Positions 1 through 48,386 of a stretch of 48,386 nucleotides of DNA are shown in pieces. The stretch's first letter is position 1, and every line of letters begins with the position of its first letter. The stretch comes from Candidatus Uhrbacteria bacterium. Its GTDB lineage: Bacteria > Patescibacteriota > Patescibacteriia > UBA9934. Location: the NCBI GenBank assembly GCA_943358395.1, contig CALRGY010000007.1, positions 1 through 48,386 on the forward strand. The letters run 5' to 3'. The notes below the pieces were generated by a model, which did not search any database, was not told where the DNA came from, and saw only the letters and a list, made by a program, of their open reading frames with translations. The translations under genes were made by a program, and so were the position numbers.

Positions 1-437
1 TTTACGACCCGAAGGCCTTCTTTTGACACGCGGCGTCGCTCCATCACACTTTCGTGCATTGTGGAATATTCTCGACTGCAGCCACCCGTAGGTGTTTGGA
101 CAGTGTCTCAGTTCCAATGAGCCAGGTCACGCTCTCGCGCCTGGTATCCGTCATAGCCTTGGTGGGCCGTTACCCCTCCAACTAGCTGATGGACCATAGG
201 CCCCTCCCAGACCGAAAAACTTTCAATGAGAATGACTTGCGTCCCCTCATCAATATCGTGTATTAGCGGTCGTTTCCAACCGTTATCCACGAGTCTGGGG
301 TAGGTTACCAATGTGTTACGCTCCCGTTTGCCACTATCGCCTCCAAATATTGCTACCTGGTTGCGACCGTTCGACTTGCATGCCTTAGACACGCCGCCAG
401 CATTCATCCTGAGCCAGGATCAAACTCTCAGTTATAA
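1..437 (-). rRNA. 16S ribosomal RNA, 5' portion (continues beyond window start)
   Basis: Reverse complement contains AGAGTTTGATCCTGGCTCAG near 410-430, GGATGAATGCTGGCGGCGTG, GGCCCACCAAGGC and CCTACGGGTGGCTGCAG; 5' end position approximate. Confidence 0.97.
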
Positions 438-666
438 TCCACACTCTTTCGAATGAGGTTCTGTTTAGTGATTCATCTTGCGATGAACATCAATTGTGGA
501 CGTTGTAATCACATAATTGTTCATTACGTGATGCTTGGTTGTTTGCTCTTCAGTTGTGAAGATACGACGCCCGCAAAGGCATAAAAGCCAGTGCGAATGT
601 GGCAGTAGAGTAATGGAAGCCCAAAAAGCTGTCAAGGAAAAAATGGTGCATCAAATGTGGATGCTT

Positions 667-1374
667 TTATGTTTTCGTACGGTTTTCCGATGCATCCGTT
701 CTCCACGCAGCAATCGCCTTATGATTCCCGCTCAACAATATCGACGGCACCGCACAATCGACGACTGTTTTTTTCGTGATGTTCTGATGATAAACTTCCG
801 GCTTTGTGTACTGCGGATATTCAAGAAATCCCTCTCGATCATGTGATTCTTCAGACAATGTTTCTGTATTCCCCAGCACTCCAGGAATCTGCCGTGCAAT
901 AGCATCCGCCATCACCAACGCCGGAAGTTCCCCACCAGTCAGCACAAAATCACCAATCGAAAGCGCTTCGTCCGCAATCACCTCTTCTACCCGATGATCG
1001 ATTCCCTCATATCGCCCACAAATAAAAATAACTTGATCATATGCCGCAAGTCGCTTCGCATCCCCCTGGGTAAACGTCTTCCCGCTTGCCGACGTCACAA
1101 TCACCCTTACCGTCGGCACATGCTTCCGTAAAAACTTTTTTCGCAATCTCATCGCCTGCACCGCATCATCAATGGGCTGCACCATCATCACCATCCCTGC
1201 CCCTCCCCCATACGGCGTATCATCAACTTTTTTATGCTTATCCTTCGAGAACTTTCGCAAATCATGCCCCGTAATCTTTATCAGCTTTTCCTTCTGCGCC
1301 CGCCCCAAAATACTCGCACCAGCATATGGCGCAATCACTTCGGGAAAAATAGTGATGATGTCAAAATGGGTCAT
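667..1374 (-). CDS. trmD: tRNA (guanine-N1)-methyltransferase TrmD
   Basis: MTHFDIITIFPEVI..., ICGRYEGIDHRVEE, SIGDFVLTGGELPALVMADAIARQIPGVLG motifs. Confidence 0.97.
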   Translation of the reverse strand: MTHFDIITIFPEVIAPYAGASILGRAQKEKLIKITGHDLRKFSKDKHKKVDDTPYGGGAGMVMMVQPIDDAVQAMRLRKKFLRKHVPTVRVIVTSASGKTFTQGDAKRLAAYDQVIFICGRYEGIDHRVEEVIADEALSIGDFVLTGGELPALVMADAIARQIPGVLGNTETLSEESHDREGFLEYPQYTKPEVYHQNITKKTVVDCAVPSILLSGNHKAIAAWRTDASENRTKT

Positions 1375-1847
1375 AGAGATGGTGTCCTTTTCCTTTTGAG
1401 ATCAAGGTATTCGCGCACAAATATAAATTGGTTCATATACTCATCAAGACTTGGCGCAACACTGCGTGCATCGGGCTCGACGATTTCCTTTCTTCCAGCT
1501 CGCAGATCCGCATTCATAACATTCACTTCATTCATCCCTTTCGAAAGCGCATCGCGTTCATCGAGTAATGCTTTTGGAATCACGAGAGAATACATTTTCG
1601 TCGGCATCCCGCTCATGTTTTCAATATTCTTTTGTATTCCAGCAATGCCCTCAAAACGATCCGTGTACCACGTTCCTTGGAACTGTGTATTCCCCCCGCT
1701 CCGATCAACATTCCATGAGGAATCGCCTTCTACGCGATACACGATTACAAATGTTTGAGCTTTCGCATACGCATAAAGAGCCTGATATCGACGTTCAAGT
1801 TCTTCAAATAAAGTGTTATTTAGAACCTCTAGATTCAATTCAGACAT
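1371..1847 (-). CDS. hypothetical protein overlapping trmD start by 4 nt
   Basis: 158 aa ORF, ATGA overlap with trmD suggests translational coupling. Confidence 0.7.
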   Translation of the reverse strand: MSELNLEVLNNTLFEELERRYQALYAYAKAQTFVIVYRVEGDSSWNVDRSGGNTQFQGTWYTDRFEGIAGIQKNIENMSGMPTKMYSLVIPKALLDERDALSKGMNEVNVMNADLRAGRKEIVEPDARSVAPSLDEYMNQFIFVREYLDLKRKRTPSL

Positions 1848-1863
1848 AGACAGTTTGTGATAA

Positions 1864-1991
1864 GAAAATCGTTTTATTTTCGACCAGTTTCGGTGCGCGA
1901 CGATGACGGGATCGTCAAGGCGTACTACACGGTACGCCGTCGATCACGTCGAGGAAGCAAGCCAAAAATGGGCAAAATAAAACGATTTTTC
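1864..1991. repeat. foldback element family A, copy 1
   Basis: Arms GAAAATCGTTTTATTTT / AAAATAAAACGATTTTTC; core GGCGTACTACACGGTACGCC; related to six other copies in the window. Confidence 0.85.
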
Positions 1992-2259
1992 ATACCTTTT
2001 CTCCAAAGATATACGTACATCCCTCACTCCCCATTCTCACCGAATGAAGCGTATGTGCGGGAATATCGAAGCGATCGCCGGGGGTGTATTCCTTTTCCTC
2101 ACCGTTCATAATGATGAATATCGATCCACCAACCACAATATGCGCGGTGTGTTCATCGTGTTCGTGAGCGGGGTAAATGACGCTCGCACCGTCGTGCCAC
2201 TCGTTTACATCCGAATAGCCATCGTTCGCCAACGTCTGTCGTGCATCGTCAATCGTCAT
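1990..2259 (-). CDS. cupin-domain protein
   Basis: MTIDDARQTLANDGY...YPAHEHDEHTAHIVVGGSIFIIMNGEEKEYTPGDRFDIPAHTLHSVRMG: cupin motifs. Start set at 2259 because the longer track ORF runs into a repeat. Confidence 0.85.
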   Translation of the reverse strand: MTIDDARQTLANDGYSDVNEWHDGASVIYPAHEHDEHTAHIVVGGSIFIIMNGEEKEYTPGDRFDIPAHTLHSVRMGSEGCTYIFGEKV

Positions 2260-2266
2260 AGAAGAG

Positions 2267-2427
2267 TAGGATGTTCTCATTTTCGACCAGTTTCGGTGCG
2301 CAAGGAACAAAATTCGCGAAGTGTACTCCTTGGTACATTGAGCAAATTTTGGACGCAGCAAGGTATGAAGTAAGCGCTTCGCTTTACTTCATACCAAGCC
2401 GAAAGTGGGCAAAATGAGGACGTCCTA
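2267..2427. repeat. foldback element family A, copy 2, with nested 34 bp hairpin (2362-2395)
   Basis: Arms AGGATGTTCTCATTTT / AAAATGAGGACGTCCT; tip TGTACTCCTTGGTACA. Confidence 0.9.
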
Positions 2428-2499
2428 AAAAGATCGTGGCACCAATGATGGTACCACGATGCTCATATCGAGGAATGCACTTTGAAAACCGTCACTTCA

Positions 2500-2706
2500 T
2501 TATCGCACCGAAACAATAATCAAACCCAGAAGAAAGATCACAAGACCAATAACGAACATAATGCCAATAATCATCAACCCCGCAAGAAGATAGTACCCAT
2601 ACACAGTAAACGCCCGCACCCACAGCCGAGTATCGAGCAATTGCGTTTTTGTGCGCTCTTCAAGCTTTGCAATGCGCTCGTGCAGCGATTCAACGGAGTG
2701 GCTCAT
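2500..2706 (-). CDS. small membrane protein
   Basis: 68 aa with C-terminal hydrophobic segment; 5 bp downstream of the KH-domain gene. Confidence 0.6.
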   Translation of the reverse strand: MSHSVESLHERIAKLEERTKTQLLDTRLWVRAFTVYGYYLLAGLMIIGIMFVIGLVIFLLGLIIVSVR

Positions 2707-2711
2707 ACTCT

Positions 2712-3089
2712 TTAAAAGGTAAGGCTGTCGACAGAATCGCGATCAAGATCGGCATCTGTATTTGCATGCTGTGGTGCCGCTACAGCAACAGGAGCAACGG
2801 TTCCCGTACCCGTATCGTCACCCATCGCTCCACGACGCGTTGATGACGCTGGAGCATCGATCCGAAACGAAACACGCATATTCGCTTTTGCACCGATGGT
2901 GGCAAGCAATGTTCGAATCGCGACAGCTGTTTTCCCACTCTTGCCGATCACATATCCGGTATCATCTGCTGCCGTAAACACCGTAATTAATACACCCTGT
3001 TCATCAATCTTTCGCTCAGAACGCACCTCTTCCGGCTTATTCACCAACGCCTTCACAATGAATTCCACGAACTGCTGATCGAACTCCAT
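2712..3089 (-). CDS. khpA: KH-domain RNA-binding protein (KhpA-like)
   Basis: FIVKALVNKPEEVRSERKIDEQG...DDTGYVIGKSGKTAVAIRTLLATIGAK. Confidence 0.93.
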   Translation of the reverse strand: MEFDQQFVEFIVKALVNKPEEVRSERKIDEQGVLITVFTAADDTGYVIGKSGKTAVAIRTLLATIGAKANMRVSFRIDAPASSTRRGAMGDDTGTGTVAPVAVAAPQHANTDADLDRDSVDSLTF

Positions 3090-3125
3090 AAAATCAAGAT
3101 TAATTTTCCGATACCGCCATCATAC

Positions 3126-3152
3126 AAAAAACGGCGCTCCTGGGGAACGCCG
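3126..3152 (-). terminator. intrinsic terminator downstream of rpsP
   Basis: Minus strand CGGCGTTCC-CCA-GGAGCGCCG-TTTTTT. Confidence 0.85.
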
Positions 3153-3164
3153 CCTGTGTATGGT

Positions 3165-3485
3165 TTACGCTGCTGCCTTTGCTTTTGCCTCAGCCAACGC
3201 CTTTGCGCGACTCTTGGTGATGGTCACGACATTCTCTTTCTTCCCCTTCATCAATCCAAGATCGATAAACAGGTTCTTTACCGTTCCAGAAGGCTGCGCG
3301 CCAACACTCAACCAATACGCTGCACGTTCCTTGTTCAGCACAACATCCTTCCTATCTGCCCGTGGATCAAGGTTCCCAATCACCTCAATTGCCGGTGACC
3401 ATGGATCTTTCGTGCCGTCTTGCACCACAATGCGGTAATATGGCTGTTTACGCTTTCCTGTTCGAGATAATCGGATCGTGGTCAT
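3165..3485 (-). CDS. rpsP: 30S ribosomal protein S16
   Basis: MTTIRLSRTGKRKQPYYRIVVQDGTKDPWSPAIEVIGNLDPR... Confidence 0.97.
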   Translation of the reverse strand: MTTIRLSRTGKRKQPYYRIVVQDGTKDPWSPAIEVIGNLDPRADRKDVVLNKERAAYWLSVGAQPSGTVKNLFIDLGLMKGKKENVVTITKSRAKALAEAKAKAAA

Positions 3486-3580
3486 AGAGAAATAAACGAA
3501 TAATGAAAAGAGAGTGCTCCTGAGCAATAATTTTGTCAAGACCTGTAGGGGCAGAAAATATTCTGTTATACTCTGAGCAT

Positions 3581-3757
3581 ATGATCATCGCTGGAATTCT
3601 TTTCTTACTCCTCGGCCTCGGGCTCTTCATCGGTGCCGACATCAAGCTGGACGATGCTCCCGGCCTCGAACGCAGCCACATCGTCACCATGGGCGCCGGT
3701 CTCCTCTCCATCCTCGTCGGTGGGATTCTTTTGTATTCGAAGGTGTTCGGAGGGTAA
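3581..3757 (+). CDS. small hydrophobic membrane protein
   Basis: MIIAGILFLLLGLGLFIGADIKLDDAPGLERSHIVTMGAGLLSILVGGILLYSKVFGG; preceded by TGTTATACT extended -10-like sequence. Confidence 0.65.
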   Translation: MIIAGILFLLLGLGLFIGADIKLDDAPGLERSHIVTMGAGLLSILVGGILLYSKVFGG

Positions 3758-3771
3758 TTAATCCGAATAAC

Positions 3772-3800
3772 AAAACACGACCAATCGGTCGTGTTTTTTT
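3772..3800 (+). terminator. intrinsic terminator (probably bidirectional)
   Basis: AAAACACGACC-AATC-GGTCGTGTTTTTTT. Confidence 0.9.
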
Positions 3801-3804
3801 GAAA

Positions 3805-4890
3805 TTACACTTTCCTCCCCCGTATCGCTAAAAACATTGGTACTTCTTTACGCACGCGGTTTTCGGCTTTTGCGCGGGGGCCGGAGGTAGATTCTTTGTG
3901 GGAAGTCCATTCCTCCATAGCGTCGACAACGAAACCGGCTGCGGATAGTGCCGTGATGTACGACGAAATTGGGCGGTGGAATGACGTGGTATTGATGGTT
4001 GGCGCATCGCCAGGGTGCATTTGCATGGGAATAGCGTTTTCGCTTAAGTAGCTGTCAACGCGGCGATACATCATCTTGCGCTCGTCCTCAAAACCCCAAG
4101 AACTTTGGCGCGGAATACGAAACGCTGGGTGGTTGAGCACAATGACGAATGGAGCATCCTTCTTGAGCAATCGCGATACGCTCGCAAACACCGCTGACAT
4201 ATCGCTGATATTTTGCAGCGCAAGAACGATTGCTGCGCCGTCGAATTTCCTGTCACGGAGATTCCGATCTGCACTGGCAGCATCCCCAACCAAGAATTCG
4301 GAATTCCGAATGTGCTTATTCTGCGCTTGGCGAATGAGCGTTGGTGCTGCGTCGATTCCCACAACTACTCCCCCCTGCTTCACAACAAGATTCGCAAAGC
4401 TTCCTTCCCCACACGCAACGTCAAGAAACGTCTTTCCTGCACCAACACCAAGAAGCTTCAGCGCCCCAGGCCACACCACTTCACTCTGATACGTTCCCGG
4501 CGCCGAAAGATGCGTGCCATACCACTCCGCAACATTCTCCCAACTCGTCGACGACGCAGCGGCAGCGCGCGGCCCTGCCTTTCGCTGATCGAATGCAGGT
4601 CGATTCACATCTCGCCTATCAGATGCGCGATGCGGCCGCGAACCAAATGGAACCGTTCGCACTCCACGCCGGCCATCCTGCATATACGCCGGCTGGTTAC
4701 TCGATCGTGGCGTTTGGTCAAATCGAGGCTCACTTCGTGCATCACGAGGAGCACGATCAATGCGCTGAACCCCTTGTGTTCTACTGCCATGCTGACTGCC
4801 ACCGGTTCCCTTACCGCGCCGAGCAAACGCCGGCCCACGACGTGAAGATGTATGTTCCATAGATAGAGGCATCATAATGGGAGTTCGCAC
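3805..4890 (-). CDS. class I SAM-dependent methyltransferase with a basic low-complexity N-terminus
   Basis: LKLLGVGAGKTFLDVACGEGSFANLVVKQGGVVVGIDAAP motif I region; start codon uncertain. Confidence 0.85.
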   Translation of the reverse strand: MRTPIMMPLSMEHTSSRRGPAFARRGKGTGGSQHGSRTQGVQRIDRAPRDARSEPRFDQTPRSSNQPAYMQDGRRGVRTVPFGSRPHRASDRRDVNRPAFDQRKAGPRAAAASSTSWENVAEWYGTHLSAPGTYQSEVVWPGALKLLGVGAGKTFLDVACGEGSFANLVVKQGGVVVGIDAAPTLIRQAQNKHIRNSEFLVGDAASADRNLRDRKFDGAAIVLALQNISDMSAVFASVSRLLKKDAPFVIVLNHPAFRIPRQSSWGFEDERKMMYRRVDSYLSENAIPMQMHPGDAPTINTTSFHRPISSYITALSAAGFVVDAMEEWTSHKESTSGPRAKAENRVRKEVPMFLAIRGRKV

Positions 4891-4907
4891 TTTGGTCTAT
4901 CGTCAAT

Positions 4908-4936
4908 TTGAAACCATGCTTACGTTGTGGTATCTT
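4908..4936 (+). promoter_or_regulatory. candidate sigma70 promoter for the hisS leader
   Basis: TTGAAA (4908-4913), 17 nt spacer, TATCTT (4931-4936) with TGn extension. Confidence 0.65.
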
Positions 4937-4946
4937 GACCATAGTT

Positions 4947-5000
4947 ATGGAATGCATACGCAATATATTCAACGTTTCCCATCATACCCGCCATGCATAA
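4947..5000 (+). CDS. candidate hisS leader peptide MECIRNIFNVSHHTRHA
   Basis: ATG GAA TGC ATA CGC AAT ATA TTC AAC GTT TCC CAT CAT ACC CGC CAT GCA TAA: His-rich end next to alternative hairpins, directly upstream of hisS. Confidence 0.7.
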   Translation: MECIRNIFNVSHHTRHA

Positions 5001-5066
5001 GCGGAGCTACTTGATGTTATTCCAATGAATGACTGCAAAGAATTCCGCTTATTGGCGGATTTTTTA
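4987..5066 (+). promoter_or_regulatory. candidate ribosome-mediated transcription attenuator for hisS
   Basis: CCGC(4988-4991):GCGG(5001-5004); antiterminator ATAAGCGGA(4997-5005):TCCGCTTAT(5044-5052), 9 bp perfect; terminator TCCGC(5044-5048):GCGGA(5055-5059) followed by T6. Confidence 0.7.
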
Positions 5067-5080
5067 TTTCTTACAATAGT

Positions 5081-6298
5081 ATGCAAATTCAACCACTCAG
5101 AGGCACACGAAGCCTCTATCCAAAAGAAATGCGTGAACGCAATACACTGCTCAATGCGTGCAGAACCATATTGGAACGTGCGGGTTACGAGGAATACGAA
5201 GCGCCGGTGTTAGAGCCCATGGCACTCTACGAGGCAAAGTCAAGCGCAGAAATCATCGAGCGTCAGTCGTATGTATTTACCGATCGTGGCGGAGAGAAGA
5301 TTGTCGTTCGACCAGAACTCACTCCATCATTTGCTCGAATGGTTGCTAATAAACAAGGTGAGCTCCCACCACTCATTCGATGGTTCAGTTTTGCCGACTG
5401 TTGGCGATACGAACGCCCACAAAAAGGTCGTACACGAAATTTCCTTCAGATCAACGTCGATTTCCTTGGCTCGGACACAGGAGAAGCCGACGTGGAAGCC
5501 ATCGATCTCGCGCTCTCAATGCTTCAAGCGATTGGCATAGATATGCGCAACGTGAGTATGCGAGTCAATGATCGGAAATTATTCGATGTCACATGTCAGA
5601 CGTTGGCTATTGCAATTGAAAAGAAGGGTCAATTTCTCACGCTTCTTGATGAACGCGACAAACTGACACAGGAAGAATTCCTCACAAAACTCCAAACCAT
5701 TAATCCGGAACTCAATTGTACCGATCTTGCCGTCATCGATAACGTGCAGCCGTCCGAACGGCTCCTTGCCGTCATCGCATCAGTACAAAAACTCGGATGG
5801 ACACAGCTCGTCTACGATCCAAATCTTATACGCGGCTTCTCGTACTACACAGGAATTGTTTTCGAGGTTGTTGAAACGTCAGGGTCATTTCGTCGAGCAG
5901 TTTTCGGTGGTGGTCGCTATGACAATCTTCTCGAGGCAGTAGGAGGAAAGCCTATGAGCGGCATCGGTTTTGCTGTAAGTGATGTTGCGTTATTTGCTGC
6001 ACTCGAGGCTCAGGAAAAAAGCGTCGCCGTCGACCAGCCCGTAAAAACGCTCATCATTCCGCTGACGAACAATGAAGCACCTGTTGCGATCGACGTTGCT
6101 CGACGCCTACGTACAAAAGGCAACACCGCCATCCTTGCCATTCCTCCATACGAGCTAAAAAAGCAGCTCACCATGGCGAATCGTCTTGGAGCCTCCGAAG
6201 TCGTCATCGTTGCTCCCGAAGAACTGAAGACGGGGAATGTCATCGTAAAAAATATGACAACCGGCGAACAACGACGTGTTCGCGTTAGCGATCTATAA
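5081..6298 (+). CDS. hisS: histidyl-tRNA synthetase
   Basis: MQIQPLRGTRSLYPKEM..., RYERPQKGRTRNFLQINVDFLG motif 2, RGFSYYTGIVFEV, GGGRYDNLLE, GIGFAVS motifs. Confidence 0.95.
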   Translation: MQIQPLRGTRSLYPKEMRERNTLLNACRTILERAGYEEYEAPVLEPMALYEAKSSAEIIERQSYVFTDRGGEKIVVRPELTPSFARMVANKQGELPPLIRWFSFADCWRYERPQKGRTRNFLQINVDFLGSDTGEADVEAIDLALSMLQAIGIDMRNVSMRVNDRKLFDVTCQTLAIAIEKKGQFLTLLDERDKLTQEEFLTKLQTINPELNCTDLAVIDNVQPSERLLAVIASVQKLGWTQLVYDPNLIRGFSYYTGIVFEVVETSGSFRRAVFGGGRYDNLLEAVGGKPMSGIGFAVSDVALFAALEAQEKSVAVDQPVKTLIIPLTNNEAPVAIDVARRLRTKGNTAILAIPPYELKKQLTMANRLGASEVVIVAPEELKTGNVIVKNMTTGEQRRVRVSDL

Positions 6299-6303
6299 AC
6301 TCT

Positions 6304-7149
6304 ATGACTCCACTTCCCAACAACATCTTTACCATCACCAGCAACAATCCAGGGCCAACGGTTGCGATATTTGGCGGTGTGCACGGCAATGAACGTGCCG
6401 GCATTCTGGCGATCGATGCGTTACGAGAAACACTAGCCATTGATCGTGGCACCGTCTATTTGGTGTATGCCAATCCAAAGGCTATCACCGCCAATCAACG
6501 ATTGCTCAAGCAGAATCTGAATCGCCTGTTTCTCCGTGGCAACACAGTGGCTACGTATGAAGAAAAACGTGCCAATGAGCTGATGGATCTCCTCGACACC
6601 TGCGACGCGCTCCTCGATTTGCACTCGTACAATGACGTGCAGGAAAACGCCAATATCTTTGCTATTTGTGAGGAAAATTGCAGCAGCGTCGCTCAAGCCC
6701 TCGGCATTCCATTCCGCATCAGCGGATTTACCGCTACAGAAGCAGGCGGCAGCGATGGCTACATGTATCTCAACAACAAAGTTGGCGTTTGCGTGGAGCT
6801 AGGGTCAATCAATCTTTCAGAGAGCATGTCTCAAGAAGGAGTAGCCATTGCGCAACGCTTTTTGCAATATCTCGGCTGCATCGAGGGTAACAATATCCAA
6901 CCGACTTCAACACAGACCGCCCTGACGGCTAACATAATGTACAAAAAGCAAACCGATGATTTTCGTTTCACGCAACCGTTCAACACATTGAACCCCGTCG
7001 CCAAAGGCACAGTAATCGCCATCGACGGCCCAACGGAAATTATCGCCGACCAAAATGTTTACATTCTGTTTCCGCGCACACAATTCGCGATTGGTACTGA
7101 GGCATTCATCTTAGTCAACGCAGTCAACTCTCATCATACCCACGCATAG
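6304..7149 (+). CDS. succinylglutamate desuccinylase/aspartoacylase-family zinc carboxypeptidase-like protein
   Basis: VAIFGGVHGNERAG, NLNRLF, LLDLHSYN motifs; 5 bp after hisS. Confidence 0.88.
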   Translation: MTPLPNNIFTITSNNPGPTVAIFGGVHGNERAGILAIDALRETLAIDRGTVYLVYANPKAITANQRLLKQNLNRLFLRGNTVATYEEKRANELMDLLDTCDALLDLHSYNDVQENANIFAICEENCSSVAQALGIPFRISGFTATEAGGSDGYMYLNNKVGVCVELGSINLSESMSQEGVAIAQRFLQYLGCIEGNNIQPTSTQTALTANIMYKKQTDDFRFTQPFNTLNPVAKGTVIAIDGPTEIIADQNVYILFPRTQFAIGTEAFILVNAVNSHHTHA

Positions 7150-7167
7150 CTGGTGGGGTTTCATATT

Positions 7168-7290
7168 AGGACTTTCTCATTTTAGGCTAGTTTCGATGAA
7201 GATCGAGGAAAATTCGTGAGACGTACTTCATGGTACGTTGAACGATTTTCCGATGATCTGAGTCGAAAATAGACAAAATGAGGAAGTTCT
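7168..7290. repeat. foldback element family A, copy 3
   Basis: AGGACTTTCTCATTTTAGGCTAGTTTCGATGAAGATCGAGG...GACGTACTTCATGGTACGTT...AAAATGAGGAAGTTCT. Confidence 0.92.
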
Positions 7291-7298
7291 AAATATAC

Positions 7299-7327
7299 AA
7301 AATACCCCACCAACTGTGGGGTATTTT
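7299..7327. terminator. intrinsic terminator
   Basis: AAAATACCCCAC-CAACT-GTGGGGTATTTT. Confidence 0.88.
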
Positions 7328-7443
7328 GTATTCCTTCCTCCAGCATGACGCGAGGAGCAAGGAGTGCACAATGCATTCCAAAACAGAGGTGAAGCGATGA
7401 CTGTTCAGATCCGCGTCATTCAGAGCTCAGGGCCGCCAAGGCT

Positions 7444-7941
7444 GTGATCATCGAACTGAGCGCCCTCTACCGCACGTGCTTCGCGGAGAGTCCGTGGTTC
7501 GAGGTGTTCGGCTCGGGCGAGGTGGAAGAAGATCTGCTCAGCGCACTGCAGAAGCGTGACGGGGTCATCGTGTTGGCGGAAAAGGACGGGAAGATCATCG
7601 GTGCCTCGGTGGGCTACGCCTTCATCCATCGCACCGACATGAGCGATCTCATCGAGAATAGCGATCGCGTCTACTACTACGCGGAGCTGTTCGTCCAGAA
7701 CCAGTATCGCGGTCTGGGCGTGGCCAACATGCTCATCGCCGAGCGCGAAAAAGTGGCGCGCCAGCGCGGCTACCTGGCCGCCATGGTCAGGACGTCAGTC
7801 GTCCAGCAGATCATCCAGGACATCTACAGCGGACGCGGATTCCGCGTCATCGCCCGTCAGAACGTCATGTCTGACAAGGTCATCGACGGCCAGGCGGTAC
7901 GCGTCCCCGACGAACGCGTCATCATGCACGGCGCACTGTAG
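7444..7941 (+). CDS. GNAT-family N-acetyltransferase (GTG start; possibly frameshifted from an ATG at 7397)
   Basis: YYYAELFVQNQYRGLGVANMLIAEREKVARQRGY: GNAT acetyl-CoA binding motif (Q/RxxGxG/A-like). Confidence 0.85.
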   Translation: MIIELSALYRTCFAESPWFEVFGSGEVEEDLLSALQKRDGVIVLAEKDGKIIGASVGYAFIHRTDMSDLIENSDRVYYYAELFVQNQYRGLGVANMLIAEREKVARQRGYLAAMVRTSVVQQIIQDIYSGRGFRVIARQNVMSDKVIDGQAVRVPDERVIMHGAL

Positions 7942-7960
7942 ACCTCTTCAGACGCTACGA

Positions 7961-7992
7961 GATCCCTCTGCATACGCTGCGGAGGGATTTTC
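7961..7992 (+). terminator. intrinsic terminator of GNAT gene
   Basis: ATCCCTC...GAGGGATTTT. Confidence 0.75.
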
Positions 7993-7999
7993 AAATCCC

Positions 8000-10306
8000 C
8001 TACCTCCTCGCCGTTTCATCCCCCACATAATCCTCCAGCTTCACACTCAACAACTTACTTACGCCGTCATCGCCCATTGTCACCCCATAGAGGACATCTG
8101 CTTTTTCCATCGTGGCGCGGTTGTGGGTAATGACGATGAATTGAGTGAGGGTGCGCAATTCGTTGATGATGTTTGCAAAGCGAACGGTGTTTGCTTCATC
8201 AAGTGCAGCATCGACCTCGTCGAGAACAACAAACGGCGCAGGATTCGTCGCCATAATGGCAGAAACCAATGCGATTGATGTCAGCGCGCGTTCACCGCCG
8301 CTCAAAAGATTCAACGCTTTTAATCGCTTGCCCGGTGGCGTTGCTTGAATATCGATGCCGACAACGGAATCTTTTCGCTCTTGAACACGTTTCGCGATGG
8401 ATTCAAGCGTATCGACGTTGGCGTGATGAACGAACTCGCTTGCCTCTCCCCCATTTATGGGGGAGTCGGAGGGGGCTGCAGCCTCGAGCTCCTCCTTCGT
8501 CAGTTTCACCAACGAACACCGCCCTCCCCCAAATAAAATTGCAAAATACTTCTGGAATTCTGTTGCAATCTTCTTCAGTGCAACATCTGACTGTGCCCGA
8601 ATTTGCTCATCAAGCTCGTCAATCACCTTTTCAGTAGACGCAATCGCGGAACGAAGATCGGAAACCTGCGTCGTCAAGAACGTCGATCGTTCATCTGCCT
8701 CTGCGAATTCCTTCATGACCGATGCATCAATGCCACCAATGAGTTCAAGCTGATGACGTAAACGAAGAATACGATCATGTGTTGGGCCGATGTCGACAAT
8801 GCGATCGGCTGGCGCAACGTTCATAATCAATTCAGCTCGTTCGGAGACTGCGTCTTCAATTTCCTTTTTCAAACCCTCGATCCGTGTTTCAACCCGCGCA
8901 TAATCGATAGCAACTGTATTCGCCTGCGCCTCAAGTCCAGATAATTCTTGCTGCAATCGCCGTACATCTTTCTGCACCGCAAATACTTCGGACGTTGCCG
9001 CCACCGATGCCTTTGCCTTTGCATCCATCATCTCTTCAGATCGTTTTACTAAATCTTCCGCACTCTTCACTACAGTAAGTGCATTCGCGATCGCAGCAAT
9101 CGATTCCGCGCTTTGCACAAAATCTTCAGGATTCGGTCGTGTGAGTCGGTCGCGTAGCTTCTTCGATCGCACAGAAATGCCATCGAGATCGATAATAATC
9201 GGAGCAAGATCCGCAAGACTCGTCACAGCCTTTAATCGAATGAGCAACGATTCATGCACAACAGCAACATCTTTCACTTCGGCAATAATATCCGGCAACG
9301 GCAATGGTGCCCACGTAGATTGAGACTTCACTTTTGCGAGCTCAAGCTCCCGTTCAAACGTAAAGTGCGCCCGCCGCGCATCCGCCAAACTCTGCTGCGC
9401 CTTTTTGTATTCCAGCTGCAGTGATTGCATGGAATCAGTGTCAGCTGACGATGAAGGGATCTGTGCTTTTTCAAACGCAACAAGCTCCGCATCGCGAGCA
9501 GCAAGCTCCGTTCTCTTTGCTACAACAATTGCTAACGCTGATTTCTGCCGCGTCTCGATCGCGAGCCGCTCATCAATTCCATTCCACCACATCGTTCCGT
9601 AATACGCCGCCGCAAGCACGTTCAGCTCACTCGCAACCGCCTCGCGATCGTTCAGTCGCTTCACTTGTCGTCGCAATAATGACAGTCGGGGTTCAAGCTC
9701 ATGCAACACCATTTCTACATCTGCCAAATTCTCGGCAGACTTTTGTAAGGTAAGAAGTGCATGATGACGCTTCATTTGCAATCCTCGAACACCCGTTGCG
9801 TCGTCGAAAAAAGCCTTTCGCTCTTCCGGCGTTGCCGAAAGCACGTGGTCGATCATGCCCTGACCAATCACAGAATACGATCGCTGACCCACACCCGCCT
9901 CTGCCAGAAGAAGTTGAATGTCCGAAAGGCGAACCGCTTGGCCGTTCAAGAGATATTCCGATTCGCCATCGCGATACAGCCGCCGTGTCACCACAACTTC
10001 CGCGAATGAAACATCCAGCGTGCGGTCTGCGTTATCAAACGTCAGACTCACCTCGGCAAAACCAGATCGGCCACGCCCATCAGAACCGGAAAAAATCACA
10101 TCTTGTGCTGCCTTGCCCCGCAATAATTTCATGGACTGCTCCCCCAAACACCACCGAATCGCATCGGCAATATTACTCTTCCCACTCCCATTCGGCCCCA
10201 CCACCACCGTCACCGCATTGCTCCCTGCTTTTGTCCCCGGAAACACCAACGTCGTTTTTTGCGCAAACGTCTTAAACCCCTGAATATCCATTGCTGAAAG
10301 ATACAT
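8000..10306 (-). CDS. smc: SMC-family chromosome segregation ATPase, short form
   Basis: MYLSAMDIQGFKTFAQKT..VGPNGSGKSNIADAIRWCLGEQS (Walker A); LNLLSGGERALTSIALVSAI (signature); PFVVLDEVDAALDEANTVRF (Walker B). Confidence 0.93.
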   Translation of the reverse strand: MYLSAMDIQGFKTFAQKTTLVFPGTKAGSNAVTVVVGPNGSGKSNIADAIRWCLGEQSMKLLRGKAAQDVIFSGSDGRGRSGFAEVSLTFDNADRTLDVSFAEVVVTRRLYRDGESEYLLNGQAVRLSDIQLLLAEAGVGQRSYSVIGQGMIDHVLSATPEERKAFFDDATGVRGLQMKRHHALLTLQKSAENLADVEMVLHELEPRLSLLRRQVKRLNDREAVASELNVLAAAYYGTMWWNGIDERLAIETRQKSALAIVVAKRTELAARDAELVAFEKAQIPSSSADTDSMQSLQLEYKKAQQSLADARRAHFTFERELELAKVKSQSTWAPLPLPDIIAEVKDVAVVHESLLIRLKAVTSLADLAPIIIDLDGISVRSKKLRDRLTRPNPEDFVQSAESIAAIANALTVVKSAEDLVKRSEEMMDAKAKASVAATSEVFAVQKDVRRLQQELSGLEAQANTVAIDYARVETRIEGLKKEIEDAVSERAELIMNVAPADRIVDIGPTHDRILRLRHQLELIGGIDASVMKEFAEADERSTFLTTQVSDLRSAIASTEKVIDELDEQIRAQSDVALKKIATEFQKYFAILFGGGRCSLVKLTKEELEAAAPSDSPINGGEASEFVHHANVDTLESIAKRVQERKDSVVGIDIQATPPGKRLKALNLLSGGERALTSIALVSAIMATNPAPFVVLDEVDAALDEANTVRFANIINELRTLTQFIVITHNRATMEKADVLYGVTMGDDGVSKLLSVKLEDYVGDETARR
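8446..8476 (+). repeat. palindromic element family C inside the SMC gene
   Basis: CTCCCCCATTTATGGGGGAGTCGGAGGGGGC; same 20 bp core at 45545-45564 on the minus strand. Confidence 0.85.
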
Positions 10307-10359
10307 AGATAGGGGAAAGTGTACTTGTTTCTCCTTCCAGAGTACACTCACCCACTGCT

Positions 10360-11361
10360 ATGAACACCATTCTTGTTCAAAATATTGCTGAATATATTGC
10401 GAAAGCAGAGCATATTTTGCTGTTGACGGATGAAAGGATCGATGGCGACACGTTGGGATCGACCATGGGTCTTTTTCATGTTCTTACCGCTTTAGGAAAG
10501 CGGGTAGATGTGTTTTCGCCAAAACCACTCCCAAAAACATTCACGTATCTTCCGATGATTGATGTCATTCGCCGTGATCACACCGTGCTTACACAACCCT
10601 CTATCGATCTTGCCATTATTTGCGATTGCTCAGACGGCATGTATCTTCCGCCGGTGCTCGCAAAAATGGTCCATAAAGTTCCTCTCATTTCGTTCGATCA
10701 CCACATCACAAATCCCAAATACGGCACCGTAAACATTATCGAGCCCAACGCAGCAAGCACTGCAGACGTGGTGTGGCGCTTCGTGAAAGCTGCCGGATAC
10801 CCAATCCCCTCACATGCAGCCCAATGCTTCCTGACCGGAATTATTACGGATACTCAGGTATTCTTTTCTGCAAACACCACCACTGCTGCCGTTAGCGCAG
10901 CAGCAGAACTGGTGAAGCACGGCGCAAAGCTGCAAGAAATTATTCGTGCAAACTACGTCAACAAATCCACAAATTTCTTGCGTGTATGGGGCATTGCACT
11001 AGAACGCCTGTTTCCCGATACGCAATTTGGCGGCATTGCTACGGCAATCACGCAAAAAGATATCGCCGATGGTGGCGCAACGCCAGAAGAAGTGGAAAGT
11101 ATTGCTGGGGTAATCTCCGAATTTCTCAATGCCACACTTGATGAAACGCACGATGTCATCGTGGTGTACCGAGAAACCGTCGACGGTGCGGTCAAAGGAA
11201 GCGCACGTGCACGCACCAAAAACGTTGCCGCTATCGCCGAAAAGCTCTACGGCGGTGGAGGACATAAACTCGCCGCAGGGTTCAAGGTGCCAAATGCACA
11301 TATGCAGCAAAATACGAATGGAACATGGGCAATTGCGCCATTTTCTCCAGAACGTGCATAG
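10360..11361 (+). CDS. DHH/DHHA1-family phosphoesterase (NrnA-like)
   Basis: ADVVWRF, SFDHHITN, GGGGHKLAAGF motifs. Confidence 0.92.
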   Translation: MNTILVQNIAEYIAKAEHILLLTDERIDGDTLGSTMGLFHVLTALGKRVDVFSPKPLPKTFTYLPMIDVIRRDHTVLTQPSIDLAIICDCSDGMYLPPVLAKMVHKVPLISFDHHITNPKYGTVNIIEPNAASTADVVWRFVKAAGYPIPSHAAQCFLTGIITDTQVFFSANTTTAAVSAAAELVKHGAKLQEIIRANYVNKSTNFLRVWGIALERLFPDTQFGGIATAITQKDIADGGATPEEVESIAGVISEFLNATLDETHDVIVVYRETVDGAVKGSARARTKNVAAIAEKLYGGGGHKLAAGFKVPNAHMQQNTNGTWAIAPFSPERA

Positions 11362-11426
11362 AATCATTGTGGAAATACGGAATAGCGCCTATGGTGAATA
11401 TCTGATTCATCATAGATATTTCTCAT

Positions 11427-11531
11427 ATGGATAATCAGACCCGTTCAAAGTGTGCGATGGCATTGGTCGACGGCAAGTGCAGCGGATGCCAGAAAGCACC
11501 AACAGAGTGCACCTGCGAAAAGAAAGCGTAA
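11427..11531 (+). CDS. cysteine-rich small protein MDNQTRSKCAMALVDGKCSGCQKAPTECTCEKKA
   Basis: 34 aa ORF with CxxC and CxC; shorter than the ORF-track cut-off. Confidence 0.45.
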   Translation: MDNQTRSKCAMALVDGKCSGCQKAPTECTCEKKA

Positions 11532-11548
11532 TCAAGGAGACGGGATGC

Positions 11549-11681
11549 AAACACAAAACACCGTCATTTGCGACGAGTTTCGATGAAGATCGAGGAAAAC
11601 TTTCGAAGCGTACTTCACGGTACGTTGAGAAAGTTTCCGATGATCTGAGTCGAAAATCGACCAAATGCCGGTGTTTTTGTT
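11549..11681. repeat. foldback element family A, copy 4 (divergent outer arms)
   Basis: AACACCGTCATTTGCGACGAGTTTCGATGAAGATCGAGG...GCGTACTTCACGGTACGTT...CCAAATGCCGGTGTTTTT. Confidence 0.88.
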
Positions 11682-11756
11682 TGGAGCGGGTAGAGGGAGT
11701 CGAACCCTCATCTCGAGTTTGGAAAACTAGAATAATAACCGCTATACGATACCCGC
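11682..11756 (-). tRNA. tRNA-Gly(TCC), CCA encoded
   Basis: Minus strand GCGGGTATCGTATAGCGGTTATTATTCTAGTTTTCCAAACTCGAGATGAGGGTTCGACTCCCTCTACCCGCTCCA: acceptor GCGGGTA/TACCCGC, T arm GAGGG-TTCGACT-CCCTC, anticodon loop TTTCCAA. Confidence 0.85.
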
Positions 11757-11909
11757 ACGCTCCATGGAACAGAAAGAGTGTAACAAAGCCGAGAAAATCT
11801 GTGAAGGCAAGCCCCGCTACCGCGTTTTATGCGCCTTAATCTCGGCTATGCTTTTTAATTCCTGCAAGGCTTTCTTTACCGAAGGTTTTGTTCTTTGTAC
11901 AAGGGATTG

Positions 11910-14507
11910 TTACAAATCATCCTCATCCTCATCCTCATCCTCATTGTCTTCGTCATTTTCATCTTCATCATCCCACTCTACGCTAACAGGCGTATCAGTA
12001 AAGTGTACACATGATTTAGCATCTTGCCATTGAATAGCAAGGTCATTTTCAGGGGTATTGAGTGTTTTTGCATCAAGAAGCAATCGCTGCGTAGTGTTAG
12101 CATCGGTGTAGATGGGTAAAGCTGTTTGGATGATATCGAGGTCCGGTACCAGTGGCAGCTCATGCCCGCCATCTCCATATCCCATTCCAATATGTACCTT
12201 GGATATTATTGTTGAATTTTTTGGTGCATATGCGGCAAAAAACTTTTTATAATACTCAGTAATTTTGCGTGGGTCACGTCCAGCACACGCTTCAATGTTG
12301 TCACAAACAAGAGTATCGCTGGATGCCTCGGGATTTATATATATTAAGGATTGTGCCGCTAATTTTCCTTCATGATATAAGGCAAAAAAGCCATATCGTG
12401 GGTCAGTGTATCCTGCGATAATGCATGATTCTGATGCGCCCCCAACAGACATGCAACAGCCCGTATCTGCGCCTATAGTCGTGCCTCGTGGATCATCTTT
12501 TCTGAAAATTTCCCCACTATATCCATTCCCTAAGTCAATCTTCACGGGGCGAAAGAGGCTTTCGGTGTTATGCGATGCCTCGATGACTCTCCATATTCGA
12601 AGTGTTTTTTCTGGAGATGTACATCGAACGGTTTCTGTTAAAAATGCTAATTTACATAGGTCAACCTCCTTTGAGAGATCGAGTGATTGGCCGTATTCTG
12701 CAAATAGCCGTTTTATAGCATTTACTTTTGCCCACTGCACAAGTGCACCGGGATTATCTCTACATCCGTCAGCCAGTGCGGCATCACGATTTTCCCACGC
12801 TAAAATAAGTGTTTCTGCCGGTGTAGCAACGTAATTTATTAGCCATTTTTGCGCCACTGAATTGTAAGATTTTTTACGTTTTTTTGTTTCTTCTTCGTCA
12901 TCTTGTTGCGGCTCTTCTGGGGTTACAAAATGACTTAAAAAGTATGATGCGTCATGCATACTGTTGCTCACGCCGTTTTGTAAGCGACTGAACATGATTT
13001 TTCCGACTATTTTTGGATCCCAACCTTCTGGAACTTTAAATGCATGGTACCCAAGCCAGTGCTCCATTTGACCACTTGTAATGCCCTTTTCGTAAAAGCT
13101 CTTTTTTACTGTTTCATGACGATCGGGTGGAACGTTTTTCAGCATTACTGCCAGCGTCGCTTCCCGTTCTTTGGATGAGCCAATAATGCCTTGTTGTGCA
13201 AATTCTTTTGTAAATTCGACCTGTTCTTCTTCGGGAAGCGCATGTATGCGTTTCTTCAACTCTTTTTGGCGTTCGGGTGTCATTTGTTCTACATCCATTA
13301 CCCAAGCATTTACTGACTTGATGAGCCAAGGAAATTGCAATGCAGCACTTTTGGCACCAGCTGGATCTTGTGGAAAGCTTTCGTTAAAATTTAAATCCAG
13401 AGGACTATGAGCCTGTAGGAAGGCTCTTAGACGCTCTACTGTATAGAACTCTGAGTTTTCATAATTCTCAAGTTCGACTATTTGAGCACCGAGACGTAGG
13501 GCGACTTCATCGTTAACCTCTGGTAATTGAAGAATATGTCTTAAAGCAAAGTAGCATTTCTGTGATTGTATTGATTCAAGATTCCACTGTAGAAGCAGAG
13601 CATTATTAATGAATAGAGGATTTATCCCTGAATTCAATGGATGCAGTTTTTCAAGAAAAGTTTGATATTCAGATGAATTCATTTGAGACACTAAGACATC
13701 TTTGATCGCATGCACGAGTGGACTTGTGGAATGAGGATGTGTAGATTCTGTTATCCATTGAATGAGTTCACTTTCTCTAGAATTACGCAATGTCGTTATG
13801 CATTCTGTTGCTTGTTTGTAGGATAGCTGAAGATAATTATTGTTTGTTATTAATAATGCGCATTCTTTTTGCTCGAATAAATATTCCCGCACCTCATCTT
13901 TTATTTCTTCTATGGCTTTTTCTGCGAATGGAAAGTATTCATAATCGTCTCCTCTTTCATGTCTTGCAAATAAGAAATCAATGACAAGCTGTTTTTGCTG
14001 GGACGATTCAGATCGATGGAATGCTTGGCGAAATACAGCGCCAGCACTTGAGATGTCACCTTTTTCTAATCGTTTTTCCAAATAGTTAAATATCTCTTCG
14101 TGCAATTTTGTTCCCTCCACGAGCGACCAGGGAGGGTTTCGCATCGTTTCTTGAGTATTCGACTGAATATAATCAGTGTTTGTAGATTTTATAGCGGTAC
14201 TGATGTTTGCAATAACTTCACCAAGAATTATTTCTCGTTCATCGAGCGGAAATGCATGAAGCCTCTTTGAGATAAGGGAGAATACTTGTCCCATTTCGAT
14301 TGTACGCTCTTCTTCTCCGGGTCCGTAACGATGTATTTTACTTAGGGCTTCGGTGTATATTTTTAATACTTCTTCTCCGGCTTGACGTATGCTTTCATTG
14401 AAATCTTCGCGTGATTCTTCTATTGCAGCGCGCGCTTCTTCGCCGCGTGACCTAGAATTTATAAACTCTTCCTTCATATTTGTATTTATTTCGGGTAACT
14501 TTATCAC
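11910..14507 (-). CDS. large uncharacterized protein with acidic C-terminal tail
   Basis: 865 aa; C-terminal motif FRKDDPRGTTIGADTGCCMSVGGASESCIIAGYTDPRYGFFALYHEGKLAAQSLIYIN; tail DDEDENDEDNEDEDEDEDDL. Confidence 0.85.
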   Translation of the reverse strand: MIKLPEINTNMKEEFINSRSRGEEARAAIEESREDFNESIRQAGEEVLKIYTEALSKIHRYGPGEEERTIEMGQVFSLISKRLHAFPLDEREIILGEVIANISTAIKSTNTDYIQSNTQETMRNPPWSLVEGTKLHEEIFNYLEKRLEKGDISSAGAVFRQAFHRSESSQQKQLVIDFLFARHERGDDYEYFPFAEKAIEEIKDEVREYLFEQKECALLITNNNYLQLSYKQATECITTLRNSRESELIQWITESTHPHSTSPLVHAIKDVLVSQMNSSEYQTFLEKLHPLNSGINPLFINNALLLQWNLESIQSQKCYFALRHILQLPEVNDEVALRLGAQIVELENYENSEFYTVERLRAFLQAHSPLDLNFNESFPQDPAGAKSAALQFPWLIKSVNAWVMDVEQMTPERQKELKKRIHALPEEEQVEFTKEFAQQGIIGSSKEREATLAVMLKNVPPDRHETVKKSFYEKGITSGQMEHWLGYHAFKVPEGWDPKIVGKIMFSRLQNGVSNSMHDASYFLSHFVTPEEPQQDDEEETKKRKKSYNSVAQKWLINYVATPAETLILAWENRDAALADGCRDNPGALVQWAKVNAIKRLFAEYGQSLDLSKEVDLCKLAFLTETVRCTSPEKTLRIWRVIEASHNTESLFRPVKIDLGNGYSGEIFRKDDPRGTTIGADTGCCMSVGGASESCIIAGYTDPRYGFFALYHEGKLAAQSLIYINPEASSDTLVCDNIEACAGRDPRKITEYYKKFFAAYAPKNSTIISKVHIGMGYGDGGHELPLVPDLDIIQTALPIYTDANTTQRLLLDAKTLNTPENDLAIQWQDAKSCVHFTDTPVSVEWDDEDENDEDNEDEDEDEDDL

Positions 14508-14538
14508 AGCCTCCCGTAATTTATGTTCTTTCTATGCA

Positions 14539-15654
14539 CTACGCCCTCGAAACCACCCGCACCGTCCCTGCAGTTGCATCAACCTCCACTGTATCACCAT
14601 CCTGAATCGATTCCAACGCCCCCTTCACATTCGTCACGCACGGCTTTCCTAGCTCTCTGCACACAATAGCGGCGTGGCTCAGAATGCCGCCCCAGAGGGT
14701 GACGACTCCCCCGGCTTTCATCATCAGCGGAAGAAAGTCTGGTGTGGTCATGTCGGTGACGAGAATATCGCCGGTTTCGATATCGGCACCAGCAACATCG
14801 GCGGCAAGAATGACACGAGCACGGCCAGTCACCAATCCTCGAGAACCAATCTGACCGCGCAAAACCCTCGATGATCCTTCGTCTTCATTCATCAGGATCT
14901 GGCAGCGCTCATCGCCGTACGTCGCACCCAACAATCGATTCCAATCAATGAACCAAATGCCAAATTCCGTCGACGTTGCCGTTTCAAAATATCCGCACAA
15001 ATATTCTCCAAAAAATGTCGCACCAAATTCAGTAGTAAGCTTTTCGCGAATAGCAGGATCAGAAACCCGCAGCATCTCCATCACTTCCCGCATATGCGCC
15101 TCTGCCAATGGGCGATCCAGGCTCAAGTTCCAATGCACTCCGTCCCACGAAAACGTCATCGGCTCCATGCCTTCGGTGTAAAAGCCTTGGGTTAATTGGT
15201 TATGCGGCCCCGCAAGCACTTGCCCAAACGCCCCATGCTGGTTCACAACGAAAATCGTACTCCAGGTATTATCGCCCGGGTGCGGCATAAAATCCGCTTT
15301 GTATTTCTCCGGATCAATATCTTGCAATGCAAACCATTCCATCGATTCAGCGATCGATGCCCCTCGTGTTCGTAACTTCGGCAACGCAGGATCAATGGGA
15401 ATCAATCGCAACGCACAAAGCTCATGCCCTCGTGTTTCCAAAAAATCAACGAATTCTGGCGATGAATTCGCTAATGCACTTGCCAAAAATTGTATCGACC
15501 GATTAAACGGCAAACCAATATACGTGTTCAAAACCGCGAGCCGCTCCAGTTTCTCATTATCCTCTTTCCGATGTGCCTCCGAATTCACTAACCCCATCCG
15601 CTGAAACCATTCGGTGAGGGAAATTTGGGTCTTGTAGAGGGTTGGGAGATCCAT
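14539..15654 (-). CDS. stand-alone PEP-utilizer phosphohistidine swivel-domain protein
   Basis: C-term GDILVTDMTTPDFLPLMMKAGGVVTLWGGILSHAAIVCRELGKPCVTNVKGALESIQDGDTVEVDATAGTVRVV; no ATP-grasp motif. Confidence 0.9.
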   Translation of the reverse strand: MDLPTLYKTQISLTEWFQRMGLVNSEAHRKEDNEKLERLAVLNTYIGLPFNRSIQFLASALANSSPEFVDFLETRGHELCALRLIPIDPALPKLRTRGASIAESMEWFALQDIDPEKYKADFMPHPGDNTWSTIFVVNQHGAFGQVLAGPHNQLTQGFYTEGMEPMTFSWDGVHWNLSLDRPLAEAHMREVMEMLRVSDPAIREKLTTEFGATFFGEYLCGYFETATSTEFGIWFIDWNRLLGATYGDERCQILMNEDEGSSRVLRGQIGSRGLVTGRARVILAADVAGADIETGDILVTDMTTPDFLPLMMKAGGVVTLWGGILSHAAIVCRELGKPCVTNVKGALESIQDGDTVEVDATAGTVRVVSRA

Positions 15655-15661
15655 AGTATTT

Positions 15662-17164
15662 TTATGCGCGCTTTACAATCCTCACCACTCCCTTCTCCGC
15701 ATCGACTTCAACAAAATCCCCATCTTTCAAGACTTCAGTCGCGATCTTCGTTCCGATAATACACGGCTTTCGTAATTCACGAGACATGATTGCTGCGTGG
15801 CACAATATACCTCCTTCATTCGTTACAATCGCAGAAGCAATGCGCATGGCGGGAACAAAATCTGGCGACGTCATTGCAGTGACCAAAATTTCACCAGGAA
15901 GAAGCTCTTTGGCATTCCGTCGATCAGGGATGACACGCACAATGCCGCGAACCATTCCAGGAAAAGCAATCTGCCCTTTTAACTCCGAAACCTGATGCTG
16001 GTCTTCATTCGGAATCACAAGTGCCTTCAAGGCATCAATCTGCGATCCATCAACAAGGAACGATGTATGAGGAGCAATAACATACCCGTACCCATTCTTT
16101 GCACGATCAAGGAGAACATCACGATCAACAATAAGCACATTCGCTTTCAGAGAAGCCACGATTTCGTAATACGTCATGTTCAATGCCGCATCCATAGGCA
16201 AAGAAAGCGCTTGAGAAACGTAACGGAATATTGGACGAAGTGCACCGTTCACCACCATCATGTGATCAATATTTTCCGTGCGTAAATACATAAACGCACG
16301 AACAAATGCAATGCGATCCTTCACGTCGAGTGGCAATACTGCTGCCTTGAGTATTGCATCTGCCCGCACCATTTCCGCATCAGCACAATCCAATTGATGC
16401 TTCTGCGTCTCATATTCATTGGGATCGGCGAGCGCATTCAAGCGACCGCGATAATACTCAAGATCAAAAGGCTCGTCGTCGATATTCTGCAACGAAAGAA
16501 CACAATATTTCTTCCAATGACGGCGCAATGCATGCTCACGATTCCCTCCTGGTTGCATATGGAGCTGGAGCAAATCTCGCTGTTCCTGACTTGAAAGCGG
16601 AAGCCGTGTGGGACGATACACGTCCGCCAAAAATGCCTCTACGCGCATCGCGTCATCTTTCCAATATCGCAAAACCTCTGCATCAATCTTCTCTTTAATT
16701 CTTTCGGCAGCAAACCATAAGAATCCTATTTCAAAAAGCGCAATCCAATATTCGCAATGCGCCTCAAGACCCTTGCATACCACCTCAACATTCAATCCGC
16801 GTTTTGGCAGCATGCGAGCCAATTTCTTTGCTGCGCCAACCATTCCGTATAATTCCTTTGTAAGCTTCCGTGCAAACCGCTTGTCGTCATTCATGCTCTT
16901 CCACCACAAGTCCGCACCACGAATATCCAACGTATCAGGCAGATACACGCCCTTCAACGGCTCTCGTCCCGCCTCAAAAAACACAAAATCAATATCCCAT
17001 CGCCGCTTCACCGCCTGCACGGCATAGCGATACCCGTCCATAAAAAACACCACTCGTCTTCGCAAAAACTTTCTTGATAACAGCTCAGAACGCAATAACG
17101 GCTCGTCCTCTGCAAGAAGCTGGGGATCAATATCAAGAAGCGGATTCGTGAATTCCATACTCAA
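15662..17164 (-). CDS. stand-alone PEP-utilizer phosphohistidine swivel-domain protein with long N-terminal region
   Basis: C-term GEILVTAMTSPDFVPAMRIASAIVTNEGGILCHAAIMSRELRKPCIIGTKIATEVLKDGDFVEVDAEKGVVRIV. Confidence 0.9.
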   Translation of the reverse strand: MSMEFTNPLLDIDPQLLAEDEPLLRSELLSRKFLRRRVVFFMDGYRYAVQAVKRRWDIDFVFFEAGREPLKGVYLPDTLDIRGADLWWKSMNDDKRFARKLTKELYGMVGAAKKLARMLPKRGLNVEVVCKGLEAHCEYWIALFEIGFLWFAAERIKEKIDAEVLRYWKDDAMRVEAFLADVYRPTRLPLSSQEQRDLLQLHMQPGGNREHALRRHWKKYCVLSLQNIDDEPFDLEYYRGRLNALADPNEYETQKHQLDCADAEMVRADAILKAAVLPLDVKDRIAFVRAFMYLRTENIDHMMVVNGALRPIFRYVSQALSLPMDAALNMTYYEIVASLKANVLIVDRDVLLDRAKNGYGYVIAPHTSFLVDGSQIDALKALVIPNEDQHQVSELKGQIAFPGMVRGIVRVIPDRRNAKELLPGEILVTAMTSPDFVPAMRIASAIVTNEGGILCHAAIMSRELRKPCIIGTKIATEVLKDGDFVEVDAEKGVVRIVKRA

Positions 17165-18007
17165 TTACGCAATGGCATCTGCTTTCATTTCCATTCCACG
17201 ATACTCCCCCACAATACCGTCATCTTCTAATCGAATCTTCACCATTTCTGTTTCGTTCAAAATTCCGGACTGCAATCCACGATATGTCTCTTCCGAAACC
17301 ACACCATTTCCATGTAAATATGCCAAAAGCGCATCAATCTCAAAGCTATGTCCAACCGCACCCACAATAATTGGACGATCCGGAAAGCTTTTCTTTGCAA
17401 AGGTTCGCAATCGCTCCAATGCCTTTAAAAGATTCTGCGCAACTCCCGTTGGGTTTGGCCCAACTTGTTCCCCATCTATTTTTCCTTCTTCACGAAACCA
17501 TTTGCATTCCGCCTCAAACAATGACGTGCCGCCTTCAAGTAAATGATTTGTGTACGCTGTCGGTTTTCCATCCTTCTGAAACCATCCCTTGTCCATCATT
17601 TCCGTAAGACGAAGGGGAAGATCAATAACAACTTTCGCATTCGGATCTCCATCGGCACGATCAACGACACGCTGTAACGTTCCCGAAAATCCAACATCCT
17701 TCGATGAAGCAGAAAGCTCACTGCGTGGCACCACAATCACATCTTCACGATCAGCAAACGCCGCTTTCAACGCATCGCCATACACTCGCAGCGTGGATCG
17801 CGTTCGTACTTCTGGAGATACTGGTGATTGAAAAATAATCGTACCCGGCGCAGCATTTTCAATAATCTCCGCAATGTCTTTCGCCCGCTCTTTTGCGAGC
17901 TCAACACCAGCATCCGTAATTCCTTGATATTCCACGCTCTGCGGCACATCCTTCGATGGCTTCAAGGAATGACGAGTGATGTATCCATCTGGCTGCTCGA
18001 TTGACAT
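17165..18007 (-). CDS. histidine phosphatase superfamily-like protein
   Basis: GYITRHSLKP...GITDAGVELAKERAKDIAEII...FQSPVSPEVRTRST...VGAVGHSFEIDALL: RHx and late GH motifs. Confidence 0.75.
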   Translation of the reverse strand: MSIEQPDGYITRHSLKPSKDVPQSVEYQGITDAGVELAKERAKDIAEIIENAAPGTIIFQSPVSPEVRTRSTLRVYGDALKAAFADREDVIVVPRSELSASSKDVGFSGTLQRVVDRADGDPNAKVVIDLPLRLTEMMDKGWFQKDGKPTAYTNHLLEGGTSLFEAECKWFREEGKIDGEQVGPNPTGVAQNLLKALERLRTFAKKSFPDRPIIVGAVGHSFEIDALLAYLHGNGVVSEETYRGLQSGILNETEMVKIRLEDDGIVGEYRGMEMKADAIA

Positions 18008-18017
18008 AAAAAATATA

Positions 18018-19418
18018 TTAAAGAATCTTCACTGTTCCATTATCTGCGTTCACCTCAATGATATCACCAGTTTGAATCATCGAACTTCCATGGCGCGTGG
18101 CGGTAATGCACGGAATCTGCAGCTCGCGAGACACGATGGCGGCGTGCGATGTAATCCCACCTTCATCCGTCACAATCGCCGCAGCCTTCTTCATAGCAAG
18201 AACGAAGACTGGCGTTGTATGATGCGTGACAAGAATTTCACCGTGTTCGAGTTCACTCAGCTGATCCGCAGAATGAATCACGCGCGCTTTTCCCTGGACG
18301 ATTCCTCGATACGCGATCATTCCCTTGATTTCTTTGTGTGCAACATTCAAAACCGCAGCAAGATCGGCAGCAATCCGATCATCGGCATCTTTTCCTGTAA
18401 GAATTTCAACAGTTGCATTGTGCGCATACACCACATGAGTCGATCGTTCAGCAACATTCAATGGCAACGATCCATCATACAAAAATGCCAGAATCTCTTC
18501 GTTCAGCAAATTCAATACACACGACAACGACACATTCATTCTTCGCGCCAAATCTTGATAGAACGGTGCAATCAAACAGAAAACAATGCGCGTCAGGTCG
18601 ATTCTCGCATCCCGAAGATGCGTATACAGATGGATAATCTCTATGGTATTTCGCAATGAATCATCGGGACGAATCTCACGAAGAACTTCATTGTATCTGC
18701 GCGATCGTTCCGCGAAATCCGTGCGCATTTTCGCGAGCTCTGCTTCTGGATTCTCAAGATCGGCACGCTGTTTTGTAAAATCATCCATCGACCATATTTT
18801 GTCACCAATCGTGTACACTGGAAGCCAAAAGAAACGTTTCGCATGATCAACGAGTCGTGAATCATCACCAGACGCCGCAATGTCGAGCAAATCCATCCGC
18901 TGTGCCGTCATGGCATTTGTTGTCGTGGGAGTTCCAATAACTTGAAGCCATTCTTCAGCTTTTACAGAGTCGATCATTTCAAGACTCGCCTGAAGTTTTG
19001 CCGCCGTTACACCATCAATCGCTGAAGGAGTAAATGCAAATAATCCCAGCCCCTGTAACCGCGCACAGTATCGCACAAACCAATCCGCAAGCGTTGTCGT
19101 ATGAAGATCAGCGATGTTTGCATCAAAAATCTCCTGACCAAGCACCGTCATATCCGCATTCAACGACTCAAATGACTGTTCAATCGTCGCCTTGTTCATG
19201 CCAAACGTCACTCGCTCGACACCAACCAAGAATTCCATCCATTCATCCTCAAAAAAATAATAATCATATTTCCCTTCACTGGGAATAATAATCGCACTAT
19301 TCATGCGCACCGAGTGATCCTCCGGCAATCCAACGGTAAAAAAGTTCAGAAAGAAGTTCGAAATGCGCTGCACCGAATGCGGTCGTGAAAGAATTTTTGT
19401 CCAGGCGTGTGGGTACAT
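18018..19418 (-). CDS. stand-alone PEP-utilizer phosphohistidine swivel-domain protein
   Basis: C-term GEILVTHHTTPVFVLAMKKAAAIVTDEGGITSHAAIVSRELQIPCITATRHGSSMIQTGDIIEVNADNGTVKIL. Confidence 0.9.
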   Translation of the reverse strand: MYPHAWTKILSRPHSVQRISNFFLNFFTVGLPEDHSVRMNSAIIIPSEGKYDYYFFEDEWMEFLVGVERVTFGMNKATIEQSFESLNADMTVLGQEIFDANIADLHTTTLADWFVRYCARLQGLGLFAFTPSAIDGVTAAKLQASLEMIDSVKAEEWLQVIGTPTTTNAMTAQRMDLLDIAASGDDSRLVDHAKRFFWLPVYTIGDKIWSMDDFTKQRADLENPEAELAKMRTDFAERSRRYNEVLREIRPDDSLRNTIEIIHLYTHLRDARIDLTRIVFCLIAPFYQDLARRMNVSLSCVLNLLNEEILAFLYDGSLPLNVAERSTHVVYAHNATVEILTGKDADDRIAADLAAVLNVAHKEIKGMIAYRGIVQGKARVIHSADQLSELEHGEILVTHHTTPVFVLAMKKAAAIVTDEGGITSHAAIVSRELQIPCITATRHGSSMIQTGDIIEVNADNGTVKIL

Positions 19419-19480
19419 AATTACTCAAGAAGAATCAGAATCTCTAACAGCAGTATTCGCGCACAACTGCACGAATCACC

Positions 19481-20491
19481 CTATATCCGTTTCACAATAG
19501 TCACCACCCCCTTCTCCGCATCCACCTCCACCACATCCCCATCTTTCAGCACCTTCGTTGCAATCTTGGTTCCAATGATGCAGGGCACGCCGAGTTCGCG
19601 GGCAATGATTGCGGCGTGGCAGGTGATTCCGCCTTCATCAGTGACGAATGCAATGGCACGCTTCATGGCGGAGATGTAATTCGGTGTCGTCATCGATGCA
19701 ACAAGAACTTCTCCGGGAACAAAGGCTTCGCAGTCCTTTGATGAACGAAGGACGCGAACAGTCCCATGAGCAACTCCACCATTCGCAATTTGACCGGTAA
19801 TCTCACAACAATCGGTGCTGACGTCTTGCGGCAATACAATGTCAAAACGCTTTTCACATTCTTGCACCGTCATTCCAGGATATAAAACTCCTTGAAAAAA
19901 TACCCAACCCGTTTTGCGTTTCTCGATCTCTGAAGGCGATGGAAGCACGCCTATAATTTCTTCTGCGGTAAGCATCGTTCTCCAATCTGCGTGTTCTCCC
20001 AACATTTCCGCGACAATATCTTGCAGAAAAGCATCCGCAGCCCACGCAACCGTATCAGTCGCCGCACGCGTCGCAACTGCCATGTCCACAAGCTCCGGCG
20101 CAATATCCTGACCCTCTTCACCAAGAACAACGGCGATTGTAAAATTCGGCATAGAGTCAACAATGCGCCGAAGCAGCTCAACGAAACCAATCTCCCGCTT
20201 CTCATCAACAATTGCCCGAAGTTCGCGGCACTGCTGCATGTACCAATCGCATCGTTCAGCAAAAAGCGATGGACGATCCTTGAAATACTGAATCAACCGC
20301 CGCGCATCTTCAGAAGAATCTTCCGAATACCATGCGCTCACACCAACATCGGGTTCATACACAAACATTGGCGCATACGAAGTATTCCCACACGTCACCT
20401 GCGCCAAGCCATCCCGCTCGCCTCGATACCAATACTGCACACACAACACAGAAATATCCCGCGTATACACTTTTATGTACGTCGTGCTCAT
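19481..20491 (-). CDS. stand-alone PEP-utilizer phosphohistidine swivel-domain protein
   Basis: C-term GEVLVASMTTPNYISAMKRAIAFVTDEGGITCHAAIIARELGVPCIIGTKIATKVLKDGDVVEVDAEKGVVTIV; overlaps next gene by 4 nt. Confidence 0.9.
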   Translation of the reverse strand: MSTTYIKVYTRDISVLCVQYWYRGERDGLAQVTCGNTSYAPMFVYEPDVGVSAWYSEDSSEDARRLIQYFKDRPSLFAERCDWYMQQCRELRAIVDEKREIGFVELLRRIVDSMPNFTIAVVLGEEGQDIAPELVDMAVATRAATDTVAWAADAFLQDIVAEMLGEHADWRTMLTAEEIIGVLPSPSEIEKRKTGWVFFQGVLYPGMTVQECEKRFDIVLPQDVSTDCCEITGQIANGGVAHGTVRVLRSSKDCEAFVPGEVLVASMTTPNYISAMKRAIAFVTDEGGITCHAAIIARELGVPCIIGTKIATKVLKDGDVVEVDAEKGVVTIVKRI

Positions 20492-21360
20492 AAGGTCGTA
20501 ACGGATTTACCCCGTCTCTCTATCTCAAGAGAATCATCGGCATTCACGCGAACATGTACCGCTTCGCAATTCTGTATACCTTCTTCTCCGAAATACTCCT
20601 TAAACGCTTTAGCAAGATAATTTTCATGTCCAAAAGCAAGGATTTTAATATGCTTACCACCAAATCCCTCTTTCGCTTTTCTTGCACCAAACCGCGCAAG
20701 GCGAAGAAGTTGCTGAAATTGCGTCTCAAACAATTCATGCGCAGTACTTTGCTCGTTCGGCAATAATCCGCGTTCCCGCAAAATATCAGAATAATGGGCG
20801 AAATTTGCTCCCCAATTTCCCTTATCGTCCTGCAGAACAACTTGCCGAGCCTCTTCCCATGCCGATCGAACAGCAGCATCAACACCACTCCAGTTTATCG
20901 GCGCAAGTTGCGTTGGCGGACTGAAAAGCGAACCCCAAAGCGAACTTTCCGGCTTAAGGGACAGAGATTCTACAACGCGGACTTCCTCCTCGCTCATTCT
21001 TTCCGCCAATGGATTACGGTGGTGCTCTGGAGCGATAATGACGAATCCTTTTCCCTTTGCGATATTCTTATACATTTGCGCAGTTTCTAGTGCTCGCGCC
21101 TGATCACTTGAGGCAAAGAAAAGCGCATCTGCAGCTGGATCCATTTCTCCAAAAAGCTTCTCTGCCTCATGTTGTGCCAACTCAACACCAGCCTCGGTAA
21201 GGTCAGGGAATACTTGCTCTTTTGGATCAATGGGCCGATCTGGATTCTCCGATCCAACGATTGCACTACCACTTCTGTACGCTGCCTTTGAGTGGCGAAT
21301 GAATCTGATATCACCTATCGGTTCACCGTGTGGGACATGTGATATTGCTTCAGGCTTCAT
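20488..21360 (-). CDS. histidine phosphatase superfamily-like protein
   Basis: DIRFIRHSKAAYRSGSA...PDLTEAGVELAQHEAEKLFGEM...LFFASSDQARALETAQMY...ILAFGHENYLAKAF. Confidence 0.82.
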   Translation of the reverse strand: MKPEAISHVPHGEPIGDIRFIRHSKAAYRSGSAIVGSENPDRPIDPKEQVFPDLTEAGVELAQHEAEKLFGEMDPAADALFFASSDQARALETAQMYKNIAKGKGFVIIAPEHHRNPLAERMSEEEVRVVESLSLKPESSLWGSLFSPPTQLAPINWSGVDAAVRSAWEEARQVVLQDDKGNWGANFAHYSDILRERGLLPNEQSTAHELFETQFQQLLRLARFGARKAKEGFGGKHIKILAFGHENYLAKAFKEYFGEEGIQNCEAVHVRVNADDSLEIERRGKSVTTL

Positions 21361-21368
21361 ATAACAAT

Positions 21369-23390
21369 CTACTTCTTAAAAATTCGCACCACACCATTAT
21401 CAGCATCAACTTCAAGCTCATCCCCTGTTGCGATATTCAAGATGACATCCTTATCCGTTCCAATAATACAGGGAATGCCCAATTCTCGGGAGACGATCGC
21501 GGCATGAGACAGCATTCCACCTTGATTCGTAATAATCGCTGCCGCCTTTTTGCACGCCTGGATAATATCCGGCGACGTCGTTTCTGCAACCAAAATTTCT
21601 CCTTTTTCCACTTGCGCAACAGCGGCAGTAATTTTATCAAAATCATCCCAATCGGGAATAAGAACGCGTGCCTTCCCTCGAACTTTCCCTCTATTCGCGA
21701 TTGTTCCTTTGATTGTGTCAGAAATGTCCTGATACAAAGAAAAGAACTCATGAACGAGTCTCAGCGATTCATCGCCGAAAAGCGTTATATCCTGTGATGC
21801 AAAAAAGACGGAGCGGTTTACGATTTCATCTTTATCAACGGTCTTTCCGTTTTTCATCAATTCGAGAACCTCGGAAACACGGTAGTTCGACAATAGTGAT
21901 TCTGGAACATTCGTTTGACGGGAAAGTTTCTTGAGTAAGCCCCGAACATAACCGTTTTCCTCAAAAATAAGCTTATTGAGATGCAAGCGTCCTTCAAGTT
22001 TCAGCGCATCAAATTCCTGCACCGATATAACCATGGATTCTGGCTCAAGAAGATCGGTGTAGAAAAATTCAGTTTTGGAGTAAAAAGAGAAGTGTTCAGA
22101 TGCAAGTCGAAAAAACTTTTCAGCTTCCTCCATGAACACTTCTTCTTGAGTAAGAACAGATTGAAAAAAAGATGTAGACGATGCAATGTACTGCTCAAAG
22201 CCCACCTTGTACGCATCGTACTTCGCCTGTGTTGTATAAAGTTCCTTGCCTTCTTGTAAGGTGTGTACCAACGATTCTTTTGGAAGGAACGACATCCACG
22301 ATGACTCTGTATTCCGCATGCTCAAAACACCAAGCACGTGATAATAGTGAAGAAAAATATCGCTCAGAATGAACAGGAGAGACTTACCCGCAAACATGCG
22401 GACATAGTCGCTCGGATCATAATCCATCTTTTCTACGACAGCATCCTGCATATGTAACGTCGTAATCGGTCTGCTTTGCAAGATGTAAAACTCCCCCGAT
22501 TCCATGCCCCATTCAATGTCGCAGGGGAAGCTGTAATGTTTTTCGATGAGGATACAAAGATTACCGATGGTTTCGATCTGTTTCGTATTCAGCTTTGGTG
22601 CCTCGCGTTTATCCGACGGCACATCGACGGTGACATTTCCGCGCTCTCCACGAACCAACATCGTTTCTTGTTCCGACGTGTAGTTCTCGATGATGCTATT
22701 CGTTTTCTTACTGACGATATACGAATCCGGCGTAACAATTCCGCCGACGATGAATTCGCCGAGGCCCCAACACGCTTCGATGATCATCTGATCATGATCC
22801 TTGGTGACGGGATGAACCGTAAACGCGATACCCGCAACATCGGATTGAATCATCTTTTGAATGACGACTGCAACAGAAACATGCGTGTCTCGCATTCCCT
22901 TTTCCATGCGGTACACGATTGCTCGCGGCGTAAAAAGCGATGCCCAACATTTTTTGACGTTGCCGAGAAGATTCTTCTCCGTTGTGTTCAAATAACTCTC
23001 AAGCTCTCCCGCCCAACTCGCCGTCGACGAATCTTCGGCCGTCGCGGATGATCGAACAGCGACGAATTCGGAATCGAGTGCAGCAAATGCGATGAGAATC
23101 TCCTCTTCAAGATCTTTCGGGAATCGTGCATCGTGAATCAGGTCATGCAACACCCGGGAAGCTCGCTCTACGCTCGCAACATCCTCATAATTCACTTTGT
23201 TCAACTGCGCCTCAACCTCCGCCTTCAATCCCGTCTCTTCCAAAAACCGATCAAACGCATCCCGTAGCACGACAAATCCCGGCGGCACCGGAATCCCCGC
23301 TTGAGTCATTTCTCCCAGCGAAGCGCCTTTTCCACCAGCAAGATGAACGTCGTTTTTGCTTAGCTCCTGGAATGGTTTTACGAATGGCAT
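21369..23390 (-). CDS. PEP synthase/rifampin-phosphotransferase-like dikinase: N-terminal ATP-grasp plus C-terminal phosphohistidine swivel domain, no PEP-barrel
   Basis: LAGGKGASLGEMTQAGIPVPPGFVV, FVAVRSSATAEDSSTASWAGELESYLN, CDIEWGMESGEFYILQSRPITT, and C-term GGMLSHAAIVSRELGIPCIIGTDKDVILNIATGDELEVDADNGVVRIF. Confidence 0.93.
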   Translation of the reverse strand: MPFVKPFQELSKNDVHLAGGKGASLGEMTQAGIPVPPGFVVLRDAFDRFLEETGLKAEVEAQLNKVNYEDVASVERASRVLHDLIHDARFPKDLEEEILIAFAALDSEFVAVRSSATAEDSSTASWAGELESYLNTTEKNLLGNVKKCWASLFTPRAIVYRMEKGMRDTHVSVAVVIQKMIQSDVAGIAFTVHPVTKDHDQMIIEACWGLGEFIVGGIVTPDSYIVSKKTNSIIENYTSEQETMLVRGERGNVTVDVPSDKREAPKLNTKQIETIGNLCILIEKHYSFPCDIEWGMESGEFYILQSRPITTLHMQDAVVEKMDYDPSDYVRMFAGKSLLFILSDIFLHYYHVLGVLSMRNTESSWMSFLPKESLVHTLQEGKELYTTQAKYDAYKVGFEQYIASSTSFFQSVLTQEEVFMEEAEKFFRLASEHFSFYSKTEFFYTDLLEPESMVISVQEFDALKLEGRLHLNKLIFEENGYVRGLLKKLSRQTNVPESLLSNYRVSEVLELMKNGKTVDKDEIVNRSVFFASQDITLFGDESLRLVHEFFSLYQDISDTIKGTIANRGKVRGKARVLIPDWDDFDKITAAVAQVEKGEILVAETTSPDIIQACKKAAAIITNQGGMLSHAAIVSRELGIPCIIGTDKDVILNIATGDELEVDADNGVVRIFKK

Positions 23391-23401
23391 AGCATCAACC
23401 G

Positions 23402-25072
23402 TTAAAGAATTCTTACCGTGGCGTGGTTTGCGCGAACCTCAACCGTTGCGCCGTCAGGAATGCGTGTTGTGGCATTCTTTGTGCCGATAATACACGGCTT
23501 GCCCAATTCTCGCGAGACAATTGCTGCATGACACGTAATCCCGCCTTCGTTCGTCACAATGCCCGCTGCCTTCTTCATGAGCGGCAAGAATTCCGGTCGC
23601 GTCATGCCCGTCACCAAAATCTCCCCTTCATTGAAACGATCAAACTGCGAAACATCCAAAATAATCCGTGCAACACCTTTGGCATATCCCTGGCATGCCG
23701 TTTGACCATTTACCACACTCGTTGACGTGTCAGCACCAAGCCGATCATTATATTCCCGAAGCAATGAGCTTGCTTGCTCACCGCAAATCACCTCAAACCG
23801 ATTCCCCGCAAATGTCATCATAATCCCCTCTTCACGACGTCTCTTAAGCTCTTCAAGAGAAACCAAACCCTTCAGCACATTCGGAACTTCGTCTGGCACT
23901 AAATACTGCACATACATCTTTGGAATCCCCGTCAGTGCCTCAATGCGCATAAGAATTGCGTCAAAAACATGAATGCTCATTAAATTCACCTTTTTCCGAT
24001 ATTCGCGCCAAATCGTTAAACGCTCAAAAAACCATAACGGATTTTCTTTCACCTTTTTCTTACGAACGATATTCTTGATCGCCAGTTCATGATCTTTCTC
24101 GTAGTTCTTCAGATCGCGATATTCCTTCTTCCACGCATCGGAATTCTGTACATGACCCCAAATCTCTTCAACGATATTTTCGTTGGTCATATGCTTGACC
24201 ATTGCGTAATTCGACTCCGTGTAATCAAAATCACGGCGATACTGCTGGACCGCTTCATCGGTTTTCACGTACTGCGTAAGCTTTTCCTTGGTCCAAGTAC
24301 GCGAATAAATATCATCGATAATGTCGAAAAGCCTTCGTTTACGTTCCCCAGAAAACGTCAGCTCCGATGGCGTGGTCAGGATTTGGACGTCATCTGCAGA
24401 TAATGCGTATTCTGCGCAAACTTTCTTGATAATCTCTTGATCAACCCCAACATCAAATGCATCAATCCAAATGCTTTGATTCCAAAAGTTGCGGCACGCC
24501 TGTAAGACGTGTTGCAAAAAGATGCACAGTGTCTCCTGTGAAAACTCTGCAATATCTCCTTCAAATGTTTTTCGGTACAACCCATCAATAATCACCCCAG
24601 CAGCGGAAAATTCTGAATAGAGTTCCTGAAACGCCGATCGCGATGAAAGTCTCGCGTAACATGCGTGTGCGGTGGTACGCATTGCCGTCGCATCCCAATA
24701 TGCGAAAATATAACTTCCCTTGGAATAAATATGCAGAGCACCGAGGGCAAAAGCCTCGTTCCCAGGGATACAATATGTTGCCAAGGCTGATGACGGCGGA
24801 AACATCGTAAACGGCACACATTCACCCTCTTGTTTGTATAGCTCATGTTTTTCAACGGCTATGGCCTGTTGCGGAATAGAGCGATCCAGAATATCCGCAA
24901 TCATGAGTCCATACACAGAACACAACTTCTCGATGGTCTCGAATTTAATGCCGTTCACCTTCCCAAGTGCCAAAGACTGAATAGTATTGCGATTAATCCC
25001 CGTTTCTCGAGCAATATCTGACAAATTCTTCCCCGTTTTCTCAACAATCTTGTCGATTCGGATACGAATCAT
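23402..25072 (-). CDS. XRE/Cro-CI-type HTH regulator fused to a C-terminal phosphohistidine swivel domain
   Basis: N-term MIRIRIDKIVEKTGKNLSDIARETGINRNTIQSLALGKVNGIKFETIEKLCSVYGLMIADIL; C-term GEILVTGMTRPEFLPLMKKAAGIVTNEGGITCHAAIVSRELGKPCIIGTKNATTRIPDGATVEVRANHATVRIL. Confidence 0.9.
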   Translation of the reverse strand: MIRIRIDKIVEKTGKNLSDIARETGINRNTIQSLALGKVNGIKFETIEKLCSVYGLMIADILDRSIPQQAIAVEKHELYKQEGECVPFTMFPPSSALATYCIPGNEAFALGALHIYSKGSYIFAYWDATAMRTTAHACYARLSSRSAFQELYSEFSAAGVIIDGLYRKTFEGDIAEFSQETLCIFLQHVLQACRNFWNQSIWIDAFDVGVDQEIIKKVCAEYALSADDVQILTTPSELTFSGERKRRLFDIIDDIYSRTWTKEKLTQYVKTDEAVQQYRRDFDYTESNYAMVKHMTNENIVEEIWGHVQNSDAWKKEYRDLKNYEKDHELAIKNIVRKKKVKENPLWFFERLTIWREYRKKVNLMSIHVFDAILMRIEALTGIPKMYVQYLVPDEVPNVLKGLVSLEELKRRREEGIMMTFAGNRFEVICGEQASSLLREYNDRLGADTSTSVVNGQTACQGYAKGVARIILDVSQFDRFNEGEILVTGMTRPEFLPLMKKAAGIVTNEGGITCHAAIVSRELGKPCIIGTKNATTRIPDGATVEVRANHATVRIL

Positions 25073-25078
25073 ATTTTA

Positions 25079-25141
25079 TACTAGTTAATATCTGAATAAA
25101 TATAGCCACAAACTACATTTATGTCAAAATACTGACTAGTA
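25079..25141. promoter_or_regulatory. two inverted TACTAGT-type candidate operators flanking the promoter
   Basis: ACTAGT at 25080-25085 and 25135-25140; oriented extended forms TATACTAGTTAA and TGTACTAGTCAG, centres 55 bp apart. Confidence 0.55.
25099..25127 (-). promoter_or_regulatory. promoter of the swivel-domain cluster
   Basis: Minus strand TTGACA (25127-25122), exactly 17 nt, TATATT (25104-25099). Confidence 0.8.
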
Positions 25142-25152
25142 CAGGCATCATC

Positions 25153-26571
25153 CTACATCCATCGCATCTCTCCCCTCACCCATTCCTCAATCTCCTCCCC
25201 CGTCTTTCCCTCATCATCCCGCAACCTGTCTGCTTCGCGGATCATCTCCCCCATCTTCGGCCCTGGTTCGATTCCGAGCGCGACGAGTTCGGCGCCGGTG
25301 ATAGCATGCGGAGCTGGACCGACGAGTACATTGAGCTTCGCGGCGCGATCGAGAAGCCATGGGCGCTCTGGATATTCCCGCGTTTCGCCGTGACGATACT
25401 GTCCTCTGCCAAAGTAATCTGCCTCGGCGACCAAAAGCAATTCGTTCATCGTAGCTGGTGCAATGCGAGCCGCGAGCTTACGAATTGCCCCATCGGTAAT
25501 CGATTGATGTTTCTCGATCTCTTGCAGGTAGTAATTCGTTGGTTTTAAGTGATCTTTCACGATGCCGACAATCTTTTCGACGACAATCGATGACACACCA
25601 ACGACTTTCAAAAATGATCGTGCTGGCGCCTCCCCCGCCTCTTCGTGCCCTATCGACCGAATCTTCCCGTCGATCACCCGTGTACAAAGCGCCTTCCCAA
25701 GATCGTGTACTAATGCACCAAGCATAATCGTAAACGCCGATTCTTCATCGAGGTTCTCACGACGGAGAATCGCCGCAGCTTCATCAACAACCATCAACGT
25801 ATGAATCCACACATCACCCTCGGGATGCCATTCGGGATTTTGCGGGGTCGATTTCAGAATCGGAAGCTCTGGATGCAACACATCGAACACTCCAAGATCG
25901 AATCCCAGTTGAAGCCCGATGGATGGCTTTTCGGCGAGTACCAACAGCTTACGCCATTCATCACGCAACCGTTCCGGTGAAAGCTCTTTAAGGCTCGGAA
26001 CAGATGCCTTGATGATATTCATCGATTCTGAATCAACCACGAGATCGAATCGCGCCACGAATTGCAGTGCCCGCAAAACGCGCAAGGGATCGTCGCCGAA
26101 GAGAACAGGATCAACAACGCGCAAAATCCTCTTCTCGAGATCAGCCTTTCCATTCGTTGGATCGATCATCTCATCCGTCAACGGATCCATCATGATGGCG
26201 TTCATCGTAAAATCTCTACGACGTGCCGCATCATTCGGACTCATCGATGGATCAACGTGAATATCGAAACCTTTGTGTCCATTGGCGATCTTTGAATCGG
26301 AACGGGGGATACCGAGGTCGATTTCGAGACCGCCTCCGATTCTGAGCTTCAAAATCCCAAATGCCTTCCCCACTTCAATAACCTCACCGAATTCTGCTGC
26401 AACCGATCGTAACGCTTCGGGATCAAGCCCGTATACTTCAATATCAAAATCCTTTGGTTCAATATCCAACAACATGTCTCGCACACATCCACCCACCAAA
26501 AGCGCACGTCCACCGGCATCGCGGATGGATTCGGCGAGTACGATAATGATTTGAGGTATATCTTTTTTCAT
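25153..26571 (-). CDS. cca: CCA-adding enzyme/poly(A) polymerase family nucleotidyltransferase with HD domain
   Basis: LLVGGCVRDMLLDIEPKDFDIEVYG; RRDFTMNAIMMDPLTDEMIDPTNGKADLEKRILR; LVHDLGKALCT. Confidence 0.92.
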   Translation of the reverse strand: MKKDIPQIIIVLAESIRDAGGRALLVGGCVRDMLLDIEPKDFDIEVYGLDPEALRSVAAEFGEVIEVGKAFGILKLRIGGGLEIDLGIPRSDSKIANGHKGFDIHVDPSMSPNDAARRRDFTMNAIMMDPLTDEMIDPTNGKADLEKRILRVVDPVLFGDDPLRVLRALQFVARFDLVVDSESMNIIKASVPSLKELSPERLRDEWRKLLVLAEKPSIGLQLGFDLGVFDVLHPELPILKSTPQNPEWHPEGDVWIHTLMVVDEAAAILRRENLDEESAFTIMLGALVHDLGKALCTRVIDGKIRSIGHEEAGEAPARSFLKVVGVSSIVVEKIVGIVKDHLKPTNYYLQEIEKHQSITDGAIRKLAARIAPATMNELLLVAEADYFGRGQYRHGETREYPERPWLLDRAAKLNVLVGPAPHAITGAELVALGIEPGPKMGEMIREADRLRDDEGKTGEEIEEWVRGEMRWM

Positions 26572-26620
26572 AGCGCAGATCCTGAGTATACACGAAGGAT
26601 CTCGAACGAGCCCACTGTGT

Positions 26621-27085
26621 TCATTTCACTGCCCCGCACCAGGCAATCGCCAAGGCATCCGCGGCATCGTCAATCTTTGGCGCCTTCTTCAGGTCGAACA
26701 CCACCTTCACCATATCCTGCATCTGCCGCTTATCCGCCTTCCCATATCCCGTCAACGCCAATTTTACCGCATTCGGCTTTACTTCAACCACATCCATCCC
26801 CGCCTCTGCCGCAAGCAACAACATCACCCCCCGCACTTCTGCCACTTTCAACGCCGTAGTAGTGCTTTTCGCAAAAAATAATTCCTCAATCACCAATCGT
26901 TCCGGCGCGTACTTCGCGATCACCGATCGAACATCTGCCGCAATCTCGAATAATCGATCCGACATACTCGTCTTTGCCACCGTCGTAATCACCCCATACG
27001 TCACCGCTTTCGGCTTCCCTCGCTCAATATCAATAACGGCGTACCCAAGACGACCATAGCCGGGATCAATACCGAGAATGCGCAT
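26621..27085 (-). CDS. ruvC: crossover junction endodeoxyribonuclease RuvC
   Basis: MRILGIDPGYGRLGYAVID; LVIEELFFAKSTTTALKVAEVRGV; KIDDAADALAIAWC. Confidence 0.96.
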   Translation of the reverse strand: MRILGIDPGYGRLGYAVIDIERGKPKAVTYGVITTVAKTSMSDRLFEIAADVRSVIAKYAPERLVIEELFFAKSTTTALKVAEVRGVMLLLAAEAGMDVVEVKPNAVKLALTGYGKADKRQMQDMVKVVFDLKKAPKIDDAADALAIAWCGAVK

Positions 27086-27087
27086 AG

Positions 27088-27300
27088 CTATCTCTTCGAC
27101 CAATCTTTCATTGAAATTTCTGCTTGACGAAAAATTTCTCGAAGCAACGAAATACCAATATCAGATCCGTGATCTCGAGGAATATGTAAACGCAAAGAAC
27201 CTTTTATCATGAACGGATGTTTCCCTCCCCACAATGGTCCTGTAAAACCAAAATCCCCAAGTCGACGAACAAGAGCGCGCCAAGATATTGGTTTAAGCAT
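27088..27300 (-). CDS. hicA: HicA-like type II toxin
   Basis: ISWRALVRRLGDFGFTGPLWGGKHPFMIKGSLRLHIPRDHGSDIGISLLREIFRQAEIS. Confidence 0.85.
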   Translation of the reverse strand: MLKPISWRALVRRLGDFGFTGPLWGGKHPFMIKGSLRLHIPRDHGSDIGISLLREIFRQAEISMKDWSKR

Positions 27301-27541
27301 ACATCGTCGTGCGATGTTTCTGCTTTTTCACCAACGACAAACCCGAGATTTTTTCACCCGATGTCAACGAAACAACAACCCAAGATTCTAAAACTTCTCG
27401 CAACTCCTCCCGACACTTTTCCAACGTTTTCGCATTCGCCCAAACACCCTTAATGCCCGTAATTTCGCCAAAATACGTCCCATCATCAAGAATTTTATAC
27501 TTCGCCTTTGCGAGCTGTAGCATGAGATATGTACTCAACAT
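27293..27541 (-). CDS. hicB: HicB-like antitoxin
   Basis: AKYKILDDGTYFGEITGIKGVWANAKTLEKCREELREVLESWVV; overlaps hicA start. Confidence 0.85.
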   Translation of the reverse strand: MLSTYLMLQLAKAKYKILDDGTYFGEITGIKGVWANAKTLEKCREELREVLESWVVVSLTSGEKISGLSLVKKQKHRTTMYA

Positions 27542-27552
27542 ATACGTATAAT

Positions 27553-27581
27553 GATAGCTGAAAAAGATAAAATCTGCTATC
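27553..27581. promoter_or_regulatory. candidate operator upstream of hicBA
   Basis: GATAGC(27553-27558)...GCTATC(27576-27581) inverted half-sites just upstream of hicB. Confidence 0.4.
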
Positions 27582-27733
27582 CTAAAATAATTACGACGGA
27601 AGGGGATCCAAACGGCTAAATACCTAAGGAGCCCTTTTCATTTTACCTTTTTTTGCGTCTCACACCTGCGTCACCGAGATTGAAACGATAGTGGAAATCA
27701 CAGTTCATACCGCCTCGGTTTTATCACGCAAAA

Positions 27734-27760
27734 CGCGCCCTGACTCTCCGCCAGGGCGCG
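27734..27760 (-). terminator. GC-rich hairpin, terminator-like on the minus strand
   Basis: CGCGCCCTG-ACTCTCCGC-CAGGGCGCG; followed by TTTT on the minus strand. Confidence 0.6.
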
Positions 27761-27877
27761 CCCGTGAACGTCTGACTGCTTCCACACAATCCGATCGATC
27801 TAACCGACACTGAAACTGAAGCTAATGTACCGAACATATTTGAGATCATGTGGCGCGCGACAGGGGAAACGTAAATC

Positions 27878-27912
27878 AAAAACTCGAGGCTCATCATGAG
27901 CCTCGAGTTTTT
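27878..27912. terminator. intrinsic terminator downstream of rpoC
   Basis: AAAAACTCGAGGCTCATCATGAGCCTCGAGTTTTTT. Confidence 0.93.
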
Positions 27913-27922
27913 TCTTGCCTAC

Positions 27923-30900
27923 CTATTCACTCTCCTTCTCCTCCCCCGTCATCTCCTTTCCAATCCCTGGACCCATGGCAGCAATTTCTGCATCGAGTGC
28001 CGATGGAAGAACGGATGTTCTCATGGCTGCTTCGCCGAAGTTTGCCAGTTCTGGGGAGCCTTCCAGTCCAAAGCCGGTTCCGGCTGGGATAAGGCGACCA
28101 ATGATGACGTTTTCCTTCAACCCTTGGAGCTCATCAATCTTTCCGGTAACTGCTGCGCCAATAAGCACGCGAGCGGTTTCCTGGAAGGATGCGCTGGAAA
28201 GCCAGCTTTCCGTAGAAAGAGAGACTTTCGTTACACCAAGCAATAAGTCCTCATACTCTGCCAATGTTCCACCCTTTGCCAACGCGCTGTCCTGTTCATC
28301 AAGCAATGTAGCACGCTCGATGATTTCTCCAGGAAGCAAATCTGTGTCGTTTGGATTCGTCACGCGCACACGGCTCAACATTTGGCGCACAATCACCTCG
28401 ATGTGCTTGTTGTTGAGCTTCTGACCCTGCGACGCGTAAATAAACTGAATTTCCTTAGACAAATATCGCTGCACAGCATCCCGTCCCTTTGCAGAGAAGA
28501 GTGCTTGCAAGTCCAAGTGGCCATCCGTCAATGCGTCACCTGCTGTGACCTCGTCGCCTTCTTTCACGAACATGGTGTAGCCCTGCGGAATAATGTACTC
28601 GCGAACTTTATCCCCTTCGTGCACCACAACCACCGATGTTTTCCCAACAGACTTCACTGTGCCTTTCACATCACACGGTACAATCTCCCCATCAACCTTT
28701 GTGCCCAGAACATCGCCTTCGCGCACGCTGTCACCCACCGCAATCTTCATCTTCGCACCACGGCCAAGCGTGAACGTCTTCTCATCGACTGCGCGATACC
28801 GAATCTTCACAATCTTTTGCCCAGGCATGGTGTCCATCATCTTCTTGCCAGTACCCGCCTGCACAATTGTCCGTTCTGCTTTTTCAATTTCTACAGCACC
28901 CGCAACTTCCGTCATGATTGCCTTTCGCTTTGGCAGACGTGCCTCAAACAATTCTTCAACGCGTGGCAACCCTTGCGTAATATCTTTTCCTGCCACACCT
29001 CCAGTGTGGAAGGTACGCATCGTGAGCTGCGTTCCTGGTTCACCGATGGATTGCGCCGCCATAATACCCACCGCAACACCAGGCTTCACCATTTTGTTGT
29101 GTGCTAAGTCGTATCCGTAACACTTCATACACACACCGCGACGAACGCGACACGTCATCACCGAGCGCACATGAGCCTCGAGTAATTCCTTACCTGTCGC
29201 TTTGATGGCACGAATGTGTACTTCGGTAATCAGGTCGTTCGCTTTCACAAACGCCTTCTTTTCCCCGGGCACCTTAATGTCGGAGAGTGCGACACGACCC
29301 AAAATACGAATCAACAACGGCTCGCCAATCTCGTCCGACTCTTCCTTGGTCAATAGCACACCCTTATCGTCACCACAGTTTTCCTCACGCACCACCACGT
29401 CTTGCGCAACATCAACCAAACGACGAGTCAAATATCCAGCGTTTGCCGTACGCAATGCTGTGTCGGTAAGACCTTTACGCGTACCGTGAGAAGAAATGAA
29501 GAATTCCAGCACGGAAACTCCCTCTTTAAAAGACGACTTCACTGGCAATTCAATAATGTCTCCAGACGGTGATGACTTCAGCCCAATCATACCAATCATC
29601 TGCGTGAGCTGGCCCCATCCACCACGCGCACCAGATTCAATCATGGTGTAGGCAGAGCTTTCGTGTGGAAGCGAATCCTTACTAATATCTGCGATTCTGT
29701 CCTTGATTTCTGTCCAAATTTTAATGATCTGTGTGTGGCGTTCGCTCTGTGTGAGCAATCCTTGGCTAAAGTAATCTTCAACTTCACGTACGCGTTTGTC
29801 GCCCTCCGCAACCAACGCTGGCTTTTCCGTGAGCGTTGGCAGCCCTGCCATTGCCCAAGAGTATCCAGACAATGTGGCGTACTTGAACCCAAGATCTTTC
29901 AAGTTGTCCAAAATAGTCGCAGTAAATTCCTGACCATGGAACTCCAATGTATCGCGAATAATGTTTGCAAGCTGCTTCTTTCCAAGAATTTCGTTCTGGA
30001 AGCCAATGCTTGGCGGGAATTGCTGGTTAATGAGAATACGGCCAGGAGTCGTAATGAGCATCTTCCCGTCGCGACGAATACGAATCCACGTTTGTGGCGT
30101 AATCTTTGCCTCATTCATGGCGTAGAGCACCTCATCTTCATCCGCGAATGTTTTCATCTTCTTTTCATCTGGTTCCGTGTCTGTACTCGTTAAGTAGAAC
30201 GATGCCCATGCAATATCTTTTCCTGGCGTTGCCACTGGACCACCAAAGGAAGGCTTCAACAAGTTACGGATGGAAAGCATCAACTCTTCTGCTTCTTTCT
30301 TCGCCTCCGTTGTGAGCGGTACGTGAACGGCCATCTGGTCACCATCGAAGTCTGCGTTATACGCGTCACAAACGAGAGGGTGGATTTGAATTGCCTTTCC
30401 TTCGATGAGTGTTGGACGGAACGCCTGAATACCAAGACGGTGCAAGGTCGGCGCACGGTTGAGTAAGACGTATGAGTCTGCAACAACTTCTTCAAGAATG
30501 TCCCACACTTCTGGGCGATCGGATTCAAGGAATCGGTTTGCAGAACGAATGTTGTGGACGTATTCGCGAGCAATCAGCTTGCTAATCACGAATGGACGGA
30601 ACAATTCGAGCGCCATCTTCTTTGGAATACCGCATTGATGAAGCTTGAGGTGTGGACCGACAACAATCACCGAACGACCAGAATAGTCGATACGCTTTCC
30701 AAGCAAGTTCTGACGGAAACGACCTTGCTTCCCCTTCAAAATATCTGCCAACGACTTCAATTGACGCTTCTTTCCGGTTGCGGCAATCACGGTTTTGCTT
30801 TGACGAGCACTGTTGTCGATAAGCGCATCCACTGCCTCTTGTAACATGCGCTTTTCGTTACGCGTAATCACTTCTGGTGCATTCAAAGAATACAGCCGGC

Positions 30901-31942
30901 GCAAACGATTGTTGCGGTTAATCACACGGCGGTACAAGTCGTTCAAATCAGACGTTGCAAAACGACCACCGTCCAACGGCACCATTGGGCGCAAATCTGG
31001 CGGGATTACCGGCAACGTGCGGAGCACCATCCATTGTGGCTGAATGGTGTTCTTCTCTAGGCTCTTAAACAGTTTCAACCGGCGCATAATGCGCTCGTAC
31101 TTCGCGGAAGATGTTGTTGCTGCAAGCTCTTCGGTAAGCTTCACGACTGTTTCGGGAATATTAATGCGTTCCAAGAGCTTCATGAGTGCCTCTGCACCAA
31201 TACCGGCATCAAAAATGTGCCCGTATCGCATAGACCAATCGTGATACGTCGCCTCAGAAATCACACGCAGCGGCGTAAGCTCCTTCAAGTCTTTATCGAC
31301 TTGAATAAAGTCTTGCTCTAATTCATCCAGCCGTTCTGCTGCAGATTTCTCGATGCGTTCAATTTCTGATTTTATCCACTTTTTCTCTGCACCTTCCTTC
31401 TCTTCTGCACGCTGAATATCACGTTTTGTTTCACCAGCAATCATCTGCTTCTTTGCACGATATTCCTCTTTCACCTGCTCTACAGTTTGTGCCAACGCCG
31501 CTTCATTGACGTCGGTAATAATGAAGCTCGCAAAATACACCACCTTTTCCAAGGTTTGCACACCCATATCGAGCATGGTGCCGATTTTTGACGGCACACC
31601 GCGCAAGAACCAAATGTGCGTAACCGGGGAAGCAAGTTCAATGTGCCCCATGCGCTCACGGCGCACAGAAGCCTGTGTGACTTCCACGTTACATTTGTCA
31701 CACACAATTCCCTTGTATCGAATTTTCTTATATTTCCCACAGTAACACTCCCAATCTTTTGATGGTCCGAAAATCTCTTCTGCAAACAACCCCTGCTTTT
31801 CTGGCTTTTGCGTGCGATAGTTAATGGTTTCCGGCTTGCTTACTTCGCCGTAGCTCCAGCTTCGAATCACTTCTGGTGAAGCAACCTTCAACCGGATCGA
31901 ATCGAAATCTGTGGATTTTAATGTGTCGAATTTGGTGGCCAT
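27923..31942 (-). CDS. rpoC: DNA-directed RNA polymerase subunit beta'
   Basis: [16 protein letters not shown] catalytic loop; [23 protein letters not shown] zinc site. Confidence 0.99.
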
Positions 31943-31954
31943 AATGGTTTTACG

Positions 31955-34900
31955 TTAGGCGCGACGTGCATGACGATCCTCACCAATTTCCAATTTTTTC
32001 CCGTTCTTCAACAGCTCAACGTCCAAACCAAGGCCCTTCAATTCGCGGCAAAGCACATTGAACGATTCTGGGATATTCACCTTGGTAATCACATCGCCCT
32101 TAATAATCGCTTCGTACGCCTTTGCACGCCCTGGAACGTCGTCGGACTTAATGGTGAGAATTTCCTGCAATGTGTGCGCTGCCCCATATGCCTCCAATGC
32201 CCACACCTCCATTTCTCCAAAACGCTGACCACCGAACTGCGCTTTTCCGCCCAACGGCTGTTGAGTAATAAGCGAATACGGCCCAATAGAACGCTGATGC
32301 ATTTTGTCTTCCACCATGTGGTTCAGCTTGATCATGTACATGATACCGACTGTGACCTTGTGGTGAAACGCTTCACCGGTACGGCCATCATACAAATGCA
32401 ACTGACCATCTTCTGGGTACCCTGCTTTCTTCAGCTCGTCCTTAATGTCTTGATCCTTCACACCCGCAAGTACAGGCACAGCCACTTTGTAGCCCAATGT
32501 TGACGCCGCAAGACCAAGGTGAACTTCAAGAATCTGACCAAGGTTCATACGAGAAACCACACCAAGCGGGGTAAGCAACACGTCTACCGGCCGACCGTCC
32601 GCGGTAAATGGCATGTCTGCAAACGCAACGACTTTTGAAATAACGCCCTTGTTTCCGTGGCGACCAGCAACCTTATCACCCACCTGCAGCTTCCGAAGAT
32701 CTGCAATAGTGACTTGGATTGATGTAATAACACCAGGGGAAAGATTATCTCCCGCTTCTCGGCTAAACACCGTAATATCAACAACTTTTCCCTTGCGCCC
32801 ATGTTCCAAGTACAGTGAGGAGTCGCGAACATCGCGGGCTTTATCGCCGAAAATAGCACGAAGCAGCTTTTCTTCAGCAGACAATTCTGTCTCACCCTTT
32901 GGTGTGATTTTTCCTACAAGAATGTCGCCAGACTTTACCTCGGCACCAATACGGATAATGCCTTCAGCATCAAGATTCTTCAGCTTCTCTTCTGAAACGT
33001 TTGGAATATCACTCGTAACCAATTCTGGCCCAAGTTTAGTATCGCGAACATCAAGCGTGAGATGTTCTAAGTGAATCGTGGTGAACCGATCGTCCTGCAC
33101 CACGCGCTCGGAAACAATCACCGCGTCTTCATAGTTGTAGCCATCCCAGCTCATGAACGCCACGCGCATGTTCTGCCCAAGTGCCAGCTCACCGTTTTCA
33201 ACAGATGGACCGTCGGCAAGCACATCACCCTTCTTCATCTTCATGCCCGGAAGCACCACGGGGCGCTGCGTAATAGCCGTTGAAGCATTCGATCGTAAGT
33301 ATTTATTGAGAGTGTACGTTTTTTCACCAAGTTTTTTGTATGTCATCGTGATGTTTGCCCCATCAACTGCCGTGACTTCACCATCTTCTTCCGTTACCAG
33401 CACGTGACCGGAATCGAGCGCAGCACGGCGCTCCATTCCTGTTCCAATCACCGGTGATTCTGGGCGAATTGGTGGCACTGCCTGACGCATCATGTTCGTT
33501 CCCATGAGTGCACGCGTTGCGTCGTCGTGCTCCAAGAATGGAACAAGAGCAGTACCGATAGACACGATTTGCGTCGACGAAACATCCATGAAATTGATGT
33601 CAGTCGCAGGAACCAATCGTGGATCTGCAAACTTACGCGCCTCGACGTATTCCGCAATAATGTAACCATCCTTATCCAAAGGAACAGTCGCTGGACATGT
33701 TGTGGACTTCTCTTCCAAGAATGCATTCACGTACACAATATCGTTTGTGACGCGCGAACGACCCTTTTCCTGCACCACCTTGCGATACGGTGTTTCAATA
33801 AAGCCGTACGCATTCACACGAGCATAACTCGCTAAGTGACCAACCAATCCAATGTTTGGTCCTTCTGGCGTAGCGATCGGACAGATACGACCATAGTGCG
33901 TAGGGTGAACGTCGCGCACTTCAAATCCGGCACGTTCACGCGTCAAACCACCCGGGCCCATCGCGCTCAAGCGGCGCTTGTGCTCCAGCTCTGCGAGCGG
34001 ATTCGTTTGATCCATGAACTGCGAAAGCTGAGAGGACATGAAGAATTCACGCACCGCGCCAATCACTGGGCGTGCATTGATCAATTTTCCTGGAGTAAGC
34101 GAATCAATTTCCGTGGTGCTCATGCGGTCGCGCACAATGCGCTCCATACGTGCCATACCCACACGGAAACGGGACTGCAGCAACTCACCAACCGCTCGCA
34201 CGCGGCGATTCCCGAGGTGATCAACATCATCTGCTTCTTCCTGGCTAATGTTCAAGCGAATAATCTCACGAATAATCGCCACCAAATCTTCCTTTGTAAG
34301 AATACGATTCTCTTCCTTCGCGACCTCTTCGTCTGTTCCCTCCAAACCAAAGCGCAAATTAAACTTATATCGTCCAACGGCACCTAAATCGTATCTGTCG
34401 TAATTAAAGAACATGGCATGAATCAAGCTGCGGGCGTTATCTGCCGTCGCAAGATCGCCTGGGCGAATGCGCTTATATACTTCTTTCAACCCTTCTTCCT
34501 CATTGCTCGCTGCATCCTTTGCAAGCGTATTTTCAATGTAACGAATGCTTGGATGAATATCGATATCTGCAAACAGTGGCGCGATTTCTTCATTTGTTGA
34601 AAAACCAAACGCGCGTAATAACGACGTTACCGCTACCTTACGCTTGCGATCGATTTTGACCCAAATCACGTTTTTTGGATCTGTTTCAAACTCAAGCCAC
34701 GCACCACGATTTGGAATAATCTTCGCACCGTAGTGGCGACGAGCACGAATCACTTCTGCGGTAAAAAAGGCCCCCGCAGAACGCACAAGCTGGGAAACAA
34801 TCACACGTTCCACACCGTTCACAATAAATGTTCCTCGTGGGGTAACCACCGGCAAATCACCCAAGTAAATCTCTTGTTCCTTCACCACATCCGTACGAAG

Positions 34901-35173
34901 GTTCTTCAAACGTGTTTTTACACGGAGTGGCGCTTCGTACGTTACGTTCTTTGCGCGGCTCGTGACTTCATCAAATTTCGGCTCGTCTAGGTAATAATCA
35001 CCAAGAGTAAGCTCTAAATCACGTCCCATGGAGTCGCGAATAGGAGTAACTTCGTCGAAAAGCTCACGGATGCCGTGTTCCAAGAACCATGCGTATGCAG
35101 ACTTCTGAACCTCAATAAGGTCTGGCAAGTCCATCGCATCACGAAGTGGAGTGAAATACTTGCGAGTCATCAT
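31955..35173 (-). CDS. rpoB: DNA-directed RNA polymerase subunit beta
   Basis: SSQLSQFMDQTNPLAELEHKRRLSAMGPGGLTRERAGFEVRDVHPTHYGRICPIATPEGPNIGL. Confidence 0.99.
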   Translation of the reverse strand: MMTRKYFTPLRDAMDLPDLIEVQKSAYAWFLEHGIRELFDEVTPIRDSMGRDLELTLGDYYLDEPKFDEVTSRAKNVTYEAPLRVKTRLKNLRTDVVKEQEIYLGDLPVVTPRGTFIVNGVERVIVSQLVRSAGAFFTAEVIRARRHYGAKIIPNRGAWLEFETDPKNVIWVKIDRKRKVAVTSLLRAFGFSTNEEIAPLFADIDIHPSIRYIENTLAKDAASNEEEGLKEVYKRIRPGDLATADNARSLIHAMFFNYDRYDLGAVGRYKFNLRFGLEGTDEEVAKEENRILTKEDLVAIIREIIRLNISQEEADDVDHLGNRRVRAVGELLQSRFRVGMARMERIVRDRMSTTEIDSLTPGKLINARPVIGAVREFFMSSQLSQFMDQTNPLAELEHKRRLSAMGPGGLTRERAGFEVRDVHPTHYGRICPIATPEGPNIGLVGHLASYARVNAYGFIETPYRKVVQEKGRSRVTNDIVYVNAFLEEKSTTCPATVPLDKDGYIIAEYVEARKFADPRLVPATDINFMDVSSTQIVSIGTALVPFLEHDDATRALMGTNMMRQAVPPIRPESPVIGTGMERRAALDSGHVLVTEEDGEVTAVDGANITMTYKKLGEKTYTLNKYLRSNASTAITQRPVVLPGMKMKKGDVLADGPSVENGELALGQNMRVAFMSWDGYNYEDAVIVSERVVQDDRFTTIHLEHLTLDVRDTKLGPELVTSDIPNVSEEKLKNLDAEGIIRIGAEVKSGDILVGKITPKGETELSAEEKLLRAIFGDKARDVRDSSLYLEHGRKGKVVDITVFSREAGDNLSPGVITSIQVTIADLRKLQVGDKVAGRHGNKGVISKVVAFADMPFTADGRPVDVLLTPLGVVSRMNLGQILEVHLGLAASTLGYKVAVPVLAGVKDQDIKDELKKAGYPEDGQLHLYDGRTGEAFHHKVTVGIMYMIKLNHMVEDKMHQRSIGPYSLITQQPLGGKAQFGGQRFGEMEVWALEAYGAAHTLQEILTIKSDDVPGRAKAYEAIIKGDVITKVNIPESFNVLCRELKGLGLDVELLKNGKKLEIGEDRHARRA

Positions 35174-35437
35174 AACGAAAAAAGCGCCGTGGAAGCCACG
35201 ACGGTATTTATGATTTCTTCAAAAACGTAAGTGCGGAGGCCGGAAAATGGCATGCATTAACGTGAAGAATTTAGGAATCCAGTAGCAGTCAGGGGTCGAT
35301 GTCGCGCGAACGACCGCCCAGAGACGACAAAAATGAATCTCCCAAGTGGCGGAAAGGGTAGCACAACTATGAGCACAATGCAACGTTCCAGGGTGGACAA
35401 ATCCAATATTTTTCCGCAAATCTTAGCGAAATATATC

Positions 35438-35467
35438 AAAAATCACCCCGATAATCGAGGTGATTTT
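35438..35467. terminator. terminator-like hairpin
   Basis: AAAAATCACC-CCGATAATCGA-GGTGATTTT. Confidence 0.7.
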
Positions 35468-35486
35468 GACCGAGCTTGATGTGAGG

Positions 35487-35608
35487 AGGACTTTCTCATT
35501 TTAGGCTAGTTTCGATGAAGATTGAGGAAATCTTCGGAGGCGTACTTCATGGTACGTCGACGAAGTTTCCGATAATCTGAGTCGAAAATAGACAAAATGA
35601 GGAAGTCC
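35487..35608. repeat. foldback element family A, copy 5
   Basis: AGGACTTTCTCATTTTAGGCTAGTTTCGATGAAGATTGAGG...GGCGTACTTCATGGTACGTC...AAAATGAGGAAGTCC. Confidence 0.92.
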
Positions 35609-35643
35609 GACCAGGATGCAGGAGGAGAACGAGCGAAAAAATA

Positions 35644-35757
35644 TTACTCAAGCACCCAACAAAAGAGATTCTTCTTACGCCGTGCGCGCAAGGCTGTTGG
35701 TACATTCGTAAAAAGCCAGTCTCGTCCCGCAACCTGGTGACATAAGGCAAAGAGCAT
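35644..35757 (-). CDS. candidate small protein MLFALCHQVAGRDWLFTNVPTALRARRKKNLFCWVLE
   Basis: 37 aa ORF, SD-like GGAAGG 4 nt upstream of ATG, good upstream promoter (35778-35806). Confidence 0.45.
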   Translation of the reverse strand: MLFALCHQVAGRDWLFTNVPTALRARRKKNLFCWVLE

Positions 35758-35777
35758 GAAACCTTCCGTCACACTAA

Positions 35778-35806
35778 AGTGTAGAGGGTTGTCGCAGGAA
35801 TTTCAA
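35778..35806 (-). promoter_or_regulatory. candidate sigma70 promoter
   Basis: Minus strand TTGAAA (35806-35801), 17 nt, TACACT (35783-35778). Confidence 0.6.
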
Positions 35807-35845
35807 ATCATCCTTACTAGATTGCCATACCAAATTCAACGATCC

Positions 35846-36910
35846 CTACTCCGCATCCGCTTCACCATCCTTCTCCTTTTCATCAGGATTCGATGTTGGA
35901 CGCGAGGTAAAACCCTCGCTCTTCAATGCTGCTGCAGTAGTGGCTTTGCGCATGGTTGCCAATGTATCTGGGTGATCACGGAGATACTGCTTAGCCACTT
36001 CACGCCCAACTCCAAGCTTTTCTTCGCCGAAAATATAGCTATTCCCACGCTTTTCGAGTGAGCCGACTTCCACCCCTAAATCGAGCATGTCGCCGGCAAT
36101 GGAAATGCCTTCGTTATACATAATATCGAATTCGCAGGTACGGAACGGTGGCGCCACCTTATTCTTCACAATTTTCACCTTCACTCGGTTCCCCACAATC
36201 TTCTCACCCTGCTTAATTTGCGCGGCACGACGAATCTCCATACGCACCGACGCATAAAACTTCAGCGCATTTCCTCCTGGCGTGGTTTCTGGATTCCCAA
36301 ACATCACACCAATCTTCCTACGGATTTGGTTGATGAAAATCACCACGGTGCCCGATTTGGCAACAATCGCCGTGAGCTTTCGGAGCGCCTGGCTCATGAG
36401 TCGCGCTTGCAAACCCATATGTGAATCGCCCATATCACCTTCAATTTCTGCCTTTGGCACAAGCGCAGCAACGGAGTCGATCACCACAACGTCAATCGCG
36501 TTCGATCGCACAAGCGTTTCAACGATCTCAAGCGCCTGTTCCCCCGTATCTGGTTGCGAAATGAACAGCTCATCAATGTTTACACCAACTTTCCGTGCGT
36601 AATCTGGATCCATGGCGTGTTCAGCATCAACGAATGCTGCAATGCCGCCCTGACGCTGACATTCAGCGATGATGTGCTGTGCAAGCGTGGTTTTTCCAGA
36701 CGACTCCGGCCCATAAATCTCAATAATTCTTCCTCGAGGCACCCCGAGTGCTCCCAGGGCGAGATCGAGAGACAAACATCCTGTAGGAATGGCATCAATA
36801 TTCGTTGCCTTCTGATCACCAAGCCGCATAATAGAACCCTCACCGAACCGTTGCTTAATCTGACCAATCGCAGCATTCGCCGCTGTTGTACGAGCGTTTT
36901 CCTTAGCCAT
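35846..36910 (-). CDS. recA: recombinase RecA
   Basis: [65 protein letters not shown]. Confidence 0.99.
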
Positions 36911-36937
36911 AACAAAAAAGTAGATGATTCAACATAT

Positions 36938-37098
36938 AGGACTTCCTCATTTTGCCCATTTTCGGCTTGGTATGAAGTAAAGCGAAGCGCTTACTTCATA
37001 CCTTGCTTCCTCGACGTGATCGACGGCGTACCGTGTAGTACGCCTTGACGATCCCGTCATCGTCGCGCACCGAAACTGGTCGAAAATGAGAAAGTCCT
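36938..37098. repeat. foldback element family A, copy 6, with nested 34 bp hairpin (36969-37002)
   Basis: Reverse complement matches copy 1 core (GTGCGCGACGATGACGGGATCGTCAAGGCGTACTACACGGTACGCCGTCGATCACGTCGAGGAAGCAA) plus the nested hairpin also seen in copy 2. Confidence 0.92.
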
Positions 37099-37176
37099 AC
37101 TCATGACGCGCGCGATAAAACTTGGTGAAATCAAATTCTCTCTACACGAACATGTACCGAACAGTGTACACCATCG

Positions 37177-37893
37177 TCATCGAAAGCTCACGGCAGTTAT
37201 CCCCTGTTCAGCATCAACAGCACCGTCATCGAACACGACGCGGCGATATTCTGTGGCTTTTTGCGAATATCGGCGGGTGCCCTCAACAGTAATGACGTTC
37301 AACCCCAAAGAAAGATCCACGGTCGCAGTAAATGTTTTATCGTTATTCACCACAACCTGATCCCCATTAATCTGTAGTGTTACGTCGTCGTTCTCCACAT
37401 ACCCATGCACAACCACAAGAGCACTTTCTGCAGCAAAACCATCAATCGGGGTTTCGATCACAATCTGGGGAGGGCGAAGAATGCCGTGAATTTGCCAAGA
37501 AAAATACCCAAGAAACGCAATCATTACTGTGGCAAATGCCCCAATCTTCAAAAAAGCTACCGAGGAAAGAAGCCGTGTACGACGAACTCGTTGACGGGGC
37601 AACCGGTGCGGCGCAAGCAAATCTGTTCTTCCACTTTCTTCTTCGTATAATTCTAAAAAGTACGTCTCATCTGCACCAAGAATTCTCGCGTACGCACGAA
37701 TAAAGTTTCTGGTGTACAAGGGCTCAGGCAGCTCATCATATCGCCCCCGTTCAAGCGCCTCTAAGTATCGCTTTTGAATATGTGTCGTTTCTTCCAGCAT
37801 CACCAAGCTCACCGCTTGCCCACGCCGAAGCGCGCGAAGCTTTTCACCAAGGGTTTGCGGCACACGATCAAGTTTTCGCATGACAAATACCAT
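37177..37893 (-). CDS. RodZ-like protein: N-terminal HTH, TM helix, extracytoplasmic Ig-like region
   Basis: LGEKLRALRRGQAVSLVMLEETTHIQKRYLEALERGRYDELPEPLYTRNFIRAYARIL; hydrophobic helix; beta-rich C-term. Confidence 0.85.
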   Translation of the reverse strand: MVFVMRKLDRVPQTLGEKLRALRRGQAVSLVMLEETTHIQKRYLEALERGRYDELPEPLYTRNFIRAYARILGADETYFLELYEEESGRTDLLAPHRLPRQRVRRTRLLSSVAFLKIGAFATVMIAFLGYFSWQIHGILRPPQIVIETPIDGFAAESALVVVHGYVENDDVTLQINGDQVVVNNDKTFTATVDLSLGLNVITVEGTRRYSQKATEYRRVVFDDGAVDAEQGITAVSFR

Positions 37894-37895
37894 AG

Positions 37896-40202
37896 CTAGA
37901 GTTTCACGTCTTCAGGAGTATCATCGTCATTCTTCGTTCCGATAGAGGCGTTAATCGACGGCTCCTGATGATTCTCTTCCCCGTCGTCACCTTCTTCAGC
38001 ACGTTCCTCGTCGACAGCTATAGGCATATCGCTCTCTTCTCCTGCTGGAGGCCATTCGCTCACCAAAACCTCTCGCGGCTTTGCACCATCTGGTGGGCCA
38101 ACAATGCCAAGCTTTTCCATTAAATCAATGATTCGTGCGGCACGCGAATACCCCACCTTCATGCGCCGTTGCAAAAACGACGTCGAAATCTTCCCCGCAT
38201 CAATTGCGATCTCGATCGCTTCATCGAGCAATGTGTCTTGATCGCCAGGATCCAATGAAACACCCCCGGAATTCGATCCTCCCTCCGTAATTTGATAATT
38301 ATAATCTGGCTCGCTTTCTTCTTTCAAAAAGGCAACAACTCGTTCGATTTCAGATTCTGCAACATACGCACCCTGTGCACGCTTTGGCTTAGACAATTCC
38401 GGCGTGCTCATAAGCATGTCACCACGACCAAGCAATTTTTCTGCGCCACCAACATCAAGAATCGTTTTCGAGTCCACCTGCGATGCTACCGCAAACGCTA
38501 AGCGCGTGGGGATATTCGCCTTAATAGTCCCCGTAATCACATCCACCGACGGGCGCTGCGTAGCAAGAATCAAGTGAATCCCCGCGGCACGCGCCATTTG
38601 CGCAATACGCACAATCACCGCCTCAACGTCGCGCTTATTCTGGCTCATCAAGTCCGCGAGCTCGTCGATAACAATAATAATCCGCGGCATGCGCTCCTTG
38701 CTTTTTGCGTTATACGAATCAATGTCGCGCGCGCCAAACTTGGACAAGTGATCAAGCCGACGCTCCATTTCTCGTACTGCCCACTTTAAGGCATTAATCG
38801 CCTCATCCGCCTTCACAATCGGCGGGATCAACAAATGCGGAATGCCGGCATACACCGAAAGCTCCACACGCTTCGGATCCACCATGATAAATTTCAAATC
38901 ATCCGGTCCGTTCTGGTACAGCAACGAAATGATAATATCGTTCAAACACACCGACTTTCCACTGCCCGTAGCACCTGCCACCAGCATGTGCGGCGCACGT
39001 TCCACCATCATCATTTGCGTTGCGCCCGTAATATCTTTTCCCAGCGGCACACTAAAACTGGACTTTCGATGCTTAAACTCTTTCGATTCGAGCAATTCGC
39101 GCAAACATACTCGCCCGATGGTTTGATTCGGCACCTCAATGCCCACCAACGACTTCCCCGGAATCGGTGCTTCGATTCGAATCGGGTGTGCCGCGAGCGC
39201 CAAGGCAAGATCATTTTGCAGCGCAACAATGCGTGCCAACTTCACACCAACCGGCGGTTTCAATGCATATTGCGTGACGGTTGGCCCGACGCGAACCTCT
39301 TCCACTTCAACGTCGATACCAAATTGGTGGAGCGTCTTCACGATGAGTTCTGTGCCGCGATCCAAGTCCCCAGACTTTGCTTCAGAGCTCTTCATCTCAA
39401 GCAATTCCAAAGGAATTTCAATGGTTCTTCGCTCTTTCGACGTCATCACCTGCTCCTGATTCCCAATAAACACCATCGGCTTCTTCTTCTCGGGCACGTC
39501 GTCAATCTCTCCCTCCACACCATCATCATTCTCACCTTCGGAAACACCCTCTTCTTCAGGCTCTTCTTGCGCCTTTCGCTCATCAAACGGCATCTCATCC
39601 TCACTGCTTTCCCCGTTGGAACGTTGACGTTTCAATCCACTCAATGCCGCCAACGGCATATCCAGCAATGTTTTCAACGACGCGTCAAACAACAACACGC
39701 ACGACACTGCGAGAACGGCCAACGCCACGACAAATGCCGCTAACGATCCCATTGCCCCCACCAAAACCCGCGACACCAACAGTCCAATCATGCCACCCGC
39801 ATTCTTCAACGCATCACCATGCGTCACGCCGTGAGCAAGAATCATGTTCAACATGCCGTTCAGTGATAAAAGCAGCAACGTAAACGCCCCGACAACCCGC
39901 AACGTAATCAATTCCCTATCCCGCAACACCACATCTGCTGCAATCAAGAAAAACACCACCGGCACCACCACCCGCGCAATGCCCAACAGCGACGCCAATA
40001 CTCCGTCAATCCATGCGCCCACTCCCCCAGCAAAGCCAAAAAAGCTCAACACGAGCACCACACCCAACGCCGCAAGCACAATCGCAATAATGCTTTGCTT
40101 CACATCATCCCCAAGCATCGACTCCCCCACCTCTTCCACAAACTTTTTGGACTTTTTCGCCATAGCAAAGCAGAAGCAAGCTGCAATACCCCCATTGTAC
40201 AA
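37896..40202 (-). CDS. ftsK: DNA translocase FtsK/SpoIIIE
   Basis: APHMLVAGATGSGKSVCLNDIIISLLYQ; IIIVIDELADLMSQNKRDVEA; LATQRPSVDVITGTIKANIPTRLAFAVASQVDSKTILD; gamma-like C-term. Likely start at MAKKSKK (about 40163). Confidence 0.97.
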   Translation of the reverse strand: MYNGGIAACFCFAMAKKSKKFVEEVGESMLGDDVKQSIIAIVLAALGVVLVLSFFGFAGGVGAWIDGVLASLLGIARVVVPVVFFLIAADVVLRDRELITLRVVGAFTLLLLSLNGMLNMILAHGVTHGDALKNAGGMIGLLVSRVLVGAMGSLAAFVVALAVLAVSCVLLFDASLKTLLDMPLAALSGLKRQRSNGESSEDEMPFDERKAQEEPEEEGVSEGENDDGVEGEIDDVPEKKKPMVFIGNQEQVMTSKERRTIEIPLELLEMKSSEAKSGDLDRGTELIVKTLHQFGIDVEVEEVRVGPTVTQYALKPPVGVKLARIVALQNDLALALAAHPIRIEAPIPGKSLVGIEVPNQTIGRVCLRELLESKEFKHRKSSFSVPLGKDITGATQMMMVERAPHMLVAGATGSGKSVCLNDIIISLLYQNGPDDLKFIMVDPKRVELSVYAGIPHLLIPPIVKADEAINALKWAVREMERRLDHLSKFGARDIDSYNAKSKERMPRIIIVIDELADLMSQNKRDVEAVIVRIAQMARAAGIHLILATQRPSVDVITGTIKANIPTRLAFAVASQVDSKTILDVGGAEKLLGRGDMLMSTPELSKPKRAQGAYVAESEIERVVAFLKEESEPDYNYQITEGGSNSGGVSLDPGDQDTLLDEAIEIAIDAGKISTSFLQRRMKVGYSRAARIIDLMEKLGIVGPPDGAKPREVLVSEWPPAGEESDMPIAVDEERAEEGDDGEENHQEPSINASIGTKNDDDTPEDVKL

Positions 40203-40247
40203 TGGATCGCTAAAGGATGCGGTGGAAAAGGTGTGGAAACAAAGGGA

Positions 40248-40847
40248 TCATAAAAATATCTCACACAAAAACTCAACAACCTGCTCCACTGCCACCATTA
40301 CTCTATGCTCAGTATCTTGATACTGAAACATCTCGTACTCCAATGCGCGAATGCAGTCTTCAGCGTGAAGAACATCCGCGACACCATGAACATTCGTATA
40401 GCGAAAATCGGTACCTCCGCACTTCCTTGAACGTTCAGCGAGAAACGGAATGAAGACCGCAGATGCCGATTCCATCACCGCAATCACGGCAATCAACGAT
40501 AATCCGTCAGATCGATGGCACATATCAGCAAATGCCCCTGTATTCACGACAATGTCATCTTGGCACACAGCAACTCCAGCAGAAGCAACAAAAGCTCGAA
40601 GTAGCGCCGGATGATCGTCACAAACTTCGACGCGAAGGTTCTCGGCAAGAATCAATTGTGCATCGGAAGATCGAGCGAAAAGCATTGCTCCAGCCATCCA
40701 GAACACAAAATTCGGTGTAATGCTCGCTGAATATCGCGAAAGAATCCTTCGAGACGCATCGACGGAAAGACTCGACGCATCTGGCAATGCTGCACCAATC
40801 TCTCTCACCGCGGAATCGATACCCGAACGAATGGCGTCGTTATTCAT
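40248..40847 (-). CDS. hypothetical protein, possibly heme-oxygenase-like helical diiron fold
   Basis: 199 aa with HGVADVLHAEDCIRALEYE...DTEHRVM His/Asp/Glu pattern; fold assignment is a guess. Confidence 0.6.
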   Translation of the reverse strand: MNNDAIRSGIDSAVREIGAALPDASSLSVDASRRILSRYSASITPNFVFWMAGAMLFARSSDAQLILAENLRVEVCDDHPALLRAFVASAGVAVCQDDIVVNTGAFADMCHRSDGLSLIAVIAVMESASAVFIPFLAERSRKCGGTDFRYTNVHGVADVLHAEDCIRALEYEMFQYQDTEHRVMVAVEQVVEFLCEIFL

Positions 40848-40925
40848 ACCGCATCATCATGAGGAGAATTTCGAATCATGGAAAGGCGCTCCTCTAGAAA
40901 AGGAGGACGTGCTACGATTCGGGAT

Positions 40926-41645
40926 ATGAAAACATCAGCATTGGAAGATATTGGTCTCACCAAAGCGGAAATCACCGTCTATCTTTCACTCCTTTCTCTC
41001 GGCACCACCACGGCAGGACCAATTATTCGCAACGCGAAGCTCTATCCGTCAATCGTGTACAGCGCACTGGAAAGCCTTGTCACAAAAGGGTTTGTCACTT
41101 TTGTAAAGAAAGGACAAAAGAAGCTCTATCAAGGGAGCGATCCGGAATATATTCTCCGGTTCGTCGATCGCAAGCGCGACGCACTCGAACAGCTTCTTCC
41201 AGAACTCCAGGCACATCAAAAACCCGTCGAACGACAAGCCGCCGAAGTATTCACCGGCTTCCGAGGATTCAAAGTGATGCTTTACGAATTTATTCGTGAC
41301 GCAGAGCCCGGCGACGAATATCGATTCTTCGCATTTTTCACGAACAATAACGATCTCTACGACGAGCTCCACGACTTCCTCAAGGAATACGAACGCGATC
41401 GCATCAAACTTGGAATCGTTGTTCGCGGCATTGTTCCAGAAAAGGCACGAGAAAAATATGAGGGACGAAACATGAAAAACATTCGCTTTACCCAAGAAGA
41501 TATCCTTACGAACATCGGCGTATTTCGCGATCGCGTCATTTTCACGCCATGGGAAGATGGTGAGAGCTCTTTTCTGATCCATTCACGACAACTCGCAAAA
41601 ATGTTTGAGCAATACTTTGAAGCAGAGTGGAAAAAGCTTAAATAA
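40926..41645 (+). CDS. TrmB-family transcriptional regulator
   Basis: MKTSALEDIGLTKAEITVYLSLLSLGTTTAGPIIRNAKLYPSIVYSALESLVTKGFVTFVKKGQKKLYQGSDPEYIL. Confidence 0.88.
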   Translation: MKTSALEDIGLTKAEITVYLSLLSLGTTTAGPIIRNAKLYPSIVYSALESLVTKGFVTFVKKGQKKLYQGSDPEYILRFVDRKRDALEQLLPELQAHQKPVERQAAEVFTGFRGFKVMLYEFIRDAEPGDEYRFFAFFTNNNDLYDELHDFLKEYERDRIKLGIVVRGIVPEKAREKYEGRNMKNIRFTQEDILTNIGVFRDRVIFTPWEDGESSFLIHSRQLAKMFEQYFEAEWKKLK

Positions 41646-41646
41646 T

Positions 41647-42282
41647 ATGCCCCACGCCATCCTCATTCACGGCTACGCCACAGAGCTTCGCGCATCGATT
41701 TTTCGAAAACCCTGCGGAGGAGATGCGGGATTTGCGGGATTGCGTCATGAGATACAAAACGGAAGCGTTGAAGTATTTCACTGGGGAACACCGATGAATC
41801 TCTCATTCATCGAATCGCTCGATCTTCGTCGATATCTTCAGCTGTATCGCACCGAAGAAGCTACTGCTGAATCGCTGATCACCCAGTCGACGCTTCGTGA
41901 GTATCTCGATAACAGCAATCCGCAAACCGTCATCTGTCATTCCCTTGGTTGTCGACTTCTCCTCAATACAATGAATGCACACGGGATACCGGAATCGATC
42001 ACGAAGATCGTGTTTCTTCAGGGCGATGTTTCGACGACGGCAACAATCACAAACTCCGATATTCGTCATCGAATCATTTCGAAATCTCTCATCATCGAAA
42101 ACTATTTCTGCCCGTGGGATCCAAGCCTAATCGCATCGATGATCCTGCACGGAGAACGTCGAATAGGATTAATGTCGTGGAATCAACCGGGCATCCGCAA
42201 TATATTCTCTCCGTTATTGAAACCCATAAATCTCCACACCAGTCAGTTACGAAATCGAAAATTTCTGCACAACGTGTTGTAG
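41647..42282 (+). CDS. RBBP9/YdeN-like alpha/beta hydrolase
   Basis: MPHAILIHGYATE...QTVICHSLGCRLLLNTM nucleophile elbow-like motif; 1 nt after the TrmB-like gene. Confidence 0.65.
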   Translation: MPHAILIHGYATELRASIFRKPCGGDAGFAGLRHEIQNGSVEVFHWGTPMNLSFIESLDLRRYLQLYRTEEATAESLITQSTLREYLDNSNPQTVICHSLGCRLLLNTMNAHGIPESITKIVFLQGDVSTTATITNSDIRHRIISKSLIIENYFCPWDPSLIASMILHGERRIGLMSWNQPGIRNIFSPLLKPINLHTSQLRNRKFLHNVL

Positions 42283-42311
42283 ACGGAAGAGAAATTTCGT
42301 GATATTCTTTT

Positions 42312-42432
42312 TGTGTACTCATTCATTGAGTATTTTCGGGAAGCCCAAGTGATTGGGGGAACCCACCGATCCGGACATCACGTCCGGTGACCATATTCAG
42401 AAAGTCCGAGCAGTGATGCGACGGACTTTTTT
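42312..42432 (+). ncRNA. candidate structured RNA ending in an intrinsic terminator
   Basis: Hairpins TACTCA-TTCAT-TGAGTA; CCCAA-GTGA-TTGGG inside GGG...CCC; CCGGAC-ATCAC-GTCCGG; terminator AAAGTCCG...CGGACTTTTTT. Confidence 0.5.
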
Positions 42433-42785
42433 AGTTGCACGAATTGATCAATGGAGATTCGTGATTCCTTCGAAAAAAGGCGATTCGCTGAAATACTTTT
42501 CATCTGACTCATCATTGCCCATCGATGAATGCCGCGAACAAAAAGATAATGAAACCATGATCCATTCTTCGGCTTTGTCGTGGTAGGAATCACAATACAC
42601 ATATCAGGGGAGAGTCTTTTAAAAATAATCACCGGTCGCCCAAATCTTGTACCTTTCCCATATGTCTCTCCTCCAACATTCATCCCAACCGCGCACCACC
42701 AAATCTCACCCTCTTTAAAAAGAACGCGCTTCTTCATCCCGTTCAATATTTTTTTCTGCTCATTCCACACATCAAACTCCTTCAT
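42378..42785 (-). CDS. PemK/MazF-family toxin-like protein
   Basis: MKEFDVWNEQKKILNGMKKRVLFKEGEIWWCAVGMNVGGETYGKGTRFGRPVIIFKRL...VIPTTTK. Confidence 0.78.
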   Translation of the reverse strand: MKEFDVWNEQKKILNGMKKRVLFKEGEIWWCAVGMNVGGETYGKGTRFGRPVIIFKRLSPDMCIVIPTTTKPKNGSWFHYLFVRGIHRWAMMSQMKSISANRLFSKESRISIDQFVQLKKSVASLLGLSEYGHRT

Positions 42786-42930
42786 ACACGCATTCATCGA
42801 TGATTCAAAAACCGAAACAAAAAATAACTCCCAAAAATGGAAGTTATGATTCAAAACGGTATAGAGCCGCGAATCGGCTCGTTGATGGGAGTAATGTATC
42901 GCGAAATGCTTCTTCGATCAATGCTGACTC

Positions 42931-43245
42931 CTACATCACCTTCTGCATCGCCGCACCAAATTCTTCTTCGGTAGCAGCATCACCATTCAAAAGATCAAAC
43001 GGATATGCCTGCCAATACGACAAGCTGTTCATATTCTTTCTCGTCAATCGCTCTGCGAGTGCACGATCTCCTTCCGCAGCAGCGTGAAGAAAGAATTCCA
43101 CTCCCCCTTCAAAAATATCTTCCGGAGACTTCATCACCCCATCCTTCACATCATAAACACACACCGTCCCCTCTGCCGTCTCCAGCCCAACATCCTTCTC
43201 ATGATTCCCCGTAAACGGCATTCCGCACGTCATGCATGATGTCAT
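42931..43245 (-). CDS. putative zinc-ribbon domain protein
   Basis: MTSCMTCGMPFTGNHEKDVGLETAEGTVCVYDVKDG. Confidence 0.7.
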   Translation of the reverse strand: MTSCMTCGMPFTGNHEKDVGLETAEGTVCVYDVKDGVMKSPEDIFEGGVEFFLHAAAEGDRALAERLTRKNMNSLSYWQAYPFDLLNGDAATEEEFGAAMQKVM

Positions 43246-43254
43246 ATGTGGTGA

Positions 43255-44172
43255 TTATGTTTTATTGCCGTGACAATGTTTAAACTTCCTCCCGGAACCG
43301 CATGGACACGGCTGCTTCTGTGTCACTTCTGCATACTGTTTTCCATTCACATACACATCGGGCAGTGTTGTTGTTCTGTACGCCAAAGAAATACCACAAT
43401 CAGCTAAAAACTTTTCATACTTTCCAAAAATAGAACGACGATATTGATCCGCACCAAGTCTCTCGATTGCCATAAGACACAATTCCGCAATCTTCCGATC
43501 CGCCTTTTTTACATGTGAAAAATCTTGGATCTCGTTGGTGTATCTTTTCAACAAATCCTGCCCAAAATCATATCGGGGATTCAAACGTAACGAGCCGTCA
43601 ATCAACGCCTTACAGTTGCCGATGTTCTCAAGATACCGCTGACAAATTGCCGCATTCGCATAAAAACGAAATGCCGAGAAAAACGGAACCTTATCACGGA
43701 GTAATCGAGTAATCACATCAACGAATTGACCGTACGCCGTTTCAAAGTCTCCACGCTGCATACATGCATTCGCCTTTTCGAGAGGGCGAATATATTGATC
43801 CCGATCAAGAGTATCTGTCGAAAATGTTCGTGACTCTAATGAAGATCTGGACGCATTCGCTTCGCGAGGACTTTTATTTCCTAGCGCTTTCCGTGGAATC
43901 TCATTACTCAATGCAACGATAGCCTCAAACAGCGCAGAGGCATCTGTTTCTCGACAGTCTTCTGGTGCAAGATAATATACTACCTTTAACGGAAACATGG
44001 GTTCATATTTTTGCTCATTCTGCGCCCATGCTTTCAATTGTTTCAGCGTAAACATATCCTGCATTCCACAGAGCCTTAACCGCTGTTCCACTAACAGTTC
44101 TGCGTTCTTTCGTGATAATTTCCCCGCTACATCACGTTCTGAAGATTGCGCCATATACAAAAAAGCGTACAT
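43255..44172 (-). CDS. SEC-C motif protein
   Basis: C-terminal QPCPCGSGRKFKHCHGNKT. Confidence 0.85.
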   Translation of the reverse strand: MYAFLYMAQSSERDVAGKLSRKNAELLVEQRLRLCGMQDMFTLKQLKAWAQNEQKYEPMFPLKVVYYLAPEDCRETDASALFEAIVALSNEIPRKALGNKSPREANASRSSLESRTFSTDTLDRDQYIRPLEKANACMQRGDFETAYGQFVDVITRLLRDKVPFFSAFRFYANAAICQRYLENIGNCKALIDGSLRLNPRYDFGQDLLKRYTNEIQDFSHVKKADRKIAELCLMAIERLGADQYRRSIFGKYEKFLADCGISLAYRTTTLPDVYVNGKQYAEVTQKQPCPCGSGRKFKHCHGNKT

Positions 44173-44239
44173 GAATATTCAAAGTATACTCCTCATTTAT
44201 TCAAAAAGCGGGACAGAGAGCCCCGCTTATCTCGAATAT

Positions 44240-44806
44240 TTACCTCGCTACACGTTCCACGTAATCACCGGTTTCTGTGTTCACGAGGACGTTATCGCCT
44301 TCTTTAACGAAAATCGGGACGCGGATGATCATGCCGTTTTCGACGGTGGCATCCTTGAGAACGTTGCCGGAAGCGGTGTCGCCTTTGGTTGCTGGTTCAG
44401 TTTGAGTGATGGTGTACTGAATTTTGAGGGGAAGCTCGATGGAGATCGCCTTGTCACCGTGCATAATAACGGTAACGTCGAGGCCTTCTTTGAGGAACTT
44501 CATGTCGTCCCCCACCATATCCTTGCTCAACATCACCTGATCAAACGTTTGCCCGTCCATGCACGTAATGGAATCTGCATCGCTATAAATAAACTGCATT
44601 TTGCGATTGTTCACCGTTTCAAACGTCAATGTTTCTGCAGATTTGAAATTGTTTTCTACCACTTTACCCGTGCCCAAAGACTTAATGCGCGTGCGCACAA
44701 ACGAGCTTCCCTTTCCCGGTGAAACCCGTTGAAACGTGGTCACAACCCACAAGTCGCCATTTAAGTTAATTACTGTCCCTTTCTTAATGTCATTTGGAGA
44801 TGCCAT
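44240..44806 (-). CDS. efp: elongation factor P
   Basis: MASPNDIKKGTVINLNGDLWVVTTFQRVSPGKGSSFVRTRIKSLGTGKVVENNFKSAE...; GMIIRVPIFVKEGDNVLVNTETGDYVERV. Confidence 0.96.
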   Translation of the reverse strand: MASPNDIKKGTVINLNGDLWVVTTFQRVSPGKGSSFVRTRIKSLGTGKVVENNFKSAETLTFETVNNRKMQFIYSDADSITCMDGQTFDQVMLSKDMVGDDMKFLKEGLDVTVIMHGDKAISIELPLKIQYTITQTEPATKGDTASGNVLKDATVENGMIIRVPIFVKEGDNVLVNTETGDYVERVAR

Positions 44807-44826
44807 ATTTGAGATGAATCGATTAT

Positions 44827-44948
44827 AGAACTTTCTCATTTTAGGCTATTTTCGGTGCGCCAGGAGAAAATGTGCGAGGCGTACTTCATGGTACGGTGAG
44901 CACATTTTCGACGCAGCAAGCCGAAAAGAGACAAAATGGGGAAGTTCT
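44827..44948. repeat. foldback element family A, copy 7
   Basis: AGAACTTTCTCATTTTAGGCTATTTTCGGTGCGCCAGG...GGCGTACTTCATGGTACGGT...AAAATGGGGAAGTTCT. Confidence 0.92.
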
Positions 44949-44951
44949 AGA

Positions 44952-45992
44952 TTAGTAACGAGTAGACGGAGGGAACAGGTGAATACTGTCGATGTCGTTT
45001 GCGCCAGCAAGCAGCATGACCAAACGATCGACGCCTAACGCATTGCCATACGTTGGTGACGTAACGGATTTTAACCGATCAAGAAGCTCGTCGTCAATTG
45101 GAAACACTTCTTTTTTGGCTAACCTTCGCTCTTCACCTTCCAAAATAAATCGCCGTCGTTGCTCTGCAGCATCCGTTAACTCCGTAAACCCATTACACAA
45201 TTCCAGTTCACCAACAAACGCCTCGAACCGTTCCGCATATCTGCCATCTGCACTCACTTTCGATAGTGAGGCGCACGGTACAGGGTATTCGCAGAGCATG
45301 AATCTGCCACGGGTAACGATCGTTGGCCAGATGATTACCTGGAATAACCGATCGATGATTTCGTGAACAGGCTCATCTACTGCAGGATGAGCAACGTTAA
45401 ATTCTTTGCATGCATCGATAAGTCGTTCGCGATCGTCATCATGCGGAACAAAGCCGAATGTCTTTTCGAATTCGTCGACGTAGCTGATACGGAGCCAAAC
45501 CCCCTCCGACTCCCCGCCCCCTCCGACTCCCCGCCCCCTCCTTACTCCCCCATAAATGGGGGAGAGTTCTCGATCCACATTCAAAACGAAATCAATTAAC
45601 TCCCCCGTCTCCGTCATCAACTCTCGATAATCCTTTCCCTGGTGGTACCACTCAAGCATCGTAAATTCGATACTCCATCGATTTCCAGGAGCCTCTCTGT
45701 CACGAAACACCGGAGCAAGTGTAAAAATCTTTTGCATTCCCCCGCCAAGTAATTTCTTCATGCTGTATTCCGGACTAGTAATCAATCCCATTCTCGTTGA
45801 ATGCGCCTGAAGTCCCTCGGTATGCACGTCAACAGCAAGCGGCGACAAATTCGGCTCCATCCCCGGCGACTTCACCACGACCGGTGTAACCACTTCGACA
45901 TATCCCCGAGCACAAAAAAACTCCCGAATCCGACTCGTTGCCGTATTCCAAAGCTGTGCACGAAATTCAAGGTCAGATCGAGAGAGGGGCAT
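44952..45992 (-). CDS. epmA: EpmA/GenX-like EF-P lysine ligase (class II LysRS paralog without anticodon-binding domain)
   Basis: MPLSRSDLEFRAQLWNTATSRIREFFCARGYVEVVTPVVVKSPGMEPN; LITSPEYSMKKLLGGGMQKIFTLAPVFRDRE; EFTMLEWYHQGKDY; ELCNGFTELTDAAEQRRRF; ALGVDRLVMLLAGA. Confidence 0.88.
   Translation of the reverse strand: MPLSRSDLEFRAQLWNTATSRIREFFCARGYVEVVTPVVVKSPGMEPNLSPLAVDVHTEGLQAHSTRMGLITSPEYSMKKLLGGGMQKIFTLAPVFRDREAPGNRWSIEFTMLEWYHQGKDYRELMTETGELIDFVLNVDRELSPIYGGVRRGRGVGGGGESEGVWLRISYVDEFEKTFGFVPHDDDRERLIDACKEFNVAHPAVDEPVHEIIDRLFQVIIWPTIVTRGRFMLCEYPVPCASLSKVSADGRYAERFEAFVGELELCNGFTELTDAAEQRRRFILEGEERRLAKKEVFPIDDELLDRLKSVTSPTYGNALGVDRLVMLLAGANDIDSIHLFPPSTRY
45502..45564 (-). repeat. palindromic element family C with tandem GGGGAGTCGGAGGGGGC units inside the epmA-like gene
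   Basis: Minus strand CTCCCCCATTTATGGGGGAGTAAGGAGGGGGCGGGGAGTCGGAGGGGGCGGGGAGTCGGAGGGGG. Confidence 0.85.
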
Positions 45993-46010
45993 AGAAAGTG
46001 GAGAAGCGCA

Positions 46011-46135
46011 GTGGGGACGAGGGTGTAAATTTTTCAGCGAGGCTACTAGGATGCACAGCCGCAGTCGAGCGTTAGCGAGACGTCGCGGCGTAGCGTCGTG
46101 TGACGCAGCAGAAAAATTTATACCCGAGTCGCCAC
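46011..46135. repeat. foldback element family B (single copy in window)
   Basis: Arms GTGGGGACGAGGGTGTAAATTTTTC / GAAAAATTTATACCCGAGTCGCCAC. Confidence 0.75.
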
Positions 46136-46157
46136 GAAGCGATAATTCATCATCGTT

Positions 46158-46187
46158 AAAAAAAGAACAGCGGTGAGCTGTTCTTTT
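46158..46187. terminator. intrinsic terminator
   Basis: AAAAAAAGAACAGC-GGTGA-GCTGTTCTTTT. Confidence 0.9.
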
Positions 46188-46193
46188 CATGAA

Positions 46194-46421
46194 CTACATT
46201 GCAACGAATGGGAGCAAGCCGATGATTCTGGAGCGCTTGATTTCTCCAGACACTTGCCGCTGATGCTTTGCGCACACACCACTACGCTTACTTGCAACAA
46301 TCTTACCGAAGGAAGAAAGGAAACGCTTCAGCACTTCCGTATTCTTATAATCAATCACCGCATCACGATTCACACAAAAGTAGCAGTAACGCTCTGTCTT
46401 ATTCGCTGTTTGGTTTGCCAT
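46194..46421 (-). CDS. rpsR: 30S ribosomal protein S18
   Basis: CYFCVNRDAVIDYKNTEVLKRFLSSFGKIVASKRSGVCAKHQRQVSGEIKRSRIIGLLPFV. Confidence 0.97.
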   Translation of the reverse strand: MANQTANKTERYCYFCVNRDAVIDYKNTEVLKRFLSSFGKIVASKRSGVCAKHQRQVSGEIKRSRIIGLLPFVAM

Positions 46422-46429
46422 AAAGTTTT

Positions 46430-46888
46430 TTAAAATGGAATGTCTTCTAATTTGATTTCATCATCGGGATTCGCCGCCGGTTCGTCGGCCATAGCCGCCG
46501 CACCAACGCTCATCGGTACAGCACCAGTGGTGCCACCGCCAGCCATAGGGCTTCCACCACGATCAAGCATGATCATGTTCTCTGCCACAATTTCTGTGCG
46601 ATACCGCTTCACGCCGTCTTGCCCGTCCCAGTCCCGCGTCTGCAACCTACCGTCGACATACACCTTTTTCCCCTTCACCAAATATTGCCCACAAATCTCC
46701 CCCAACTTTCCCCAGGCAACAATATTGTGATACTCAGGCTTGTCTTTCTTTTGCCCGCTGGCATCGGTATAGACGTAATTCGTGGCGATAGAGAACGTGC
46801 ACACGCTTTGCCCGCCTGTTGTTTTCTTCAGCTCCGGATCGCGCGTAATGTTCCCAATGAGCATTACCTTGTTTAAGGAATTTGCCAT
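46430..46888 (-). CDS. ssb: single-stranded DNA-binding protein
   Basis: MANSLNKVMLIGNITRDPELKKTTGGQSVCTFSIATN; acidic tail DDEIKLEDIPF. Confidence 0.97.
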   Translation of the reverse strand: MANSLNKVMLIGNITRDPELKKTTGGQSVCTFSIATNYVYTDASGQKKDKPEYHNIVAWGKLGEICGQYLVKGKKVYVDGRLQTRDWDGQDGVKRYRTEIVAENMIMLDRGGSPMAGGGTTGAVPMSVGAAAMADEPAANPDDEIKLEDIPF

Positions 46889-46900
46889 ACAGGGCAACGT

Positions 46901-47392
46901 TTAGATGTTCTTGAGAATGTCCGAATCAAGAATTTGATCGAGCTTGTCGTTCAGCTCTGCAGTAGACATCTTCGCTTTTTCCGCAATCGCTGCCTCTGCT
47001 GGGCGCTCACCACGAGAACGCTGTGGCTCTTCACGCTCACCGGCACGTCGCCCCTCTGCGTTCAATGGCATTTGGTACGACGTCATTTTGAACGTAGTGG
47101 TTGGAATACCGTCTGGGCGCGCAATGATGATGTGACGAAGAACATCGTCGGAAAGGCGCAAATCCTGGTCAATCTTCTGCACTTTTTCCTGCGCAACGTT
47201 CACGTAGGTCAAGATGTAGGTTCCAAAACGCACCTTATCAATAGGATACGCCAACTTAATTTTTCCCAAGTTGGTGGTTTTCTCCACGGTTGCTCCTGCG
47301 GCAGTAAACATCGTTTCAATGGTTTTCGTAACGCCGTCAATCTCAGATTCTGAGTACTTTGGCGGAATAATGGACATGATTTCGTAAATCAT
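46901..47392 (-). CDS. rpsF: 30S ribosomal protein S6
   Basis: MIYEIMSIIPPKYSESEIDGVTKTIETMFTAAGATVEKTTNLGKIKLAYPIDKVRFGTYILTYVN. Confidence 0.93.
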   Translation of the reverse strand: MIYEIMSIIPPKYSESEIDGVTKTIETMFTAAGATVEKTTNLGKIKLAYPIDKVRFGTYILTYVNVAQEKVQKIDQDLRLSDDVLRHIIIARPDGIPTTTFKMTSYQMPLNAEGRRAGEREEPQRSRGERPAEAAIAEKAKMSTAELNDKLDQILDSDILKNI

Positions 47393-47592
47393 AGCGCGTG
47401 CTCGCCCCTCAATTCTGCCGAAATCGGCATCCTTTTGGGGAACCCAATGGGTTATGGACAAGAATAAGTGCGTAAACAATAGCGAACCTAGGGCTTTACG
47501 TCAAACCAAAAAAGTGCTAACCTCAGCCATTCACCCGCAATAATCATCAACAATTGCAGGGTGAAAACGCTTTTTCCCAAAAAAACATCACC

Positions 47593-47607
47593 GGCGTAAA
47601 ATACGCC
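47593..47607 (+). promoter_or_regulatory. small hairpin immediately upstream of the kinase start
   Basis: GGCGTA-AAA-TACGCC, 12 nt before the ATG. Confidence 0.4.
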
Positions 47608-47619
47608 ACGGAGTCGAAA

Positions 47620-48386
47620 ATGACAGCTGGAACCAACACCGTCCGTGACGATCAGAAGTACCACACTGGCGACATCGTCGCCGAGCAGTACAAACTCGTC
47701 TCCCGCCTGGGGGACGGAAGTTTCGGCGAAGTTTGGAAAGCAGAGCTAACGGCTTTAGAGGGGGTTTTTGTAGCGATAAAGTTTTTACACGAACATTTTA
47801 GTAGAAATAGGGGGTTGAGAAGACGATTAGCTAACGAGGCCAGGATCGCGAAAACCCTTGCCGACGGAAAGCACCCCAACATCGTCGCAGCCGTGGGGTT
47901 CTTAGAAAATCCCCCGGCGATCATCATGGAATTCATTGACGGGGGAGAAACCCTCGAGCAACGAATCCGTGAACAGCGGGCATCAGATCTCGAAGCTCTC
48001 CGAATTGTTACGGAAATTCTGTGCGGCTTGATCGTAGCGCACGAAGCCAACGTGCTCCATCGCGACCTCAAACCCGCCAATATCATGCTGCGAAAACGGC
48101 GTGATGGCGGAATTACCGCAATGTTGGCAGATTTCGGAATCGCTTCCGCCCTACGGGAAATCGATGCCGGAAAAACAGTAGATGGGCGCATGGGAACGCC
48201 CCGTTATATGTCCCAAGAACAGGGACGAAACGTTCGAAAAACAACGAGAAGATCCGACCTGTTCTCGGTCGGTGTGATCCTCGCGGAAATGAGCGGCGTA
48301 AAGCCGCTCGTGGAGCATGACACGGAGGATATGGAAAACGAAGAGGATCGCAAAAAATGGTTACACGCCATTAAATGCGAGCCGAT
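47620..48386 (+). CDS. Hanks-type Ser/Thr protein kinase, truncated by window edge
   Basis: Manual translation: YKLVSRLGDGSFGEVWKAEL...VAIKFLHEHF...VLHRDLKPANIML...LADFGIAS...GTPRYMSQEQ. Absent from the ORF track because no stop lies inside the window. Confidence 0.93.
   Translation, partial: MTAGTNTVRDDQKYHTGDIVAEQYKLVSRLGDGSFGEVWKAELTALEGVFVAIKFLHEHFSRNRGLRRRLANEARIAKTLADGKHPNIVAAVGFLENPPAIIMEFIDGGETLEQRIREQRASDLEALRIVTEILCGLIVAHEANVLHRDLKPANIMLRKRRDGGITAMLADFGIASALREIDAGKTVDGRMGTPRYMSQEQGRNVRKTTRRSDLFSVGVILAEMSGVKPLVEHDTEDMENEEDRKKWLHAIKCEP

Follow-up and report, generated by a model that had tools for sequence, protein, structure and literature searches.

Can a bacterial transcription regulator read the phosphorylation state of a dikinase-type swivel domain carried on the same polypeptide? 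The question is raised by a gene (23402..25072, minus strand) in a 48,386-nt stretch of a Candidatus Uhrbacteria genome, the whole of which we refer to as the window. The first-pass annotation had proposed that this gene joins an N-terminal XRE/Cro-type helix-turn-helix (HTH) domain, through about 370 residues, to a C-terminal phosphohistidine swivel with an intact histidine, and that swivel phosphorylation controls DNA binding. The gene is a single uninterrupted ORF with an ATG start, encoding 556 aa, and both ends are as described. Residues 5-63 (24884..25060, minus strand) match the Cro/C1-type profile HTH_26 (Pfam PF13443; E 2.4e-10, 41 bits against a cut-off of 22), and in an AlphaFold model made from a 6-row alignment (pLDDT 80, pTM 0.71; HTH blocks 62-82) they adopt the five-helix Cro/CI arrangement (helices at 6-13, 17-24, 28-35, 44-54 and 58-61), with the recognition helix at about residues 28-35. 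Foldseek aligned this end with the XRE DNA-binding domains of SaPI2 Stl (1.4 Å over 63 columns) and SinR (1.5 Å over 59). Profile score and modelled fold, recognition helix included, both place it among the XRE/Cro-C1 domains, and the structure prediction leaves the DNA-binding claim standing. The swivel domain occupies residues 451-556 (23405..23722, minus strand), within which residues 480-548 match PF00391 (PEP-utilizers; E 3.3e-24, 84.7 bits against a cut-off of 23.1). Its motif TNEGGITCHAAIVSREL is intact, in the context GGITCHAAIVSREL, and the catalytic histidine of the GGxxxH loop is residue 515 (GGITCHAAIV; codon at 23528..23530, minus strand).

The residues between these ends had been taken as a mere connecting stretch, and here the description had to be revised: matches to family profiles and an alignment to RPH rule out a linker, and residues 72-446 (23735..24859, minus strand) form a conserved domain related to the rifampin-binding domain of RPH and the substrate domain of HpeH-type dikinases, as judged by profile A4 and Foldseek. 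A profile of the HTH and middle regions, built from three genomes, found matches in 70 of the 381 genomes of the class, mostly midway along the ORFs of proteins of about 500 aa that lack an HTH and often lie several in tandem; full-length HTH proteins and a few HTH-only ones were also among the matches. An iterated search, in which iteration inflates the E-values, gathered 110 of 119 collected swivel proteins into one middle-domain family, and by sequence similarity the middle of the regulator belongs to this Patescibacteria-wide family of domain-plus-swivel proteins. Profile A4, made from 44 middle-plus-swivel proteins, aligned continuously with RPH chains, starting in the middle domain and running to the C-terminus (E 1.3e-36 to 1.8e-36), and all six RPH structures headed the Foldseek list for the regulator model (E 1e-10 to 1e-12). 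In this fold comparison the TM-score by query was at most 0.48 and the rmsd large, so the domain arrangement may differ or the model may be imprecise there. Since a profile of the middle alone matched none of the PDB chains, the evidence for the link to RPH is the joint profile plus the predicted fold, which together identify an RPH-like substrate domain ahead of the swivel, as in dikinase carriers. The regulator has the sequence hallmarks of an XRE HTH protein, a swivel protein and a dikinase carrier subunit.

The fusion, or a form of it, is present in eight genomes, that of the window and seven others (G044, G412, G784, G327, G375, G306 and G023). Five of the seven have the swivel region in the same ORF; the G784 protein is cut by a contig end, and the protein of G023 (Ca. 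Uhrbacteria RIFCSPHIGHO2_01_FULL_63_20) is 429 aa long and has HTH and middle domain with the swivel missing. The G044 relative (contig JAGVPA010000051.1) is 48-49% identical over the whole protein. It is extremely improbable that misassembly or read-through joined two separate genes, given that a single ORF holds both ends in six genomes, that the proteins form a single clade and that operator and gene order are conserved; the sharing of the fusion by independent genomes rules out the assembly error that the first-pass annotation would have suspected had the architecture been unique to this contig. On a tree of the middle-plus-swivel region made without the HTH, by a quick search and with long branches elsewhere, the seven analysed HTH proteins form one branch (SH-aLRT 99), and the HTH was therefore probably acquired once in the family, as far as this sequence tree can tell. 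The closest HTH-less relative is a protein of Parcubacteria bacterium C7867-004. Genome contigs scanned by pattern with the regulator protein as sole query gave zero matches. An alignment-based scan of contigs returned those of G044 and G023, one HTH-less relative and HTH-only matches. Viral contigs matched in the HTH only, and phages and plasmids mostly in the swivel, with some Rhodococcus PEP-utilizing enzymes extending into the middle domain (query 254-541).

As the annotation had it, the regulator is the first gene of its cluster, an operon of eight minus-strand genes that runs from 25072 to 14539 with neighbours overlapping or at most 62 nt apart. Eleven nucleotides downstream of the regulator begins the gene of an ATP-grasp (PPDK_N) and swivel protein of 673 aa, the presumed kinase (21369..23390, minus strand; Pfam E 2.7e-101). 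It is followed, on the same strand, by a histidine-phosphatase-like protein with an RHS motif (20488..21360), a candidate phosphatase (His_Phos_1 E 0.041, below cut-off; motifs by eye); a 336-aa swivel protein whose N-terminal part is not recognisably of the shared middle-domain family (19481..20491); a 466-aa middle-domain and swivel protein (18018..19418); a phosphatase-like protein with a TRHS motif (17165..18007), named from motif and context, with no Pfam match; a 500-aa middle-domain and swivel protein (15662..17164); and a 371-aa swivel protein (14539..15654) whose ortholog adjoins the ATP-grasp gene in the same-genus genomes G001-G004. Both in-window phosphatase assignments are weak sequence matches. 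An 865-aa ORF with no Pfam match lies directly 3' of the cluster (11910-14507).

The window genome (G000; 912 kb, 97.6% complete) encodes eight swivel domains, and the presumed kinase is its single PPDK_N match genome-wide. HPr is absent from all ten genomes searched and the PEP-utilizers_C domain from the window genome, which therefore has no ordinary PEP synthase, PPDK or EI. If every swivel is charged in this way, a single kinase must serve them all. As in dikinase systems, the ATP-grasp protein is encoded separately and close to the carrier. In the window genome it also bears a swivel, whereas same-genus relatives (L029, L031-L034) encode ATP-grasp and swivel in separate genes. The regulator gene is missing from the same-genus genomes G001-G004, in which the ATP-grasp gene and a single swivel ortholog persist near the same neighbours. 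In genomes of the same genus, and on a further contig of the window genome, TrmB-family regulators adjoin swivel or ATP-grasp genes (L029:4426-5211, L033:4699-5520, L035:4057-4848 and 5696-6475, and L028:5450-6229 and 8628-9365), perhaps in place of the HTH-swivel protein. Among the HTH-bearing relatives the HTH gene is usually first of its operon. The operon is shared with a PPDK_N-swivel gene in G044 and G412 also, the kinase is encoded elsewhere in G327 and G375, and there is none in G023. A histidine-phosphatase-type gene is divergent upstream of the HTH gene in G044, G327 and G375 (Pfam match above cut-off) and in G412 and G784 (below cut-off).

The upstream sequences of the HTH-gene relatives have in common a palindrome, TGACTAGT-NN-ACTAGTCA. 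When 13 whole genomes were scanned for it with up to two mismatches, it occurred once each in G044, G412, G327 and G023 and twice in G375, in every case no more than about 110 nt upstream of the HTH gene. It was not found in G001-G004, G010, G013, G000 or G306; a reversed control pattern occurred at one place across the 13 genomes. Since the motif was derived from some of the same sites, finding it at them is circular evidence. No such circularity attaches to its absence from the rest of the genomes, nor to the perfect copy found upstream in G784, which was examined after the scan. Six relatives have the full palindrome and the window has half-sites. The predicted operator half-site ACTAGTCA lies at 25133..25140 (minus strand), where the full palindrome lies in relatives and inside the region 25072-25153 that the first-pass annotation had singled out for binding assays. 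It is the one copy in the 48-kb window; shuffling predicts 0.53, so the count alone is not significant. Its position relative to the predicted promoter (TTGACA-17-TATATT, 11/12; 25099..25127, minus strand) is, by inspection, similar to that in G044, G412, G327, G375 and G784: 5 nt 5' of the promoter in the window and 5-7 nt in relatives. By inspection the centre of this upstream operator-like site is near -50, a position as compatible with activation, or with control of a divergent pair in both directions, as with repression. A second ACTAGT core lies between the -10 element and the start codon (25080..25085, unstranded), and G327 and G375 have second palindromes near the start codon; a second site there would fit repression. 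The HTH-swivel gene of G306 (upstream of L082:7890-9377) is preceded by a different perfect palindrome, TTTTTGTAATGAAATCATTACAAAAA, instead of the shared one.

Where a lineage has the kinase in the operon, no domain of the regulator is as well conserved as the swivel, and none as poorly as the middle. The window swivel is 85% identical to that of G044 and 71% to that of G412, whereas identities are 58% and 48% for the HTH and only 37-38% and 32% for the middle domain; in the same comparison, identity between the swivels of the neighbouring PPDK_N proteins is 46-49%. Fourfold-degenerate sites are saturated (24-29%, window against G044 and G412), so the conservation of the swivel reflects purifying selection, and recent recombination or transfer as its source is ruled out. 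A signature near the C-terminus, EVRANH, marks the HTH clade: VRANH is carried by six of six HTH-swivel proteins, whereas arginine stands there in only 2 of 120 other swivels, which mostly have VDxx or VNxx. EVRANH also occurs in two HTH-less swivel proteins (L085:3039-4472 and L097:4639-6063) that are each other's sisters and distant from the HTH clade. The full TNEGGITCHAAIV motif is present in the HTH-swivel proteins of the window, G044 and G412, all three with the kinase in the operon, and that of G306 retains GGMLCHAAI. In G375 the histidine is present and the GG of the loop is gone, and in G327 both GG and catalytic histidine are gone; G023, whose HTH protein has no swivel, is without PPDK_N. 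The catalytic histidine is kept in 119 of the 120 non-HTH swivels examined, and the sole exception is a neighbour of the G023 HTH gene. At L044:9049-11332 of G023 the swivel-less HTH-plus-middle protein is followed by this His-replaced swivel protein, a natural loss-of-phosphorylation case.

The computational evidence includes a fusion of single origin, an operator-like palindrome, a cognate kinase gene in the operon and a swivel under strong selection, and we propose the following mechanism. An XRE-type DNA-binding domain joined to the carrier subunit (substrate domain and swivel) of a two-component small-molecule dikinase would bind TGACTAGT-NN-ACTAGTCA beside its own promoter and control the dikinase operon, together with the divergent phosphatase gene where one is present. 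The ATP-grasp protein of the same operon would phosphorylate His515, as HpeI and PpsB do for HpeH and PpsA, and the phosphorylated swivel would shift its docking position and thereby alter the DNA-binding state. Transcription would then track the charge of the operon's swivel proteins, a charge that their substrates, and the histidine phosphatases encoded nearby, may draw off. Both the binding of the HTH at the palindrome and the phosphorylation of His515 by the ATP-grasp protein are proposed steps, as are the effect of phosphorylation on DNA binding and its sign. That the protein is a local transcription regulator of the dikinase operon whose DNA binding is tuned by phosphorylation of His515 is a proposition to which we give about even chances. 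In its favour are the purifying selection on the swivel and the fact that kinase-less G023 has a swivel-less HTH protein; the decay of the swivel where the kinase is absent (G023) or encoded elsewhere (G327, G375) also fits. The mere half-sites of the window and the lack of the shared palindrome in G306 count against it.

The same losses lend something to other readings. HTH and operator are kept in G327, G375 and G023 despite loss of the canonical histidine loop or the swivel, so phosphorylation can be neither obligatory nor the only signal in every member; and since HTH, middle domain and operator outlast swivel decay, a second input is likely or able to take over, probably a ligand of the middle domain. 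This domain is kept in every member, and may sense a ligand directly. Taken to its limit, the RPH-like middle would bind the dikinase substrate and alone control DNA binding, with the swivel an inheritance, whether or not it carries phosphate; ROK repressors follow a comparable logic. Three of the seven analysed members, with degenerate or missing swivels, and the kinship of the middle with a substrate-binding domain speak for this possibility, which we nevertheless consider rather unlikely, because where the kinase is in the operon conservation is far higher in the swivel than in any other domain and lowest in the middle, and swivel-less G023 lacks the kinase as well. High conservation of the swivel could also stem from work as a carrier or enzyme and not from signalling. 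The protein might be a trigger enzyme like PutA or BirA in kind, a working dikinase subunit that phosphorylates a small molecule and, when idle, represses the operon it belongs to. The window member has the substrate-type domain, His515 and a cognate ATP-grasp partner that such an enzyme would use, and its HTH-less middle-plus-swivel sisters are presumed enzymes. However, orthologs differ widely in the middle domain, and regulation outlives catalysis where G327 has lost the histidine and G023 the swivel with the HTH kept, which makes this account improbable. In the window species the acting input may be phosphorylation, a ligand or catalytic turnover.

Phospho-control of the kind we favour can be set against several known systems. 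In two-component small-molecule dikinases, namely HpeHI of Rhodococcus, CreHI and phenylphosphate synthase PpsAB, the HpeH-type carrier consists of an RPH-like substrate domain and a swivel, and the ATP-grasp domain is on a separate protein (PMC12167813). The window operon shares with them the separate ATP-grasp protein and a carrier with RPH-like domain, C-terminal His swivel and T/SxxGGxxxH motif, but an N-terminal HTH, with an operator to match, is added to its carrier, and the genome has one ATP-grasp gene for eight swivels. Middle and swivel of the regulator align with RPH over most of their length, in profile and fold (PMC4844700; PDB 5hv1, 5fbs), whereas RPH is an HTH-less single chain with its own ATP-grasp that inactivates an antibiotic (PMC4844700); identity is about 16%. 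With the PRD regulators of the PTS (PMC8560693), the analogy drawn in the first-pass annotation, the regulator has in common that it is a DNA-binding protein whose activity would follow histidine phosphorylation by the system it controls. Only this outline of the logic carries over: Pfam finds no PRD domain, HPr and EI are missing, the sensory part is of dikinase substrate type, it is the swivel that would be phosphorylated, and the phosphate would come from ATP through the ATP-grasp protein. Membership in the PTS/PRD class is ruled out by the lack of PRD (Pfam), HPr (ten genomes) and PEP-utilizers_C (G000).

Repressors of the ROK family combine an HTH with a sugar-kinase fold, and their catalytic residues may decay while regulation stays. 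Here too an HTH is joined to a kinase-derived domain, although the kinase fold of ROK proteins is unrelated and the domain here is a phosphocarrier with its own kinase partner. VadK (Rv1127c) is likewise a PPDK-derived His-swivel protein with a regulatory instead of a metabolic role (PMC13400623); no DNA-binding domain is reported for it, and it interacts with methylcitrate-cycle enzymes without transcriptional regulation of the cycle (PMC13400623). Small phosphatases of the His_Phos_1 type, as is SixA (PMC6282199, PMC7948535), lie divergent from or inside the HTH-swivel operons; SixA is a phosphohistidine phosphatase, and the operon phosphatases, which match the superfamily only, are candidates for such an activity.

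Since the fusion is conserved in relatives, most of them with a matching DNA site before their own operon, the joining of an HTH to a dikinase carrier looks like a real, undescribed class of gene regulator; we found no description of an HTH-swivel regulator in the literature open without subscription. Most transcription factors known to read histidine phosphorylation belong to two-component systems or the PTS. If the proposed mechanism is true, it adds a third route to them, from a small-molecule dikinase and in bacteria with small genomes. The role of phosphorylation is directly testable, since the operator is defined, a cognate kinase is encoded alongside and some members have naturally lost the phosphate site. 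A wider picture, a PTS-free and ATP-driven phosphohistidine network in Patescibacteria, in which one ATP-grasp kinase charges tandem swivels, phosphatases discharge them and the HTH-swivel protein reads the charge and sets transcription, is offered tentatively, as a possibility. The regulator offers a handle on the large swivel clusters of Patescibacteria. These have up to nine tandem middle-domain and swivel genes (L080, L085-L097; for example L094:4181-14621 and L087:4171-17223) and often include separate ATP-grasp, phosphatase-like and HAD-like genes. In one such cluster a Fic-domain protein is encoded (L086:8921-9961).

Follow-up and report, generated by a model that had tools for sequence, protein, structure and literature searches.

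The window, the whole 48,386-nucleotide stretch of Candidatus Uhrbacteria DNA analysed here, contains an 80-bp gap between cca and a gene for an HTH-swivel protein, and the question it raises is whether this protein regulates its own transcription. A preliminary description had read the gap as a near-consensus promoter bracketed by inverted TACTAGT sites about five helical turns apart, a geometry expected for a dimeric autorepressor. Comparison with relatives makes it highly probable that the gap is an autoregulatory promoter, where one dimer would sit on a palindrome, another on a second, weaker site, and the two together would repress the operon.

The promoter is present on the minus strand as described (Table 1). 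TTGACA-17-TATATT agrees with the consensus at 11 of 12 bases, is the top promoter-like site within its 11-kb region, and is one of two in 48 kb that reach at least 11/12 with a 16–18 bp spacer. The two ACTAGT words were also found, at 25135–25140 and 25080–25085, with centres 55 bp (5.2 turns) apart; since ACTAGT is itself palindromic, only single flanking bases give the two an opposite orientation.

Table 1. Features of the regulator locus in the window, and operator sites at the promoters of orthologs.
Feature	Genome	Position	Strand	Sequence	Remarks
Intergenic gap between cca and HTH-swivel gene	Window	25152–25073	minus	GATGATGCCTGTACTAGTCAGTATTTTGACATAAATGTAGTTTGTGGCTATATTTATTCAGATATTAACTAGTATAAAAT	followed by ATG
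Upstream operator	Window	25133–25150	minus	TGATGCCT-GT-ACTAGTCA	whole site TGATGCCTgtACTAGTCA
-35 hexamer	Window	25122–25127	minus	TTGACA	5 bp downstream of upstream operator
-10 hexamer	Window	25099–25104	minus	TATATT	17-bp spacer from -35
Putative second operator, left half-site	Window	25080–25087	minus	TAACTAGT	matches 7/8 positions
Regulator: Cro/C1-type HTH (HTH_26), rifampin-binding-like domain of RPH, PEP-utiliser phosphohistidine swivel	Window	23402–25072	minus
PPDK_N ATP-grasp + swivel protein	Window	21369–23390	minus		11 bp downstream of regulator gene
Histidine-phosphatase (RHG) protein	Window	20488–21360	minus		catalytic R, H, R, H kept; Pfam below cut-off
Swivel protein (PEP-utilisers)	Window	19481–20491	minus
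RPH-like domain + swivel protein	Window	18018–19418	minus
Second RHG histidine-phosphatase-like protein	Window	17165–18007	minus		invariant residues; no Pfam match
Further swivel protein	Window	15662–17164	minus		swivel similarity; NCBIfam
Further swivel protein	Window	14539–15654	minus		swivel similarity
Upstream site	G415			TTTTGACTAGTAAACTAGTCAAAAGTATTGACA	0 mismatches; 6 bp before -35
Upstream site	G786			TTTTGACTAGTTTACTAGTCAAAATGCTTGACA	0 mismatches; 6 bp before -35
Upstream site	G064			TGATTAGTagACTAGTCA	1 mismatch; 6 bp before -35
Upstream site	G038			TGCCTAATgcACTAGTCA	2 mismatches
Upstream site	G328			TGCATAGCatACTAGTCA	1 mismatch; 7 bp before -35
Upstream site	G377			TGCATAGTtaACTAGTCA	1 mismatch; 7 bp before -35
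Upstream site	G897			TAACTAGTttATTAGTTA	4 bp before -35
Upstream site	G880			TGACTAGTaaACTATGCA	23 bp before -35
Downstream site	G328			TGACTAGTAAAGTAGTCA	between -10 and ATG
Downstream site	G377			TGACTAGCTAACTAGTCA	between -10 and ATG

Orthologs were searched with the HTH and the middle part of the protein as query, because the swivel domain alone is common. Ten HTH-carrying orthologs were found, two in the window's order (G064 and G038) and eight elsewhere in the class (G415, G786, G328, G377, G897, G880, G308, and G889); a further match, G802, is truncated by a contig end and stands outside the ten. The gene is rare: of the 73 genomes searched in the order, three have it, counting that of the window, and among 381 genomes of the phylum only G308, apart from the window, matches at E < 1e-40. 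Most pairs of orthologs share 22–49% protein identity, and the close pairs are G415/G786 (73%) and G308/G889 (84%).

Conservation upstream of orthologs had been set beforehand as the test that could overturn the proposal. A palindrome of consensus TGACTAGTNNACTAGTCA adjoins the promoter in eight of the ten orthologs, and the other two carry a different palindrome. The perfect sites of G415 and G786 reveal an 18-bp unit with the architecture TGACTAGT-NN-ACTAGTCA. The TACTAGT pair thus does not form a single operator, as each ACTAGT belongs to a separate 18-bp site of this type. In the window, the right half of the upstream operator is perfect and the left half has decayed, with four of the 16 consensus positions off; the half-site ACTAGTCA occurs three times in the whole genome. 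Judged by these comparisons of sequence, the putative operator is real and conserved.

The palindrome is also nearly unique to these promoters. We searched 18 genomes for it with up to three mismatches, including six of the eight orthologs that carry it (G415, G786, G328, G377, G064, and G038). The best genome-wide match lay at the HTH gene in all six, with a second match of two mismatches in G377, and in G415, G786, G377 (both sites), and G038 there were no matches within three mismatches elsewhere. None of the ten control genomes that lack the HTH gene had a match better than three mismatches. The window's own genome has no match within three mismatches because the left half has decayed, and G308 has a three-mismatch match at a place other than the HTH gene. 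A matrix built from the orthologs only ranked 25133–25150 first of about 48,000 window positions (11.0 bits, versus 7.5 for the next). Leave-one-out matrices likewise gave a site of the regulator promoter rank 1, both in the window and in each of the eight orthologs; in G328, G377, and G897 this was the downstream site, followed by the upstream site at rank 2.

Second sites downstream of the -10 occur in four orthologs, at 63 bp (G328), 64 bp (G377), 52 bp (G897), and 71 bp (G880) from the upstream site, and those of G897 and G880 are weaker than those of G328 and G377. Helical phase is not kept throughout, as the 71 bp of G880 illustrate. No downstream site was found in G415, G786, and G064, and none of standard form in G038. 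The bracketing noted in the preliminary description is thus a recurrent design of these promoters but not a universal one. In the window, the full 18-bp frame of the downstream site (25070–25087) overlaps the start codon and lacks the right half; in this register the two centres are 63 bp (six turns) apart. Scored as a full 18-mer the element ranks 80–188, which is not significant, and it was rejected as a full operator; scored as a half-site it ranks 14 of 96,758 and is probably a weak site.

Two orthologs connect the operator to the HTH protein. G308 and G889 share a family with G897 and G880. Their HTH has the changes A21S, R22Q, and K43W and contains SEISQETG...GVWF; in the other orthologs, the S of SQ is an A, and GVWF is replaced by G[IL][KR]F. 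Their promoters are preceded by TGTAATGAAATCATTACA and TGTAATAAAACCATTACA, respectively, which are 8-2-8 dyads, instead of TGACTAGTNNACTAGTCA. The joint alteration of operator and HTH speaks for binding by the HTH protein; as G308 and G889 are close relatives, it counts as one event. A conserved palindromic operator at the regulator's own promoter is what characterises autoregulated repressors, and the HTH protein very likely controls its own operon through this palindrome.

Could two ACTAGT words have arisen by chance in an AT-rich intergenic stretch? The window has 31 pairs of repeated 6-bp palindromes within 80 bp, and about 12% of 80-bp shuffles contain one of some kind; such a repetition is not rare per se, and relatives were therefore needed to decide. 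ACTAGT itself is rare in the window's genome (912,413 bp in 28 contigs), which has 11 copies of it and five of TACTAGT, two of each inside the gap, and at least two ACTAGT appeared in only 0.08% of dinucleotide-preserving shuffles of the 80 bp. The rarity stems from that of TAG and CTA words; CTAG is not depleted in the window (24 seen, 27 expected under a Markov model). The remaining ACTAGT sites of the genome lie mostly within or next to coding sequence, and no second promoter of the same type was found at them, although not all were inspected closely. The decisive evidence that the site is real is its conservation at ortholog promoters, which, with the first rank among about 48,000 positions in the leave-one-out scan, rules out a chance origin of the upstream site and makes coincidence as an account of the pair exceedingly improbable.

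The way the site works, and the protein that reads it, could also be construed differently. The regulator might be an activator or a dual regulator, with the upstream site recruiting RNA polymerase and the downstream site an occasional repressing addition. The upstream site is invariant, lies 4–7 bp before the -35 in seven promoters including that of the window, and, centred near -50, could serve activation too; moreover, no clear -35 box was recognised at the regulator promoter of G038, and activator-dependent promoters often lack one. Yet the promoters of the window, G328, G897, G786, G308, and G889 match the consensus at 11–12 of 12 bases, so that an activator should be unneeded, and the downstream sites of four orthologs suit repression, which leaves activation unlikely. 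A repressor of the TrpR/HisR family is a far less probable binder. Its case is that the palindrome and the Escherichia coli TrpR motif TGTAcTnGTnnACnAgTACA have the 14-bp core ACTnGTnnACnAGT in common (PMC9413887) and that the genome encodes one PF01371 protein (G000, C1:72639). The outer arms differ, however (TG-ACT versus TGT-ACT), those of the palindrome being one base shorter (TG/CA versus TGT/ACA), the HTH protein is unrelated to TrpR/HisR, and the ACTAGT palindrome is restricted to the promoters of HTH-swivel genes and gives way to another sequence where the HTH is altered. The PF01371 protein probably reads another motif, as the sequence ahead of the gene that encodes it, TTTACTACGGTAAA, corresponds to the published HisR consensus TTTA-N6-TAAA (PMC9413887). 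Neither this consensus nor the 20-bp TrpR motif describes the palindrome, and a TrpR/HisR operator was rejected. The match before the TrpR/HisR-family gene (L036 1450–1470, on C1) is an observation of its own and suggests that the HisR-like repressor of this genome is separately autoregulated.

We thus favour autoregulation through the palindrome. Of the dimeric autorepressor proposed earlier, the autoregulation is borne out by conserved operators at orthologous promoters; repression is what we infer, because the promoters are near-consensus and downstream sites occur. A regulator dimer would bind the 18-bp palindrome, which lies just before the -35 with its centre some 50 bp from the start point, and the second, weaker site between the -10 and the start codon would lie about six helical turns away. 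Two dimers, one per site, could then bridge or flank RNA polymerase and so repress the near-consensus promoter; repression, possibly with bridging, is the likeliest mode of control. The outcome would be negative feedback on the whole operon of split-RPH and phosphatase genes, which either phosphorylation of the swivel or a ligand of the RPH-like domain would relieve. Whereas the window has two RHG genes inside the operon, an RHG gene is divergent from the regulator gene in G415, G786, G064, G328, G377, and G880; in several relatives the palindrome sits between the operon and this divergent gene, and it may control both.

In the regulator, HTH_26 (PF13443) scores 41 bits in the window (cut-off 22), 51 in G377, and 45 in G328. 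The AlphaFold2 model (pLDDT 87) has RPH-Lm as its best Foldseek match (5fbu, E 2e-13; whole-chain TM only 0.46), and the family profile matches RPH-Lm across the rifampin-binding and swivel domains (E about 1e-28). A RIF-binding-like domain is thus followed by a His swivel, as in RPH and HpeHI, and the GGITCH motif of the swivel is intact in the window. The adjoining gene, which is probably in the same operon, encodes the ATP-grasp partner (PPDK_N, E 2.7e-101), as is also the case in G064 and G415. Residues R22, H23, R89, and H245 are invariant in seven RHG proteins of the cluster, of which those of G328, G377, and G064 alone score above the Pfam cut-off. Similar arrays of swivel proteins to that at 14539–25072 occur in relatives in the class.

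This combination of domains allows for a phosphohistidine switch, in which the ATP-grasp neighbour would phosphorylate the swivel His, the RHG phosphatase would remove the phosphate, and the resulting state, with or without a ligand in the RPH-like domain, would set the grip on TGACTAGTNNACTAGTCA; we put this forward tentatively, as a possibility on the doubtful side. The swivel motif GGxxCH is kept in the window, G064, G415, G897, G308, and G889; in G328, G880, and the split regulator of G038, the His motif has degenerated or disappeared, which argues that phosphorylation is not the sole input across the family. In G038 (L150 8049–10332), the HTH and the middle domain form one gene, followed by a swivel gene with the catalytic His replaced.

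Autoregulated HTH regulators are a known kind, to which the operator and the HTH plus split-RPH architecture appear to add forms undescribed in the literature searched. Autoregulated Cro/C1 (XRE)-type repressors with palindromic operators have the same type of HTH (HTH_26), an 18-bp dyad at their own promoter, and sometimes a second bracketing operator; here, the operator is TGACTAGTNNACTAGTCA and the effector part is an RPH-like domain with a phosphohistidine swivel. HpeHI, CreHI, PpsAB, and RPH likewise combine a RIF-binding-like domain and a His swivel in one protein with an ATP-grasp in a separate neighbouring gene (PMC12167813, PMC4844700); in the two-component dikinase HpeHI, HpeH forms the substrate half and a separate ATP-grasp protein the other (PMC12167813). 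Unlike in these dikinases, the HTH here is fused ahead of the HpeH-like part, and the operon also encodes RHG phosphatases and several swivel proteins. The SixA/PTS-Ntr system also has an RHG-type phosphatase alongside phosphohistidine carrier domains (PMC6282199, PMC7948535), whereas the carriers here are swivels of the PPDK/RPH type and the His_Phos_1 sequence similarity is weak. The literature searched yielded no paper on an HTH fused to a split-RPH (HpeH-like) module and nothing relevant on transcriptional operators of such tiny-genome bacteria. Operators in these bacteria are hardly described, and at this locus the sequence reveals a regulator together with its 18-bp operator and the probable target operon. 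The HTH and HpeH-like module unites DNA binding with a phosphohistidine carrier; if the switch reading were true, it would be a one-operon signalling relay made of PEP-synthase/RPH parts in a very small genome.

A perfect inverted repeat, GATTCG-TATC-CGAATC, covers codons 1–6 of the regulator gene (25055–25070) and shares the 8-2-8 register of the operators; among the orthologs, those inspected around the start codon showed no such repeat at the equivalent place. In the window, the cluster is close to rpoB-rpoC (27923–35173), and in G308 it is immediately next to them (L149 1–6342). This could reflect chance or a long-standing gene order, but the middle domain is similar to the one in rifampin phosphotransferase. 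Directly after rpoC, there is a strong terminator-like hairpin of 16 pairs (27878–27912).
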